Positions 1 to 42,222 of a DNA stretch of 42,222 nucleotides are shown in pieces. The position numbers and the translations under genes are program-made. The notes below the pieces were generated by a model. It was given only the letters and a program-made list of their open reading frames with translations, searched no databases and was not told the DNA's origin. Position 1 is the first letter of the stretch, and each line of letters opens with the position of its first letter. This stretch comes from a virus, in the IMG/VR virus record IMGVR_UViG_3300032086_003969, positions 1-42,222 of that record, one strand, 5' to 3'.

Positions 1-559
1 GCTGGGTATTAGGCGTTGCCTCTTCTCCCGGTGGACACTCGCCATATATGTCAACTCTCTCGGTATCTTTTCCGCCCTTAAAGACGCCATAGATTACTGG
101 ATTTGTTCTTTGCCTAACATCTTCAAACCCGACACGAATGATATCTCCCGGCTGTAAGCTTCTGGCTGCGGGAATCTCATCGATTGTACAGCCAAATTTT
201 GGATATAAATCAATCGTAGCATGATCATCAGCATTTTTTGGCTTTGGCAAATGCCCAAACATCTCTGGGATGGTTGCTGTTACAAAAACCTGCCTCGAAC
301 TAAAAACTCCAAAAGCAACAAAAGCAGCCTGGTTACGACTGTTTGCACTTAAGTTACTCATTGTGTCGTTGCGAAGAACTAAAGCTCTAAATTCATTCTT
401 GTTGGTTAATTTTGTAGGCTTAAACCTATCTCTTGTTTCTTTCCTGACAGTTGAAAGAAAGTTAGTCTTATCCGTGTTTAATGTTTTTGGATTCTTGTCC
501 CGCATATCATTGAGGACACCATGAGAATCCATTAAGTCTAGTTTGTTTTGCTCTGCCAC
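1..559 (-). CDS. Probable virion/baseplate protein, partial (runs off left edge)
   Basis: The minus-strand frame is open from a GTG at 559 to the window edge (at least 186 codons). The GTG sits one base past the stop of the upstream gene and has a GGTGGAC purine stretch just before it; an ATG at 532 is the alternative start. The visible part has an N-terminal region rich in Asn, Lys and Arg, then a segment with PGDIIRVGFEDV and NPVIYGVF that reads like a small beta-barrel domain such as occurs in phage baseplate or spike proteins. It is last in a tight operon behind the gp55-like sigma gene. The function is inferred from this style and context only; the C-terminal domain is missing. Confidence 0.65.
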   Translation of the reverse strand, partial: MAEQNKLDLMDSHGVLNDMRDKNPKTLNTDKTNFLSTVRKETRDRFKPTKLTNKNEFRALVLRNDTMSNLSANSRNQAAFVAFGVFSSRQVFVTATIPEMFGHLPKPKNADDHATIDLYPKFGCTIDEIPAARSLQPGDIIRVGFEDVRQRTNPVIYGVFKGGKDTERVDIYGECPPGEEATPNTQ

Positions 560-560
560 A

Positions 561-857
561 TTAGTCCACCTTCTTAATCAAATCAAATAAGTTATCTTTA
601 TCATCCTCAGATAAAGTGGTGGAACCATTTACTGCTTCTTTTTTATGCACCAGTGCTGCTAGCTTGACAATCTGCTCGTTAGACCGCTGTAGTGTCTCAA
701 CAAACTTAGCGGCAGTATTTCCGACTTCAGCATAACGACTCTCGTTAGCCTTAAGATAGCACTGGAGATCATTTAACATTTCCTCTGTAACTTGCCTATC
801 GTGCTCAATATTATCTAAAGCTTGTCCGATAAGTTCTTCCAGTGATTTTTTTGCCAC
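561..857 (-). CDS. Small alpha-helical phage protein, unknown function
   Basis: This 98-residue acidic protein looks almost wholly helical. It has an N-terminal KSLEELIGQALDNIEHDR segment and heptad-like spacing through the middle (FVETLQRSNEQIVKLAAL), suggesting a coiled-coil dimer, and an acidic C-terminus. It starts one base after the stop of the gp55-like sigma gene and ends against the GTG of the next gene, so it is translationally linked to both. Position and size would fit a co-factor of late transcription or a small packaging subunit, but no diagnostic motif is present and neither is claimed. Confidence 0.7.
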   Translation of the reverse strand: MAKKSLEELIGQALDNIEHDRQVTEEMLNDLQCYLKANESRYAEVGNTAAKFVETLQRSNEQIVKLAALVHKKEAVNGSTTLSEDDKDNLFDLIKKVD

Positions 858-858
858 G

Positions 859-1548
859 CTAATTTACCTCGCCGTTGTTCCACTTCCTTTTGAAAGTGCG
901 AAACCTCTCACGCAAACGATTGAGATTACTGACTATCTGCTTTGTGTTTAAGCCAGTGATCTCTCTCATGTATAAGTAAATAGCCTTTTTGTTGAAAATA
1001 TCAATGTCTTCAATACTGGTTAACAAAATTTCAACTGCGTTCAGTACCTTTCTTTCGTTCTCTTTTAGGTTTAAGTCTTTCCAACTGTCAATCTCCTTGA
1101 GTAAGAAAAGCCAAAATTCTTTGTCCTCTCGCTCATCTTCAAACGATACATGATTTTGCGACGTCACAGCCTCAACTTCTCGTATCATAGAGTCGTAGTG
1201 GATCTCACGCTTATTTTGTTTTGTTTGTTTTTTTGCCTTGTGTGTAAACCAGTTTTTTGTAACAACAGAAAAATAAGAGAAAGCCTTTGTTCCTCTGTCT
1301 GGATTGTATTTGTCTAAAATAGTTGTCAACCAGATTTTGCAATCTTCCTTTAATGGGTTGATGTTTTGTAGACTTGTATATTTGTACGTGTATACAATTT
1401 TATCAACCAACTCATTGAAAGCTGGTTGGATATGCTCAACATAAAGTTTTGTTCTAACGCCTACGTCTTCTGTTCTGGCATATGCGACAATAGCGTTTTC
1501 TGTGTCTTGAGTAAAGTAGTGATTACTCTTCTTCTTCCGTTTGGCCAA
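859..1548 (-). CDS. 55: T4 gp55-like late-transcription sigma factor
   Basis: A 229-residue protein with the make-up of a minimal phage sigma factor. A basic N-terminus leads into a helical region 2-like segment (ILDKYNPDRGTKAFSYFSVV, then NWFTHKAKKQTKQNKREIHY). The C-terminus carries a helix-turn-helix-like stretch (YMREITGLNTKQIVSNLNRL) followed by basic RERFRTFKRKWN. In T4-type phages gp55 redirects host RNA polymerase to late promoters. The DRGTKAFSYFS pattern is shared with bacterial sigma region 2, where 'G.F.AYA..' is typical. The gene overlaps the upstream TM-protein gene by 26 bases. I am fairly sure of the family; the exact promoter specificity cannot be read. Confidence 0.8.
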   Translation of the reverse strand: MAKRKKKSNHYFTQDTENAIVAYARTEDVGVRTKLYVEHIQPAFNELVDKIVYTYKYTSLQNINPLKEDCKIWLTTILDKYNPDRGTKAFSYFSVVTKNWFTHKAKKQTKQNKREIHYDSMIREVEAVTSQNHVSFEDEREDKEFWLFLLKEIDSWKDLNLKENERKVLNAVEILLTSIEDIDIFNKKAIYLYMREITGLNTKQIVSNLNRLRERFRTFKRKWNNGEVN

Positions 1549-1825
1549 CTAGACCCTCCTCTTCTAAAGAAAATATCTCTAGGTATTCTGCCACAACACC
1601 CGTAACATCTTTAGAATGTTCCAGTAAGCCCTGGATAGTAGGATCACCAAAGTAAACCTCCATCTGGTTTACTCGTTCAAGATGTTCTGTATATTCTTGT
1701 AAGTTTGTAAAAAGTTGTTCAATGTTTTCTGAAAAGAACCGAAACCTGATTAGTAACTCTCTTACATACCATACTGCAAATACATTAAGGGCAACACTTA
1801 AGATCAATAAAATTTCAGCTATCAT
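1523..1825 (-). CDS. Small single-pass membrane protein with acidic tail
   Basis: This 100-residue protein opens with a hydrophobic helix (residues about 1-22, MIAEILLILSVALNVFAVWY) followed by positive residues, predicting an N-terminal membrane anchor with the rest in the cytoplasm. The remainder is helical and ends in a run of glutamates (GQTEEEE). It overlaps the zinc-ribbon gene upstream by 11 bases and the sigma gene downstream by 26 bases, so it belongs to the same operon. No enzymatic motif is seen. It could be a small inner-membrane protein made late in infection. Confidence 0.75.
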   Translation of the reverse strand: MIAEILLILSVALNVFAVWYVRELLIRFRFFSENIEQLFTNLQEYTEHLERVNQMEVYFGDPTIQGLLEHSKDVTGVVAEYLEIFSLEEEGLVGQTEEEE

Positions 1826-2084
1826 CTTTTGTTTCCCTACTTTTTAACTCTTCTTTGTGAGCTTCTATTTCTTCCCTAGTTGACATGATGGCATCATTAA
1901 CCACCGTGCCAGTTTTAGTATTTTTTTGCACTCGTTTGTAAGACAGGTTTACCGGTGTGTTTAGTAGTTTGCCAAGAGTCTCTACACCTCCACACTCAGG
2001 ACAGTCTGTCAACATCTCTTTGTAAGAATGTGCCTCTGTAAATGTGTGCCCGCAAGCACTACAAAGGTATTCGTACTTTGGCAT
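1815..2084 (-). CDS. FmdB-type zinc-ribbon protein
   Basis: An 89-residue protein whose first 45 residues form a zinc ribbon of the FmdB/CxxC_CxxC_SSSS family: MPKYEYLCSACG, a spacer of about 18 residues, then CPECGG. The two CxxC pairs would bind one zinc ion. The charged tail (EEIEAHKEELKSRETKDDS) is probably helical. FmdB-like ribbons are common as small putative regulatory proteins in bacteria and phages; in this operon it might contact RNA polymerase or nucleic acid, which is inference. It starts one base before the stop-side neighbour at 2086. Confidence 0.8.
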   Translation of the reverse strand: MPKYEYLCSACGHTFTEAHSYKEMLTDCPECGGVETLGKLLNTPVNLSYKRVQKNTKTGTVVNDAIMSTREEIEAHKEELKSRETKDDS

Positions 2085-2085
2085 A

Positions 2086-2265
2086 TTATGCAGTTTCGCT
2101 TTCAGTTTCTGGGACTGTGAAAGTGGGTGGGTTAATAACTACAACCTCATCATTTTCAACCTTTAGTTCCCAGCTTTCTAGCAAGGGAACAATATCCGTC
2201 TCTTCAAGTAAACATTTTTGCAATGTCATTAGTAAAGCCCCAACGGCTTGGTTTGATAGTTTCAT
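2086..2265 (-). CDS. Conserved small marine-phage protein, unknown function
   Basis: A 59-residue protein starting MKLSNQAVGALLMTLQKCLL. I chose the ATG at 2265 rather than one 15 bases upstream because it makes an ATGA overlap with the stop of the HAD gene and has GGAGG 8 bases before it. The N-terminal half is a predicted amphipathic helix and the C-terminal half is acidic and extended, ending PETESETA. The opening resembles small conserved hypothetical proteins I associate with marine T4-like phages; no function can be assigned. Confidence 0.75.
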   Translation of the reverse strand: MKLSNQAVGALLMTLQKCLLEETDIVPLLESWELKVENDEVVVINPPTFTVPETESETA

Positions 2266-2579
2266 AGCGGATGCCTCCAATCCTTAGTGTTAATATTTCT
2301 ATCATCGATAAACCAGTCATAAAATGGCTTATCTAATTTAAGTTCATGTCTTTTTACGCCCCACTCATCTAGTTGGGCTTCTGTTAGTTCTCTATGATCA
2401 ATACCTGTGGTCGCCCCTCGGGCAGTCCAGTAAACAACCGTATGACCAGCATCATAAAGAGCATTTGCTTTTCTAATGTTATTTAAGATGGGTCTTGCCA
2501 ATGAATAATCTCTAGGCTTATCTTTGTCACCCTCTGGGTGAGTGCAAATAGTTTCATCGATGTCGATGTAAATAATCAC
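2262..2579 (-). CDS. HAD-superfamily small phosphatase
   Basis: A compact 105-residue haloacid dehalogenase-like protein. Motif I is IYIDIDETIC (nucleophile Asp followed by DET), motif II is VVYWTARG and motif III/IV is WFIDDRNI near the C-terminus. This cap-less layout matches small phosphatases found in capsule or LPS clusters, often annotated as capsular-biosynthesis phosphatases. It overlaps the FkbM gene by ATGA and precedes the small gene at 2265, forming the distal end of the sugar cassette. A sugar-phosphate substrate is inferred from context. Confidence 0.8.
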   Translation of the reverse strand: MIIYIDIDETICTHPEGDKDKPRDYSLARPILNNIRKANALYDAGHTVVYWTARGATTGIDHRELTEAQLDEWGVKRHELKLDKPFYDWFIDDRNINTKDWRHPL

Positions 2580-3220
2580 GGATTAAACCCTTCAATGGTA
2601 TACCCCTTTTTAATCCAATTTGGATACATTACGTTTACCATATATTCTTCGTTCAAAATGTTTTTCTTAAAGCTCATATCTTCGTCATCTGCTGCGGACC
2701 AGGCATAAATATCTAAGCCGTGCTTCTTAAAGCTACGAATCAAATTCATATCGTCTTCGTATCCTTTGCCACACTTTGGACCGTGAATCTCACCATGGAT
2801 TTCCGAGATATATTCGATTGAACCATCTTTTTCCATCTTCTTAACCAAGTCGTACTCCGCACCCTCGATATCCAGTTTTAACACGATATGGTCCTCTTTG
2901 TTAAAGTTTTCCATAATCCAACTACTAAGGTCCAGTGTTGGAACTTTGACTAATGCTTGTACGTGTTTATTTTGCGCTTTTACTTTTTCTTCAAGAAGGG
3001 TAGAAGAAGCCATTCCTGTAACATAAAAATCCATTTCACCGTTCTCAATCCAAACTGCATCTGGATGATAGGTTACTGGGAGATCTTGGAAAAACCTCTT
3101 GAACCCTGGGTGTGGCTCAAAGCAGTGAACCTCATATTGCCTCCAATCAGGGTAATATTCTTTAAAAGCTCGAAACGAGCACCCGTTATTTGCCCCACAA
3201 TCTAAAAATACTTTTCTCAT
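2576..3220 (-). CDS. FkbM-family SAM-dependent methyltransferase
   Basis: A 214-residue methyltransferase of the FkbM type. It opens with KVFLDCGANNGCSFRAFKEY (SAM-binding glycine region), then VHCFEPHPGF with the acidic residue that contacts the ribose, and VLKLDIEGAEYDLVKKM, the signature DIEGAE segment of the family. FkbM enzymes O-methylate sugars in many surface-polysaccharide clusters, in phages as well as bacteria. It lies three bases downstream of the PhyH gene. Methylation of a glycan made by this cassette is inferred. Confidence 0.85.
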   Translation of the reverse strand: MRKVFLDCGANNGCSFRAFKEYYPDWRQYEVHCFEPHPGFKRFFQDLPVTYHPDAVWIENGEMDFYVTGMASSTLLEEKVKAQNKHVQALVKVPTLDLSSWIMENFNKEDHIVLKLDIEGAEYDLVKKMEKDGSIEYISEIHGEIHGPKCGKGYEDDMNLIRSFKKHGLDIYAWSAADDEDMSFKKNILNEEYMVNVMYPNWIKKGYTIEGFNP

Positions 3221-3222
3221 TT

Positions 3223-4278
3223 TTACTCCAAAAAATCTTGTCCTAGAATGTAATTTTCTACAACCCCTGTTGTCAGCGGAAATGGATTAACTCTAAACTG
3301 TATTTGCACAGTCAATCTTTGTGTCCCTGGTTCGACCACCTCATGGCGCTTATGGAACCCTTTGGTGGTTGCCAAAACAAGAGTGTTCTTTTTTCCAGTG
3401 CATAAAACAGGCTCATCATAACCAAGCCTCTTCAACTCTACATTTTCACCCTCACCTTTTTCGTGATCTGCGATTCGATATGAGCCTGGTGTTACCCAGG
3501 TTGCTCGTCGTTCTGTTCGCTTTTTATAAAGAGGGTGTTGAGGGTCATAAGCTAACTTGCTGTTTTCGTAATCCCAAGACAATCTTTGTAATGTGTTTTT
3601 GTGTGATCCTTTTACATAAGCAAACGGACCTTGGTGCTCTTTAACGTCATCAATATACAACCATCCCTTAATTGTATTATGAAAAGTATCCGTATGCAAT
3701 GATTTCTGAACATCATTTTCGTATGGCTGATGGATTAAGTTGTCTATATCCACCCTTGGAAAACCGTTTCTTAGATCAACATAGAAATCAGTTATGCCCC
3801 AAACCATCTTAAGGTAAGTTAACATGTTCTCGTTCAAACTATAAAACTTAGCAGGGTTGTGTATTGGAGCACGACCACCTTGCGGTAAATTTGTAGTAAC
3901 AAACTGCTGAATCTTAGGTTCTAGCCACTGAAAGTTTTCATCCGACAAAAAATTCTCTAGGACTAGATATCCATCCTCCATCAACTTTTGGTATTCATCT
4001 AAGTTATGATATCCCGATTTTTTTGCCCTGACAGATAGAATCCTATCAGCTAAGATAGACCTATAAACTTGTAGCCCCTGGTTGTTTAAAGATGGGTTAT
4101 TTATGGACTTAACCTCTGTAAAGATGCTAGCAAATATTGAGGGGTCTAACTTTGTTAGAGACGACATCAGTGAATCAAAATCTTGAGAAGTGGACTCCTC
4201 AAACACGCTAATGTCTTGGTCTTCTAAATATTTGTTATAGGTTTGTAAGACCCTTTTAATTTCTTCGCTTGTGCTCAT
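3223..4278 (-). CDS. Phytanoyl-CoA dioxygenase (PhyH)-like Fe(II)/2-oxoglutarate oxygenase
   Basis: A 351-residue protein. The N-terminal ~100 residues are helical and unassigned. The rest matches PhyH-type oxygenases: DGYLVLENFLSDENF at the fold's start, an iron-binding HTD (QKSLHTDTFHNTIKGWLYID), the family-typical GPFAYVKGSHK, and a distal His plus Arg in the FHKRHEVVEPGTQRLTVQ region. Such enzymes hydroxylate small molecules or sugars and are recurrent in marine phage surface-glycan clusters. It overlaps the upstream gene by ATGA. Substrate unknown; a sugar or glycan intermediate is the likeliest guess. Confidence 0.8.
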   Translation of the reverse strand: MSTSEEIKRVLQTYNKYLEDQDISVFEESTSQDFDSLMSSLTKLDPSIFASIFTEVKSINNPSLNNQGLQVYRSILADRILSVRAKKSGYHNLDEYQKLMEDGYLVLENFLSDENFQWLEPKIQQFVTTNLPQGGRAPIHNPAKFYSLNENMLTYLKMVWGITDFYVDLRNGFPRVDIDNLIHQPYENDVQKSLHTDTFHNTIKGWLYIDDVKEHQGPFAYVKGSHKNTLQRLSWDYENSKLAYDPQHPLYKKRTERRATWVTPGSYRIADHEKGEGENVELKRLGYDEPVLCTGKKNTLVLATTKGFHKRHEVVEPGTQRLTVQIQFRVNPFPLTTGVVENYILGQDFLE

Positions 4279-5090
4279 CTTATAATCTGATAGTCTTTCC
4301 GCTCATCTATAACGTGAATGATTTCAATCCCATTCTCTTCCAGATGTGTTCGTAGTTGTGATTCAACATGTTCGCCCCATTGAGAATGATATTCATCATA
4401 TTCTTGCAGATGTGGATATGGTTTTTCTTGCTCGTACAAACTCGTGTATACATCCATAACTTCTGGTGTTCCGAACGCAAAACCATCACAAAGAAACTCT
4501 TTCATAAAAACATTTGGAGGCGTGCAAGGGAATCCACCCACACCAAACAGCTTGTTATCAATGTTATCATATTGAGATACTATTTGTTCAACATTGATCT
4601 TTTTAGCTAACGCAATATCAAACCTAGCTCTAATGACGATATCATACTCAACATTATTCTCTTGCTTGTACAAGTTTAGCATATTATTACACTCATACAT
4701 TTTTTTCAACTGCCTCTTCCTCATCCAGTCCCACTTGGTAGGAAGCTTGATATCGTTCACACTTTCTTTAGCGCACTCGTCTAGTATTTTTACCTTCTTT
4801 AATTTATCCTTGTAGGTTGCGCCAATCAAATAATTTAATGCTCTCTCATCAGTATTGTAAATGATACCATAAGGTCGGGGGTAGGACTTGTACCACCTTA
4901 CATTGGGCAAATATTCGTAGACGGGGGTTGAAGGCGGATAATGTAAATTCATGTTAACACGTTGTGATACGGCATTTGATGTCAAGGCAAATACATCGCA
5001 ATTGTTTTCGTTTAAAAAAGTTTGACATTGGTTGTTATAAGTCCTCCTAAAAGAACCTAACTGCCCAGACAAGCAAGCTGCTACTTTCAT
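4275..5090 (-). CDS. Putative glycosyltransferase-like protein of the sugar cassette
   Basis: A 271-residue protein beginning MKVAACLSGQLGSFRRTYNN, with a central YDIVIRARFDIAL segment. This pairing (an N-terminal nucleotide-binding-like strand and turn, then a 'R-x-R-x-D' motif) recalls uncharacterised glycosyltransferase-like proteins in capsule and LPS loci. No GT-B EX7E or clear GT-A DXD motif is seen, so the catalytic class is not assigned. The gene overlaps both neighbours by 4 bases (PhyH downstream, CMP-sugar synthetase upstream), so it is part of the same translation unit. Confidence 0.65.
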   Translation of the reverse strand: MKVAACLSGQLGSFRRTYNNQCQTFLNENNCDVFALTSNAVSQRVNMNLHYPPSTPVYEYLPNVRWYKSYPRPYGIIYNTDERALNYLIGATYKDKLKKVKILDECAKESVNDIKLPTKWDWMRKRQLKKMYECNNMLNLYKQENNVEYDIVIRARFDIALAKKINVEQIVSQYDNIDNKLFGVGGFPCTPPNVFMKEFLCDGFAFGTPEVMDVYTSLYEQEKPYPHLQEYDEYHSQWGEHVESQLRTHLEENGIEIIHVIDERKDYQIIR

Positions 5091-5782
5091 TTATACCCCG
5101 CCTGATAAAGTGCCTCGCACATTTTAAACTGCCACTCATAATCCACGTCTAATATCTCAAACTCATTATCCATTGAGTAAAGCTCAATATCCCCTGGGAC
5201 ATTAAACCTGCCCATCCAGATTCCTCTGCCGATGTCAGATAGCTTACCCGCATATAGACAATGTGCTGCCTCTTTGGTAACTCCAACAACCTTCGTGTTC
5301 ATAACATCTTGCCCATCTGGCCAAGGAGTTACCATCGCACCACTCTCGTCCCAGTAATAGTTTTTCTTATTAACAACCCCAAACATACCATTAGAGTTAG
5401 ACTTTAAATAATCAGAGGTAAACTTTTCGATACTATCAACTGTCAAAAACGGACAACAAGCATTAATAAATACACAATACTCATGAGGTAACTTGTCCCA
5501 CCACTCGTACATTTCAGTTACTGGGGTGCCCTCAGAATTTGCTGATGCTTCACTTCTGTGAAAGATGTTCAAATCATACTTGTTGCCAATCTCTTTTAGT
5601 TCTTTTTCGTGTACTGAAAGAAATACATTTTTGTTAGGGATGATCGACGATTTATTAGTGAGCTTGTCCAACATGATATCTAAAAGAGTTGTACCAGCAA
5701 AAGGTCTGATCATCTTTTGTGGAACCCTTTGGGAGCCAAGTCTGGCTTGGACTATAAAAGCAACTTGATCGATCTTTTTCAT
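5087..5782 (-). CDS. CMP-sugar (nonulosonate) cytidylyltransferase, NeuA/PseF-like
   Basis: A 231-residue nucleotidyltransferase opening AFIVQARLGSQRVPQKMIRP, the A-R-x-G-S-x-R-x-P-x-K nucleotide-binding signature of CMP-sialic acid, CMP-KDO and CMP-pseudaminate synthetases. A later NACCPFLTVDSIEKF matches the metal and sugar-binding loop of the family, and VTEMYEWWD precedes it. It would activate a nonulosonic acid with CTP for transfer. The two NeuB-like synthases in the same operon support this substrate class. The precise sugar is not readable from sequence. Confidence 0.82.
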   Translation of the reverse strand: MKKIDQVAFIVQARLGSQRVPQKMIRPFAGTTLLDIMLDKLTNKSSIIPNKNVFLSVHEKELKEIGNKYDLNIFHRSEASANSEGTPVTEMYEWWDKLPHEYCVFINACCPFLTVDSIEKFTSDYLKSNSNGMFGVVNKKNYYWDESGAMVTPWPDGQDVMNTKVVGVTKEAAHCLYAGKLSDIGRGIWMGRFNVPGDIELYSMDNEFEILDVDYEWQFKMCEALYQAGYK

Positions 5783-6810
5783 TGTTCTTTCTCTAAGGGA
5801 AACTCTTTGCTAGAAATATCCGTTGATTGATTAGAAGAGAAACCCTCTCCTAAATTTTGAAATTTTATTTGTCTCTCTTTGTCTAAGACATTTAAGATAT
5901 AATCCCATAACATAACATAGTGTCTTTTGTAAAGGTGATAGTCCACAGTGCCATTCCACTTCTTATCTTTCTGAAAGGCGTGTTCACAAGCACTGCCGCC
6001 TGATTCATCAGGTCTCAGTCCATCCATGCCCACAAAGTCGATACTCTTTGGTTTCATCATAGTAGCTAAACACAACAGTCTTGGTACAGCACCGTTCCTC
6101 GCATTAAATCTTAAGTGTGCGTAAAATGATGGATAGTTCTTAAACATTGTTTTCTTATCCAAGAACCTTTTTGGCAAATGATGGTCGTCATTATTATCAA
6201 AACAACAGATAGTGTTGTTCTTTGTGATATGTTCGTGAAGCTTCTTGTTGTTAGGAGATAGATCTACTTCGCCGCCCAGAGTCGCTAGATCAATCCTCAC
6301 GTCCTGTAACAATTTGCTTTCAAAGTAATGGTTACAAGACCAGATGTAATCATAATCATCGGGGCTCCATCTTTCTCGTTCTGCGGTTGGTCCAGCGCCA
6401 ACGATAAGAATTTTAGAGTTTTTAAATTTCTTGTGTTCATCAATCTCTTGAATAATTGCCTCTGTGCCAATATTAGCCTCTGTGCCAAAGTTACTAGCTA
6501 ATTGACTTTTGACAAAATCTAAATCTTTGTTCAAAAAAGTTTCTGGGCAGGACCTCATAGCAGGAGCTATCTGAGTTCGACCTCTTCTTGTGTGAACTGT
6601 AGTGGTCTTGGCAAAAAACCTCTCTTTCGTAAAATCCAAACCAAAACAAAGGTCTTTCTCAGTGTCGTACCATACATTATACTCTGGCTTTTTCTTGCCT
6701 ATAAGCTGGTAGTAAAACATAAACGCTTGCCGTATGTCTTGCATCATGGCGTCGTCTACAAATTCACCGCCACTGTAAACCAAAATACAGTCACTCCATC
6801 TAGTCACCAT
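5779..6810 (-). CDS. MptE/DUF115-like (Maf-type) protein, probable sugar transferase domain
   Basis: A 343-residue protein. Its core, around residues 135-270, has a Rossmann-like glycine loop (ILIVGAGPTAERERW), then WSCNHYFESKLLQDVRIDLA and KSIDFVGMDGLRPD. This order is shared with a paralogue at 11587-12552 and with the C-terminal domain of the gene at 13396, and resembles MptE-like/DUF115 domains, which include flagellin nonulosonate transferases (Maf). I took the ATG at 6810 rather than the adjacent GTG because GGGGG lies just before it. It overlaps the formyltransferase gene. A role in adding the cassette's sugar is inferred. Confidence 0.7.
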   Translation of the reverse strand: MVTRWSDCILVYSGGEFVDDAMMQDIRQAFMFYYQLIGKKKPEYNVWYDTEKDLCFGLDFTKERFFAKTTTVHTRRGRTQIAPAMRSCPETFLNKDLDFVKSQLASNFGTEANIGTEAIIQEIDEHKKFKNSKILIVGAGPTAERERWSPDDYDYIWSCNHYFESKLLQDVRIDLATLGGEVDLSPNNKKLHEHITKNNTICCFDNNDDHHLPKRFLDKKTMFKNYPSFYAHLRFNARNGAVPRLLCLATMMKPKSIDFVGMDGLRPDESGGSACEHAFQKDKKWNGTVDYHLYKRHYVMLWDYILNVLDKERQIKFQNLGEGFSSNQSTDISSKEFPLEKEQ

Positions 6811-7462
6811 CACCCCCTATTGACGCCTCTTTTATAAGAATCTTTTTGCCGTCCGAAGTTTTAATATAGGCATATGGGTAAGGGTCCCCAAGCATCCTAA
6901 TTTTGTTATAAATATACTGACTGTCTTCGCTTAAAATTTCCCGAACAGTAATTTCGTTATCGCTTTTATTTCTTCTCTTATAAAAAGTAGCCTCACTTTC
7001 ATTTTGCTTAACTCTTATATAATCCCCAGAAACAATCCTCTTTGTTAGTCTAGTTCCGATTCTAGTAATTTTCTTTAGGATATCAGCTATGTTCCCATCA
7101 AGAGAAAACTTCTCCTGTGCTAAAATGTCCCCCGCATCTAACTCGTTAGTCATCTCAATAATAGTCACTGCGGATGAGGTTTCGCCATTGATAATTTGAT
7201 TTTGAATTGGAGATCCACCTCTGTACTTTGGTAATGGTGAAGGGTGAAGCATTAAACACCTGTAGTTATCAATCACTGATTCTTCTATCTTCCAACTCCA
7301 CCCATAGAACAAAACTAAATCAGGGCTCTCTTGAACAAGTAATTCCTCTGAGTATGTTTTCTTATCCATAAAGATAAACTCGTGCCTGCTGCCATAAAAG
7401 AGTCTTAACCGCCGGTAAATCTCCAGAGCCCACTCTCTATATCCAACACAGACGATCTTCAC
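6800..7462 (-). CDS. Formyltransferase-family protein (sugar N-formyltransferase-like)
   Basis: A 220-residue protein with the formyl-transferase core: LVLFYGWSWKI, then MLHPSPLPKYRGGSPIQN and the catalytic-Asp segment TNELDAGDILAQEKF. Family members use N10-formyl-tetrahydrofolate to formylate an amino-sugar or Met-tRNA; the short length and context favour a sugar. The Asn that normally sits two residues before the catalytic His (N-x-H) reads Met here. The start is a GTG at 7462 overlapping the PIG-L stop as GTGA, with GGGGA about 8 bases upstream. The substrate is probably an amine exposed by the adjacent deacetylase (inference). Confidence 0.8.
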   Translation of the reverse strand: MKIVCVGYREWALEIYRRLRLFYGSRHEFIFMDKKTYSEELLVQESPDLVLFYGWSWKIEESVIDNYRCLMLHPSPLPKYRGGSPIQNQIINGETSSAVTIIEMTNELDAGDILAQEKFSLDGNIADILKKITRIGTRLTKRIVSGDYIRVKQNESEATFYKRRNKSDNEITVREILSEDSQYIYNKIRMLGDPYPYAYIKTSDGKKILIKEASIGGDGD

Positions 7463-8160
7463 CTCATTAATCCCCTAACCAATAAGAAAGCCTCTGCGTT
7501 TTTGACTCCGATTTGTGAACCTCTTGTACTGCACTTCATGCGAATCATATCCTCGCACCTAGGGAATGGTAAAGGCTTTACTTCCGTGTCGTAATGTGAC
7601 ATAGCTGCAACCTTGTTGTCAACATCTTTTTTAGAAATTTCAATAAAAAAGTTTGGAGCAAACGGCTCCAAGAAATTCCACTCAGAAGAGGATAAGATCT
7701 CATACGACAAAACGGTATCTACGTTATTTTTAGCCCCAGGTCGAGTCGCCTGTAGTACACCCTGATACACTATTTGGTGATCAACATTGACATCGTTTTT
7801 TGAATGTGTAAAGATAGTGTCTGGCTCATACGTTTTTATTTCTTTTTCTATGATTTTTCCGATCTTTAAAATCGGCTCTTGATCAAGTCTGCCACATGGT
7901 AAGTCATAAAAAACACAATCATCAACCCCGAGTGATTTTAAAGCCTTTACACCACATTTGTTTCTGTAGTCAATCTTTTCATTTATCACCTTTCGGTCAT
8001 AGTACTCTGGATTCTGGTATCTACAGGTTGTTCCCTCGGCGATGAACACAACTCTAATATCTGCACCTTGGCGGGCTAACTTACTAATTGTGCCACCGCA
8101 ACCTAAGACGTCATCATCAGGGTGTGCTGCTATCACCATCACTTTCTTGAAGTTGTTCAT
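7459..8160 (-). CDS. PIG-L/LmbE-family N-acetyl-sugar deacetylase
   Basis: A 233-residue zinc deacetylase. VIAAHPDDDVLGCGGTISKL is the PIG-L AHPDDE signature (third acidic residue Asp instead of Glu), and FTHSKNDVNVDHQIVY supplies the second metal-binding HxxxDVNxDH segment. These enzymes remove acetyl groups from GlcNAc-type substrates. The ATG at 8160 is preferred over the one at 8163 because AAGGA is only two bases from the first. The gene overlaps the GNAT gene by 44 bases and the formyltransferase by 4, suggesting a sequential N-deacetylation then N-formylation or N-acetylation of one sugar. Confidence 0.85.
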   Translation of the reverse strand: MNNFKKVMVIAAHPDDDVLGCGGTISKLARQGADIRVVFIAEGTTCRYQNPEYYDRKVINEKIDYRNKCGVKALKSLGVDDCVFYDLPCGRLDQEPILKIGKIIEKEIKTYEPDTIFTHSKNDVNVDHQIVYQGVLQATRPGAKNNVDTVLSYEILSSSEWNFLEPFAPNFFIEISKKDVDNKVAAMSHYDTEVKPLPFPRCEDMIRMKCSTRGSQIGVKNAEAFLLVRGLMR

Positions 8161-8695
8161 CATATTCCTTTTTTAGCATTGACAAAATGTGAGAGGTATA
8201 ATATTGTCCTTGATAATAGTAATGCTCTCTCAGACTTGCATCGATACTAAATCCTCTTCTAGTAAAGAAGTCAAGCTTCTTTTCATCAATCTGATATACT
8301 TCTGCCCAAAGCTTGTTTAGATTCATAGTATTGAAGCCATAATCTAAAATAACCTCAAATGCTATGGGAGATACTGTATTGTCTATCCATTGTCCATTTT
8401 TACCAATATAAAAATGAACGTCACCATGTCGGTTAACCCAGTCAACATAAGTAATCCCAGCCACGCCAAGCATTCTACTCTTTCTAGAGAACATCTTGTC
8501 CCGACTTTCAATAACGAACATTTGAAAGCGGTCGTCAAAGATCATTTGATCATACCACTTTTCTTTTTGAGTTAGTGAGAAATCTCTCCACTCTCGAAAG
8601 TATCTTCGTAAATTTTCGTCATTTCTCCAAGCCTGCAAAAAGGGCAAGTCTTCTTTCTCTATGGCACGCAGTATGATGCCATCTTTCTCTAGCAT
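8117..8695 (-). CDS. GNAT acetyltransferase, PseH-like
   Basis: A 192-residue GNAT-fold protein: the start GIILRAIEKEDLPFLQAWRN and the YDQMIFDDRFQMFVIE segment are typical of RimJ/PseH-like acetyltransferases, and the C-terminal FEVILDYGFNTMNLNKLWAE matches the acetyl-CoA-binding and closing helices. PseH N-acetylates the 4-amino sugar intermediate in pseudaminic acid synthesis; LegH-like enzymes do the same for legionaminic acid. It sits directly between a NeuB-type synthase and the PIG-L gene, overlapping both. The sugar amine as acceptor is inferred from context. Confidence 0.78.
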   Translation of the reverse strand: MLEKDGIILRAIEKEDLPFLQAWRNDENLRRYFREWRDFSLTQKEKWYDQMIFDDRFQMFVIESRDKMFSRKSRMLGVAGITYVDWVNRHGDVHFYIGKNGQWIDNTVSPIAFEVILDYGFNTMNLNKLWAEVYQIDEKKLDFFTRRGFSIDASLREHYYYQGQYYTSHILSMLKKEYDEQLQESDGDSSTP

Positions 8696-9771
8696 CTGTT
8701 CTTCCTTGGCAAGTGGTCAACAGTTAGATGTTCGCCCTTGTCAATCGATTGCATAACAGATTTGCCTAAAACTTCATGAACCAAGTTTGGGCTAAGTGAG
8801 CCTGGAGGCGCTGGTCTTTGAAACTCTAAATCTTCCTCGGAGATAATCCCCCTGTAATTGATGTGCTTATTGACTCGGATACATCTCCTTTGAAGTACGA
8901 TTGTTTCTTTCTCATTTTCTTGTACTTCTTTCTTTTCTGACCCAAGAGACTGCTCTAGCAGTCTTGTTTGGTCCACCATTTCCCTCCAGGCTTTAGGGTC
9001 CATAGAGAACGGGTGATCTGGTCCGCTTCTGGTTGTGTCATCCGTGAAGTGTTTTTCGATAGCCCGAGCGCCCAAGGCAACGGCTCCAAGAACTGTCACA
9101 TGTCCTGGCGTGTGATCACTCAAACCTAAAACAACATTTGGGAAATACTTTTTATACGTCTTTAGGACATTCAAATTAATGTATTTAAAGTTCTCAATGT
9201 CACCAGTGTAATTGGTGTTACATTGCATCAAGCAGACGCCCGGTAGGTTGTGGTAGTCTAGGATCTCCATAGCCCGAAAGACCTCGTTCATAGTCGCTGC
9301 CCCGGTAGCAATGAATACAGGTTTAGCCTTGCGGGATACTTTTTCTATCATAGCCTCCCAAGCAACATCTCCTGAGCCAATCTTAAAAGCTGGTACGTGT
9401 GGATCTAGTTTATCGACCATATCCAGATCATATGGAGTTGTAAAAAACGTAATACCCAGTTCGTTACAATATTCTTTTAGAACATCCGTCCACTGCAAGG
9501 GAACTTCTGCATCTTTGTAAACTTCGTAAATTGTTTTATCCCATTTGGTCTGGTGGCTCATCTTCGATCCAAGGTTCTTGAATCCGTAATCACTAACGTA
9601 TTTTGAACAGTCGTGGTGTTGAAATTTTACAGCGTCAGCACCAGCTTCGTGAGCTAGCTTAATAAGACTAAGTGCCCTGTCTAGATCCCCGTCATGATTA
9701 GCAGCAATATCTGCAATAAAATAAGTTGGGCTATCGGGTCCAATCCTTTTACCATCTACAGAAAAATACAT
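8689..9771 (-). CDS. NeuB/PseI-like nonulosonic acid synthase with C-terminal SAF domain
   Basis: A 360-residue protein. Residues about 14-265 form the NeuB TIM barrel (YFIADIAANHDGDLDRALSL, DAVKFQHHDC, ITFFTTPYDL, FKIGSGDV, GLSDHTPGH, ARAIEKHFT), condensing phosphoenolpyruvate with an N-acyl hexosamine. The last ~60 residues (RRCIRVNKHINYRGIISEED) form a SAF/antifreeze-like domain, as in full-length sialate and pseudaminate synthases. I chose the ATG at 9771 because AAGGAG lies 7 bases upstream and it falls just after the RmlD-like gene's stop. The product could be sialic, legionaminic or pseudaminic acid. Confidence 0.88.
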   Translation of the reverse strand: MYFSVDGKRIGPDSPTYFIADIAANHDGDLDRALSLIKLAHEAGADAVKFQHHDCSKYVSDYGFKNLGSKMSHQTKWDKTIYEVYKDAEVPLQWTDVLKEYCNELGITFFTTPYDLDMVDKLDPHVPAFKIGSGDVAWEAMIEKVSRKAKPVFIATGAATMNEVFRAMEILDYHNLPGVCLMQCNTNYTGDIENFKYINLNVLKTYKKYFPNVVLGLSDHTPGHVTVLGAVALGARAIEKHFTDDTTRSGPDHPFSMDPKAWREMVDQTRLLEQSLGSEKKEVQENEKETIVLQRRCIRVNKHINYRGIISEEDLEFQRPAPPGSLSPNLVHEVLGKSVMQSIDKGEHLTVDHLPRKNRC

Positions 9772-9772
9772 A

Positions 9773-10615
9773 CTAGTTCTCCTTATATTCGTCGAATAGT
9801 TTATCCAAACCACTGTTTAGACAGAAGGAGTAGCCAAGCTCTTTCTTTGCAAAATCAGTTTGCAAGCAAGTGTATCTTGGTCTCTTTATGCCTTGGTTAG
9901 AATCACTATAGGTTTTAGGTTTAATCATCTCCGTATCCATATTAAACCGATCGTACAACATTTTTAAGAAATGGTATTTACTGAGGCAGGTGTCGCCTGC
10001 AAAATTAACCACACCTGTAACGCTGTGGTTGATCATTTCTCTAATAGCTATAGCCAAATCACCGACATACACAGGATTAAAACTAACATTAACAAACCCA
10101 TCTATCTCTTTGTTGTCTTTGTTTGATTGTAGTGCCCAGTCAGCTAACATTCCAGGCTTACTACCAAAAATGTTAGTGCGGACAACCAAACAGTTTTTGT
10201 TATTGTTTTTTGCAACCGCCTCCCCCAGAAGCTTTGTTCTTGCGTAAGTGTTCAAGGGGTTTGTGTTTGAATCCTCGCTATAAGGAATACAAGACATTCC
10301 ATCAAATATTGAGTCAGTTGAAACATAAATCATACGATCACAAGACTGTGCTAATATTTTTGTCAGATCAGCATGTAATGTTTTGGCACCTTGAGGATCT
10401 TCTTCGCATTTCTTCAGCGATGTCATAGCAGCTAAATGAATAACAACATCAGGATTTTGCTCCGCCACAAACTCCTTTGCAAGCTCAAGATCTGCTAAGT
10501 TTCTAACCGAGCTTGGTCCAGATTCTACTGTTTCGTAAAAAAGGTTAAACTTGTTTAAATCTTTTACAACAGCGGTGCCCAACATTCCTGAAGTGCCTGT
10601 AACTAAAACTTTCAT
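9773..10615 (-). CDS. RmlD-like SDR, NAD(P)-dependent nucleotide-sugar reductase
   Basis: A 280-residue extended short-chain dehydrogenase. It opens KVLVTGTSGMLGTAVVKDL (Rossmann GxSGxLG loop), has VIHLAAMTSLKKCEEDP and MIYVSTDSIFDGM, and the catalytic YARTKLLGE (YxxxK). The DSIFDG and NTYARTKLLGE pattern is that of dTDP-4-dehydrorhamnose reductases. It shares one base with the preceding gene (TAATG). It would reduce a 4-keto sugar nucleotide; whether this makes deoxyhexose or feeds the nonulosonate route cannot be decided here. Confidence 0.82.
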   Translation of the reverse strand: MKVLVTGTSGMLGTAVVKDLNKFNLFYETVESGPSSVRNLADLELAKEFVAEQNPDVVIHLAAMTSLKKCEEDPQGAKTLHADLTKILAQSCDRMIYVSTDSIFDGMSCIPYSEDSNTNPLNTYARTKLLGEAVAKNNNKNCLVVRTNIFGSKPGMLADWALQSNKDNKEIDGFVNVSFNPVYVGDLAIAIREMINHSVTGVVNFAGDTCLSKYHFLKMLYDRFNMDTEMIKPKTYSDSNQGIKRPRYTCLQTDFAKKELGYSFCLNSGLDKLFDEYKEN

Positions 10616-11586
10616 TACTTATCTTTTAGTCCTTCCTTGATTAACTCTGCTAGTTCTAACTTATCTTCGCTAAGGTGTAAGGAAGAGTTGAAGTGTGGTC
10701 CTTGATACTTGTTACTATAAGTGTGAGACTTTCTGGTGTACTGAGGAATCACAACTAACAGCTTGTCGCTAGCTGCATAGGTAAAGTCTAATTCTGTCAT
10801 CGCCAACATATCCTCATGGATCTTTTCGCCGGGTCTCATATTAATAATATCGTATTCAATATTTTGTGCTTCACACAAAACCTCCAATGAGTTTAGAACT
10901 GTTTGTAGGTTGTATGATTTGATCTTTGGAATAAATACTTCTCCGCCCTGCGCCAAATCAAGGGCACCCAATACCGTATCCACAGCATCGCTTAAAGTAA
11001 ACAAAAATCGTGAACAGTTTAAATCTGTTACTGGCACAACTTTGTTAGAGTTTATTAGGTCCATCCATAGAGGAATGAACGACCCTCGACTGGCAATTAC
11101 GTTTCCATATCTTACGCTTGAGAAAATCGTATTGTCTGAATAATAATCAAAGTTTGTAAAGACTCTCTCAGCAATAAACTTGCTAGACCCATATACATTA
11201 ACTGGTAAGCACGCTTTGTCAGTCGATATAAGAATGCACTTCTTTACATCCGTTTTTAATGCTGCTGTAGCGACGTTCTGAGAGCCAATGACATTTGTTT
11301 TCACACACTCGTCGGGGTGAAACTCCATGTCGTCTACTCTTTTTAGAGCGGCGGCGTGAATAACGTAATCGGGCTTGTGGATGCGAAACGTAGTAGAAAG
11401 TTTATCAAGATCTCTTACATCTCCTACAACTCTAATTATGTCCTTGTCTTGCCCAAAGTATAGTGCTTGTTTACCCTCATCCCGACTGTATACGATGACT
11501 TGCCAGCCAAGAGATTTTATCCTTCTTATAAGAGCCCTACCCAGGGAGCCTGTGCCGCCTGTGATAAGAACTTTTTTTGCACTCAT
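10615..11586 (-). CDS. PseB/CapD-like nucleotide-sugar 4,6-dehydratase
   Basis: A 323-residue extended SDR. The order KVLITGGTGSLGRALIRRI, DYVIHAAALKRVDDMEFHP, ILISTDKACLPVNVYGSSK, VRYGNVIASRGSFIPLW and RPGEKIHEDML matches the UDP-GlcNAc 4,6-dehydratases PseB/FlaA1/CapD, including the STDKA active-site loop and YxxxK. In pseudaminic-acid synthesis this is the first step. Its stop overlaps the start of the RmlD-like gene by one base, and its own ATG follows the stop of the next gene directly. No PseC-like aminotransferase is in the window, so the next step must come from elsewhere. Confidence 0.85.
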   Translation of the reverse strand: MSAKKVLITGGTGSLGRALIRRIKSLGWQVIVYSRDEGKQALYFGQDKDIIRVVGDVRDLDKLSTTFRIHKPDYVIHAAALKRVDDMEFHPDECVKTNVIGSQNVATAALKTDVKKCILISTDKACLPVNVYGSSKFIAERVFTNFDYYSDNTIFSSVRYGNVIASRGSFIPLWMDLINSNKVVPVTDLNCSRFLFTLSDAVDTVLGALDLAQGGEVFIPKIKSYNLQTVLNSLEVLCEAQNIEYDIINMRPGEKIHEDMLAMTELDFTYAASDKLLVVIPQYTRKSHTYSNKYQGPHFNSSLHLSEDKLELAELIKEGLKDK

Positions 11587-12552
11587 TTATCCCTCTACCT
11601 CGTTCCTCACATATTCCTTGACACCATTATACACATTATATTCGCTGTTTTCAGATAGAATATTAGTTTCGGTCTCAAAGGTCGAGGTAAGGTAGTCCCA
11701 AAAAACCACGGCAGCTTCTTCATATTTTACAGTGTTGTAATATTCGGGCAAGCTCTTTGTTTTTTCAAATCCATGTTTGTCTTCTTTTTTCTGCCGATGC
11801 CCATCAAACCCAATAACATCCACCCTCTCAGCGCCCAGGCAGTTTGCTAGAACCACGGCTCTAGAAGCAAACCCCAGTCTCGAAAAATATCTAGTTAAAT
11901 ATAAGAAAGTGTTTGTATCGTTTGTCTTGGTAAACTCATCGATAACTTGAATTGTTAGCTTATGTGAGTGCTCAAAACCAATAAGAGTTTCGTCTCTTTT
12001 AATTCTTTGAACTAGGTCTGGGTCATTAAGATCTGTACCCTGACCGATCAAAGCAATATCAACCTTTACATCTTTTAGTTTTTCGCTCTTAAAATAAGAG
12101 TTACAACTGATAACAACGTCGTAATCCTTTACCTTCTCCAGATCCAAATCGTCTAAAGTAGGACCACCGCCAAGGACTAAAACATTTGCATTTTTAACCT
12201 TAGCTAAAACATCGTTCTCAGTGTAAACGATTTCCTCGTCGACTTTGATGTCACCGTAATCTAAAGTCCTGTTACCAAAGTAATTGTTAAAAAAAGTATT
12301 GGCAAAGTGGTCTTGCCAAACTGTTCTTGTGTGATTAAAGTTGTACCAGCCACCAGACCATGGGCTTGATGCCCATTGTGGATCAAACCGAATGGTGTGA
12401 CCAAAAAACTCACCTGTCTCATTGTTTTGCCAAATACTTGTGTGATCAGTGTGAGTACTCTTGTAGTGAAAGAGTTTATTAAGATCGTCGATTGATGAAA
12501 CGTTTTCCTCTTGGTCAACATCTCTGTAAACACAGTTATACTTTTCCCACAT
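11587..12552 (-). CDS. MptE/DUF115-like (Maf-type) protein, second copy
   Basis: A 321-residue paralogue of the protein at 5779-6810. The shared core reads ANVLVLGGGPTLDDLDLEKV, VVISCNSYFKSEKLKDVKVD and RVDVIGFDGHRQKKEDKHGF. The N-terminal ~110 residues, rich in aromatic residues (WSGGWYNFNHTRTVWQDHF), appear distinct from the first copy. The glycine loop and the C-N-x-Y-F-x-S segment suggest nucleotide or CMP-sugar binding as in Maf-type transferases. Genes abut on both sides with no gap. Role in transfer of the cassette's acid sugar is inferred. Confidence 0.68.
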   Translation of the reverse strand: MWEKYNCVYRDVDQEENVSSIDDLNKLFHYKSTHTDHTSIWQNNETGEFFGHTIRFDPQWASSPWSGGWYNFNHTRTVWQDHFANTFFNNYFGNRTLDYGDIKVDEEIVYTENDVLAKVKNANVLVLGGGPTLDDLDLEKVKDYDVVISCNSYFKSEKLKDVKVDIALIGQGTDLNDPDLVQRIKRDETLIGFEHSHKLTIQVIDEFTKTNDTNTFLYLTRYFSRLGFASRAVVLANCLGAERVDVIGFDGHRQKKEDKHGFEKTKSLPEYYNTVKYEEAAVVFWDYLTSTFETETNILSENSEYNVYNGVKEYVRNEVEG

Positions 12553-13386
12553 TTAACAACCTCTCAATTTCTTTCTGATTGGAAGTTCACCCTCAGTTAC
12601 CCTCTTTCTTCCATCACCATACGCTGACTCTAATTCACGAACCCCTCGGACTAGTTTAATCAAGCCTTGCGGCTCAACAGAAGCCAAATGGTCAGAGCCC
12701 CACATAGTTCTATCTAACGTAATGTGTCGCTCAAGAATACTAGCACCTAAGTAAACTGCTGCCACAGTGGTTCCAAGTCTAAACTCATGACCGCTATATC
12801 CAACCTCACATTGATACTTTTCTTTTAGCACTGGGATACAAGACAAGTTCAAATCTTCCAAGGGTGCTGGATATGTCGAGTTGCAGTGTAATAAAGAGAA
12901 TGGAGTATTTGTTTCATTCATCCATTGAACTGCTTGATCGATTTCTTCTAAGGTGCTCATCCCAGTTGAAAAAATAATCTTCTTGCCTGTTGCAGCCGAA
13001 GCTTTCATAAGCTCTTCGTTTGTGATCATAGCCGAGGGGATTTTGATGAAGGGAATATCGTACCCCATCAAAAAGTTCAAGCTATCCAAATCCCAAGGGG
13101 AGGCAGACCAGGCGATATTTTTATCTCGACAATATTGGTCGATAATATCATATTCTCTTTTTTCAAACTCTACCTTGTATTTGTAATCTAGATAAGTCAT
13201 CTCACCCCAAGGCGTATCCCGCATCACAGATTTTTGATGTTCAGGGACGCAAACATCCGGGTTTCTTTTTTGAAACTTTACTGCATCGCATCCTGCTACT
13301 GCTGCTACGTCAATAAGTTTTTTTGCTGTTTCTAGACTACCGTTGTGGTTGATGCCGATCTCGGCGATAATATATGTTGGCTTCAT
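12553..13386 (-). CDS. NeuB-like nonulosonic acid synthase lacking the SAF domain
   Basis: A 277-residue NeuB barrel: TYIIAEIGINHNGSLETAKK, DAVKFQKRNP, IAWSASPWDLDSL, FIKIPSAMITNEEL, LLHCNSTYPAP, EVGYSGHEFRLG and ILERHITLDRTMWGSDHLAS. The catalytic barrel is complete, but the protein stops at PIRKKLRGC where family members usually continue into a SAF domain. In dimeric NeuB the SAF domain caps the partner's active site, so this copy may be altered or may borrow the domain from the longer synthase at 8689. It abuts the MptE-like gene downstream. Confidence 0.87.
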   Translation of the reverse strand: MKPTYIIAEIGINHNGSLETAKKLIDVAAVAGCDAVKFQKRNPDVCVPEHQKSVMRDTPWGEMTYLDYKYKVEFEKREYDIIDQYCRDKNIAWSASPWDLDSLNFLMGYDIPFIKIPSAMITNEELMKASAATGKKIIFSTGMSTLEEIDQAVQWMNETNTPFSLLHCNSTYPAPLEDLNLSCIPVLKEKYQCEVGYSGHEFRLGTTVAAVYLGASILERHITLDRTMWGSDHLASVEPQGLIKLVRGVRELESAYGDGRKRVTEGELPIRKKLRGC

Positions 13387-13395
13387 ACTTTCCTC

Positions 13396-15474
13396 TTATG
13401 CTAAGATTTTTCTAGGGATGTCACTGTGTACATGAGATCCTTCACTACCAATATACAGGTTAACTCCTTTTTCTTTAAGCCATTTATATGCGTCTCTACT
13501 AGCCTCAATATTTTTTACAATCTCATCCTTCTTCATTGGGTCTGGCTTCCTAAGAACCTTGTCGCTGTCCTCATAGAAATGATGTGATGTTGTGGTGCCA
13601 GGATTTTCCATATCCCACCCGATCGTATAAATATTTTGAACACCTAAGTGTAGAGCAGTATGCAAGACAGTTTCATACATCATGCCTGGTCCCCAGGGTC
13701 TGTAGATTGTCTTATCCAAAGTATAGTCCTCAAAGTTTCTAGAGTTACACAATGCGTTCATATAATTCTTGTCGTCTGGGATAAAGAAGAAGATGTCAAA
13801 CTCTTGTTTCACAGTCCACAGACCACGAGATGTTGCAGAAATATTTTCTGCCGATGAACCAATCACCAGAGGTCTACTCTTTGTATATTCATAGGCTTGC
13901 ACATTGTTAGAATTAAACATATGAATGTCAACTACCTCTGGAATATAGTTGTACGCTTGCTTCAAAGCAATAACTAATTTGTCTTTTAGCTTTTCCCTTA
14001 GAAACTCTGGGGTGTAATTTTTTAAAGACGGACCACACCCTAGAATATAACAGTCCTCACCAGCAAATTGTCCGGTTAGCTTATTTACCTTATTGGTAAT
14101 AATATCCTTAGTCGCAACTTCAGCAGGAGCCACAGACGATAGATCCCACTTCAACGACGCAATCTTTTCCTTAAACACAGACTCGGATTTGTTGGGGAAC
14201 ATGTCTTGAGACACTGGTTTTAGATCTTTACACTCTTCTTGCAAGATACTATAAAACTCTTGTCCAACCTTTTCTTCAGTAAAACCACAACTATTGAGCC
14301 AGTCTTGTGCTTCTTGTCCGAATTGAGGTAGTTCACCCTTTTTCCATAGGTTGTATGCTTTTCTAAGTTGAAGCCTAGCACTGTTAACAGAGGGCTCAAA
14401 CCAGTCTAGATCAGAATGAAGTTCTGGTGATGAGTGACATGGTTCCCAAAAACCATCAACATAAAATGTACTCTCATCATTTGTAAAGTCAAGATACGCA
14501 CTCGCTTTAGGCACCATTACTGGTTTCTTTTTGTCGATAGCCTCGGCAACAGTTAATCCGAACCCTTCTCCTCTAGTCATAAGCGCAAAAAGATCAGATT
14601 GTTCATACAACCACGAAATATTTTCGCTTGGCAGAAGATCGCAGATCAACGCTATCTTTGCTTTTGATTCTTTTGTTTCTGGTAAAAATACTTTGTTTTT
14701 AATTTGAGAAATTTGGGAGCCAATGTGCTGCGCTTGCTTCTCAAGAGGAATCTGTTCTAAGAAATCATGCATTACGTTCAAGTAAGTCTTGATAACTAAT
14801 ACGGTATCCTCTTGTTTCCCAAACTCCATATTATAAGCTTCTACCAACTTGTCGAAACCTTTTCTTGGAATCCACTGTGACATCGAGAATACTACAAATT
14901 TATCCTTCAATACATTTTCTATATTTTTAATAGGAACAGATTTAGTATTCTTAAAATCAACTACGTGTGGCAATTTGTATGTCTTAATTTTTGACGCCTC
15001 TTCCAGCGAAAACTTGTTAAAGCTACAGGGCATAATTACTGCATCTGTTTCAAGCAAGTCATACATTTTCAACCACGACTCTGGTGGTTGCTTTGTTTCC
15101 CAAACAGTTAGGTTAATATTCTTTGATGCGCCTTTAACAACCTTGGTAAAAGTTTTCCAGCGATGGTCCGCTGGGTATAAACCTGACAAGGTATACATCG
15201 GAGCCGGAAGATGCCAGATTGCAATGTATGGCTCAGAACAATATTTCTCTATCTCAAGTTCTGATTCAAACTCATACTTTGAGATGATGGCTTCCTCGTT
15301 ATGTGCTAGCCTTTTTACAGACGTGTTCTCTGCATTAATATTGTAAACTTTTAAATCAAAACTGTCCGGGTTATTTTGGAGATAATTTTCCATCGCTCTC
15401 AAATAACCTCTGGCAGCAACGGCATAACCACAAGCATCCCTAAATTGAGAGATGTATACGACCCTAGGTTTCAT
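13396..15474 (-). CDS. Fusion: GT4-type glycosyltransferase + C-terminal MptE/DUF115-like domain
   Basis: A 692-residue two-domain protein. Residues about 1-430 form a GT-B glycosyltransferase: VVYISQFRDACGYAVAARGY, FSMSQWIPRKGFDKLVEAYN and the EX7E site ALMTRGEGFGLTVAEA. Residues about 465-692 carry CYILGCGPSLKNYTPEFL, VDIHMFNSNN and IYTIGWDMENPG, the glycine loop and acidic core of the two MptE-like proteins nearby. The ATG at 15474 forms TGATG with the upstream stop. The fusion suggests that sugar transfer and the MptE-like activity act together. Confidence 0.8.
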   Translation of the reverse strand: MKPRVVYISQFRDACGYAVAARGYLRAMENYLQNNPDSFDLKVYNINAENTSVKRLAHNEEAIISKYEFESELEIEKYCSEPYIAIWHLPAPMYTLSGLYPADHRWKTFTKVVKGASKNINLTVWETKQPPESWLKMYDLLETDAVIMPCSFNKFSLEEASKIKTYKLPHVVDFKNTKSVPIKNIENVLKDKFVVFSMSQWIPRKGFDKLVEAYNMEFGKQEDTVLVIKTYLNVMHDFLEQIPLEKQAQHIGSQISQIKNKVFLPETKESKAKIALICDLLPSENISWLYEQSDLFALMTRGEGFGLTVAEAIDKKKPVMVPKASAYLDFTNDESTFYVDGFWEPCHSSPELHSDLDWFEPSVNSARLQLRKAYNLWKKGELPQFGQEAQDWLNSCGFTEEKVGQEFYSILQEECKDLKPVSQDMFPNKSESVFKEKIASLKWDLSSVAPAEVATKDIITNKVNKLTGQFAGEDCYILGCGPSLKNYTPEFLREKLKDKLVIALKQAYNYIPEVVDIHMFNSNNVQAYEYTKSRPLVIGSSAENISATSRGLWTVKQEFDIFFFIPDDKNYMNALCNSRNFEDYTLDKTIYRPWGPGMMYETVLHTALHLGVQNIYTIGWDMENPGTTTSHHFYEDSDKVLRKPDPMKKDEIVKNIEASRDAYKWLKEKGVNLYIGSEGSHVHSDIPRKILA

Positions 15475-16745
15475 CAAAGCACCATAACCTTATCGGTATC
15501 TATAGTGTCCTGGGTTTGCTCACCTGTTGTTGAGATTTTCTCTACAGCAGAAACCATGTCGGAATACTTGTCTTCCATTTTAAAAGCGTTCTTAATATGA
15601 GATTGTAATTGTTTCGCTGCTTTTTCTTTGACGGGGTAAGCCTCGTAAACACTTCGCATTGCTTTTTGAAACTTATCTTTTTTAGGGAAACACCAGTTTG
15701 AATCCGAACTAATAACCCCATCCCAATGAGCCTCCTTGGGTACTGGTTTGATATCAAACGCAACCTTCTCGAACAAAGGCTTGATGGTGGTCTTTTTACT
15801 CTTTGCATTTACGACTGGTGCATACAAAAAATCAACGTGACCTGACCAGGCAGGTGCAACGACTGGGAGACCTGAATAGGCTGCCTCAAAGATTGGTAAA
15901 CCAAAACCCTCACCGTGAGTTGCGGTTACATATGCTTTAACCTTTGGGTCAGTATAAAGTGCGTGAACTTCGTCATCGGACATATTGCCATGAACCAAAT
16001 GGACTTTGCACTTTCTATTATCACCAAAAGGCTTTAAAACAGATTCAATCGAGTTTCTAAGTTTTACTCTGTCAATGCCGGAGTTGTTAGCAATGTTTGC
16101 TTTCACAACGAACCCAACTTCGTCATTATGAAACTCTTCTGCAAACCACTTGATCATTGGGGCTAGGTTTTTTCTTGGACCCATTTGTGCCACTGTCAAG
16201 AAATTAAAGTCGTGCTTTAGCTTTAAGTCAATGTTTGCAGGACTAACATTTTTTACACCATAGTGAACAACTTCTACAGGCACTTCACAGGCTAGCTTCT
16301 GGACAGATTGCCCAGATTCATCCTGAAGTGTGTAAGCACTTCCGACAAACCCTGATTTAGCATGGTTCGAGGTCACGATCACGCCATCCATCTCATTTGC
16401 TTTTTGTAGCCAAATCGGTGCAACACGATCTGTCTCAATACCAGCACAAACACCAATATTAACCTTACCTACTCGTTTCCATTCGTTAGGAATGGTCACT
16501 TGCATACAAATGTCATATTTGAGTTCTGGTTGATTTTGTTGCATTACTGCAAACTTCTGGATGAGGGAATCGATATACTTTCTATAATCTGTATCTTCAA
16601 AGATCCAGTTAGTGTGTCCCCAGTTTAGCGGTTCAACGTATACATCATATTCTGGGTTTGTGGTTAGAGCATTCAATACAAACCTAGCGTGCTCACCGTA
16701 ACCACTGCGAGTTAGTACTGGTGCTCTTAATAAAATCTTTTTCAT
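15474..16745 (-). CDS. GT4-type glycosyltransferase
   Basis: A 423-residue GT-B fold enzyme. The start KKILLRAPVLTRSGYGEHAR gives the N-terminal glycine loop (SGYGEHAR), VAQMGPRKNLAPMIKWF the linker to the nucleotide-sugar domain, and ATHGEGFGLPIFEAAYSGLP the EX7E catalytic/donor-binding site. I chose the ATG at 16745 because it forms ATGA with the upstream stop and GGGAGAG precedes it. It is the second of three consecutive GT4-like genes, presumably extending one glycan. Donor and acceptor sugars are not predictable. Confidence 0.85.
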   Translation of the reverse strand: MKKILLRAPVLTRSGYGEHARFVLNALTTNPEYDVYVEPLNWGHTNWIFEDTDYRKYIDSLIQKFAVMQQNQPELKYDICMQVTIPNEWKRVGKVNIGVCAGIETDRVAPIWLQKANEMDGVIVTSNHAKSGFVGSAYTLQDESGQSVQKLACEVPVEVVHYGVKNVSPANIDLKLKHDFNFLTVAQMGPRKNLAPMIKWFAEEFHNDEVGFVVKANIANNSGIDRVKLRNSIESVLKPFGDNRKCKVHLVHGNMSDDEVHALYTDPKVKAYVTATHGEGFGLPIFEAAYSGLPVVAPAWSGHVDFLYAPVVNAKSKKTTIKPLFEKVAFDIKPVPKEAHWDGVISSDSNWCFPKKDKFQKAMRSVYEAYPVKEKAAKQLQSHIKNAFKMEDKYSDMVSAVEKISTTGEQTQDTIDTDKVMVL

Positions 16746-18013
16746 AGTTCGATACTCTCCCAAGAGTTATACCCTTTTCTGTTTTCCCAAGATCCACATT
16801 CATTGTGAATCTCAGTCATAACATCAACCCAGGTTTTCTTAAAGTTGTCAAAGTTATAATTTTTCATAACGTGTTCACGACCTTTTTTACCAAGCTTTGC
16901 CCGGTCTTTTGGGTCCATCTCATACATTTCTACTAAAGCATTTACAAAATCGTCTTCATTGATTCGGTCTTCGTAGATATACGGAACAGACAAGGAACCA
17001 ATAACAGCTTTAGAGCTAGGCTCGATCCCGATACCAAACCAATCTTTTCCATCTGTAACTTGCTCTTGCAGCCCACCTGTCATGTTAACAATAATAGGAG
17101 TTTCGCAAGACAAAGACTCAAGAGTAGCTAAACCAAAGCCTTCTGCGTCTGCAATGTTCAGTGTGCAATCTGCCATATTGTAAAATGCAGCAAGGTCCGC
17201 TGGGCTTACTTTCTTTTCGTTAAATTGAACTTGCCCTTGTTTCAGTCCAAGTTGGTCACACAAGAATTGCAATGGCTGCCCGTGGTGATCATTGATATCA
17301 GTGTGCATCAACAGCGTAGCATTTTCGTGCCCAACTCTGTCTAGAAAATTCTTCCACCAAAACAGCAGAGTTCCACTTTGCTTTCTTCTAGCATTGCGGT
17401 TGTTCCAGAAACAAACAAATTTATCCTTCATCCCGTTCTGTTCTTTGATGTTGTTAATATTGGTAAGAAGATTTGCATCTTTAAACTTAGTAAATACTTC
17501 AGAGTCAACAGCGTGTGGAATGTATTTTTCTCTCACGTTTGGCGCAACACCTTGTACAATCTTACTTGTCACCTTTGAAATACTAGCGATATAATCATTC
17601 GATTCATAGAATGGCTTATTAAACTTTGGCAGCGGGAAGTTGTCCCAAACATGGTAATAGATCATCGGGACAAGGGGACGAATCTCGTCCTCCATCTTCC
17701 AGAGCCACTCATAAAAACGAGGATCTGTCATAAAGTACAAAATGTCAGGTCTCTCCTGACGAATTACAGACCTAACAATTTCAGCGTCCCCATAATCCTT
17801 TACTGGTAAGATCCTCCACTTCTCCTTGTACTCTTCGGTTCTTTGTTCACGATAATCAGCGTGCTGGATTGCCCCAGCCAAACTAACCACCTCAAAGTCA
17901 CCGCTATCCAACAGAGCCCTAATAACGTATTGTGTCTGGGTCCCCACTCCAGATGGTAACAGTGGATGGTCGCTAATTGTTAGGACCTTAATTCTCTTCT
18001 TCTCTTCTGTCAA
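16742..18013 (-). CDS. GT4-type glycosyltransferase, first gene of the sugar cassette
   Basis: A 423-residue GT-B glycosyltransferase: KVLTISDHPLLPSGVGTQTQ (N-terminal loop SGVGTQ), FVCFWNNRNARRKQSGTLLF at the second domain's start, and the EX7E site IADAEGFGLATLESLSCETP. The C-terminal helix (KKGREHVMKNYNFDN) is typical of the family. It is the most upstream gene of the long run of glycan genes and is separated from the nuclease gene by only 12 bases, so no dedicated promoter for the cassette is apparent. Confidence 0.85.
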   Translation of the reverse strand: MTEEKKRIKVLTISDHPLLPSGVGTQTQYVIRALLDSGDFEVVSLAGAIQHADYREQRTEEYKEKWRILPVKDYGDAEIVRSVIRQERPDILYFMTDPRFYEWLWKMEDEIRPLVPMIYYHVWDNFPLPKFNKPFYESNDYIASISKVTSKIVQGVAPNVREKYIPHAVDSEVFTKFKDANLLTNINNIKEQNGMKDKFVCFWNNRNARRKQSGTLLFWWKNFLDRVGHENATLLMHTDINDHHGQPLQFLCDQLGLKQGQVQFNEKKVSPADLAAFYNMADCTLNIADAEGFGLATLESLSCETPIIVNMTGGLQEQVTDGKDWFGIGIEPSSKAVIGSLSVPYIYEDRINEDDFVNALVEMYEMDPKDRAKLGKKGREHVMKNYNFDNFKKTWVDVMTEIHNECGSWENRKGYNSWESIEL

Positions 18014-18025
18014 AATTTTATCCTC

Positions 18026-18850
18026 CTAAGAACAATACTCAGTTTGATAGAATTCACAAGTGCCAAAGCGATCCTTACAATTCCTACAATTTAGTTTGTT
18101 CTTTGTATATCTTTTGTTAGTGATGTTATACACCGCCGCATTAAGGGTGTTAAGTGCATTCTCAATTCTTTTTGGTCCAGCAGTAACTCTGATAAACTCT
18201 ACTTTGTTGCCAACTTTTGCGGTTCGCTTAAGAAGAGCAAAATGACACTCAATATCCTTTGGGTCTAAGCCGTGTTTTTTAGCGTAAAAATACTTGTAAA
18301 AAACCAGTTGATATGCCAGAGTGCTGTCGGTTTTCTTTCTGCTGTTCCAGCCCCATGAAGTTGTTTTCCAGTCGATTAAGTGAATCTTCTGGTCGCTGGT
18401 TGCAATAACCAAATCAATGAAGCCCTTGAATTTAAAATCATACTCGTCAAGCGGAACCATTAAAAGTTCTTCGGCTGTAAGAACCCACCAATCTTTGCCA
18501 ATCTCTCCAAACTTTTGCTGGAGTGCATCATACATTTCTTCAATGATTTCATAACCCTGCTCTTTCCATTTGCCAAGGTTATGGTTGGACGCAGCGTCTT
18601 CTTTTGCTTCTTGAGGTAGTTTCTTTAACTCTTCAACAAGCTTAGTTTTAAACAGTTCCTTCTGTGCCTCTAGGCTAGAATACTGTTTTGGTTTAGTGAG
18701 CCTATACTCGCAAACCTCATGAAGAGCAGTGCCAAAAGCCGTATAGATGTTACCCTCAAAGCCACCGATCTGGTCGATGTATGTTAGCTTATGATAATAG
18801 GGACAAATGTTCCAAGTCTTCCATTCGGAATATGAAATGTGCTTTTTCAA
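18026..18850 (-). CDS. PD-(D/E)XK exonuclease with Fe-S cysteine cluster, Cas4/RecB-like
   Basis: A 274-residue nuclease: ISYSEWKTWNICPYYHKLTY with the first cysteine (residue about 16), then AFGTALHEVCEYRL (GxxxHxxxE), FKFKGFIDLVIAT (catalytic Asp), HLIDWKTTSWG (D-x-K) and LAYQLVFYKYFY (motif QxxxY). C-terminal NCRNCKDRFGTCEFYQTEYC supplies the other three cysteines of a likely 4Fe-4S cluster, as in Cas4 and AddB. It probably processes DNA ends during phage recombination or replication. No Cas1/Cas2 or CRISPR array is present here. Confidence 0.85.
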   Translation of the reverse strand: MKKHISYSEWKTWNICPYYHKLTYIDQIGGFEGNIYTAFGTALHEVCEYRLTKPKQYSSLEAQKELFKTKLVEELKKLPQEAKEDAASNHNLGKWKEQGYEIIEEMYDALQQKFGEIGKDWWVLTAEELLMVPLDEYDFKFKGFIDLVIATSDQKIHLIDWKTTSWGWNSRKKTDSTLAYQLVFYKYFYAKKHGLDPKDIECHFALLKRTAKVGNKVEFIRVTAGPKRIENALNTLNAAVYNITNKRYTKNKLNCRNCKDRFGTCEFYQTEYCS

Positions 18851-18869
18851 GTAACCTTCTTTCTGTTGT

Positions 18870-19553
18870 TTAATTAGAATACTTTGAATGTAGTTCGTCT
18901 ATTTTTTTGTACGCCTCTGGGCATCGATCATAAAGCCTATCCTTGTTACCCAAGTAATACTCTTGGAAAGCGCAAGCAAAATATTCTCTCAACGATGTGG
19001 CACCATAGGGACGCACAAAATCGTATTGCATCAAATACGTTATGGTTTTGTACCCCACTCGCTTATGTAAAAAATCATCAAAATCTTTGTCATATTTTAG
19101 TTTATCAAAATCGTACTTTTTGACATCATAACCCTCAGAAGCCAACTCATATCGCAACTCTTTTCTCTTCTTGCGGAATTCGCTAATAACTTTCTGGTCC
19201 TCGTAGATCTCTGATAATGCCACAACTTCTAGATGGTGTGCTGTTTCATGGATGATATCGTCGATCATATCTTCCTCGTTGTCTTGATCAGGAGATACAT
19301 ATAATGTTCCATCCTGATACATAGCGTTGAACTCCTTGTTTGCAAACTTAGGGTGATCGTCCACCTGTATCTTATTTATACCATGGTAATACTTTCTTGG
19401 CAAGAGCCCACTTATCATATGTAGAACTTTTGCAAGCGATACATTGTCTGGTAGAGGCTTTACTATTTGAACCTCAACATTGCCAAAGGCGATTACTTCC
19501 TCTCGCTCAATGTTGCTGGTTTCTAGGATGTATTTGCGTACACCGTCAGTCAT
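18870..19553 (-). CDS. Putative HExxH zinc metallopeptidase
   Basis: A 227-residue protein with MIDDIIHETAHHLEVVALSE, a canonical HExxH metal-binding helix (H-E-T-A-H), at about residues 96-110. A possible third ligand is the Glu in TSLREYFACAFQEYYLG near the C-terminus. The N-terminal half (VQIVKPLPDNVSLAKVLHMI) is unassigned. No signal peptide is seen, so it should act inside the cell or in the virion. Substrate is unknown. It overlaps the PhoH gene by 4 bases and precedes the nuclease gene by 19 bases. Confidence 0.72.
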   Translation of the reverse strand: MTDGVRKYILETSNIEREEVIAFGNVEVQIVKPLPDNVSLAKVLHMISGLLPRKYYHGINKIQVDDHPKFANKEFNAMYQDGTLYVSPDQDNEEDMIDDIIHETAHHLEVVALSEIYEDQKVISEFRKKRKELRYELASEGYDVKKYDFDKLKYDKDFDDFLHKRVGYKTITYLMQYDFVRPYGATSLREYFACAFQEYYLGNKDRLYDRCPEAYKKIDELHSKYSN

Positions 19554-20842
19554 AATATCTCCGCTGCCAAAGATGCCAATTTAGATCTTTCCCCTTTAGT
19601 TAGTGTCACATGTCCGGCAATCTCATAATCTTTGAATTTTTCTACTGCGTGAGTTAGCCCGTTGGACTCTGCATCAACGTAAGAATTATCAATTTGTTGA
19701 ATGTCGCCTGTTAGGATCAATTTAGTTCCGTGCCCTACTCTTGTTATTATAGTCTTCAATTCGTGCGCTGTTAAGTTCTGTGCTTCATCAACAATCATAA
19801 AAGCGTTCGAGATAGAGCGACCACGAATAAACGTCATAGCCTCTATTTCTATTTCACCTTGATCCATATGCATGTCCAGAGCCATTTTGTCACCAAACAG
19901 AAATTCCAAGTTGTCCCTAAGTGGAGCGATCCAAGGCATCATTTTTTCTTCAAGTGACCCTGGCAAAAAACCAATATCTCTACCCATTGGCTGGACGGGT
20001 CTTGTTATGATCAGCTTGTCATAATTTGAGCTATTGATAACTTGTTCCAATCCACAAGCGGCAGCTAACAATGTTTTACCGGTGCCTGCTTTACCCGTTA
20101 GAGATACTATCTGGACTGAATCATCAAAAAGCAAGTCCATCGCAAACTGCTGCTCTTTGTTTTTTGCCATTAGCCCCCATATCTTTTCTTGCTTATAGAT
20201 TTTCTTAAGAGGCTTCTCGTCTGCAACAAATCTACACAAAGCAGAGTTCTTACTGTTTGTTGTGGACTTAAGAACCAAAAACTGATTGGGATACTGTTTT
20301 TTGCTTTGCTCAGGTAGATAGATCTCGTCGCCATTATAAAAAGCTTGTAGAACATCTTCTGGTACTTCTACTTCGTCAATCCCATCGAATAGTTTATCTA
20401 CTGATTTTACAGCTTTGTTGGGTTGGTAGTCCTCACATTTAAGCCCAAAAGAATCGCATTTAACTCTCATGTTAAGGTCACGAGATACGACAATAACATC
20501 GTTGCCTTCCCTCATCAACTTTATGGCACAAGCTAAAATCTTATTGTCTGTTTCTGTTTCTTTCAATCCAGGCGGCAAATATTCACTACTGTAGTGAGTG
20601 ACAAATATCTTACCTTTACCTCGCCCAAGTGCGACCCCTTTTAGCAGCGAACCTTTGGTTCTGAGTTTGTCTAATACCCTATTCGTTGACCTTGCATTCA
20701 AGCCAGCAGTGTCTTGCCTATGTTTGTGTTTATCAATCTCATCTAAAACCATTGACGGTATAGCAATTGATGCTTTCCCGTAATTGTAAATCGAAGAAAC
20801 TTCAGTTAAATAAACGTTTGTGTCTAGTAAGTATACTTTCAT
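19550..20842 (-). CDS. phoH: PhoH-family ATPase with N-terminal PIN domain (PhoH2-like)
   Basis: A 430-residue protein. Residues about 1-155 form a PIN-type RNase domain (VYLLDTNVYLTEV, MVLDEIDKH, VIVVSRDLNMRVK; acidic residues of the metal site present). The C-terminal ATPase has Walker A SLTGKAGTGKTLLAAACG (about residue 250), Walker B AFMIVDEAQNLT, and RPVQPMGRDIGFLPG, a PhoH hallmark. Such PIN-PhoH fusions combine RNase and RNA-unwinding activity. I chose the ATG at 20842, with AAGGG 5 bases upstream, over one at 20866 with no ribosome site. Nothing in the sequence shows phosphate regulation. Confidence 0.9.
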   Translation of the reverse strand: MKVYLLDTNVYLTEVSSIYNYGKASIAIPSMVLDEIDKHKHRQDTAGLNARSTNRVLDKLRTKGSLLKGVALGRGKGKIFVTHYSSEYLPPGLKETETDNKILACAIKLMREGNDVIVVSRDLNMRVKCDSFGLKCEDYQPNKAVKSVDKLFDGIDEVEVPEDVLQAFYNGDEIYLPEQSKKQYPNQFLVLKSTTNSKNSALCRFVADEKPLKKIYKQEKIWGLMAKNKEQQFAMDLLFDDSVQIVSLTGKAGTGKTLLAAACGLEQVINSSNYDKLIITRPVQPMGRDIGFLPGSLEEKMMPWIAPLRDNLEFLFGDKMALDMHMDQGEIEIEAMTFIRGRSISNAFMIVDEAQNLTAHELKTIITRVGHGTKLILTGDIQQIDNSYVDAESNGLTHAVEKFKDYEIAGHVTLTKGERSKLASLAAEIL

Positions 20843-20880
20843 ATTTTCCCTTATCTTAGGGGTCATGATAAGTAGTTTAG

Positions 20881-20911
20881 AACAAAAAATAAAGCCACCC
20901 GAAGGCGGCTT
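20881..20911 (-). terminator. Rho-independent terminator of the tmRNA
   Basis: On the minus strand the hairpin AAGCCGCC-TTCG-GGTGGCTT (8-base arms, one G-U pair, UUCG tetraloop) is followed by TATTTTTTG. It lies 5 bases past the tmRNA CCA end and separates it from the PhoH gene. Confidence 0.85.
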
Positions 20912-20916
20912 ATTCT

Positions 20917-21238
20917 TGGTGGAGGTAGGGAGAATCGAACTCCCGTCTTGCCCAGTTCCATAGAGAGGTCGTTCACAAGGTTAGGTCTGTTTTTTTCGTC
21001 AGACAGCCCACTTGACTAGATAGTTTTGTTGTGGTCAAAACAATCAAAAACACAAAAGGGACAAATACGGCTTTCTGTTTATTGGCTGCCGTCGCCTCAA
21101 ACATCGTCAGGTTATTAAGCTGCGAGTGCTAGTTGAAAATCGTCGTTTGCGATTATTAGATAAGCGTTTTTAGTGAGCCACGCTTCCCTCACCCTTGCAC
21201 CTTCTCTACTTTCCTATCAATCGATACCGTTTACCCCC
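20917..21238 (-). ncRNA. ssrA: tmRNA (transfer-messenger RNA), one-piece; tag ANDDFQLALAA
   Basis: This 322-base RNA has both conserved ends of tmRNA. The 5' GGGGGTAAACGGTATCGA pairs over 7 bases with the 3' TACCTCC, leaving ACCA. The 3' T-arm reads GGGAGTTCGATTCTCCC. The acceptor stem has a G-U at the third pair, the main alanine identity element, and an encoded CCA. The tag reading frame (21150 down to 21115) starts at GCA after TAATAATC and gives ANDDFQLALAA then TAA, ending in the ALAA degradation signal. tmRNA rescues stalled ribosomes and marks the product for proteolysis. A host-derived SmpB would be needed; no smpB is seen here. Confidence 0.95.
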
Positions 21239-21290
21239 TTAAATTACTACCGTTTACTATAGTAGTTCTAATTTACTATCGGTTTCTTTT
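21239..21290 (-). promoter_or_regulatory. Possible tmRNA promoter region with ATAGTAAA repeats
   Basis: Upstream of the tmRNA a TATAGT sits at 21256-21261 (read on the minus strand) as a -10-like box, 17 bases before the mature 5' end. ATAGTAAA occurs twice within about 25 bases, with a related GTAGTAAT beyond. No good -35 was found, so this is weak. Confidence 0.4.
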
Positions 21291-21354
21291 TTTTTCTCTC
21301 GTAGGCTTAGTATAATTGTAATTTAAATTAAGTAAAGTAAAAAATGAATTTATT

Positions 21355-22185
21355 TTATAGCCCTAAAGCATCTAAGGCTTCTTCACCACCTTCATCACCT
21401 TCTTCTGCTGGCTCTTCTTCTGCTGCTTCATCGCCACCTTCGGCTTCAGCAGCCTCTTCGCCTTCTTCACCCTCTTCTGCTTTTGCTTCTTCATATTCTG
21501 GGGTGGTGGTCTGAGGTAAGGTCTCCTGTAATTCGTCTTCAAACTTATCGAAGTATAACATTAGATTCGTTAACAGGTAATCATAGAATTGTTTCTTATC
21601 TTCATCATTACCTAACATGGTATAGGCATCAACAATTTGCTTTTCAATCCGATCAAAGTCACTGGAGGCAAAGTTTCTTCCTGTTTCGTCTTCGCCCTCT
21701 AAACCAAATTCTTCGCCCTCTCCGGCTTCACCGCCCTCGATGTCAATGAATTCACCTTCGACTTCTTCCTCTTCTTCATCCCCGATATTAATCGCAATCT
21801 TTTCTAGAAGAACACGATCGTAAAAGTATTCCTGGCTCTCTTTCTTCGCTGCATCTTCTTGGGCATCTACTGGCGCAATAGTACGTTTAACTGCGTTAAC
21901 AATATGGGCTCGATAAGAGTCTCTCTGTTCTTTGTCTGTAGTTAAGTTTTTGTAACCATCCTCCAGGGTTGGTACAATCTTCTTTAACAAGTCAGCTAGA
22001 ACATTAATTCCAGTAGACTCAGCAGGAACTTCGTCTGTAGCCTCAGCTTCAACTAGAAGCTTACGGATTGCTTTGCGAAGCTGTTGCTCCTCATTTAATC
22101 TTTGTTGATTCTTGGTGACCAGTCTCTTACGGATGTATTCACGCAAAAGCTGCTCTTGTAGAAATTGATCTCTGTTAATACTCAT
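21355..22185 (-). CDS. Acidic, low-complexity protein with capsid-leader-like N-terminus
   Basis: A 276-residue protein in three parts. The N-terminal ~50 residues form two basic amphipathic helices (QLLREYIRKRL, QLRKAIRKLLVEAEA). A middle domain of about 170 residues (YKNLTTDKEQRDSYRAHIVN, YDRVLLEKIAINIGDEEEEE) is helical, and the C-terminal ~60 residues are an Ala/Glu/Gly tail. The LVEA after the second basic helix looks like a T4 prohead-protease site (L-x-E before A or G). It ends 116 bases before the tmRNA, with no gene between. It is probably a virion or scaffold-associated protein; this is inference. Confidence 0.7.
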   Translation of the reverse strand: MSINRDQFLQEQLLREYIRKRLVTKNQQRLNEEQQLRKAIRKLLVEAEATDEVPAESTGINVLADLLKKIVPTLEDGYKNLTTDKEQRDSYRAHIVNAVKRTIAPVDAQEDAAKKESQEYFYDRVLLEKIAINIGDEEEEEVEGEFIDIEGGEAGEGEEFGLEGEDETGRNFASSDFDRIEKQIVDAYTMLGNDEDKKQFYDYLLTNLMLYFDKFEDELQETLPQTTTPEYEEAKAEEGEEGEEAAEAEGGDEAAEEEPAEEGDEGGEEALDALGL

Positions 22186-22193
22186 ATCTTTAA

Positions 22194-24245
22194 TTATCTC
22201 CGCCTTTGCCTTTTAGCTCTTTTAACTTTTGGTTTTTTTGTTCGACGATAGGGGTTAAATTTATTGGGCGGTCCAAAACCACCAGCGTAACCAGCTACGG
22301 CACCACCTGCCATTGAACTAATTTCATCTATCATGTCGTCCAAAGGTCTATTAATGTTATCATTTATGGTGGTAACAATTTCATAGGCTTGATCTTTTTC
22401 CTCAGCGGATAGTTTTCTAGGTAAGTTCTTCTTGAACTCTTTTTCACCTTCTTCGCCTTGGACAAGGTATTGTCTCATTTGTGTTCCGCTTACACCACCC
22501 GCAAACAAAGGAGTAATCACAGGCTCCACTTTTACCCCTGGGTTATTTCTCTCGGCATAAGATTGTGCTCTGTCAAATCGTGCATCGTCTGCATCCTTTT
22601 CACTCTTGCCTAAAAGAGCGGTATCGCCCTCTTTAAATACAGCATTATCAGCGATTAACTCATACACATCTCCAACTGGTGAAGGGGTTGTGCCTGCCAT
22701 TATTTTAACATTTGGCATATCTTTGGTATAAAGCTCCCACAACTTAACTGACATATCAACAGTCACAGGAGGTCTTTCTTTTGTAGATACAATAACATAA
22801 ACTTCATCGACGTCTTTTTTGTCTGCAAAATACTTAGCCAGTTGAAAATGACCCGCATGAGGAGGTTTGAATCCGCCGGGTATTAGGGCAACTCTTTTTC
22901 CTTCTTTCTCAGTTAATACCTCGGGTGTGCTAACTTCTTCAATAAGTAAATCTAAATCTTTGTTAGAAAGGATTGCTTCATTTGTAATATCCCTTTGTCC
23001 AGCAGCCTCTCTTTGTTTACCGTAAGTAAGGATTCCTAAGATTTGGTTTATTGGGGCAAACTGACCAGTAAATTTGTAAGTCCTACCGTTGTAATCAAAT
23101 ACAACTCCTTCAATACTTGAGGTGATGCGATCAACTTCTTTGATTTTATTTAACTCTCTTCTCATTTTATCCATGTCTTGTGCGGATAAAACCCCATCGG
23201 TCGCTAGTCTTGTAATCTCTGTGGTTGTGTTTTTTACAGTTTGTTGTAGTCTTCTTACCTCGTCCTGTGGATTTGCCACAAAAAGACTCTGCACTGCTTT
23301 TAACATTTCAACAGCAAAATCGTGAATAATCATTTCCAGAGGTTCAATCGCTTTTTTCAACAACATAGCTGTAGCGACTCTATCTGTGACTGCTTTTATT
23401 TCATCCAAAACATCTTTGGATACACCTTGTTTAATAGCTCTTAAATCTGCGGCACCCTCTAATTTTAGAGCACGAGCAGTGATATCATCTTTGATCTTAT
23501 CTGGTACAGGCAAGGTTTCAATAGGTTGAGAGTTTCTAATTCTTGTTTTAAGGTAATCAAGCACTGTTGAATTAGAATCTAACCCCTCTTGTGAAATAAC
23601 AGCGTCAATCTTTCTTTTAGTCTCCTCTAGAAACTGTCCTGATTCCAGCCCTTGGAGTTCAATAACTGCCGACCTGACAAAGTTAAAATCATCCTTTGAC
23701 AACCTGTTTTGCATACTCTTAAGGTTGTCATCTAAAACGCTCAAACTGTCAGAAACATCTGCTGGTTCAGGTCTTCCAGTCTCAGGGTTTTTTACTTTAT
23801 GACCAGAGTCATGAATCTTAAGATTCTTGGCATCGTACTGAATAACGTTTGGACTTGATGGACTCATTACCTCAGAGTTATACCAAATGTTTGCAGCCTC
23901 ACCAAAGATCTGTTTTTTCTGCGAGGATGAAAGTACCTCAACAGCTTTTTCAAAAGTTTTAAATGCTCCAGTGAAAGCCTCTGTTAATCCGCCACGACCG
24001 GCAAACTTATTAGCTAGGGCTGCGGCGTCCATACCGCCTTTTTTAATGTTGCCAATATTTCTAGCGGCAACTGCTCTGGGCGGAGTTGCGGACAAGTCGT
24101 AAGATAAGAAAATATTTTGCCCGTCTACCTTTTCTTCATATGAAAGATTCCCCTCACTAGCTGCGGAGAGGATTTCTTTCATACCGGTAAAAGTTAGATC
24201 ACGATCATCATAAAGGTGGTCCATGTGACCAGCGACACCACCCAT
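22194..24245 (-). CDS. Ligase-like nucleotidyltransferase fused to HxGH adenylyltransferase domain
   Basis: A 683-residue protein. The N-terminus has YEEKVDGQN (residues 37-45), a KxDG lysine-adenylation motif as in RNA/DNA ligases, and around 379-400 EGVVFDYNGRTYKFTGQFAP, matching ligase motifs IV and V. Residues about 450-630 form a nucleotidyltransferase: IPGGFKPPHAGHFQLAKYF (HxGH), VIVSTKERPPVT and GVSGTQMRQYL (the ISGTxxR phosphate loop). The C-terminal tail is very basic (RRTKKPKVKRAKRQRRR). The pair could repair RNA or handle nucleotide cofactors; the substrate is not known. It ends 8 bases before the next gene. Confidence 0.75.
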   Translation of the reverse strand: MGGVAGHMDHLYDDRDLTFTGMKEILSAASEGNLSYEEKVDGQNIFLSYDLSATPPRAVAARNIGNIKKGGMDAAALANKFAGRGGLTEAFTGAFKTFEKAVEVLSSSQKKQIFGEAANIWYNSEVMSPSSPNVIQYDAKNLKIHDSGHKVKNPETGRPEPADVSDSLSVLDDNLKSMQNRLSKDDFNFVRSAVIELQGLESGQFLEETKRKIDAVISQEGLDSNSTVLDYLKTRIRNSQPIETLPVPDKIKDDITARALKLEGAADLRAIKQGVSKDVLDEIKAVTDRVATAMLLKKAIEPLEMIIHDFAVEMLKAVQSLFVANPQDEVRRLQQTVKNTTTEITRLATDGVLSAQDMDKMRRELNKIKEVDRITSSIEGVVFDYNGRTYKFTGQFAPINQILGILTYGKQREAAGQRDITNEAILSNKDLDLLIEEVSTPEVLTEKEGKRVALIPGGFKPPHAGHFQLAKYFADKKDVDEVYVIVSTKERPPVTVDMSVKLWELYTKDMPNVKIMAGTTPSPVGDVYELIADNAVFKEGDTALLGKSEKDADDARFDRAQSYAERNNPGVKVEPVITPLFAGGVSGTQMRQYLVQGEEGEKEFKKNLPRKLSAEEKDQAYEIVTTINDNINRPLDDMIDEISSMAGGAVAGYAGGFGPPNKFNPYRRTKKPKVKRAKRQRRR

Positions 24246-24506
24246 TTACTTCACCTCTTTCTTTTCTTCTTCCAAGACAGTAAGACGCTCTTGAAGCTCT
24301 TGTAATTGCCTGTTAACTCTTCTGTAGTGACCCTTAATATTATACAACTGCTCTTTAGCTAAATCAAGTCTATTCTTTTCTCTTTTTGTTCTCGGACGCC
24401 AATTAGAAATGATCTCATCAAGAGCTTGTACTGAAGCCTTAAAGTCAGGTTTATAGCCCTCGTTGAGCAGAAACTTTTTTGTTAGTTTGTTTAAAATATC
24501 TTTCAT
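24246..24506 (-). CDS. Small coiled-coil protein with capsid-leader-like N-terminus
   Basis: An 86-residue basic protein. It starts MKDILNKLTKKFLLNEGYKP, an amphipathic helix ending in LNEG, which fits the L-x-E/G pattern of T4 prohead protease sites. The rest is a coiled coil (LDLAKEQLYNIKGHYRRVNR, QLQELQERLTVLEEEKKEV). The stop directly abuts the start of the ligase/adenylyltransferase gene (TAAATG). Its small size, leader and coiled coil suggest an internal head or assembly protein; this is inference. Confidence 0.65.
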   Translation of the reverse strand: MKDILNKLTKKFLLNEGYKPDFKASVQALDEIISNWRPRTKREKNRLDLAKEQLYNIKGHYRRVNRQLQELQERLTVLEEEKKEVK

Positions 24507-24512
24507 TTTGTC

Positions 24513-27500
24513 CTACCAAATAAACCAGTTAGCACCATCTGAAACGCAGTTTACAGATGCGAATGGTGACTGAATAACATATGTTGTTGATCCGTCAATT
24601 GTATCCCCGGCGGTGGCAGATAAAGTAATCGTATCCGCTGTTGGACCAAAGTGTGAGTTAGCTGCCTTAAAGACAAACCAAGAGCCAGCAGGATGATTGC
24701 CGGGTAATTTGACTGTTGTTGTACCAGATAACAAGAAGAACTGCGGTGCCTTATAAGAATCTAATGTCTCTGTGTTGACAGTTACTGCCGTTGAGGACGA
24801 TAGCCCTAAGCGAACATTACCACTAACTTTAAGCATTGCCTCGATGTTTGCATCATGAGCTTTTAGATCTTTCTTACTTAGGATGGCAGTTGAACCAGAG
24901 ATGTCCCCTGCAACCGTCAATGCGTGTGTTGGTACAATATTAACACCAACAGAACCCGAGCGACTAATGTGGAAAATGTTATCTAGATCACCATAGTCAA
25001 CTCTCATCATTGGTGCATTTGCGGATGATCCTTGGTCATCTCCACCACCACTGATATGCAAGAGTGCAACTGGGTTAATCGTACCATTGAAATCTTGACC
25101 AAGACCAACAAGCCCATCATCTGTGATGGTCATCTTAACTCTGTTATTTGTTACAAGTTGCAATGGAGACCCAGCAGTTCGGGCACCCACAATCATGGCG
25201 TTAGAGGCAGCGTTTGCTAAGAATACACCAGCGGGATCAGCAGCAGCGTTCCCGTTAAGTCCAACAATGCCCCTTGTTCCGCCACCATCTTGTGTCATGA
25301 ATAAATAAGCGTTGTGGGTTTCAGTGGCATTATCTGTGTCTGCTTCCAATCTAATCGCTGCGTCATCGGCAGATCTAATGTGTAAGTGCGAACCTGTGGT
25401 ACCAAGAGTGGTACCTGCAATATCGCCGATACCAACCGACGAACTGACTACTAGAGTTTCGCCTACACGCATTTCATTACTTGTTTGAATTGGTGAAGAA
25501 CTGGAAAAGTCTGCCTGTAATCGAAATGGCGCTAAACTAAGAACCGTTCCGTTTGCAATAAACATCGTGCTATTAGCGCCATTGGAAATATTAAAATACA
25601 TGGCGTAAGTCGTTTGTGGAGGCATATTCCAAGCTTGAAACGCTCGCCCAGCAGAATCTTGCACAAGATTGTAAGCTGGCTGGTTGCTGTTGCCGTCGTT
25701 CGCAGCGGCAAACTGCACAAGTGTTGCTGCATCATTTTGAGCACCTGAAACTGCTAGGTATGCAGATGCACTGTGATTCGCAATAGCGGCGATATTACCA
25801 ATGTGAACCCCGCCGGAACCGCTTTTTGCAATTAATGCGGTGCTAGTAATCTTCTTGCTTACTTGAATTTCTTCCCCACTATTTGTGGTTACAAACTTCA
25901 TATATGAGTTGCTGCCCTCAGTGATGTCTAGGGCACTAGCTAAGTCATCTGTTAAAGTAAGTTTATTTGTGCCGGTGTTACCATTAAAATTTATATTTAA
26001 TCCGGCGGATGCCGCATCTGACTGAACCGTATCAGCCTCTAGGGTACCAACGTTGGTAATGTTTCCATCGTTAACGGTAAGGCTACCCACGGATGCTGCC
26101 CCTGAGACAAATAAATCTTCACCTGCTCGGATGTCTCGGGCTGCTTGAATGTTGGTAGACGCCGATAAATCACCAACAATAGAAAGAACAGCGGATGGCG
26201 AGGCGGTCCTAATTCCAACATGTCCCGTGCCAGTAACAAATAAGGCAGGGTTGTCAGGGTTGTTCATTCCGTCTACACGAAGTAGTCTTTGTTCCGGTGT
26301 ACTACCAGTGATGTGAACCCTAGCGATGGGCGTGCCTAAATTACCAAAACCAACATTATTGTTAGAAGCACCTGCTAGAACAACTGCATTATTGTTGCCA
26401 ACTCTTAAGCTTAAGCTCTGCCCAGTCTTAGTATTTAAAATAGTTGAACCGTCAGCACGTTGCTGGAGGGCATAATTGGCTGAAGTAGCATTGTCTCTGT
26501 GGGCAAAGATGGCGTAATCTGAGCTTGAACCATCATAACCGATGTGAGCCCGACCAATTCTTGCGGATGTATCTGTATCATCGTCAACATCAAGCGCCGC
26601 TTGGGGTGAGTCAGTGAGAATACCTACTCGACCAGACCCTGTTACAAAAACTAAAGGATGTGCGTCAGGTGCATCTTTGTGATCGACTCTGAACACAGGA
26701 TATGACCCGCTTTCAACAGAAGAGGAAATAAACAGTGTCCCACTAACACTTAGATCGTTAGCGAAATTAGCGTCGCCCGTAAAAGAGGCGTTAGCAATTG
26801 AATTAATGTTTGCAGTCCCTGAGACAAACAAGTCCTCACCTACTCGTAGATCATCAGCAGTTTGAATCGGTGCAGAAGAGGAAATAAGACCAGCCTGAAA
26901 ACTGCCAGAAACTGTTATGCCTCCAGCTATGTGTACGTCTTTAGTTGCCTCGATATCCCCACCGGCAGTTAAGGTACCAGATACCTTTAGCGTTGATTTG
27001 TTTACAACACCGCCAAGAAAAACAGAGTCACCAGATGCAGACAAGTGTCCTCTACTGCCACCCAGAAGCTGAAGTTCCTCAGCCCTAAGGTATGTACCAG
27101 ATACCGTTACGGAGCCGCCTACATGAATATCTCTGTTATAATCTGAATCAGACTGAAATGTCATTTTATTGCCACCGGGGGCAAAAGTAAATGTATTTGA
27201 CCTAACAGATCCTGAGACATCTAAGTTCTCGCCAACCCGCATATCGCCTGCTGTTTGAAAATGTGTTGACCCTGATAAAATGCCGCCAGCAAACAAGGCA
27301 CCTGAAACATGAAGCGTTTCGCCCACACGCATTTGATCACTTGTTTGAATTGGTGCCGAAGATGAGAAAAGCCCAACCTGAAGACTACCAGAAACTGTTA
27401 GCCCTCCTACAACGTGTACATCCTTAGCTGCTTGGACATCCCCATTGGCGTTTAATGTGGTGGCTAGTGTTGTCGCTCCTGAAACATTTAATGTATCTTT

Positions 27501-27872
27501 TAGTATTGTTGATCCCGAGATAACCATACTTGAAGCAGACATAACACCACCAATGGTGGTTGATCCGCTTAGTAAAAGATTACCCTTTACTTGTGCTTGG
27601 CTTGTTACTACTAGTGGACCCGAAGAAGATAATTCACCCTCAACTTTAAGATTTGTTGCTGAATCTACAGTAACAGTGGTGCCCTTAACTAAAAGATCGC
27701 CAGTAATTTCAGCGTTACCAGTCACTCTTAATCCGGGTCCTGTTGCTGGACCCATAACTTCTAAAACAGCGCCAGGGTGATTACCTGCGCCTGATACTTG
27801 TAGGTTGCCTGTAACTTCGGCTGATCCACTAAATGGGAATACGCCTACATTACCAATAACAAATCTTGTCAT
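24513..27872 (-). CDS. Large repetitive tail-fibre or structural protein
   Basis: A 1119-residue protein, low in Cys and Trp, rich in Gly, Ser, Thr and Asn, and repeating short units such as LRVGEDLFVSG, MRVGETLHVSGA, SSSAPIQTSDQ and VSGTLTAGGDIEA at intervals of about 20-45 residues. These resemble beta-strand-turn repeats of phage long tail fibres. The C-terminus (TITLSATAGDTIDGSTTYVI, VSDGANWFIW) matches the end domain common in such fibres. It is the longest gene in the window and probably contacts the host. AT-rich sequence with AATAAATAGA (plus-strand reading) precedes it; see findings. Confidence 0.8.
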   Translation of the reverse strand: MTRFVIGNVGVFPFSGSAEVTGNLQVSGAGNHPGAVLEVMGPATGPGLRVTGNAEITGDLLVKGTTVTVDSATNLKVEGELSSSGPLVVTSQAQVKGNLLLSGSTTIGGVMSASSMVISGSTILKDTLNVSGATTLATTLNANGDVQAAKDVHVVGGLTVSGSLQVGLFSSSAPIQTSDQMRVGETLHVSGALFAGGILSGSTHFQTAGDMRVGENLDVSGSVRSNTFTFAPGGNKMTFQSDSDYNRDIHVGGSVTVSGTYLRAEELQLLGGSRGHLSASGDSVFLGGVVNKSTLKVSGTLTAGGDIEATKDVHIAGGITVSGSFQAGLISSSAPIQTADDLRVGEDLFVSGTANINSIANASFTGDANFANDLSVSGTLFISSSVESGSYPVFRVDHKDAPDAHPLVFVTGSGRVGILTDSPQAALDVDDDTDTSARIGRAHIGYDGSSSDYAIFAHRDNATSANYALQQRADGSTILNTKTGQSLSLRVGNNNAVVLAGASNNNVGFGNLGTPIARVHITGSTPEQRLLRVDGMNNPDNPALFVTGTGHVGIRTASPSAVLSIVGDLSASTNIQAARDIRAGEDLFVSGAASVGSLTVNDGNITNVGTLEADTVQSDAASAGLNINFNGNTGTNKLTLTDDLASALDITEGSNSYMKFVTTNSGEEIQVSKKITSTALIAKSGSGGVHIGNIAAIANHSASAYLAVSGAQNDAATLVQFAAANDGNSNQPAYNLVQDSAGRAFQAWNMPPQTTYAMYFNISNGANSTMFIANGTVLSLAPFRLQADFSSSSPIQTSNEMRVGETLVVSSSVGIGDIAGTTLGTTGSHLHIRSADDAAIRLEADTDNATETHNAYLFMTQDGGGTRGIVGLNGNAAADPAGVFLANAASNAMIVGARTAGSPLQLVTNNRVKMTITDDGLVGLGQDFNGTINPVALLHISGGGDDQGSSANAPMMRVDYGDLDNIFHISRSGSVGVNIVPTHALTVAGDISGSTAILSKKDLKAHDANIEAMLKVSGNVRLGLSSSTAVTVNTETLDSYKAPQFFLLSGTTTVKLPGNHPAGSWFVFKAANSHFGPTADTITLSATAGDTIDGSTTYVIQSPFASVNCVSDGANWFIW

Positions 27873-27937
27873 GAATTATATCCTCGGATTCTTAATAAAT
27901 AGAGTGATGTATAACTAATAAACCTCTCAATAAACAT

Positions 27938-29101
27938 TTACGACATCCCATCCGTGGCAGACGATGAAATCTTAGATCTAAGGACTGGGAAATATTTTCT
28001 TCTTAAAGACTCTAATACTTTATCCATTTGCCGGTCGCTGTGAGGTTGTGAGCCACTAAAAATCATCAGTTCAAAAAGGTCTACGCTCTTTAAGTCTCTG
28101 CCTCCACTTGGGGTAAAAGCATCGATAAAGAAATCAGGGTGACCACCTTCTGCACCAGATACATTTATATGTCTATCAGTTGGGCTGCTGCCCGAAGGGC
28201 TAGGTATGGACCCAGTAATAAAGTTTACAATGCCATCTCTACTTGCCGCCCTGAAAGCCATAGGGGCGTTAGCATAATTTCTCATACCAACCACAAAAAC
28301 GTCATTAAACTTTTCAACGTTACCAGTTACATTAGTTCCACCGATGTTGCCTGGCATCCTGTGGTTATAACTTGCCCCTGACGGCACACCGCCCTCTGAA
28401 TCAAACTCATCCGAGCCTTCTTCGGCTCTTGCAACAATATACAACATTCTGTTTGCCATTGTTCCTAAATCGTGACTGTCCGATATATCGTCAATAACAA
28501 AAAACTTTCTTCTGTCTGTGACCGTTGGATTCATATTAAAGTGAATCGAACCTTTTTCAAGAATGTCTTCTGCTCCAAGGTCATCATGAGCCTGATAAAA
28601 AACGTCATCAAATGTTGGTCTACTACCACTTATAACTGCGTGCGGAAATACGTCGTTGCCTTGTCCGCTTTTATCAGCCCAAGCCCCAGTAACTTGACTG
28701 CCTGATCCGTAGAGATCGTAGAGATCATCAGCCACAAGGTGTAAGATTAAGGTTGTTGAGCCTGTTAGCCCAACATCTATATCGAACACCTTGCCGCCAA
28801 GAATTCTCCGGGCTCTATTTGGTTTTCTTTCGTTTTTTCCGGTGCCTACGTCTTTGCCTTGAAAGAGTGCCTCTGCATTTGTGTTACTTGCTTGAACTCC
28901 TGTTTTAGAGGGTTGTTGAGATAAGTTACCAGCGATGTTAGCCCCAACCTTAAACGGCACTGGGATACCAAAATCGCCGTCTCCGTAATCTTTCTTAGAG
29001 CCGCTAATATGAGTATATTTATTATCTCGTTTAATATGTCTAAATTGCCTAGGGACATTACCCTTGCCAATTAAATTTTCGATGTCCTCTTTTATGCCCA
29101 A
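27938..29101 (-). CDS. Putative virion protein with a lectin-like domain
   Basis: A 387-residue protein. The central part from about residue 115 (LHLVADDLYDLYGSGSQVTG, AWADKSGQGNDVFPH, MLYIVARAEEG) resembles concanavalin A/LamG-like lectin folds of marine phage fibre-associated proteins. The start is TTG at 29101, supported by GGAGG 8 bases upstream. The N-terminal ~110 residues are polar and Gly-rich (KKDYGDGDFGIPVPFKVG). It precedes the large fibre gene by 65 bases. A carbohydrate-binding attachment role is inferred. Confidence 0.65.
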   Translation of the reverse strand: MGIKEDIENLIGKGNVPRQFRHIKRDNKYTHISGSKKDYGDGDFGIPVPFKVGANIAGNLSQQPSKTGVQASNTNAEALFQGKDVGTGKNERKPNRARRILGGKVFDIDVGLTGSTTLILHLVADDLYDLYGSGSQVTGAWADKSGQGNDVFPHAVISGSRPTFDDVFYQAHDDLGAEDILEKGSIHFNMNPTVTDRRKFFVIDDISDSHDLGTMANRMLYIVARAEEGSDEFDSEGGVPSGASYNHRMPGNIGGTNVTGNVEKFNDVFVVGMRNYANAPMAFRAASRDGIVNFITGSIPSPSGSSPTDRHINVSGAEGGHPDFFIDAFTPSGGRDLKSVDLFELMIFSGSQPHSDRQMDKVLESLRRKYFPVLRSKISSSATDGMS

Positions 29102-29154
29102 TTAAAAAGCCTCCGACAGTGCAGAATAAATAGACTTCGGATAAGGTATTTTAC

Positions 29155-30003
29155 TTATTTAGGGGTTTGAGTTGTGGTCTCTGTTGTATCAGCGTTCATG
29201 TTGTACAGTTTCCACAAATTCAATTCGCCTTGTGCATATGCTTTTGCAACAAAGATTGATATTGATGCAAACACTGGGGACAGACCAACTTTCTCCACTG
29301 ATGGAAACCCAGCAAAGATAATCCCAACTATCTCTCCATCTTTGTTAAGGATTGATGAGCCACTGCTTCCTGGCTTTGTAGAGATTGTGTATGTATCATA
29401 CCCAGCCATAAAATTACCCGAATAATAACCTTCAAAAGTTAAAACCATCCCTCTACCAAACAAACCACGGGGGGCAGCAAGATTATAATACTTTACACCT
29501 CTTTTTGGACCCTCTTCAGCAATCGGCACTGCTTTAATATTTCTTGAGACACCTTTGACTTGTAGCAAACACAGGTCCCATCTTTTATCCATTGCTACAA
29601 CGACAGCTTGATGTTTTCGCCCATGGTAACTGACTACCTCATAGTTTGTCTTTAGTTTTTTAATCTCAACTCCGTCAATGACTCGTTTAGGAAATTTTCT
29701 TTCCTCGCAAGAATGACCAGCGGTTAAGACATATGAGATGTCAGGAGTTATCTCGCTGTGAAGAACTACCATCCCTGAAGATGTGGCTGTCCAACTAGCT
29801 TTATTACACTCTTCTTTCTCACCTTTGTCGTTTGGGAGAACGCACCCCTCTAGCACCATAGAATTCTTAACTAACATAAAAGACTGTCTAGGCAGTTTTT
29901 CACCAACACTAAGCTTGGTCTCTGTGTGGGCACAGGACCCACAACCAAGGATAAATGCTGTAAAGGTACATAACAGCAGCCTATTGACGTATTTTGCCTT
30001 CAT
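29155..30003 (-). CDS. Trypsin-like serine protease, predicted lipoprotein
   Basis: A 282-residue exported protease. The N-terminus is a signal peptide with a lipobox (FTAFILGCGSCAHTE, Cys about 21). The chymotrypsin-fold triad is visible: His in YVLTAGHSCEE, Asp in AMDKRWDLCLLQVKG and Ser in STKPGSSGSSILNKDGEIVG (GxSGS). Substrate specificity cannot be read. The protein would be attached to a membrane and act in the periplasm. It is transcribed away from the plus-strand exported genes that start 71 bases to the right, so the two groups probably share a control region. Confidence 0.82.
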   Translation of the reverse strand: MKAKYVNRLLLCTFTAFILGCGSCAHTETKLSVGEKLPRQSFMLVKNSMVLEGCVLPNDKGEKEECNKASWTATSSGMVVLHSEITPDISYVLTAGHSCEERKFPKRVIDGVEIKKLKTNYEVVSYHGRKHQAVVVAMDKRWDLCLLQVKGVSRNIKAVPIAEEGPKRGVKYYNLAAPRGLFGRGMVLTFEGYYSGNFMAGYDTYTISTKPGSSGSSILNKDGEIVGIIFAGFPSVEKVGLSPVFASISIFVAKAYAQGELNLWKLYNMNADTTETTTQTPK

Positions 30004-30073
30004 TATAGTAACTATTCGGTAAGAACTAAAAAAAGAACACTAGTTATAACAGTTTCTAAGGAGTTTTAGAAAT
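30004..30073. promoter_or_regulatory. Divergent intergenic region between exported-protein genes
   Basis: Seventy AT-rich bases separate the leftward protease gene and the rightward small secreted-protein gene. On the plus strand TTATAAC at about 30044-30050 could be a -10 box and AAGGAG precedes the ATG at 30074 by 10 bases. On the minus strand TATAAT overlaps the protease start. No confident -35 boxes were found. Confidence 0.35.
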
Positions 30074-30331
30074 ATGAAGACTTTAGTCACATTTTTAGCG
30101 GTTACTTTGTGTTTACTTATTCCTGGCAGCGGCGTAGCAACCCCGTCTGAACAAAATCAGAAGATTGAAAACGTCTGGGTCAAAATTAAAGGACAATGGG
30201 ACCATCACAATAATACAGCGTTGTTGAAAAAACAGATCCTGTTCTCCTTTGAGGATACCTCAGAGGTTAAGTTGAAAAAAGCCCTGAAGAAGTTGCCTTT
30301 TTTAACAACTACCGCAATTAACGATAACTAA
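30074..30331 (+). CDS. Small secreted protein, unknown function
   Basis: An 85-residue protein with a signal peptide (MKTLVTFLAVTLCLLIPGSG, cleavage probably after VAT or near the SGVATPS stretch). The mature part of about 60 residues is Lys-rich and helical (KIKGQWDHHNNTALLKKQIL). No Cys remains after the signal, so it is not a lipoprotein. It is the first plus-strand gene of the exported island, with an AAGGAG site upstream. The function is unknown. Confidence 0.65.
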   Translation: MKTLVTFLAVTLCLLIPGSGVATPSEQNQKIENVWVKIKGQWDHHNNTALLKKQILFSFEDTSEVKLKKALKKLPFLTTTAINDN

Positions 30332-30345
30332 CTCATACTTACCAT

Positions 30346-30837
30346 GTGAGAAAGTTTCTAAAATTTAACAAAAACCGTGTACTTGTATTGTTGGGCTTAT
30401 TGGCGCTGTGCCTTGGTGGTGGTCTTTACCTCAACCTTGAAAAGAAGTACGATGTAATATTTGAAAAGAATTCTGTCTACCACATAAGGGGCAAGAATAA
30501 TAATTGCCTCTGGGTCATTAACATTAAGGAAGAGATTACAACTGAGCCAGGGGATTCTTCAGTTGCGTTTATTGGCATACCCTCAATTCAAACTGGCGGC
30601 TCGTTGGGAGCCATGGTGCAAGTAACTCCTAGTAGTGTTTTGTTAGCTTTTAACTTGCCCAATAATGCAAACAACTATCGCCTCCCCCCAGTTGTTTTGA
30701 CCAGCGATTTGAAAAATCTAAAATATCCAGTGGAACACTTAAAATTTGCTTGGATGCGTAGTGATGCTTTCACTATGAAACTTTATAAAGACTTAAATAG
30801 CTGCGTCAAAGATGGAGCAGGCAAGGATGACTCTTAG
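30346..30837 (+). CDS. Membrane-anchored exported protein, unknown function
   Basis: A 163-residue protein beginning with a GTG, MRKFLKFNKNRVLVLLGLLA, then a hydrophobic helix (residues about 11-30) and a polar domain of about 130 residues (FEKNSVYHIRGKNNNCLWVI, IPSIQTGGSLGAMVQVTPSS). Topology is N-in with the domain outside the inner membrane. No strong ribosome site precedes the GTG, so the start is uncertain. It overlaps the next gene by 11 bases. No family is recognised. Confidence 0.6.
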   Translation: MRKFLKFNKNRVLVLLGLLALCLGGGLYLNLEKKYDVIFEKNSVYHIRGKNNNCLWVINIKEEITTEPGDSSVAFIGIPSIQTGGSLGAMVQVTPSSVLLAFNLPNNANNYRLPPVVLTSDLKNLKYPVEHLKFAWMRSDAFTMKLYKDLNSCVKDGAGKDDS

Positions 30838-32089
30838 GGTATCACACATTATCTGTCTTGTTCTGTGTTTAGGTTTAGCCGCCTGCGTAGATGATGAACA
30901 ATTAGTTCCACTAGAATGCACACCAGGGACTATTGAAGTCTGTGACTACAATGGACAGATTATCACATCTCTTGATCCCAGAGATCCACCAGAAATACCA
31001 GGCGTCTGTAGGTATGGAAGCAGAACCTGTACCTTTGATGGGTGGACAGAATGCACCGGGGCAGTGGGACCTTCGGAAGAAGTGTGTGACGGACTAGACA
31101 ACGATTGTAACGCAGCCGTAGATGAGACGTTCCCAGAACAACACCAGTTGTGTGGATTTGTAGAGGGTGCTGATTATGGTGTTGGTATTTGTACGCCAGG
31201 CGTAATGAAATGTGACAACGGCGGATTATATTGTGACGGTCATGTTGGACCATCTGAAGAAGTCTGCGATGGACTTGATAATAATTGTAATGGGTCTGTA
31301 GATGAGGGGGTCGCCAATACAACCGCCATTGTTTGTTATGATGGACCCGATGGCACAATGGCGATAGGCGAATGTCGGGCTGGTGTTCGATATTGTACCG
31401 ATGGTGGTTTTGATGGTCCCTGTGATGGTCAGGTTTTACCAGTAGAGGAAATCTGTGATGACCTTGATAATGACTGTGACGGAGAGGTTGATGAGGGATT
31501 TGATACTCGGGGCGTAGATATAGTTTTTGTCCTTGATATTTCTGGCTCGTTTGATGATGAGATAGAGTCAATGATACAAGGCATCGCTCCGCTTTTAGAC
31601 GACCCGATTACGAGCAATTTTCGATTTGGTTTGGCTGTCATAGGTAGACAAGACAGTGGGGCTTTTGAGCCACCATTAAGCCGCCATTCTGAGATGGTAA
31701 CTGACTTTGTTCCGGCTGATGAGTTTTTGCAATACTTGCAAGCTACGCAACTAATGGACGATGGCGGCGTCGAGCCATCAATTGATGTGCCTCTATGGTG
31801 TATGGATGGAAGCTATCCTTTTACCTGGGGACCTGGCAGTCAAAAAGTAATAATCTTAATGACTGATGAGCACGCACAAACCATCACAAACAAAAGCACG
31901 GCACAAGTCAACGCCTATGCTATGGATCAAGGTTTTGAAATATTTGTCTTTGCCTTACAAGCTCACCACAACTCGTTTCTTGGAATGGTGAGAGGAGAGC
32001 AGAACAGATTATACACGCCTGCCGCCAACTCTGAAACAGTGTTTCAACAGATTAGACAGATATTTAACGATCTTTGTATTCCGGGTTAA
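30827..32089 (+). CDS. Lipoprotein with three MopE-type repeats and a VWA domain
   Basis: A 420-residue predicted lipoprotein: signal sequence RVSHIICLVLCLGLAAC with lipobox Cys. Three copies of the 'putative metal-binding' repeat follow: EEVCDGLDNDCNAAVDE, EEVCDGLDNNCNGSVDE and EEICDDLDNDCDGEVDE, at intervals of about 50-65 residues. Then comes a von Willebrand A domain (VDIVFVLDISGSFDDEIESM, with a DxSGS MIDAS site). I chose the ATG at 30827 over 30812 because GGAG precedes it and the signal peptide is better placed. The repeats are typical of myxobacterial and planctomycete-like cell-surface proteins, suggesting transfer from a host. Confidence 0.82.
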   Translation: MTLRVSHIICLVLCLGLAACVDDEQLVPLECTPGTIEVCDYNGQIITSLDPRDPPEIPGVCRYGSRTCTFDGWTECTGAVGPSEEVCDGLDNDCNAAVDETFPEQHQLCGFVEGADYGVGICTPGVMKCDNGGLYCDGHVGPSEEVCDGLDNNCNGSVDEGVANTTAIVCYDGPDGTMAIGECRAGVRYCTDGGFDGPCDGQVLPVEEICDDLDNDCDGEVDEGFDTRGVDIVFVLDISGSFDDEIESMIQGIAPLLDDPITSNFRFGLAVIGRQDSGAFEPPLSRHSEMVTDFVPADEFLQYLQATQLMDDGGVEPSIDVPLWCMDGSYPFTWGPGSQKVIILMTDEHAQTITNKSTAQVNAYAMDQGFEIFVFALQAHHNSFLGMVRGEQNRLYTPAANSETVFQQIRQIFNDLCIPG

Positions 32090-32204
32090 CCGGCTCATCT
32101 TTGGGATAACCAAAGAAAGCAGCAGCGATAACAAAAGTAAATCCTACGCTGATGACCGTGTAGAGAAGAAAGGCACTAATAACATTAATCGCTTGCTCGT
32201 ACAT
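32064..32204 (-). CDS. Tiny single-pass membrane protein
   Basis: A 46-residue frame starting MYEQAINVISAFLLYTVISV, with one hydrophobic helix (residues about 6-32) and a polar tail ending NPEYKDR. GAGGA lies 7 bases before the ATG. The start overlaps the end of the methyltransferase gene by 20 bases (translation coupling likely), and its tail overlaps the end of the VWA lipoprotein gene by 26 bases on the opposite strand. Function unknown; a holin-like or moron membrane peptide is possible. Confidence 0.6.
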   Translation of the reverse strand: MYEQAINVISAFLLYTVISVGFTFVIAAAFFGYPKDEPVNPEYKDR

Positions 32205-33039
32205 GATTAATCCTCATGATGGTTTTTTCAAAGTACTCTTTGTCCAACTCACAACCGATAAAGTCACGCTTCGTATTCATTGCTGCGACTGCGGTTGTGC
32301 CTGAACCCAAGAAACAATCAAGAACAGTATCGCCCTCGTTTGAGTGCTTTTTAATTAGTTCCTCAAATAACTTTGTGTTCTTTTGTGTTGGGTGAAAGCG
32401 ATCCTTGCCACCTTGGATTGGATACTCGTACACACCCTTATCGTAAGAGCTATTGAAGGTTGGCTTTGACTTCTTGATACCGAGCAAGGCAATCTCACGA
32501 CAGTTGGTTAGATAGTTTACTTTGCTATTAATCGGCTGAGGGTTTGTCTTGAGCCACTCAATAAATCTAATCTGCTTGAACTTGGCTGATTCTAGTTGTT
32601 CTTTAAGCGGAGTAATCTTCCATAGATCAAAAAATACAATACAGGTACCGCCTGGTTTTAAGATTCTATAAAAGTGATTGATGAAAAGCTGGAGGTCCTC
32701 CATAGTAAACTCGGAGTCCCACTTGCCATAGTCGGTTCTTACTGCGTATTTCTTGCCGTAGATGCTTCCGTATTTGAGATAGTTTTCTTTTAGTTTTTTG
32801 GTGTTTCTTTTTTTGTTACCAAAAAACTTACCCCAATCCATACCTGCATTAAACTTTTCCCAATCTTGTTCCGATTTAAGATTAGTGCCTGCTGCATCTT
32901 GTTTAGCAACATGGTCAACCCACTTGTCCATACCAGATTCTCTAGAAGTGATATAAGGTGGATCTGTTAAAACAAGATCTACAGACTCGTCCGGCAAGCC
33001 GGACAAGAACTGTAGACCCTCTTGGTTTTTGATAATCAT
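32185..33039 (-). CDS. DNA methyltransferase, beta-class N6-adenine/N4-cytosine
   Basis: A 284-residue methyltransferase. The catalytic motif DLVLTDPPYITSRES (DPPY) is near the N-terminus and the SAM-binding motif DTVLDCFLGSGTTAVAA near the C-terminus, the order of the beta class, with RFHPTQKNTKLFEELI between. It methylates an exocyclic amine in DNA. It follows by 3 bases the unknown gene at 33043 and shares the neighbourhood with the putative nuclease at 34210. It could be the modification half of a restriction-modification pair, or a solitary enzyme protecting phage DNA. Confidence 0.87.
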   Translation of the reverse strand: MIIKNQEGLQFLSGLPDESVDLVLTDPPYITSRESGMDKWVDHVAKQDAAGTNLKSEQDWEKFNAGMDWGKFFGNKKRNTKKLKENYLKYGSIYGKKYAVRTDYGKWDSEFTMEDLQLFINHFYRILKPGGTCIVFFDLWKITPLKEQLESAKFKQIRFIEWLKTNPQPINSKVNYLTNCREIALLGIKKSKPTFNSSYDKGVYEYPIQGGKDRFHPTQKNTKLFEELIKKHSNEGDTVLDCFLGSGTTAVAAMNTKRDFIGCELDKEYFEKTIMRINHVRASD

Positions 33040-33042
33040 ATT

Positions 33043-34143
33043 TTAACTCTGAGTTTCTGTAGAAACCCCAGGGCTAATAACAGTAACCTTACCTTTACCA
33101 GAATCCCACAAGGTAGTGAACCCATGTGAATCCGTATCCTTAACCTGATAAGGATGCACAATCCGCACTCGACCAGTCACCTTGAAACTACTCTTAAGAC
33201 CATTGTACATCTTTTTAAACTTGGCAGTAGCCGTTGCTCGATCATTGATGATATCTGACCCTTCCTTGGTAAGGACCTTATCATAAGCGATCATAAGAGT
33301 ATAATCCCCGCCAGGAGTATACATGGCGTGATTGAGAAAGTGACCACCAAGGTTTGGATTGATACGATCATTTCCCTTAAGGCAGAAAACAGTCTCGCCG
33401 TTCATACCGATGTCTGCCCACTTCTTGTAGGACCCTTGATCATAACCAGTGCCACCATTGTCACGATACTTTTCAATCAGATCGCCAACATCGTAAGTAT
33501 CAATCTTATCAGTACCGTCCTTGTTGAGAACGGCTTCGATAGCATTTGAAAAGAACTTTGCGGTCTTACCAGTGTTTGGGAATAACTCCCTTACGAACCA
33601 CTCACCGCCAAGGTTACAATACTTCTTAACTTCCTTGGAGTTAGTGGGGTCCAACGGCTTGCCGCCATTTTCATCCTTAACAATGTCAAACAATCGACCG
33701 TTATCAATCCGGCGCTGCACAGCACCTCGCAAGTCATTTTCCGTAGGGGGATTTTCTCCTAGGTGATCATTAGATGCGTCTTGGAAGTCTTCCCATTCGG
33801 CAGCAGTATAATTATATACATCCTGATGGAAGGTTGAAATCTTTACCTTTTGGGTTGGATCTGACCTGTGTGCTTGTTGCTTACCCTTACCCCGAGTAAC
33901 GCCATCCTTAACAGTAAGATCATTACCATTTGCACCGCCCGTTGTGACACTAATTGCAACTTCTTGGTCTTGACCATTTAAGAACTGACCGGCATAACGA
34001 TTAATAGAATCTTGAAGGTTGCCCTTTTGTCGAGCTACTTGGTCAAACTTCTTAAGTGTTGTTGGACAAACCCAGCGTTCATGCTTGGCTACAAAAGCCT
34101 CTCCGTATTGTGCGACGAGCTTCTTCCTCTGGATATTGTTCAT
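33043..34143 (-). CDS. Unknown protein in methyltransferase/nuclease module
   Basis: A 366-residue polar protein without signal or membrane segments. The N-terminal ~50 residues (KKLVAQYGEAFVAKHERWVC, PTTLKKFDQVARQKGNLQDS) are helical. The middle is Gly/Asn-rich (TTGGANGNDLTVKDGVTRGK), and later parts read like a folded domain (MIAYDKVLTKEGSDIINDRA). No nuclease, helicase or capsid motif was recognised. It has a GGAGG ribosome site and sits between the putative nuclease and the methyltransferase, so it may be a third component of that module, such as specificity or endonuclease. Confidence 0.65.
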   Translation of the reverse strand: MNNIQRKKLVAQYGEAFVAKHERWVCPTTLKKFDQVARQKGNLQDSINRYAGQFLNGQDQEVAISVTTGGANGNDLTVKDGVTRGKGKQQAHRSDPTQKVKISTFHQDVYNYTAAEWEDFQDASNDHLGENPPTENDLRGAVQRRIDNGRLFDIVKDENGGKPLDPTNSKEVKKYCNLGGEWFVRELFPNTGKTAKFFSNAIEAVLNKDGTDKIDTYDVGDLIEKYRDNGGTGYDQGSYKKWADIGMNGETVFCLKGNDRINPNLGGHFLNHAMYTPGGDYTLMIAYDKVLTKEGSDIINDRATATAKFKKMYNGLKSSFKVTGRVRIVHPYQVKDTDSHGFTTLWDSGKGKVTVISPGVSTETQS

Positions 34144-34172
34144 ATTTTCCTCCGTTGTTTTATGAACGTTGT

Positions 34173-34205
34173 ATTATAGATTACATTGTACTTGATACCT
34201 GTCAA
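34173..34205 (-). promoter_or_regulatory. Promoter-like element with CTTGA-N6-TCAAG dyad
   Basis: TTGACA (34200-34205) and TATAAT (34173-34178) lie upstream of the gene starting at 34143 but 21 bases apart, longer than normal. The TTGACA is inside an inverted repeat CTTGACAGGTATCAAG, so a regulator might bind there. A promoter is plausible, not proven. Confidence 0.45.
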
Positions 34206-34209
34206 GTGT

Positions 34210-34710
34210 TTAAATTACTTTTTTTCCGTATTTTTGAATTTCTCGCCAAGTAAGATTAGCCGACAGTCGAGGATCTTTCTTGTTCAATACAGTTGGATAC
34301 TTCGCCTCAAACTTCGGCAGCAAAATGCTTAGGACATCCTTACCCGACAACTTCCAGCTTTCGACAAGTTGCCCGTTCTCAAATCGGTTATAATAATGCT
34401 CAGGATAAATACCAATCTTTTTATTGATCAAATATTTCTGCTGTTCTTCCCAAGTCTTCTGCACAGAAACACCAGTGTAGGAACCCTTGCAGTTTTTACC
34501 AGTTGTCGATTTGTATTCAACTGGTTGACCTTTTTCGTTGATAGCATCAGCACCAGCAAACACATTTGGACCTGGCAATGTGTGACCAAGTAGAATAGTT
34601 GCTAAAATCTCCTTCGACCGAGCATAGGAAAAGGGGTCGCCCCAACCTTGCTCATCGCACAGGTCTGCCATCTCTTTATACAGACTGATATATTTTTGTT
34701 CTGGTGTCAT
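34210..34710 (-). CDS. Putative PD-(D/E)XK-type nuclease (small restriction-like)
   Basis: A 166-residue protein. GADAINEKGQPVEYKSTTGK gives an Asp, nine residues, then Glu-Tyr-Lys, the D-Xn-E-x-K pattern of PD-(D/E)XK nucleases. The rest (SVQKTWEEQQKYLI, NKKIGIYPEHYYNRF) is consistent with a small DNA-binding nuclease. I chose the ATG at 34710, with AAGGAGG just upstream, over upstream in-frame starts that run into the tRNA. It lies beside the methyltransferase and unknown gene. A restriction role is inferred; only one motif supports it. Confidence 0.65.
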   Translation of the reverse strand: MTPEQKYISLYKEMADLCDEQGWGDPFSYARSKEILATILLGHTLPGPNVFAGADAINEKGQPVEYKSTTGKNCKGSYTGVSVQKTWEEQQKYLINKKIGIYPEHYYNRFENGQLVESWKLSGKDVLSILLPKFEAKYPTVLNKKDPRLSANLTWREIQKYGKKVI

Positions 34711-34738
34711 GATTCCTCCTTGTAAAATGTTAACACCT

Positions 34739-34815
34739 TGGTGATCCAGGCAGGACTCGAACCTGCGACCCACGGTTTAGAAGACCGTTGCTCTATCCAT
34801 CTGAGCTACTGGACC
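34739..34815 (-). tRNA. tRNA-Arg (anticodon TCT)
   Basis: A 77-base cloverleaf with 7-base acceptor stem (GGTCCAG/CTGGATC), D-arm AGCTCAGATGGATAGAGC, anticodon loop CTTCTAA on the stem ACGGT/ACCGT, T-arm GCAGGTTCGAGTCCTGC and encoded CCA. TCT reads AGA/AGG, codons common in this AT-rich genome. Confidence 0.95.
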
Positions 34816-35039
34816 ATATGTGAAGAGTTTTCACCCGAACCATTACGGGATTCCTATCTGTAGTATTCTGACCCAACAAACCGTTTTCCACACGCAACTC
34901 TTCAAAGGTATGTGGTTACTGAAGGTGGGGACGCTGGCGCTTTCTTGCTGCCTGCCAGATCGGCTCCGGTTTACCCGTGACACTTATCTTCGTCGGGTTT
35001 TTTGAATCTCCATTTCTTTCTCTTCTACTGTGGTTGTTA
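34816..35039 (-). ncRNA. GC-rich, possibly structured RNA between two tRNAs
   Basis: 224 bases between the tRNA genes with no convincing reading frame. On the minus strand GAAGAGTT (34896-34903) pairs perfectly with AACTCTTC (34822-34829), enclosing CCCG/CGGG; just upstream CCACAT/GTGTGG and CTGGC/GCCAG also pair. It is much more GC-rich than its surroundings. It does not match tmRNA, RNase P, SRP or 6S patterns I know. It would be cotranscribed with both tRNAs. Confidence 0.4.
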
Positions 35040-35114
35040 TGGTAGTCCGGCTAGGAGTTGAACCCAGATGCGATCGGTTATGAGCCGAGTGCTTTACCTT
35101 TAAGCTACCGGACC
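35040..35114 (-). tRNA. tRNA with CAT anticodon (Met or lysidine-Ile)
   Basis: A 75-base cloverleaf: acceptor stem GGTCCGG/CCGGACT, D-arm AGCTTAAAGGTAAAGC, anticodon loop CTCATAA, T-arm CTGGGTTCAACTCCTAG and encoded CCA. The anticodon stem lacks the three G-C pairs of initiators, so it is elongator Met or an Ile tRNA whose C34 is modified to lysidine. One mismatch (C-T) tops the anticodon stem. Confidence 0.9.
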
Positions 35115-35127
35115 ATTTCGTACTATC

Positions 35128-35155
35128 TTTATACCACGCTTGTAACATGGTGCAA
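35128..35155 (-). promoter_or_regulatory. Sigma70-like promoter of the tRNA/RNA operon
   Basis: TTGCAC (35150-35155) and TATAAA (35128-35133), spaced 16 bases, lie 14 bases upstream of the CAT tRNA on the minus strand. Position and fit suggest host-sigma70 transcription of both tRNAs and the intervening RNA. Confidence 0.7.
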
Positions 35156-35177
35156 GCTTTTATTTTACTTTTTTTTG

Positions 35178-35378
35178 CTACGCATATACCGAAATTGTTC
35201 CCTCTGCAATTTTTTCAGAGTTAACTTTTTCTTGTCGTTTATTTTCTTCAGTAATTCTCTCTGCTTCTCTGCGTGTTTTGAGCGCAGCCACACGATGAGC
35301 ATCAAAGTTCCACCAGGCAAAAGCAGGGCTAGAAGAATACCAACCAGTAGCGTAAATGCTGTAATCATTTGTAGACAT
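35178..35378 (-). CDS. Small protein, unknown, with overlapping alternative frame
   Basis: A 66-residue frame, STNDYSIYATGWYSSSPAFA near the start and AERITEENKRQEKVNSEKIA near the end, with A/T-rich third positions like neighbouring genes. A second frame (35165-35368), a 67-residue protein with an N-terminal hydrophobic helix then a basic tail, overlaps it almost completely. I judge the first better by codon third positions. Both lack a clear ribosome site; at most one need be real. Confidence 0.45.
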   Translation of the reverse strand: MSTNDYSIYATGWYSSSPAFAWWNFDAHRVAALKTRREAERITEENKRQEKVNSEKIAEGTISVYA

Positions 35379-35379
35379 T

Positions 35380-35712
35380 TTAACCAAGTGTTTCTAGTTT
35401 GGGTGGAAAAAGAACATAAATCAAATCATACTCTGCCTCTACAGTAACTAGAGGAGCAGGACCAAAAAGAGAACTTTTTGACGCTGGGGATTTGTCTTCC
35501 TTGCACCAAGATACAGAGTAACAGATTATTGGAGTACCATCCATGTCTTTACCTTTAATCCCGGCGTCATAAACAACACCCCAAGTCTCTGGGTATCGAG
35601 CAGATCGAACAATCGTGCCATATGGCACAGCGCCTTTCGGTCGGTCCTCTTTTGCTTTCTTAAGGATATCTTTTAGAGCATCTAAGAAAGGATTGTCTTT
35701 TTTGTTAGTCAT
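35380..35712 (-). CDS. Small SH3-like protein, unknown
   Basis: A 110-residue protein. After a Lys-rich helix (PFLDALKDILKKAKEDRP), the segment VPYGTIVRSARYPETWGVVY and the end PLVTVEAEYDLIYVLFPP look like beta-strands of a small barrel, as in SH3-type domains of the other small proteins further right. It starts immediately after a terminator hairpin, so its transcription would need readthrough or another promoter, which was not identified. Confidence 0.65.
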   Translation of the reverse strand: MTNKKDNPFLDALKDILKKAKEDRPKGAVPYGTIVRSARYPETWGVVYDAGIKGKDMDGTPIICYSVSWCKEDKSPASKSSLFGPAPLVTVEAEYDLIYVLFPPKLETLG

Positions 35713-35744
35713 AATAAAAAGCCCGACTATATTATAGCCGGGCT
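35711..35744 (-). terminator. Rho-independent terminator after the gene at 35775
   Basis: On the minus strand the hairpin GCCCGGCTA-TAATA-TAGTCGGGC is followed by TTTTTATTAT. It lies 31 bases past the stop of the gene at 35775-36656 and ends at the start of the next gene. Confidence 0.8.
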
Positions 35745-35774
35745 CCTTAAAAATCTAAAGTATTTTTTTAAATA

Positions 35775-36656
35775 CTATTCGATTGCGTTATGCACCCAAT
35801 GAACAACCCAGCCAGCGAAAGCATCAGCCCTGTCTGTTCTGCCTGGAGTATACTCAACATAAACACCGTTGCTGTTATTAGCAGCAGCTTGAGTTACAGT
35901 AACTTGATATGAAAACGTTCCCGAGGTTCTGTTAACAAGACCAGGGGTTAGAACCGCATTATCGTCGCCCTGTTTGATTAACAAGTTATCACCTTCCTCT
36001 TGATCCCCGCTGGCACGGCTTACAGGTGCATCAGAGCCCGTAGGTGCAGTTGTACCAGAAACGGCGATCACCAGTTGATCACTACCATTCCAACCAGTTG
36101 GTTTAATATAAAACTTTCTTGGCACTGCTCTACCGAACACTTCACTGTCTTCAAGTTCAGGTCTATACTTTCCACGAGGTCCGTTTGGACTAAAGAGAAT
36201 CCCTTCAGCGTCCGTCACGGCTGAACCACTAGACATACCTGTATCAGCAGCAGCGAGTCGGTCGCTACTTAAGATGTAAACACCGACTGCCGAACCACTC
36301 GTTAAAGATTCAGTCGTTTTACGACCTGAGCCTAGAGCACCATTAGTTACTAACAGTGGAGTTGCACCTAGATCTAGGGTCTGACCGTTAAAAAATCGGG
36401 CACTATCAAGATTACCTTGATTGCTGCCTCGCAGTTCTTCACCAGAGTCATTACCATTAATACCTTGTTCACCATAAAGTTCTCTCAACATGATGTCTTC
36501 GACATCAGGAGCCACCCCATTTTTTGCCGTAGTGCTAAGACCATTAACTTTAACAAAGTTATCAATTTCTTCAGCAAATGAACCGCTAGCCGAACGTTTG
36601 GCAAACGCTCTGCCAACCATATGTTTACGAATCCTTCTTCTTCTTGGGTTGCCCAT
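35775..36656 (-). CDS. Probable virion structural protein, unknown family
   Basis: A 293-residue protein. It starts MGNPRRRRIRKHMVGRAFAK, very basic, followed by Gly/Ser/Thr-rich beta-type sequence with several SGSAV-type turns (TSGSAVGVYILSSDRL, MSSGSAVTDAEG) and ends TDRADAFAGWVVHWVHNAIE. I chose the ATG at 36656 because GGAGG lies 7 bases upstream. It is a single gene between two strong terminators with two promoter-like direct repeats ahead, the layout of a highly expressed late protein. Capsid decoration or fibre are possible; no family is recognised. Confidence 0.65.
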   Translation of the reverse strand: MGNPRRRRIRKHMVGRAFAKRSASGSFAEEIDNFVKVNGLSTTAKNGVAPDVEDIMLRELYGEQGINGNDSGEELRGSNQGNLDSARFFNGQTLDLGATPLLVTNGALGSGRKTTESLTSGSAVGVYILSSDRLAAADTGMSSGSAVTDAEGILFSPNGPRGKYRPELEDSEVFGRAVPRKFYIKPTGWNGSDQLVIAVSGTTAPTGSDAPVSRASGDQEEGDNLLIKQGDDNAVLTPGLVNRTSGTFSYQVTVTQAAANNSNGVYVEYTPGRTDRADAFAGWVVHWVHNAIE

Positions 36657-36678
36657 TGTTGCTACCTCCACAAATAAA

Positions 36679-36718
36679 CTAGAACTATATCACGAAACTA
36701 AATCTAGAACTATATCAC
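36679..36718 (-). repeat. Two 15-base direct repeats, promoter/operator-like
   Basis: CTAGAACTATATCAC (plus-strand reading) occurs at 36679-36693 and again at 36704-36718, one repeat every 25 bases. On the minus strand each reads GTGATATAGTTCTAG, lying 20-60 bases upstream of the ATG at 36656. They could be tandem late promoters or binding sites. Confidence 0.6.
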
Positions 36719-36730
36719 CATAACTAGTTC

Positions 36731-36761
36731 TCAAAAAACAAAAGCCGCCTAGTGGCGGCTT
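36731..36761 (-). terminator. Rho-independent terminator after the gene at 36788
   Basis: On the minus strand AAGCCGCC-ACTA-GGCGGCTT forms a perfect 8-base hairpin followed by TTGTTTTTTGA. It closes the unit of the gene at 36788-37243 and isolates the repeat and structural-protein gene downstream. Confidence 0.85.
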
Positions 36762-36787
36762 CTGAAACAACATTTATTGTTTTTTAT

Positions 36788-37243
36788 TTAGGATACTAAC
36801 TCAAGATCACGCTGAGAGTAGAAGGGATCGTAGCGATTTTCGTTACCTTCATACTGGAGCCTGTAGTTGCCGCCGTGTTCAGCTTGGACTACCAAGGCAA
36901 GCTTGCCGGCTAGCTTCCAGCGGTTGTTGCGCTTGTTATCCTTGAAGCGGACGAGCGAGCCGACCGGATACTTAGGAGGTAGCGGGGCAACCGAGTTTAG
37001 TGCCTGAGTAATGTTATCGACAAAATAGCCAGCAAAGTAATCAGTCATAGAGTCGGTAAAATCATTCCAAGCACGCAAGTGTGGAGAACTGATTGTACCA
37101 TCAGAGTTGACATAGAAGGAAATCTCATGCGAAGCGTCTTCAAACGCCACATAAGTTTTGCGGTCACGCTCTTCAATCTCAACTTTACGATTGACAGCCT
37201 TGGCACGATTACGAATCTTTTTGATAGCAGCTTCAAGCTTCAT
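36788..37243 (-). CDS. Small protein with C-terminal SH3-like domain
   Basis: A 151-residue protein. The N-terminal half (AAIKKIRNRAKAVNRKVEIE, KTYVAFEDASHEISFYVNSD) is basic then beta-rich; the C-terminal ~60 residues (YPVGSLVRFKDNKRNNRWKL, ALVVQAEHGGNYRLQYEG) match small SH3/KOW-type barrels, with a PVGSLVRF start shared in style with the genes at 37810 and 38022 (PGQLVRY, PGQLVKF). AAGGGAG precedes the start by 6 bases, and a good sigma70 promoter lies upstream. Function unknown. Confidence 0.72.
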   Translation of the reverse strand: MKLEAAIKKIRNRAKAVNRKVEIEERDRKTYVAFEDASHEISFYVNSDGTISSPHLRAWNDFTDSMTDYFAGYFVDNITQALNSVAPLPPKYPVGSLVRFKDNKRNNRWKLAGKLALVVQAEHGGNYRLQYEGNENRYDPFYSQRDLELVS

Positions 37244-37263
37244 ATCTATCTCCCTTACATCTT

Positions 37264-37291
37264 ATATTACCATGGGCTTTAAGCCTGTCAA
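37264..37291 (-). promoter_or_regulatory. Sigma70-like promoter of the gene at 37243
   Basis: TTGACA (37286-37291) and TAATAT (37264-37269) are 16 bases apart, about 20 bases upstream of the start codon. The -35 lies in CTTGACAGGCTTAAAG, similar to CTTGACAGGTATCAAG before the gene at 34143, suggesting the same control. Confidence 0.7.
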
Positions 37292-37297
37292 GTAATA

Positions 37298-37813
37298 TTA
37301 TGCGATTTCGATTGGTTTTTCTTGACGATATTCTGAGAGCCACGCTGGGATCTTATTTTGTGGGTACCGCAAGCGTGGCTTGGAAGCATAGAACTTGCGG
37401 TAAGATACAACAGGATTGTCCGACCGAAACTCGTCAGGCATAGCCAGGCGGAGCGGGGTACACTTGGTGGTCGGAAAGCGGTCAACCTCAAACATAGAAA
37501 CAATCTTATTGAGGACAGCCGCACACTTGTGGACCTTACCGAAGCGTTCGCCGTATTCAGTGATCATAGCCTCGCAGTGTAATGCAAGGTTCATAAAGTT
37601 GGCAGCAGACTCAGCAGCCCACAAACATGATGGGTGCTTGGGATTGAACGATCGATAAGGAGCATCAAGCCCCTGCTCGTTGAGCACAGTAGATAGGATC
37701 TGACAAGACTCCAAGATCATCTTGACAACACGATAGTTGTCTTGTGATTTTGCTGACTCGACCCAATCGATCTCGCCAGTCTCTACATCACCTTCGATAG
37801 CAAAAATATTCAT
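37298..37813 (-). CDS. Conserved phage protein with KMILESxQxLST motif, unknown function
   Basis: A 171-residue protein. After a short MNIFAIEGDVETG start it has NYRVVKMILESCQILSTVLN, HPSCLWAAESAANFMNLALH and ITEYGERFGKVHKCAAVLNK. This order (KMxLESxQ, HPSxLWAxxS, EYxxRxGKxH) occurs in a small family I associate with many phages, with no function I can recall. The ATG at 37813 forms ATGA with the upstream stop and has GGAGG just 4 bases before it. Conserved Glu, His and Ser residues suggest an enzyme. Confidence 0.72.
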   Translation of the reverse strand: MNIFAIEGDVETGEIDWVESAKSQDNYRVVKMILESCQILSTVLNEQGLDAPYRSFNPKHPSCLWAAESAANFMNLALHCEAMITEYGERFGKVHKCAAVLNKIVSMFEVDRFPTTKCTPLRLAMPDEFRSDNPVVSYRKFYASKPRLRYPQNKIPAWLSEYRQEKPIEIA

Positions 37814-38025
37814 ACGTCCTCCACTAAACGTAACTCTGATTGAGGGATATACTCTTCTTTTAGCCGAAGATTTCGGGCACAACACCACTGGACCAGCACG
37901 AACACAGGGTCGCCACGTCGGCGGGCAAACCGTGTAGACTTGACCAGTCCGACAAAAGGCGGTCTCATCGCTGGTGTCCGGTATCTTACCAGTTGCCCTG
38001 GTTTGAACTTGGGCGTGATAGTCAC
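37810..38025 (-). CDS. SH3-like small protein, paralogue of 38022 gene
   Basis: A 71-residue protein, TITPKFKPGQLVRYRTPAMR at the start and GDPVFVLVQWCCARNLRLKE later. The GTG at 38025 is preferred to an ATG at 38058: it makes GTGA with the upstream stop, has GGAGG 4 bases before it, and aligns the protein with its neighbour's AITPKFKPGQLVKF. The pair is a tandem duplication that has diverged. Probably a small beta-barrel; function unknown. Confidence 0.7.
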   Translation of the reverse strand: MTITPKFKPGQLVRYRTPAMRPPFVGLVKSTRFARRRGDPVFVLVQWCCARNLRLKEEYIPQSELRLVEDV

Positions 38026-38219
38026 TTTGCCTCCACTACTTTCAAATCTTTTAGCCAAACGTATTCTTCAGTGTTGCGATCATTACACCATCGGATGAGT
38101 GCAACCGCAGGGATACGGTTTCGGGCATCCTTCACGGACTTGACGAGACCCAGGGTAGGGTTGGAAGGATGGTCGAACTTTACCAGTTGACCTGGCTTGA
38201 ACTTGGGTGTGATAGCCAT
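38022..38219 (-). CDS. SH3-like small protein
   Basis: A 65-residue protein: AITPKFKPGQLVKFDHPSNP, GLVKSVKDARNRIPAVALIR and EYVWLKDLKVVE. Its TPKFKPGQLV and GLVKS segments recur in the downstream gene, showing duplication. GGAG precedes the ATG by 5 bases and a sigma70-like promoter lies 20 bases further up. Likely a small beta-barrel of SH3 type. Confidence 0.7.
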   Translation of the reverse strand: MAITPKFKPGQLVKFDHPSNPTLGLVKSVKDARNRIPAVALIRWCNDRNTEEYVWLKDLKVVEAK

Positions 38220-38237
38220 TAGTTCTCCTCGGGTATT

Positions 38238-38265
38238 AGTGTACCACCGTATATTTATCGGTCAA
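38238..38265 (-). promoter_or_regulatory. Sigma70-like promoter of the gene at 38219
   Basis: TTGACC (38260-38265) and TACACT (38238-38243), 16 bases apart, lie upstream of the start on the minus strand. The -35 falls at the end of the phosphomannomutase gene, so the two genes are separated transcriptionally at least in part. Confidence 0.55.
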
Positions 38266-39023
38266 GAACTATATTCATTATTTAGAATCATAATCGTGTC
38301 AGTGATGTTTTGGATATCATGATATTTGCCGCACAAAACCGCAATATCGTAATCATTCCCACCAGGCACAACTTTATCGCCAAAGAAAACACAATCTTCT
38401 GGTTTTTCATCGATATTATTAAATGCGTATGATTTATCCCACCCCTGACGTGTAATATCGATCGAAATCTGACCCCCAAGACGGAAAGACAGTCCCCATC
38501 CTTGAAATTTGTCTTCTAATTGCTCTACAAGCTTTTCTCTCTCTTTACTTTTGTTATCCCACTTAACATAGTCCTCTCTTTGTTCTCTTGAGCAGTTCCT
38601 GCCGACAACAGAGAAATTAATTTGACTATCTCGCCACTCAATGAAGGTCCCAGTCTTAATTTTGGTGTGAGTTTCGTGAGCAAGCTTCAAAAGAGTGTTA
38701 ACAATATGATTTAAGTCAGATTCTGAGTAAAAATCTGTCAAACTTACCTTGTGAATGAGTTCTGGCTCGGTAGCGTTCATTTCATCATCTAAATCTAGGT
38801 AAGTATTGTATACCCTAGTGCCATTACAAGCAAAAACCTTGTCAAAGACCTCTAATAGCACGTCTACAGGTATTTGTTCCTCAATTTTAGCCATATCAGA
38901 GCCTGTAACCAAGTATTTCTTGTAAGAATTTGGAATATTCCTTAAACACTCGATCATTTCGTCTGAAATTGGCTGTCTGGACTCTGATAGAGTCCCATCC
39001 ATGTCAAAAATTACGGCTTTCAT
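38262..39023 (-). CDS. Eukaryotic-type phosphomannomutase (HAD IIB)
   Basis: A 253-residue HAD protein. VIFDMDGTLSESRQPISDEM gives motif I (DxDGT), KYLVTGSDMAKIEEQIP follows, and GRNCSREQREDYVKWD, FRLGGQISIDITRQGWDKSY and FFGDKVVPGGNDYDI are hallmarks of the PMM1/PMM2 family (family form: GRxCSQEER, SIGGQISFDVF, FFGDKTMPGGND). It would convert mannose-6-phosphate to mannose-1-phosphate for GDP-mannose. This type is unusual in bacteria and phages. It overlaps no gene of the main cassette, which lies some 20 kb away; a shared role is plausible. Confidence 0.85.
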   Translation of the reverse strand: MKAVIFDMDGTLSESRQPISDEMIECLRNIPNSYKKYLVTGSDMAKIEEQIPVDVLLEVFDKVFACNGTRVYNTYLDLDDEMNATEPELIHKVSLTDFYSESDLNHIVNTLLKLAHETHTKIKTGTFIEWRDSQINFSVVGRNCSREQREDYVKWDNKSKEREKLVEQLEDKFQGWGLSFRLGGQISIDITRQGWDKSYAFNNIDEKPEDCVFFGDKVVPGGNDYDIAVLCGKYHDIQNITDTIMILNNEYSS

Positions 39024-39025
39024 AC

Positions 39026-39661
39026 TTATTCCTTCGCAAATCCGAACTTTTCTAGCTCAGAAATCGTTTTTTGTAAAGTCAGAGGAGCGTGTTTGACAGT
39101 TTCGCCGCCTCCAGACTTGAATTGGTTGATATATTTATCACGATCGTCGATAAGTAAGCCTTTTTTACCCCCATAGGTTCCATATGGACCCTTGTCGTCT
39201 GAAATATGGACTGGTTCGCCACTTAGACCTAGGTTTTTCTCGACCCAAATGCGTTTTCCAATGATTGAGCCCTCTGCCATAGGGGCAGACAGGATATGAG
39301 GATTAAAATCCTTAACGTGGTCCCACAACTGGCGTCCATTTTCGATCCAAGGCAGGCTAGCCCAGAACTCTACATCGTTTTCGACCAGGCGATACATAAA
39401 ATCCCTAGTCCGATAGTTCCTTTTTAGGCTGCCTTCCATATCAGAGCGGGCGATGTGCCATTTGTTGATCTCAACATCCCATCCACCGATCTCTTTGGCT
39501 GTCGATCGAGCCAGTTTATAATCAGGATGATCAGGCAAATCCTTTAATTCTTGGAATCGCTCGTTCATATACTTAAGAACCCCACCCTCGAAGTCAACTA
39601 GGACACCATCCATGTCAACGAAGAGTTGAAATTCGCTTCTTTTCTCCACACTTGTACTCAT
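39026..39661 (-). CDS. HAD-type 5' nucleotidase-like phosphatase
   Basis: A 211-residue protein. LFVDMDGVLVDFEGGVLKYM (motif I DMDGVL) and LLIDDRDKYINQFKSGGG (motif IV) belong to HAD phosphatases of the C-type 5' nucleotidase group (5'(3')-deoxyribonucleotidase-like); FWASLPWIENGRQLWDHVKD in the middle is the typical WxxLPxxxxG segment. Such enzymes adjust nucleotide pools in infected cells. AGGAGG precedes the start by 4 bases. It precedes the phosphomannomutase gene by 2 bases. Confidence 0.78.
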   Translation of the reverse strand: MSTSVEKRSEFQLFVDMDGVLVDFEGGVLKYMNERFQELKDLPDHPDYKLARSTAKEIGGWDVEINKWHIARSDMEGSLKRNYRTRDFMYRLVENDVEFWASLPWIENGRQLWDHVKDFNPHILSAPMAEGSIIGKRIWVEKNLGLSGEPVHISDDKGPYGTYGGKKGLLIDDRDKYINQFKSGGGETVKHAPLTLQKTISELEKFGFAKE

Positions 39662-39697
39662 AGTACCTCCTACGGTAGTATGATAACAAGAGAAATG

Positions 39698-40471
39698 TTA
39701 AATGTCTAGCATTAATTCTGCTGTTTCTACTTTCATAAAGGTTTGACCATCGGGACCATCGCCCTCTGGAAACTCAATCATAGAATCTAGCCTGGTTTTA
39801 TCCGTGAATCCCATCCATTTACCCCGATACTCTTTTCTTTCTTTGTAATCGGGTGGCTCAACTCGGCGAAACATTACGCCAACACCTTTTTTTAGCTTAC
39901 CTTGTTCTCTGGTGGTCAATTCTTGCACGACCATTTTTGATACCATCTGTCTTAGGCTTTCTTTGGTAAGATTTTCTTTGAATGGTAGCTCCATTTGGCC
40001 TTCTGGTTCGCCGACCATACCCATTGGTGGTTGCTTGTATGTTCCGCCTCGTTGTAGTTCTTCTCTGAACTCGTCCTTGATATATTGTACTACACCTTTC
40101 ATACTGTCAAGGCTTATTCTTACTGGGTCAAAACTATCGTGGGCGTCGTGGAGCGGGTTGACCTCAACGTCGTAGCGACCCATCGCTCCACGGGGGTCAA
40201 TTCTGACTTCCATATTTCTATCGTTGGTAAAAACAATATTTCCATTGTTTAGAAGTTCTTGAACCTCAAAGTAAAGTCCCATCTCAGCCATAAGAGGCTC
40301 TACAAGTTTCTCCACCATAGACAAGAGTTTAGAGATGGCTTCGTCGTCGCCTCGGTTTTGCACGAAGTTTTTACGGGCTGCTTCAAGTTCAGCAAATTCT
40401 TCCTCACCTTGAGTAACCTCAGTTAAAATATGTTTGATCATTTCGGTGATCGTGGTCTTTAAATTGCTCAC
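39698..40471 (-). CDS. Unknown protein with MKITK-like leader segments
   Basis: A 257-residue protein. It starts MSNLKTTITEMIKHILTEVT, a helix ending in LTE, and contains a second similar segment at about residue 168 (LTKESLRQMVSKMVVQELTT). Between lie mixed helices and strands (FVQNRGDDEAISKLLSMVEK, VRIDPRGAMGRYDVEVNP). The repeated leader style matches the next five small genes. No enzymatic motif is seen. Its start overlaps the stop of the preceding gene by 1 base. Confidence 0.6.
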   Translation of the reverse strand: MSNLKTTITEMIKHILTEVTQGEEEFAELEAARKNFVQNRGDDEAISKLLSMVEKLVEPLMAEMGLYFEVQELLNNGNIVFTNDRNMEVRIDPRGAMGRYDVEVNPLHDAHDSFDPVRISLDSMKGVVQYIKDEFREELQRGGTYKQPPMGMVGEPEGQMELPFKENLTKESLRQMVSKMVVQELTTREQGKLKKGVGVMFRRVEPPDYKERKEYRGKWMGFTDKTRLDSMIEFPEGDGPDGQTFMKVETAELMLDI

Positions 40472-40962
40472 TATGCTTTTTCTCCTTCTTTGGCTTTCTT
40501 GGTCATGGTAGCATAATACACAGATTCGCCCTCTTCACCATATTGATCCTTAAAGCTTTGCATTGCAGGTTTATATTTTTTAGCTAATTTTTCTTTTTGG
40601 GACTTTTCAGACTTGGTTAGTTTTCTTTCGCCAAGCCCTTGACTATAGGCATCCATTTTAAATTGGCTGACCCGATCTTGGAGATCAGTAATAAAATCAG
40701 GGTGCATATGCTTAGACAGTTCTTGCTGCACCGCTGGAGCTAATAGTTTGTTTAAAAGTAGTTCCATATCATCGGCAAGGGTTTTTTGATCATATGAAGA
40801 ATCACCCTCGTTCACCATGGATTCTGCCTTAACACAGTTTCTGTATGTTCTCCCAAACATCTTTTTAGTTTTGCGAGTTGGATGGGTCTTATAGCCCTTT
40901 TGGCAACGCTCATCAAGTTGTTGCTGTACCATCTCACGAATTTGATTAATAGTAATTTTCAA
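40471..40962 (-). CDS. Small basic protein with MKIT leader
   Basis: A 163-residue protein starting MKITINQIREMVQQQLDERC, an amphipathic helix ending in LDE. A short basic region (KTHPTRKTKKMFGRTYRNCV) follows, then helices (DDMELLLNKLLAPAVQQELS) and a Lys-rich tail. Basic body plus helical leader suggests a DNA-associated internal head protein; this is inference. It abuts its neighbours (1-base overlap with 39698 gene; 1-base gap upstream). Confidence 0.6.
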   Translation of the reverse strand: MKITINQIREMVQQQLDERCQKGYKTHPTRKTKKMFGRTYRNCVKAESMVNEGDSSYDQKTLADDMELLLNKLLAPAVQQELSKHMHPDFITDLQDRVSQFKMDAYSQGLGERKLTKSEKSQKEKLAKKYKPAMQSFKDQYGEEGESVYYATMTKKAKEGEKA

Positions 40963-40963
40963 T

Positions 40964-41281
40964 TTACTTCATCATCCTAAATGCCATTTCTGCCATTCGG
41001 TCAACGGGCAGCTTCAAGAACTTCTCCTTGTTCATTTCATTAAGAGCGTCTAGAACAGACACAATAGCAGAGGCAGAAAACAAGTCAACCATTGTGCCTT
41101 CGACTTTGCCTCTTTGTTTGTCTGAAACGATTTGGCGAAGTTGTGCTTCTTTGGGATTATCAAAATCTAACCCTGGAACTGGTTCAAACTCTTTGGTTTG
41201 AAGTCCGTACTCTTCCGAGCCAAACTCTTTGAGGAGTTCTTCTTTGATTATCTTTCGTAGTTCAGATTTTGTGATTTTCAT
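40964..41281 (-). CDS. Small protein with MKITKSELRKIIKEE leader
   Basis: A 105-residue protein starting MKITKSELRKIIKEELLKEF, the clearest copy of the leader, with I-K-E and L-K-E sites before FGSEEYG. The rest has a DNPKEAQLRQIVSDKQRGKV helix and ends RMAEMAFRMMK. It overlaps the upstream gene by 4 bases. No other motif is recognised. Confidence 0.65.
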   Translation of the reverse strand: MKITKSELRKIIKEELLKEFGSEEYGLQTKEFEPVPGLDFDNPKEAQLRQIVSDKQRGKVEGTMVDLFSASAIVSVLDALNEMNKEKFLKLPVDRMAEMAFRMMK

Positions 41282-41619
41282 ACGTCTTTGACTCCGTAGT
41301 ATTTCGCTGGTCCACGTCCAGGATTCTCTGCTTTGCGCCCCATTCTCTTAGCAAAAAGATCAGTTCGCTTCTCAATGAAGTCTGGCTGGATTATGACTTG
41401 GGGTCCAAGATCTTTGTATCTTTCGTCGGCGGCTGGGCGGAGTAGATTAAGAACAACAATTTGCTTGCCGTCTTCTGAGCCCATTGCTACTATCTCTCCA
41501 ACTGCTCCAACCATAACACCACCGATGACATCTACTTCATCGCCGACCTGGGCGTCGCCCATCATGGCTTCCATCTCTTCTTTGATGATTTGTTGGAGTT
41601 GGGACTTGGTGATTTTCAT
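41278..41619 (-). CDS. Small protein with MKITKSQLQQIIKEE leader
   Basis: A 113-residue protein, leader MKITKSQLQQIIKEEMEAMM ending at I-K-E. The body (AQVGDEVDVIGGVMVGAVGE, QIVVLNLLRPAADE, VIIQPDFIEKRTDLF) is beta-rich and may be a small barrel. It overlaps the downstream gene by 4 bases (ATGA) and lies one base from the upstream gene. Confidence 0.65.
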   Translation of the reverse strand: MKITKSQLQQIIKEEMEAMMGDAQVGDEVDVIGGVMVGAVGEIVAMGSEDGKQIVVLNLLRPAADERYKDLGPQVIIQPDFIEKRTDLFAKRMGRKAENPGRGPAKYYGVKDV

Positions 41620-41620
41620 T

Positions 41621-41896
41621 TTATCCCTCTACTCTGGCTTTGAGAAGTTTATAAAGTTGATTAGCAGCCTCGCCGATTTCTACCTCTTCTGTATTCATAA
41701 GGAAAGGCAAAAAATCATCTTCAAGTTTGTAAAGCATAGTTTGGAGTTTTTCCTTATTGGCTCTGTCAAGGTACTCGGATTCCCGTCCCATTCTTTTCAG
41801 ATACATCTCTCTGTCTGCTCTGGCTGCGCCAGACTCGTACACTTCTTGTATGGTTTCTCTGATGACTTCTTGTAGATGGGTTTTGGTGATTTTCAT
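41621..41896 (-). CDS. Small helical protein with MKITKTHLQEVIRE leader
   Basis: A 91-residue protein, leader MKITKTHLQEVIRETIQEVY with I-R-E and I-Q-E sites. The body is helical and acidic (KLEDDFLPFLMNTEEVEIGE, ANQLYKLLKARVEG). It starts exactly where the upstream gene's stop ends. Confidence 0.65.
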   Translation of the reverse strand: MKITKTHLQEVIRETIQEVYESGAARADREMYLKRMGRESEYLDRANKEKLQTMLYKLEDDFLPFLMNTEEVEIGEAANQLYKLLKARVEG

Positions 41897-42205
41897 TTAG
41901 ATGTCGTAGTCCTTCATCATATCAAGTTCTGCCTTGGTTGGTGCTCGGCGACCTTTACCCATCTTGAGTGGCTTGCTGGGCGGGTCACGGTAATCACTTT
42001 CGTAATCTTCCATATCTGCCGATGGTCCGCTGCCGACTGGTCCGTCATAGGATGGTCCTTTCACGCCTTTTTCCAAAATAGCATAGAGGTCCGAAGCATA
42101 GGCTCTGGCTGCTGCCGAAATCTTTGCTCCGATCTTGGTTGTACCAATTTCTTTGTATAGCAGTTCAGCCATCTTCAACGCTTTTCTTGCGTCTTTATCA
42201 CTCAT
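41897..42205 (-). CDS. Small protein, unknown, first full gene of the MKITK run
   Basis: A 102-residue protein: KALKMAELLYKEIGTTKIGA is helical, then a Gly/Pro/Ser-rich linker (KGPSYDGPVGSGPSADME) and a basic end (KMGKGRRAPTKAELDMMKDY). It lacks the MKIT leader. The ATG at 42205 forms TGATG with a stop read from the right edge. Function unknown. Confidence 0.6.
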   Translation of the reverse strand: MSDKDARKALKMAELLYKEIGTTKIGAKISAAARAYASDLYAILEKGVKGPSYDGPVGSGPSADMEDYESDYRDPPSKPLKMGKGRRAPTKAELDMMKDYDI

Positions 42206-42222
42206 CAAAGAGCGGCTTGTTC
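42205..42222 (-). CDS. C-terminal end of an upstream gene (edge fragment)
   Basis: The last 18 bases of the window, read on the minus strand, give five codons (E-Q-A-A-L) and TGA overlapping the next start. This is likely the end of another gene outside the window. Confidence 0.4.
   Translation of the reverse strand, partial: EQAAL

Follow-up and report, generated by a model that had tools for sequence, protein, structure and literature searches.

Why should four adjoining genes of a phage begin with the same short peptide and then continue into unrelated proteins? The question is raised by the window analysed here, the complete 42,222-base virus record IMGVR_UViG_3300032086_003969, which is a piece of a larger phage genome, that of an uncultured, probably marine T4-like phage. 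Nearly all of its genes lie on the minus strand, and four of them, adjoining at 40471-41896, have in common an MKITK leader on unrelated bodies, which confirms the differing bodies and shared start given in a preliminary description of this DNA. Among long contigs, the window's nearest relative is G001 (190 kb), which has 15 leader matches and a Peptidase_S77 match (E=1e-31); most genes common to the two show 41-88% protein identity, and several are in the same order. The leader genes of the window and their parts are as follows.

41621-41896, minus strand: leader gene, N-terminus MKITKTHLQEVIRETIQE
41834..41896, minus strand: leader of gene 41621, MKITKTHLQEVIRETIQEVYE, then S
41621..41833, minus strand: body of gene 41621, predicted to be the mature protein; G001 has a gene 88% identical to it
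41278-41619, minus strand: leader gene, N-terminus MKITKSQLQQIIKEE
41557..41619, minus strand: leader of gene 41278, MKITKSQLQQIIKEEMEAMMG; its sole L-x-E is IKE14
41278..41556, minus strand: body of gene 41278; found in L225 and L226 behind the leader and linker of 40964
40964-41281, minus strand: leader gene, N-terminus MKITKSELRKIIKEELLKE
41225..41281, minus strand: leader of gene 40964, MKITKSELRKIIKEELLKE, then F
40964..41224, minus strand: body of gene 40964; 67% identical to the C-terminal end of a different G001 leader protein
40471-40962, minus strand: leader gene with a TTG start, N-terminus MKITINQIREMVQQQLDE
40909..40962, minus strand: leader of gene 40471, MKITINQIREMVQQQLDE, then R; MKITKAQLREMVKQQLEE in relatives
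40471..40908, minus strand: body of gene 40471; holds a CQKGYKTHxTRKTKKMFGRTYRNCVKAE module
39698-40471, minus strand: neighbour gene with a GTG start, N-terminus MSNLKTTITEMIKHILTE, a diverged leader
40418..40471, minus strand: diverged N-terminal leader of gene 39698, MSNLKTTITEMIKHILTE, then VTQGE; the G001 homologue has MKLTASDLRQIIQE, then VTQGE
39914..39979, minus strand: diverged internal leader copy of gene 39698, KENLTKESLRQMVSKMVVQELT; aligns with intact internal leaders of L229 and G001
41897..42220, minus strand: gene cut by the window end; G001 has the same body behind MKITKSQLQQIIKEEM
24459..24506, minus strand: possible distant leader of gene 24246-24506, MKDILNKLTKKFLLNE, then G; below profile detection
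22048..22185, minus strand: possible long or doubled leader of gene 21355-22185, ends RKAIRKLLVE, then A; below profile detection

The looser leader that had been noticed twice in gene 39698 is borne out by relatives, in which intact MRITKSQLQQII and MKITKSQLQQVI leaders align with residues ~165-186 of this protein. The design that had also been attributed to genes 24246 and 21355 is indeed alike, with LLNE followed by G in the former and LLVE followed by A in the latter; because the leader profile detects neither, both are treated here as possible members only. Besides gene 41621, protein identity to G001 is 75% over 53 aa for gene 40471 and 51% for gene 21355. The DNA pattern of the leader start has three matches in the window, while the mean for dinucleotide shuffles is 0.04 and three is not attained in any of them. 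The bodies of the window's leader genes gave no usable match to Pfam or PHROG, and identities suggested by these searches were dropped since every match was weak. An AlphaFold2 model of gene 41278 has a mean pLDDT of 46 and predicts, at low confidence, a helical leader.

The remainder of the window holds several other features. A phage-encoded tmRNA (20917-21238, tag ANDDFQLALAA) lies beside PhoH, and genes for tRNA-Arg and tRNA-Met are found at 34739-34815 and 35040-35114. The product of 22194-24245 (683 aa) shows a KxDG ligase-like motif close to its N-terminus and, in addition, an FKPPHAGH nucleotidyltransferase motif. Judged from sequence alone, 2576-18013 is a sugar-modification-like gene block with two NeuB-like synthases, NAD-dependent epimerases, a PIG-L-like deacetylase, a formyltransferase-like protein and glycosyltransferases.

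The leader is far from confined to this locus. When IMG/VR was searched with a degenerate pattern of the leader's DNA, at least 120 matches were obtained, and the fetched loci hold at least 259 distinct leader proteins that form at least 220 body clusters by a k-mer criterion. The shared start that had been noticed in a few genes is therefore real and of far larger extent, recurring on hundreds of other phage proteins. Among the IMG/VR leader proteins, information content stays high up to residue 16 and reaches background by residue 23; conservation stops about residue 22, giving a leader of ~22 residues. A scan for this N-terminal profile, which had been proposed for the whole genome, found 3-16 matches per contig among 27 window-related or leader-bearing virus records, with a mean of 8.5 matches on contigs that have a recognised gp21. 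The same DNA pattern, applied to 257 Gb of genomes of bacteria and archaea, matches two contigs only. A phage-type dCMP deaminase is encoded on one of them and two leader genes lie side by side on the other, so that both look like mis-binned phage DNA. Among T4-like phages already described, the leader profile (A1, at E=10) has no match in T4, KVP40, Syn9, S-PM2, P-SSM2, HTVC008M or phiM9. A tblastn search of cultured phages with the bare leader, a query that is possibly too short or was filtered, likewise gave no match, and the leader was not found in the literature searched, which mostly lay outside subscription journals.

What follows the leader is highly diverse. When 120 leader proteins were scanned for domains, most had no match, and single members matched pentapeptide repeats, leucine-rich repeats, DnaJ, GNAT acetyltransferase and FliG_C, domains that are unrelated to each other. 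Leaders and bodies are also exchanged. In both L225 and L226, the body known from window gene 41278 comes after the leader and linker that belong to gene 40964 in the window. The CQKGYKTHxTRKTKKMFG... module of gene 40471 follows MKITK leaders as well as leaders of a second type (MKLLIENWQNYLNEA), and it also occurs in kinase-like proteins. Kinase-like proteins that start MKV(K/R)IIKE, then GSF or similar, and carry CQKGYKTH...TRKTKKMFG were seen in L258, L259, L263, L267, L269, L271, L273 and L276. In some cases, several units are fused in one reading frame. One ORF of L229 begins with a leader-like stretch, has two further leaders inside, and combines the body of 39698, a second body and the body of 41897; window gene 39698 retains its diverged internal leader where this ORF has one. 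ORFs with two or three leader-like copies are found in L229 (2509-3693), L051 (484-1608), L058 (at 1633) and L240 (at 3948), and a multi-leader ORF of L112 (at 4071, reverse-strand coordinate) has one copy at its C-terminus. These ORFs would be like self-contained tagged polyproteins, and such leader-body fusions would be understandable were their parts set free by a protease.

Adjoining genes with starts that are similar in DNA could also be the product of ordinary paralogy, i.e., a duplicated family with fast-diverged bodies in which the start was kept for translation or by chance. The bodies are of different folds, however, and different domain families behind one leader contradict this explanation, as does the recombination of leader and body; internal leader copies, moreover, cannot serve the start of translation. 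The synonymous codons of the leader vary, which indicates that selection acts on the peptide and speaks against an explanation at the level of the mRNA, which is therefore rejected. Simple paralogy is thus hardly credible.

The end of the leader is where a processing site would be sought. The motif [LIVM]-x-E is present at residues 18-23 in 152 of 209 body clusters (73%), compared with 9-23 of 209 in later windows of equal width; sites at residues 21-22 are independent and the commonest, while a site at 18 is not independent because the search pattern partly fixed position 16. Across the 209 clusters, the site residue is enriched 8.8-fold for E and depleted to 0.5-fold for D, and G, A or S follows the site in 61 of 162 cases as opposed to 19 of 123 further along (p = 2e-5). 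The proposal that the leaders end in L-x-E therefore holds, although the commonest conserved L-x-E lies at residues 18-22 and not at IKE14; gene 41278, whose leader has no L-x-E beyond residue 14, has only the latter. Glu is common in amphipathic helices, and helix composition may contribute part of the L-x-E signal. Protease gp21 of T4 cuts off leaders of 10-19 residues after Glu, and Asp at P1 of the T4 leader blocks processing and leaves targeting unaffected (PMC9026906), a finding that matches the preference for E over D at the leader end observed here. An E-specific site at the end of the leader, often with trailing G/A/S, is as expected for a T4 gp21-type protease.

The same arrangement is seen in a second class of leader, MKLI(M/L)ENW(R/N/K)x(F/Y)LxE, which was gathered by the same approach, is unrelated to MKITK and is present on at least 94 body clusters (viral contigs L281-L392). 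Here E14 occurs in 84%, conservation ends at that residue, and [LIVM]xE is present at 13-16 in 87 of 94 clusters. Behind these leaders are found, among others, M23 peptidase, NT5C, GNAT, C5 methylase, protein kinase, AAA_33 and HAD. S77 is present on 13 of the 16 long contigs that carry leaders of this class. A third leader-like start, FDLKKFLVENKLTxNSxLLKE(G/N), was seen in Flavobacterium phage vB_FspM_immuto (L185; 15763-16311 and 29588-30888) and in L181 (6501-6728).

A K- and E-rich leader that is predicted to be helical, if in a low-confidence model, might instead be a docking helix for a target outside the head, such as host RNA polymerase, the membrane, the tail or a degradation adaptor, with L-x-E reflecting helix composition. 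Such a helix would not account for the preference for E over D in a fixed register after a hydrophobic residue and before G/A/S, for conservation that ends at the site in two unrelated leader classes, or for the internal copies in fused ORFs, and the co-occurrence with S77 and adjacency to gp21 described below also speak against it. It is very unlikely that the leader serves such a purpose.

The 42-kb window, a fragment that ends short of the head operon, contains no prohead protease. A gp21-like enzyme, which had been named as the protein to look for, is found in relatives, as Peptidase_S77 is present in 22 of 31 long leader-bearing contigs, including G001. Eight of the nine S77-negative contigs also lack the T4-type portal, which suggests that they are fragments or come from phages in which this head module is absent; the ninth has a piece of a portal at its end. 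On G006, a 147-kb contig of L056 and L089 with 14 leaders, S77, S78, a T4-type portal and Gp23 were sought and none was detected.

In T4, genes 67 and 68 come immediately before gp21. Some leader genes hold this place, directly upstream of gp21 and between the portal (20) and protease (21) genes, in 5 of 20 genomes (L187, L194, L195, L198 and L204). Most leader genes are far from the head operon, and the excess beside gp21 is modest (p ~0.002 by gene and 0.026 by genome, the genomes being related). In many head operons, the gene between protease and scaffold starts MKKSELKxxIK...EVLxEEG, and such a gene begins with MKKSELKxxIKECVKEVIFEEG, a peptide related to the leader; in G001-like phages, this gene is a weak match to the leader profile and ranks top after the true leaders. 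No enrichment of a T4-type late promoter motif was found upstream of leader genes. Most head operons of L186-L205 have, near the scaffold (~+900 to +2000 from the protease), a small basic gene that is similar to ribosomal protein S21; it is also seen at 6062-6289 in L182 and is annotated RpsU in Microcystis phage Mel-JY01.

The leader genes at the gp67/gp68 position in several genomes, along with the small size of many bodies, raise the alternative that the tagged proteins are mainly prohead-core scaffold of the gp67/gp68 kind, which the leader would keep in the core and which is degraded and lost at maturation, so that little or nothing is delivered. Contigs with 3-16 leader genes on unrelated bodies, mostly far from the head operon, do not fit this alternative well, and enzyme-like or interaction-domain bodies (DnaJ, GNAT, leucine-rich and pentapeptide repeats here; C5 methylase, M23 peptidase and kinase in the ENW class) are unexpected for a mere scaffold. 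A purely scaffolding role is thus considered unlikely.

Taken together, a leader shared by unrelated bodies and ending in a protease site is most likely an address tag for loading the head, and we consider it probable, with good confidence, that the MKITK leader acts as a prohead-targeting propeptide at the N-terminus, packaging and cleavage being what we infer from sequence features. The capsid-targeting role that had been suggested for this locus gains support from the E-specific site at the leader end, the co-occurring S77 and the leader genes that occupy the gp67/gp68 position. During head assembly, the helical first ~16 residues would bind the scaffolding core, and any protein bearing the tag would co-assemble into the prohead. 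A gp21-type protease would then cut at L/I-x-E at the leader end, usually at residues 18-22 and sometimes at 14, and the freed body would stay in the head, from which it would probably be ejected along with the DNA to serve in anti-defence or take-over; alternatively, the body itself may be a core component that is degraded. The chances appear evenly balanced that, in an uncultured, mostly marine T4-like lineage, two or more interchangeable tags, all with the prohead-protease site at their end, form a general system that loads a dozen or more exchangeable proteins into the head of each phage, some of them made as polyproteins, which are ejected as an anti-defence or take-over set. Phage proteins that are packed in the head and injected are hard to find and mostly unknown, and a tag that can be read from sequence would allow virion-packaged, possibly injected proteins to be listed straight from metagenomes. 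The hundreds of unknown bodies found here, several with enzyme or interaction domains, are of interest in this respect, and the leaders themselves are new candidates for head-loading tags.

Several known systems resemble the one described here. In giant phages, gp53 and gp54 of SPN3US as well as proteins of phiKZ have conserved N-terminal propeptides on head-internal proteins that are cut after a Glu motif (PMC5694885, PMC10052503). The N-terminal location, the Glu-motif site and the head-internal carriers are alike, whereas the giant-phage propeptides are mostly >100 aa, have few carriers and, in SPN3US, are cut after A-x-E. The closest cultured relative found is vB_FspM_immuto, in which several genes start MKKSQLR(Q/E)IIKExL-like and the prohead protease is 52% identical to that of G001; it has fewer MKITK-type genes, and a different leader type (FDLKKFLVENKLT...) is prominent. 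The literature search found no virion proteome of immuto or of any leader-bearing phage. Some leader genes share with T4 gp67 and gp68 their place between portal and protease, but most lie outside the head operon and their bodies are unrelated. The nearest parallel is the CTS of T4 IPI-IPIII (Tequatrovirus), an N-terminal propeptide of 10-19 aa that targets the core and is removed by gp21 after Glu, the internal proteins being injected to counter host restriction (PMC9026906, PMC12373910, PMC3012670). Outside the leader, its carriers have no common sequence, and the host restriction enzymes that they inhibit differ (PMC12373910, PMC3012670). Both systems place a short N-terminal propeptide on otherwise unrelated small proteins, and three features of a T4-type propeptide are found here: a shared N-terminus on unrelated bodies, an [LI]-x-E end motif, known from sequence only, and a gp21-family protease on leader-bearing contigs. 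The MKITK leader is nonetheless longer, at about 22 aa, and has no detectable match to the CTS, so that by sequence it falls outside the T4 leader family. Three Ip proteins are known in T4 and at least 10 are reported across its relatives, compared with 3-16 matches on the leader-bearing contigs here, and the present system also differs in having copies fused in tandem and one or more additional leader classes. By analogy, the best reading is that the leader would work like the CTS of the T4 internal proteins despite its unrelated sequence, which would carry the idea of T4 internal proteins beyond a few enteric-phage genes and into a large, mostly marine group of uncultured phages.
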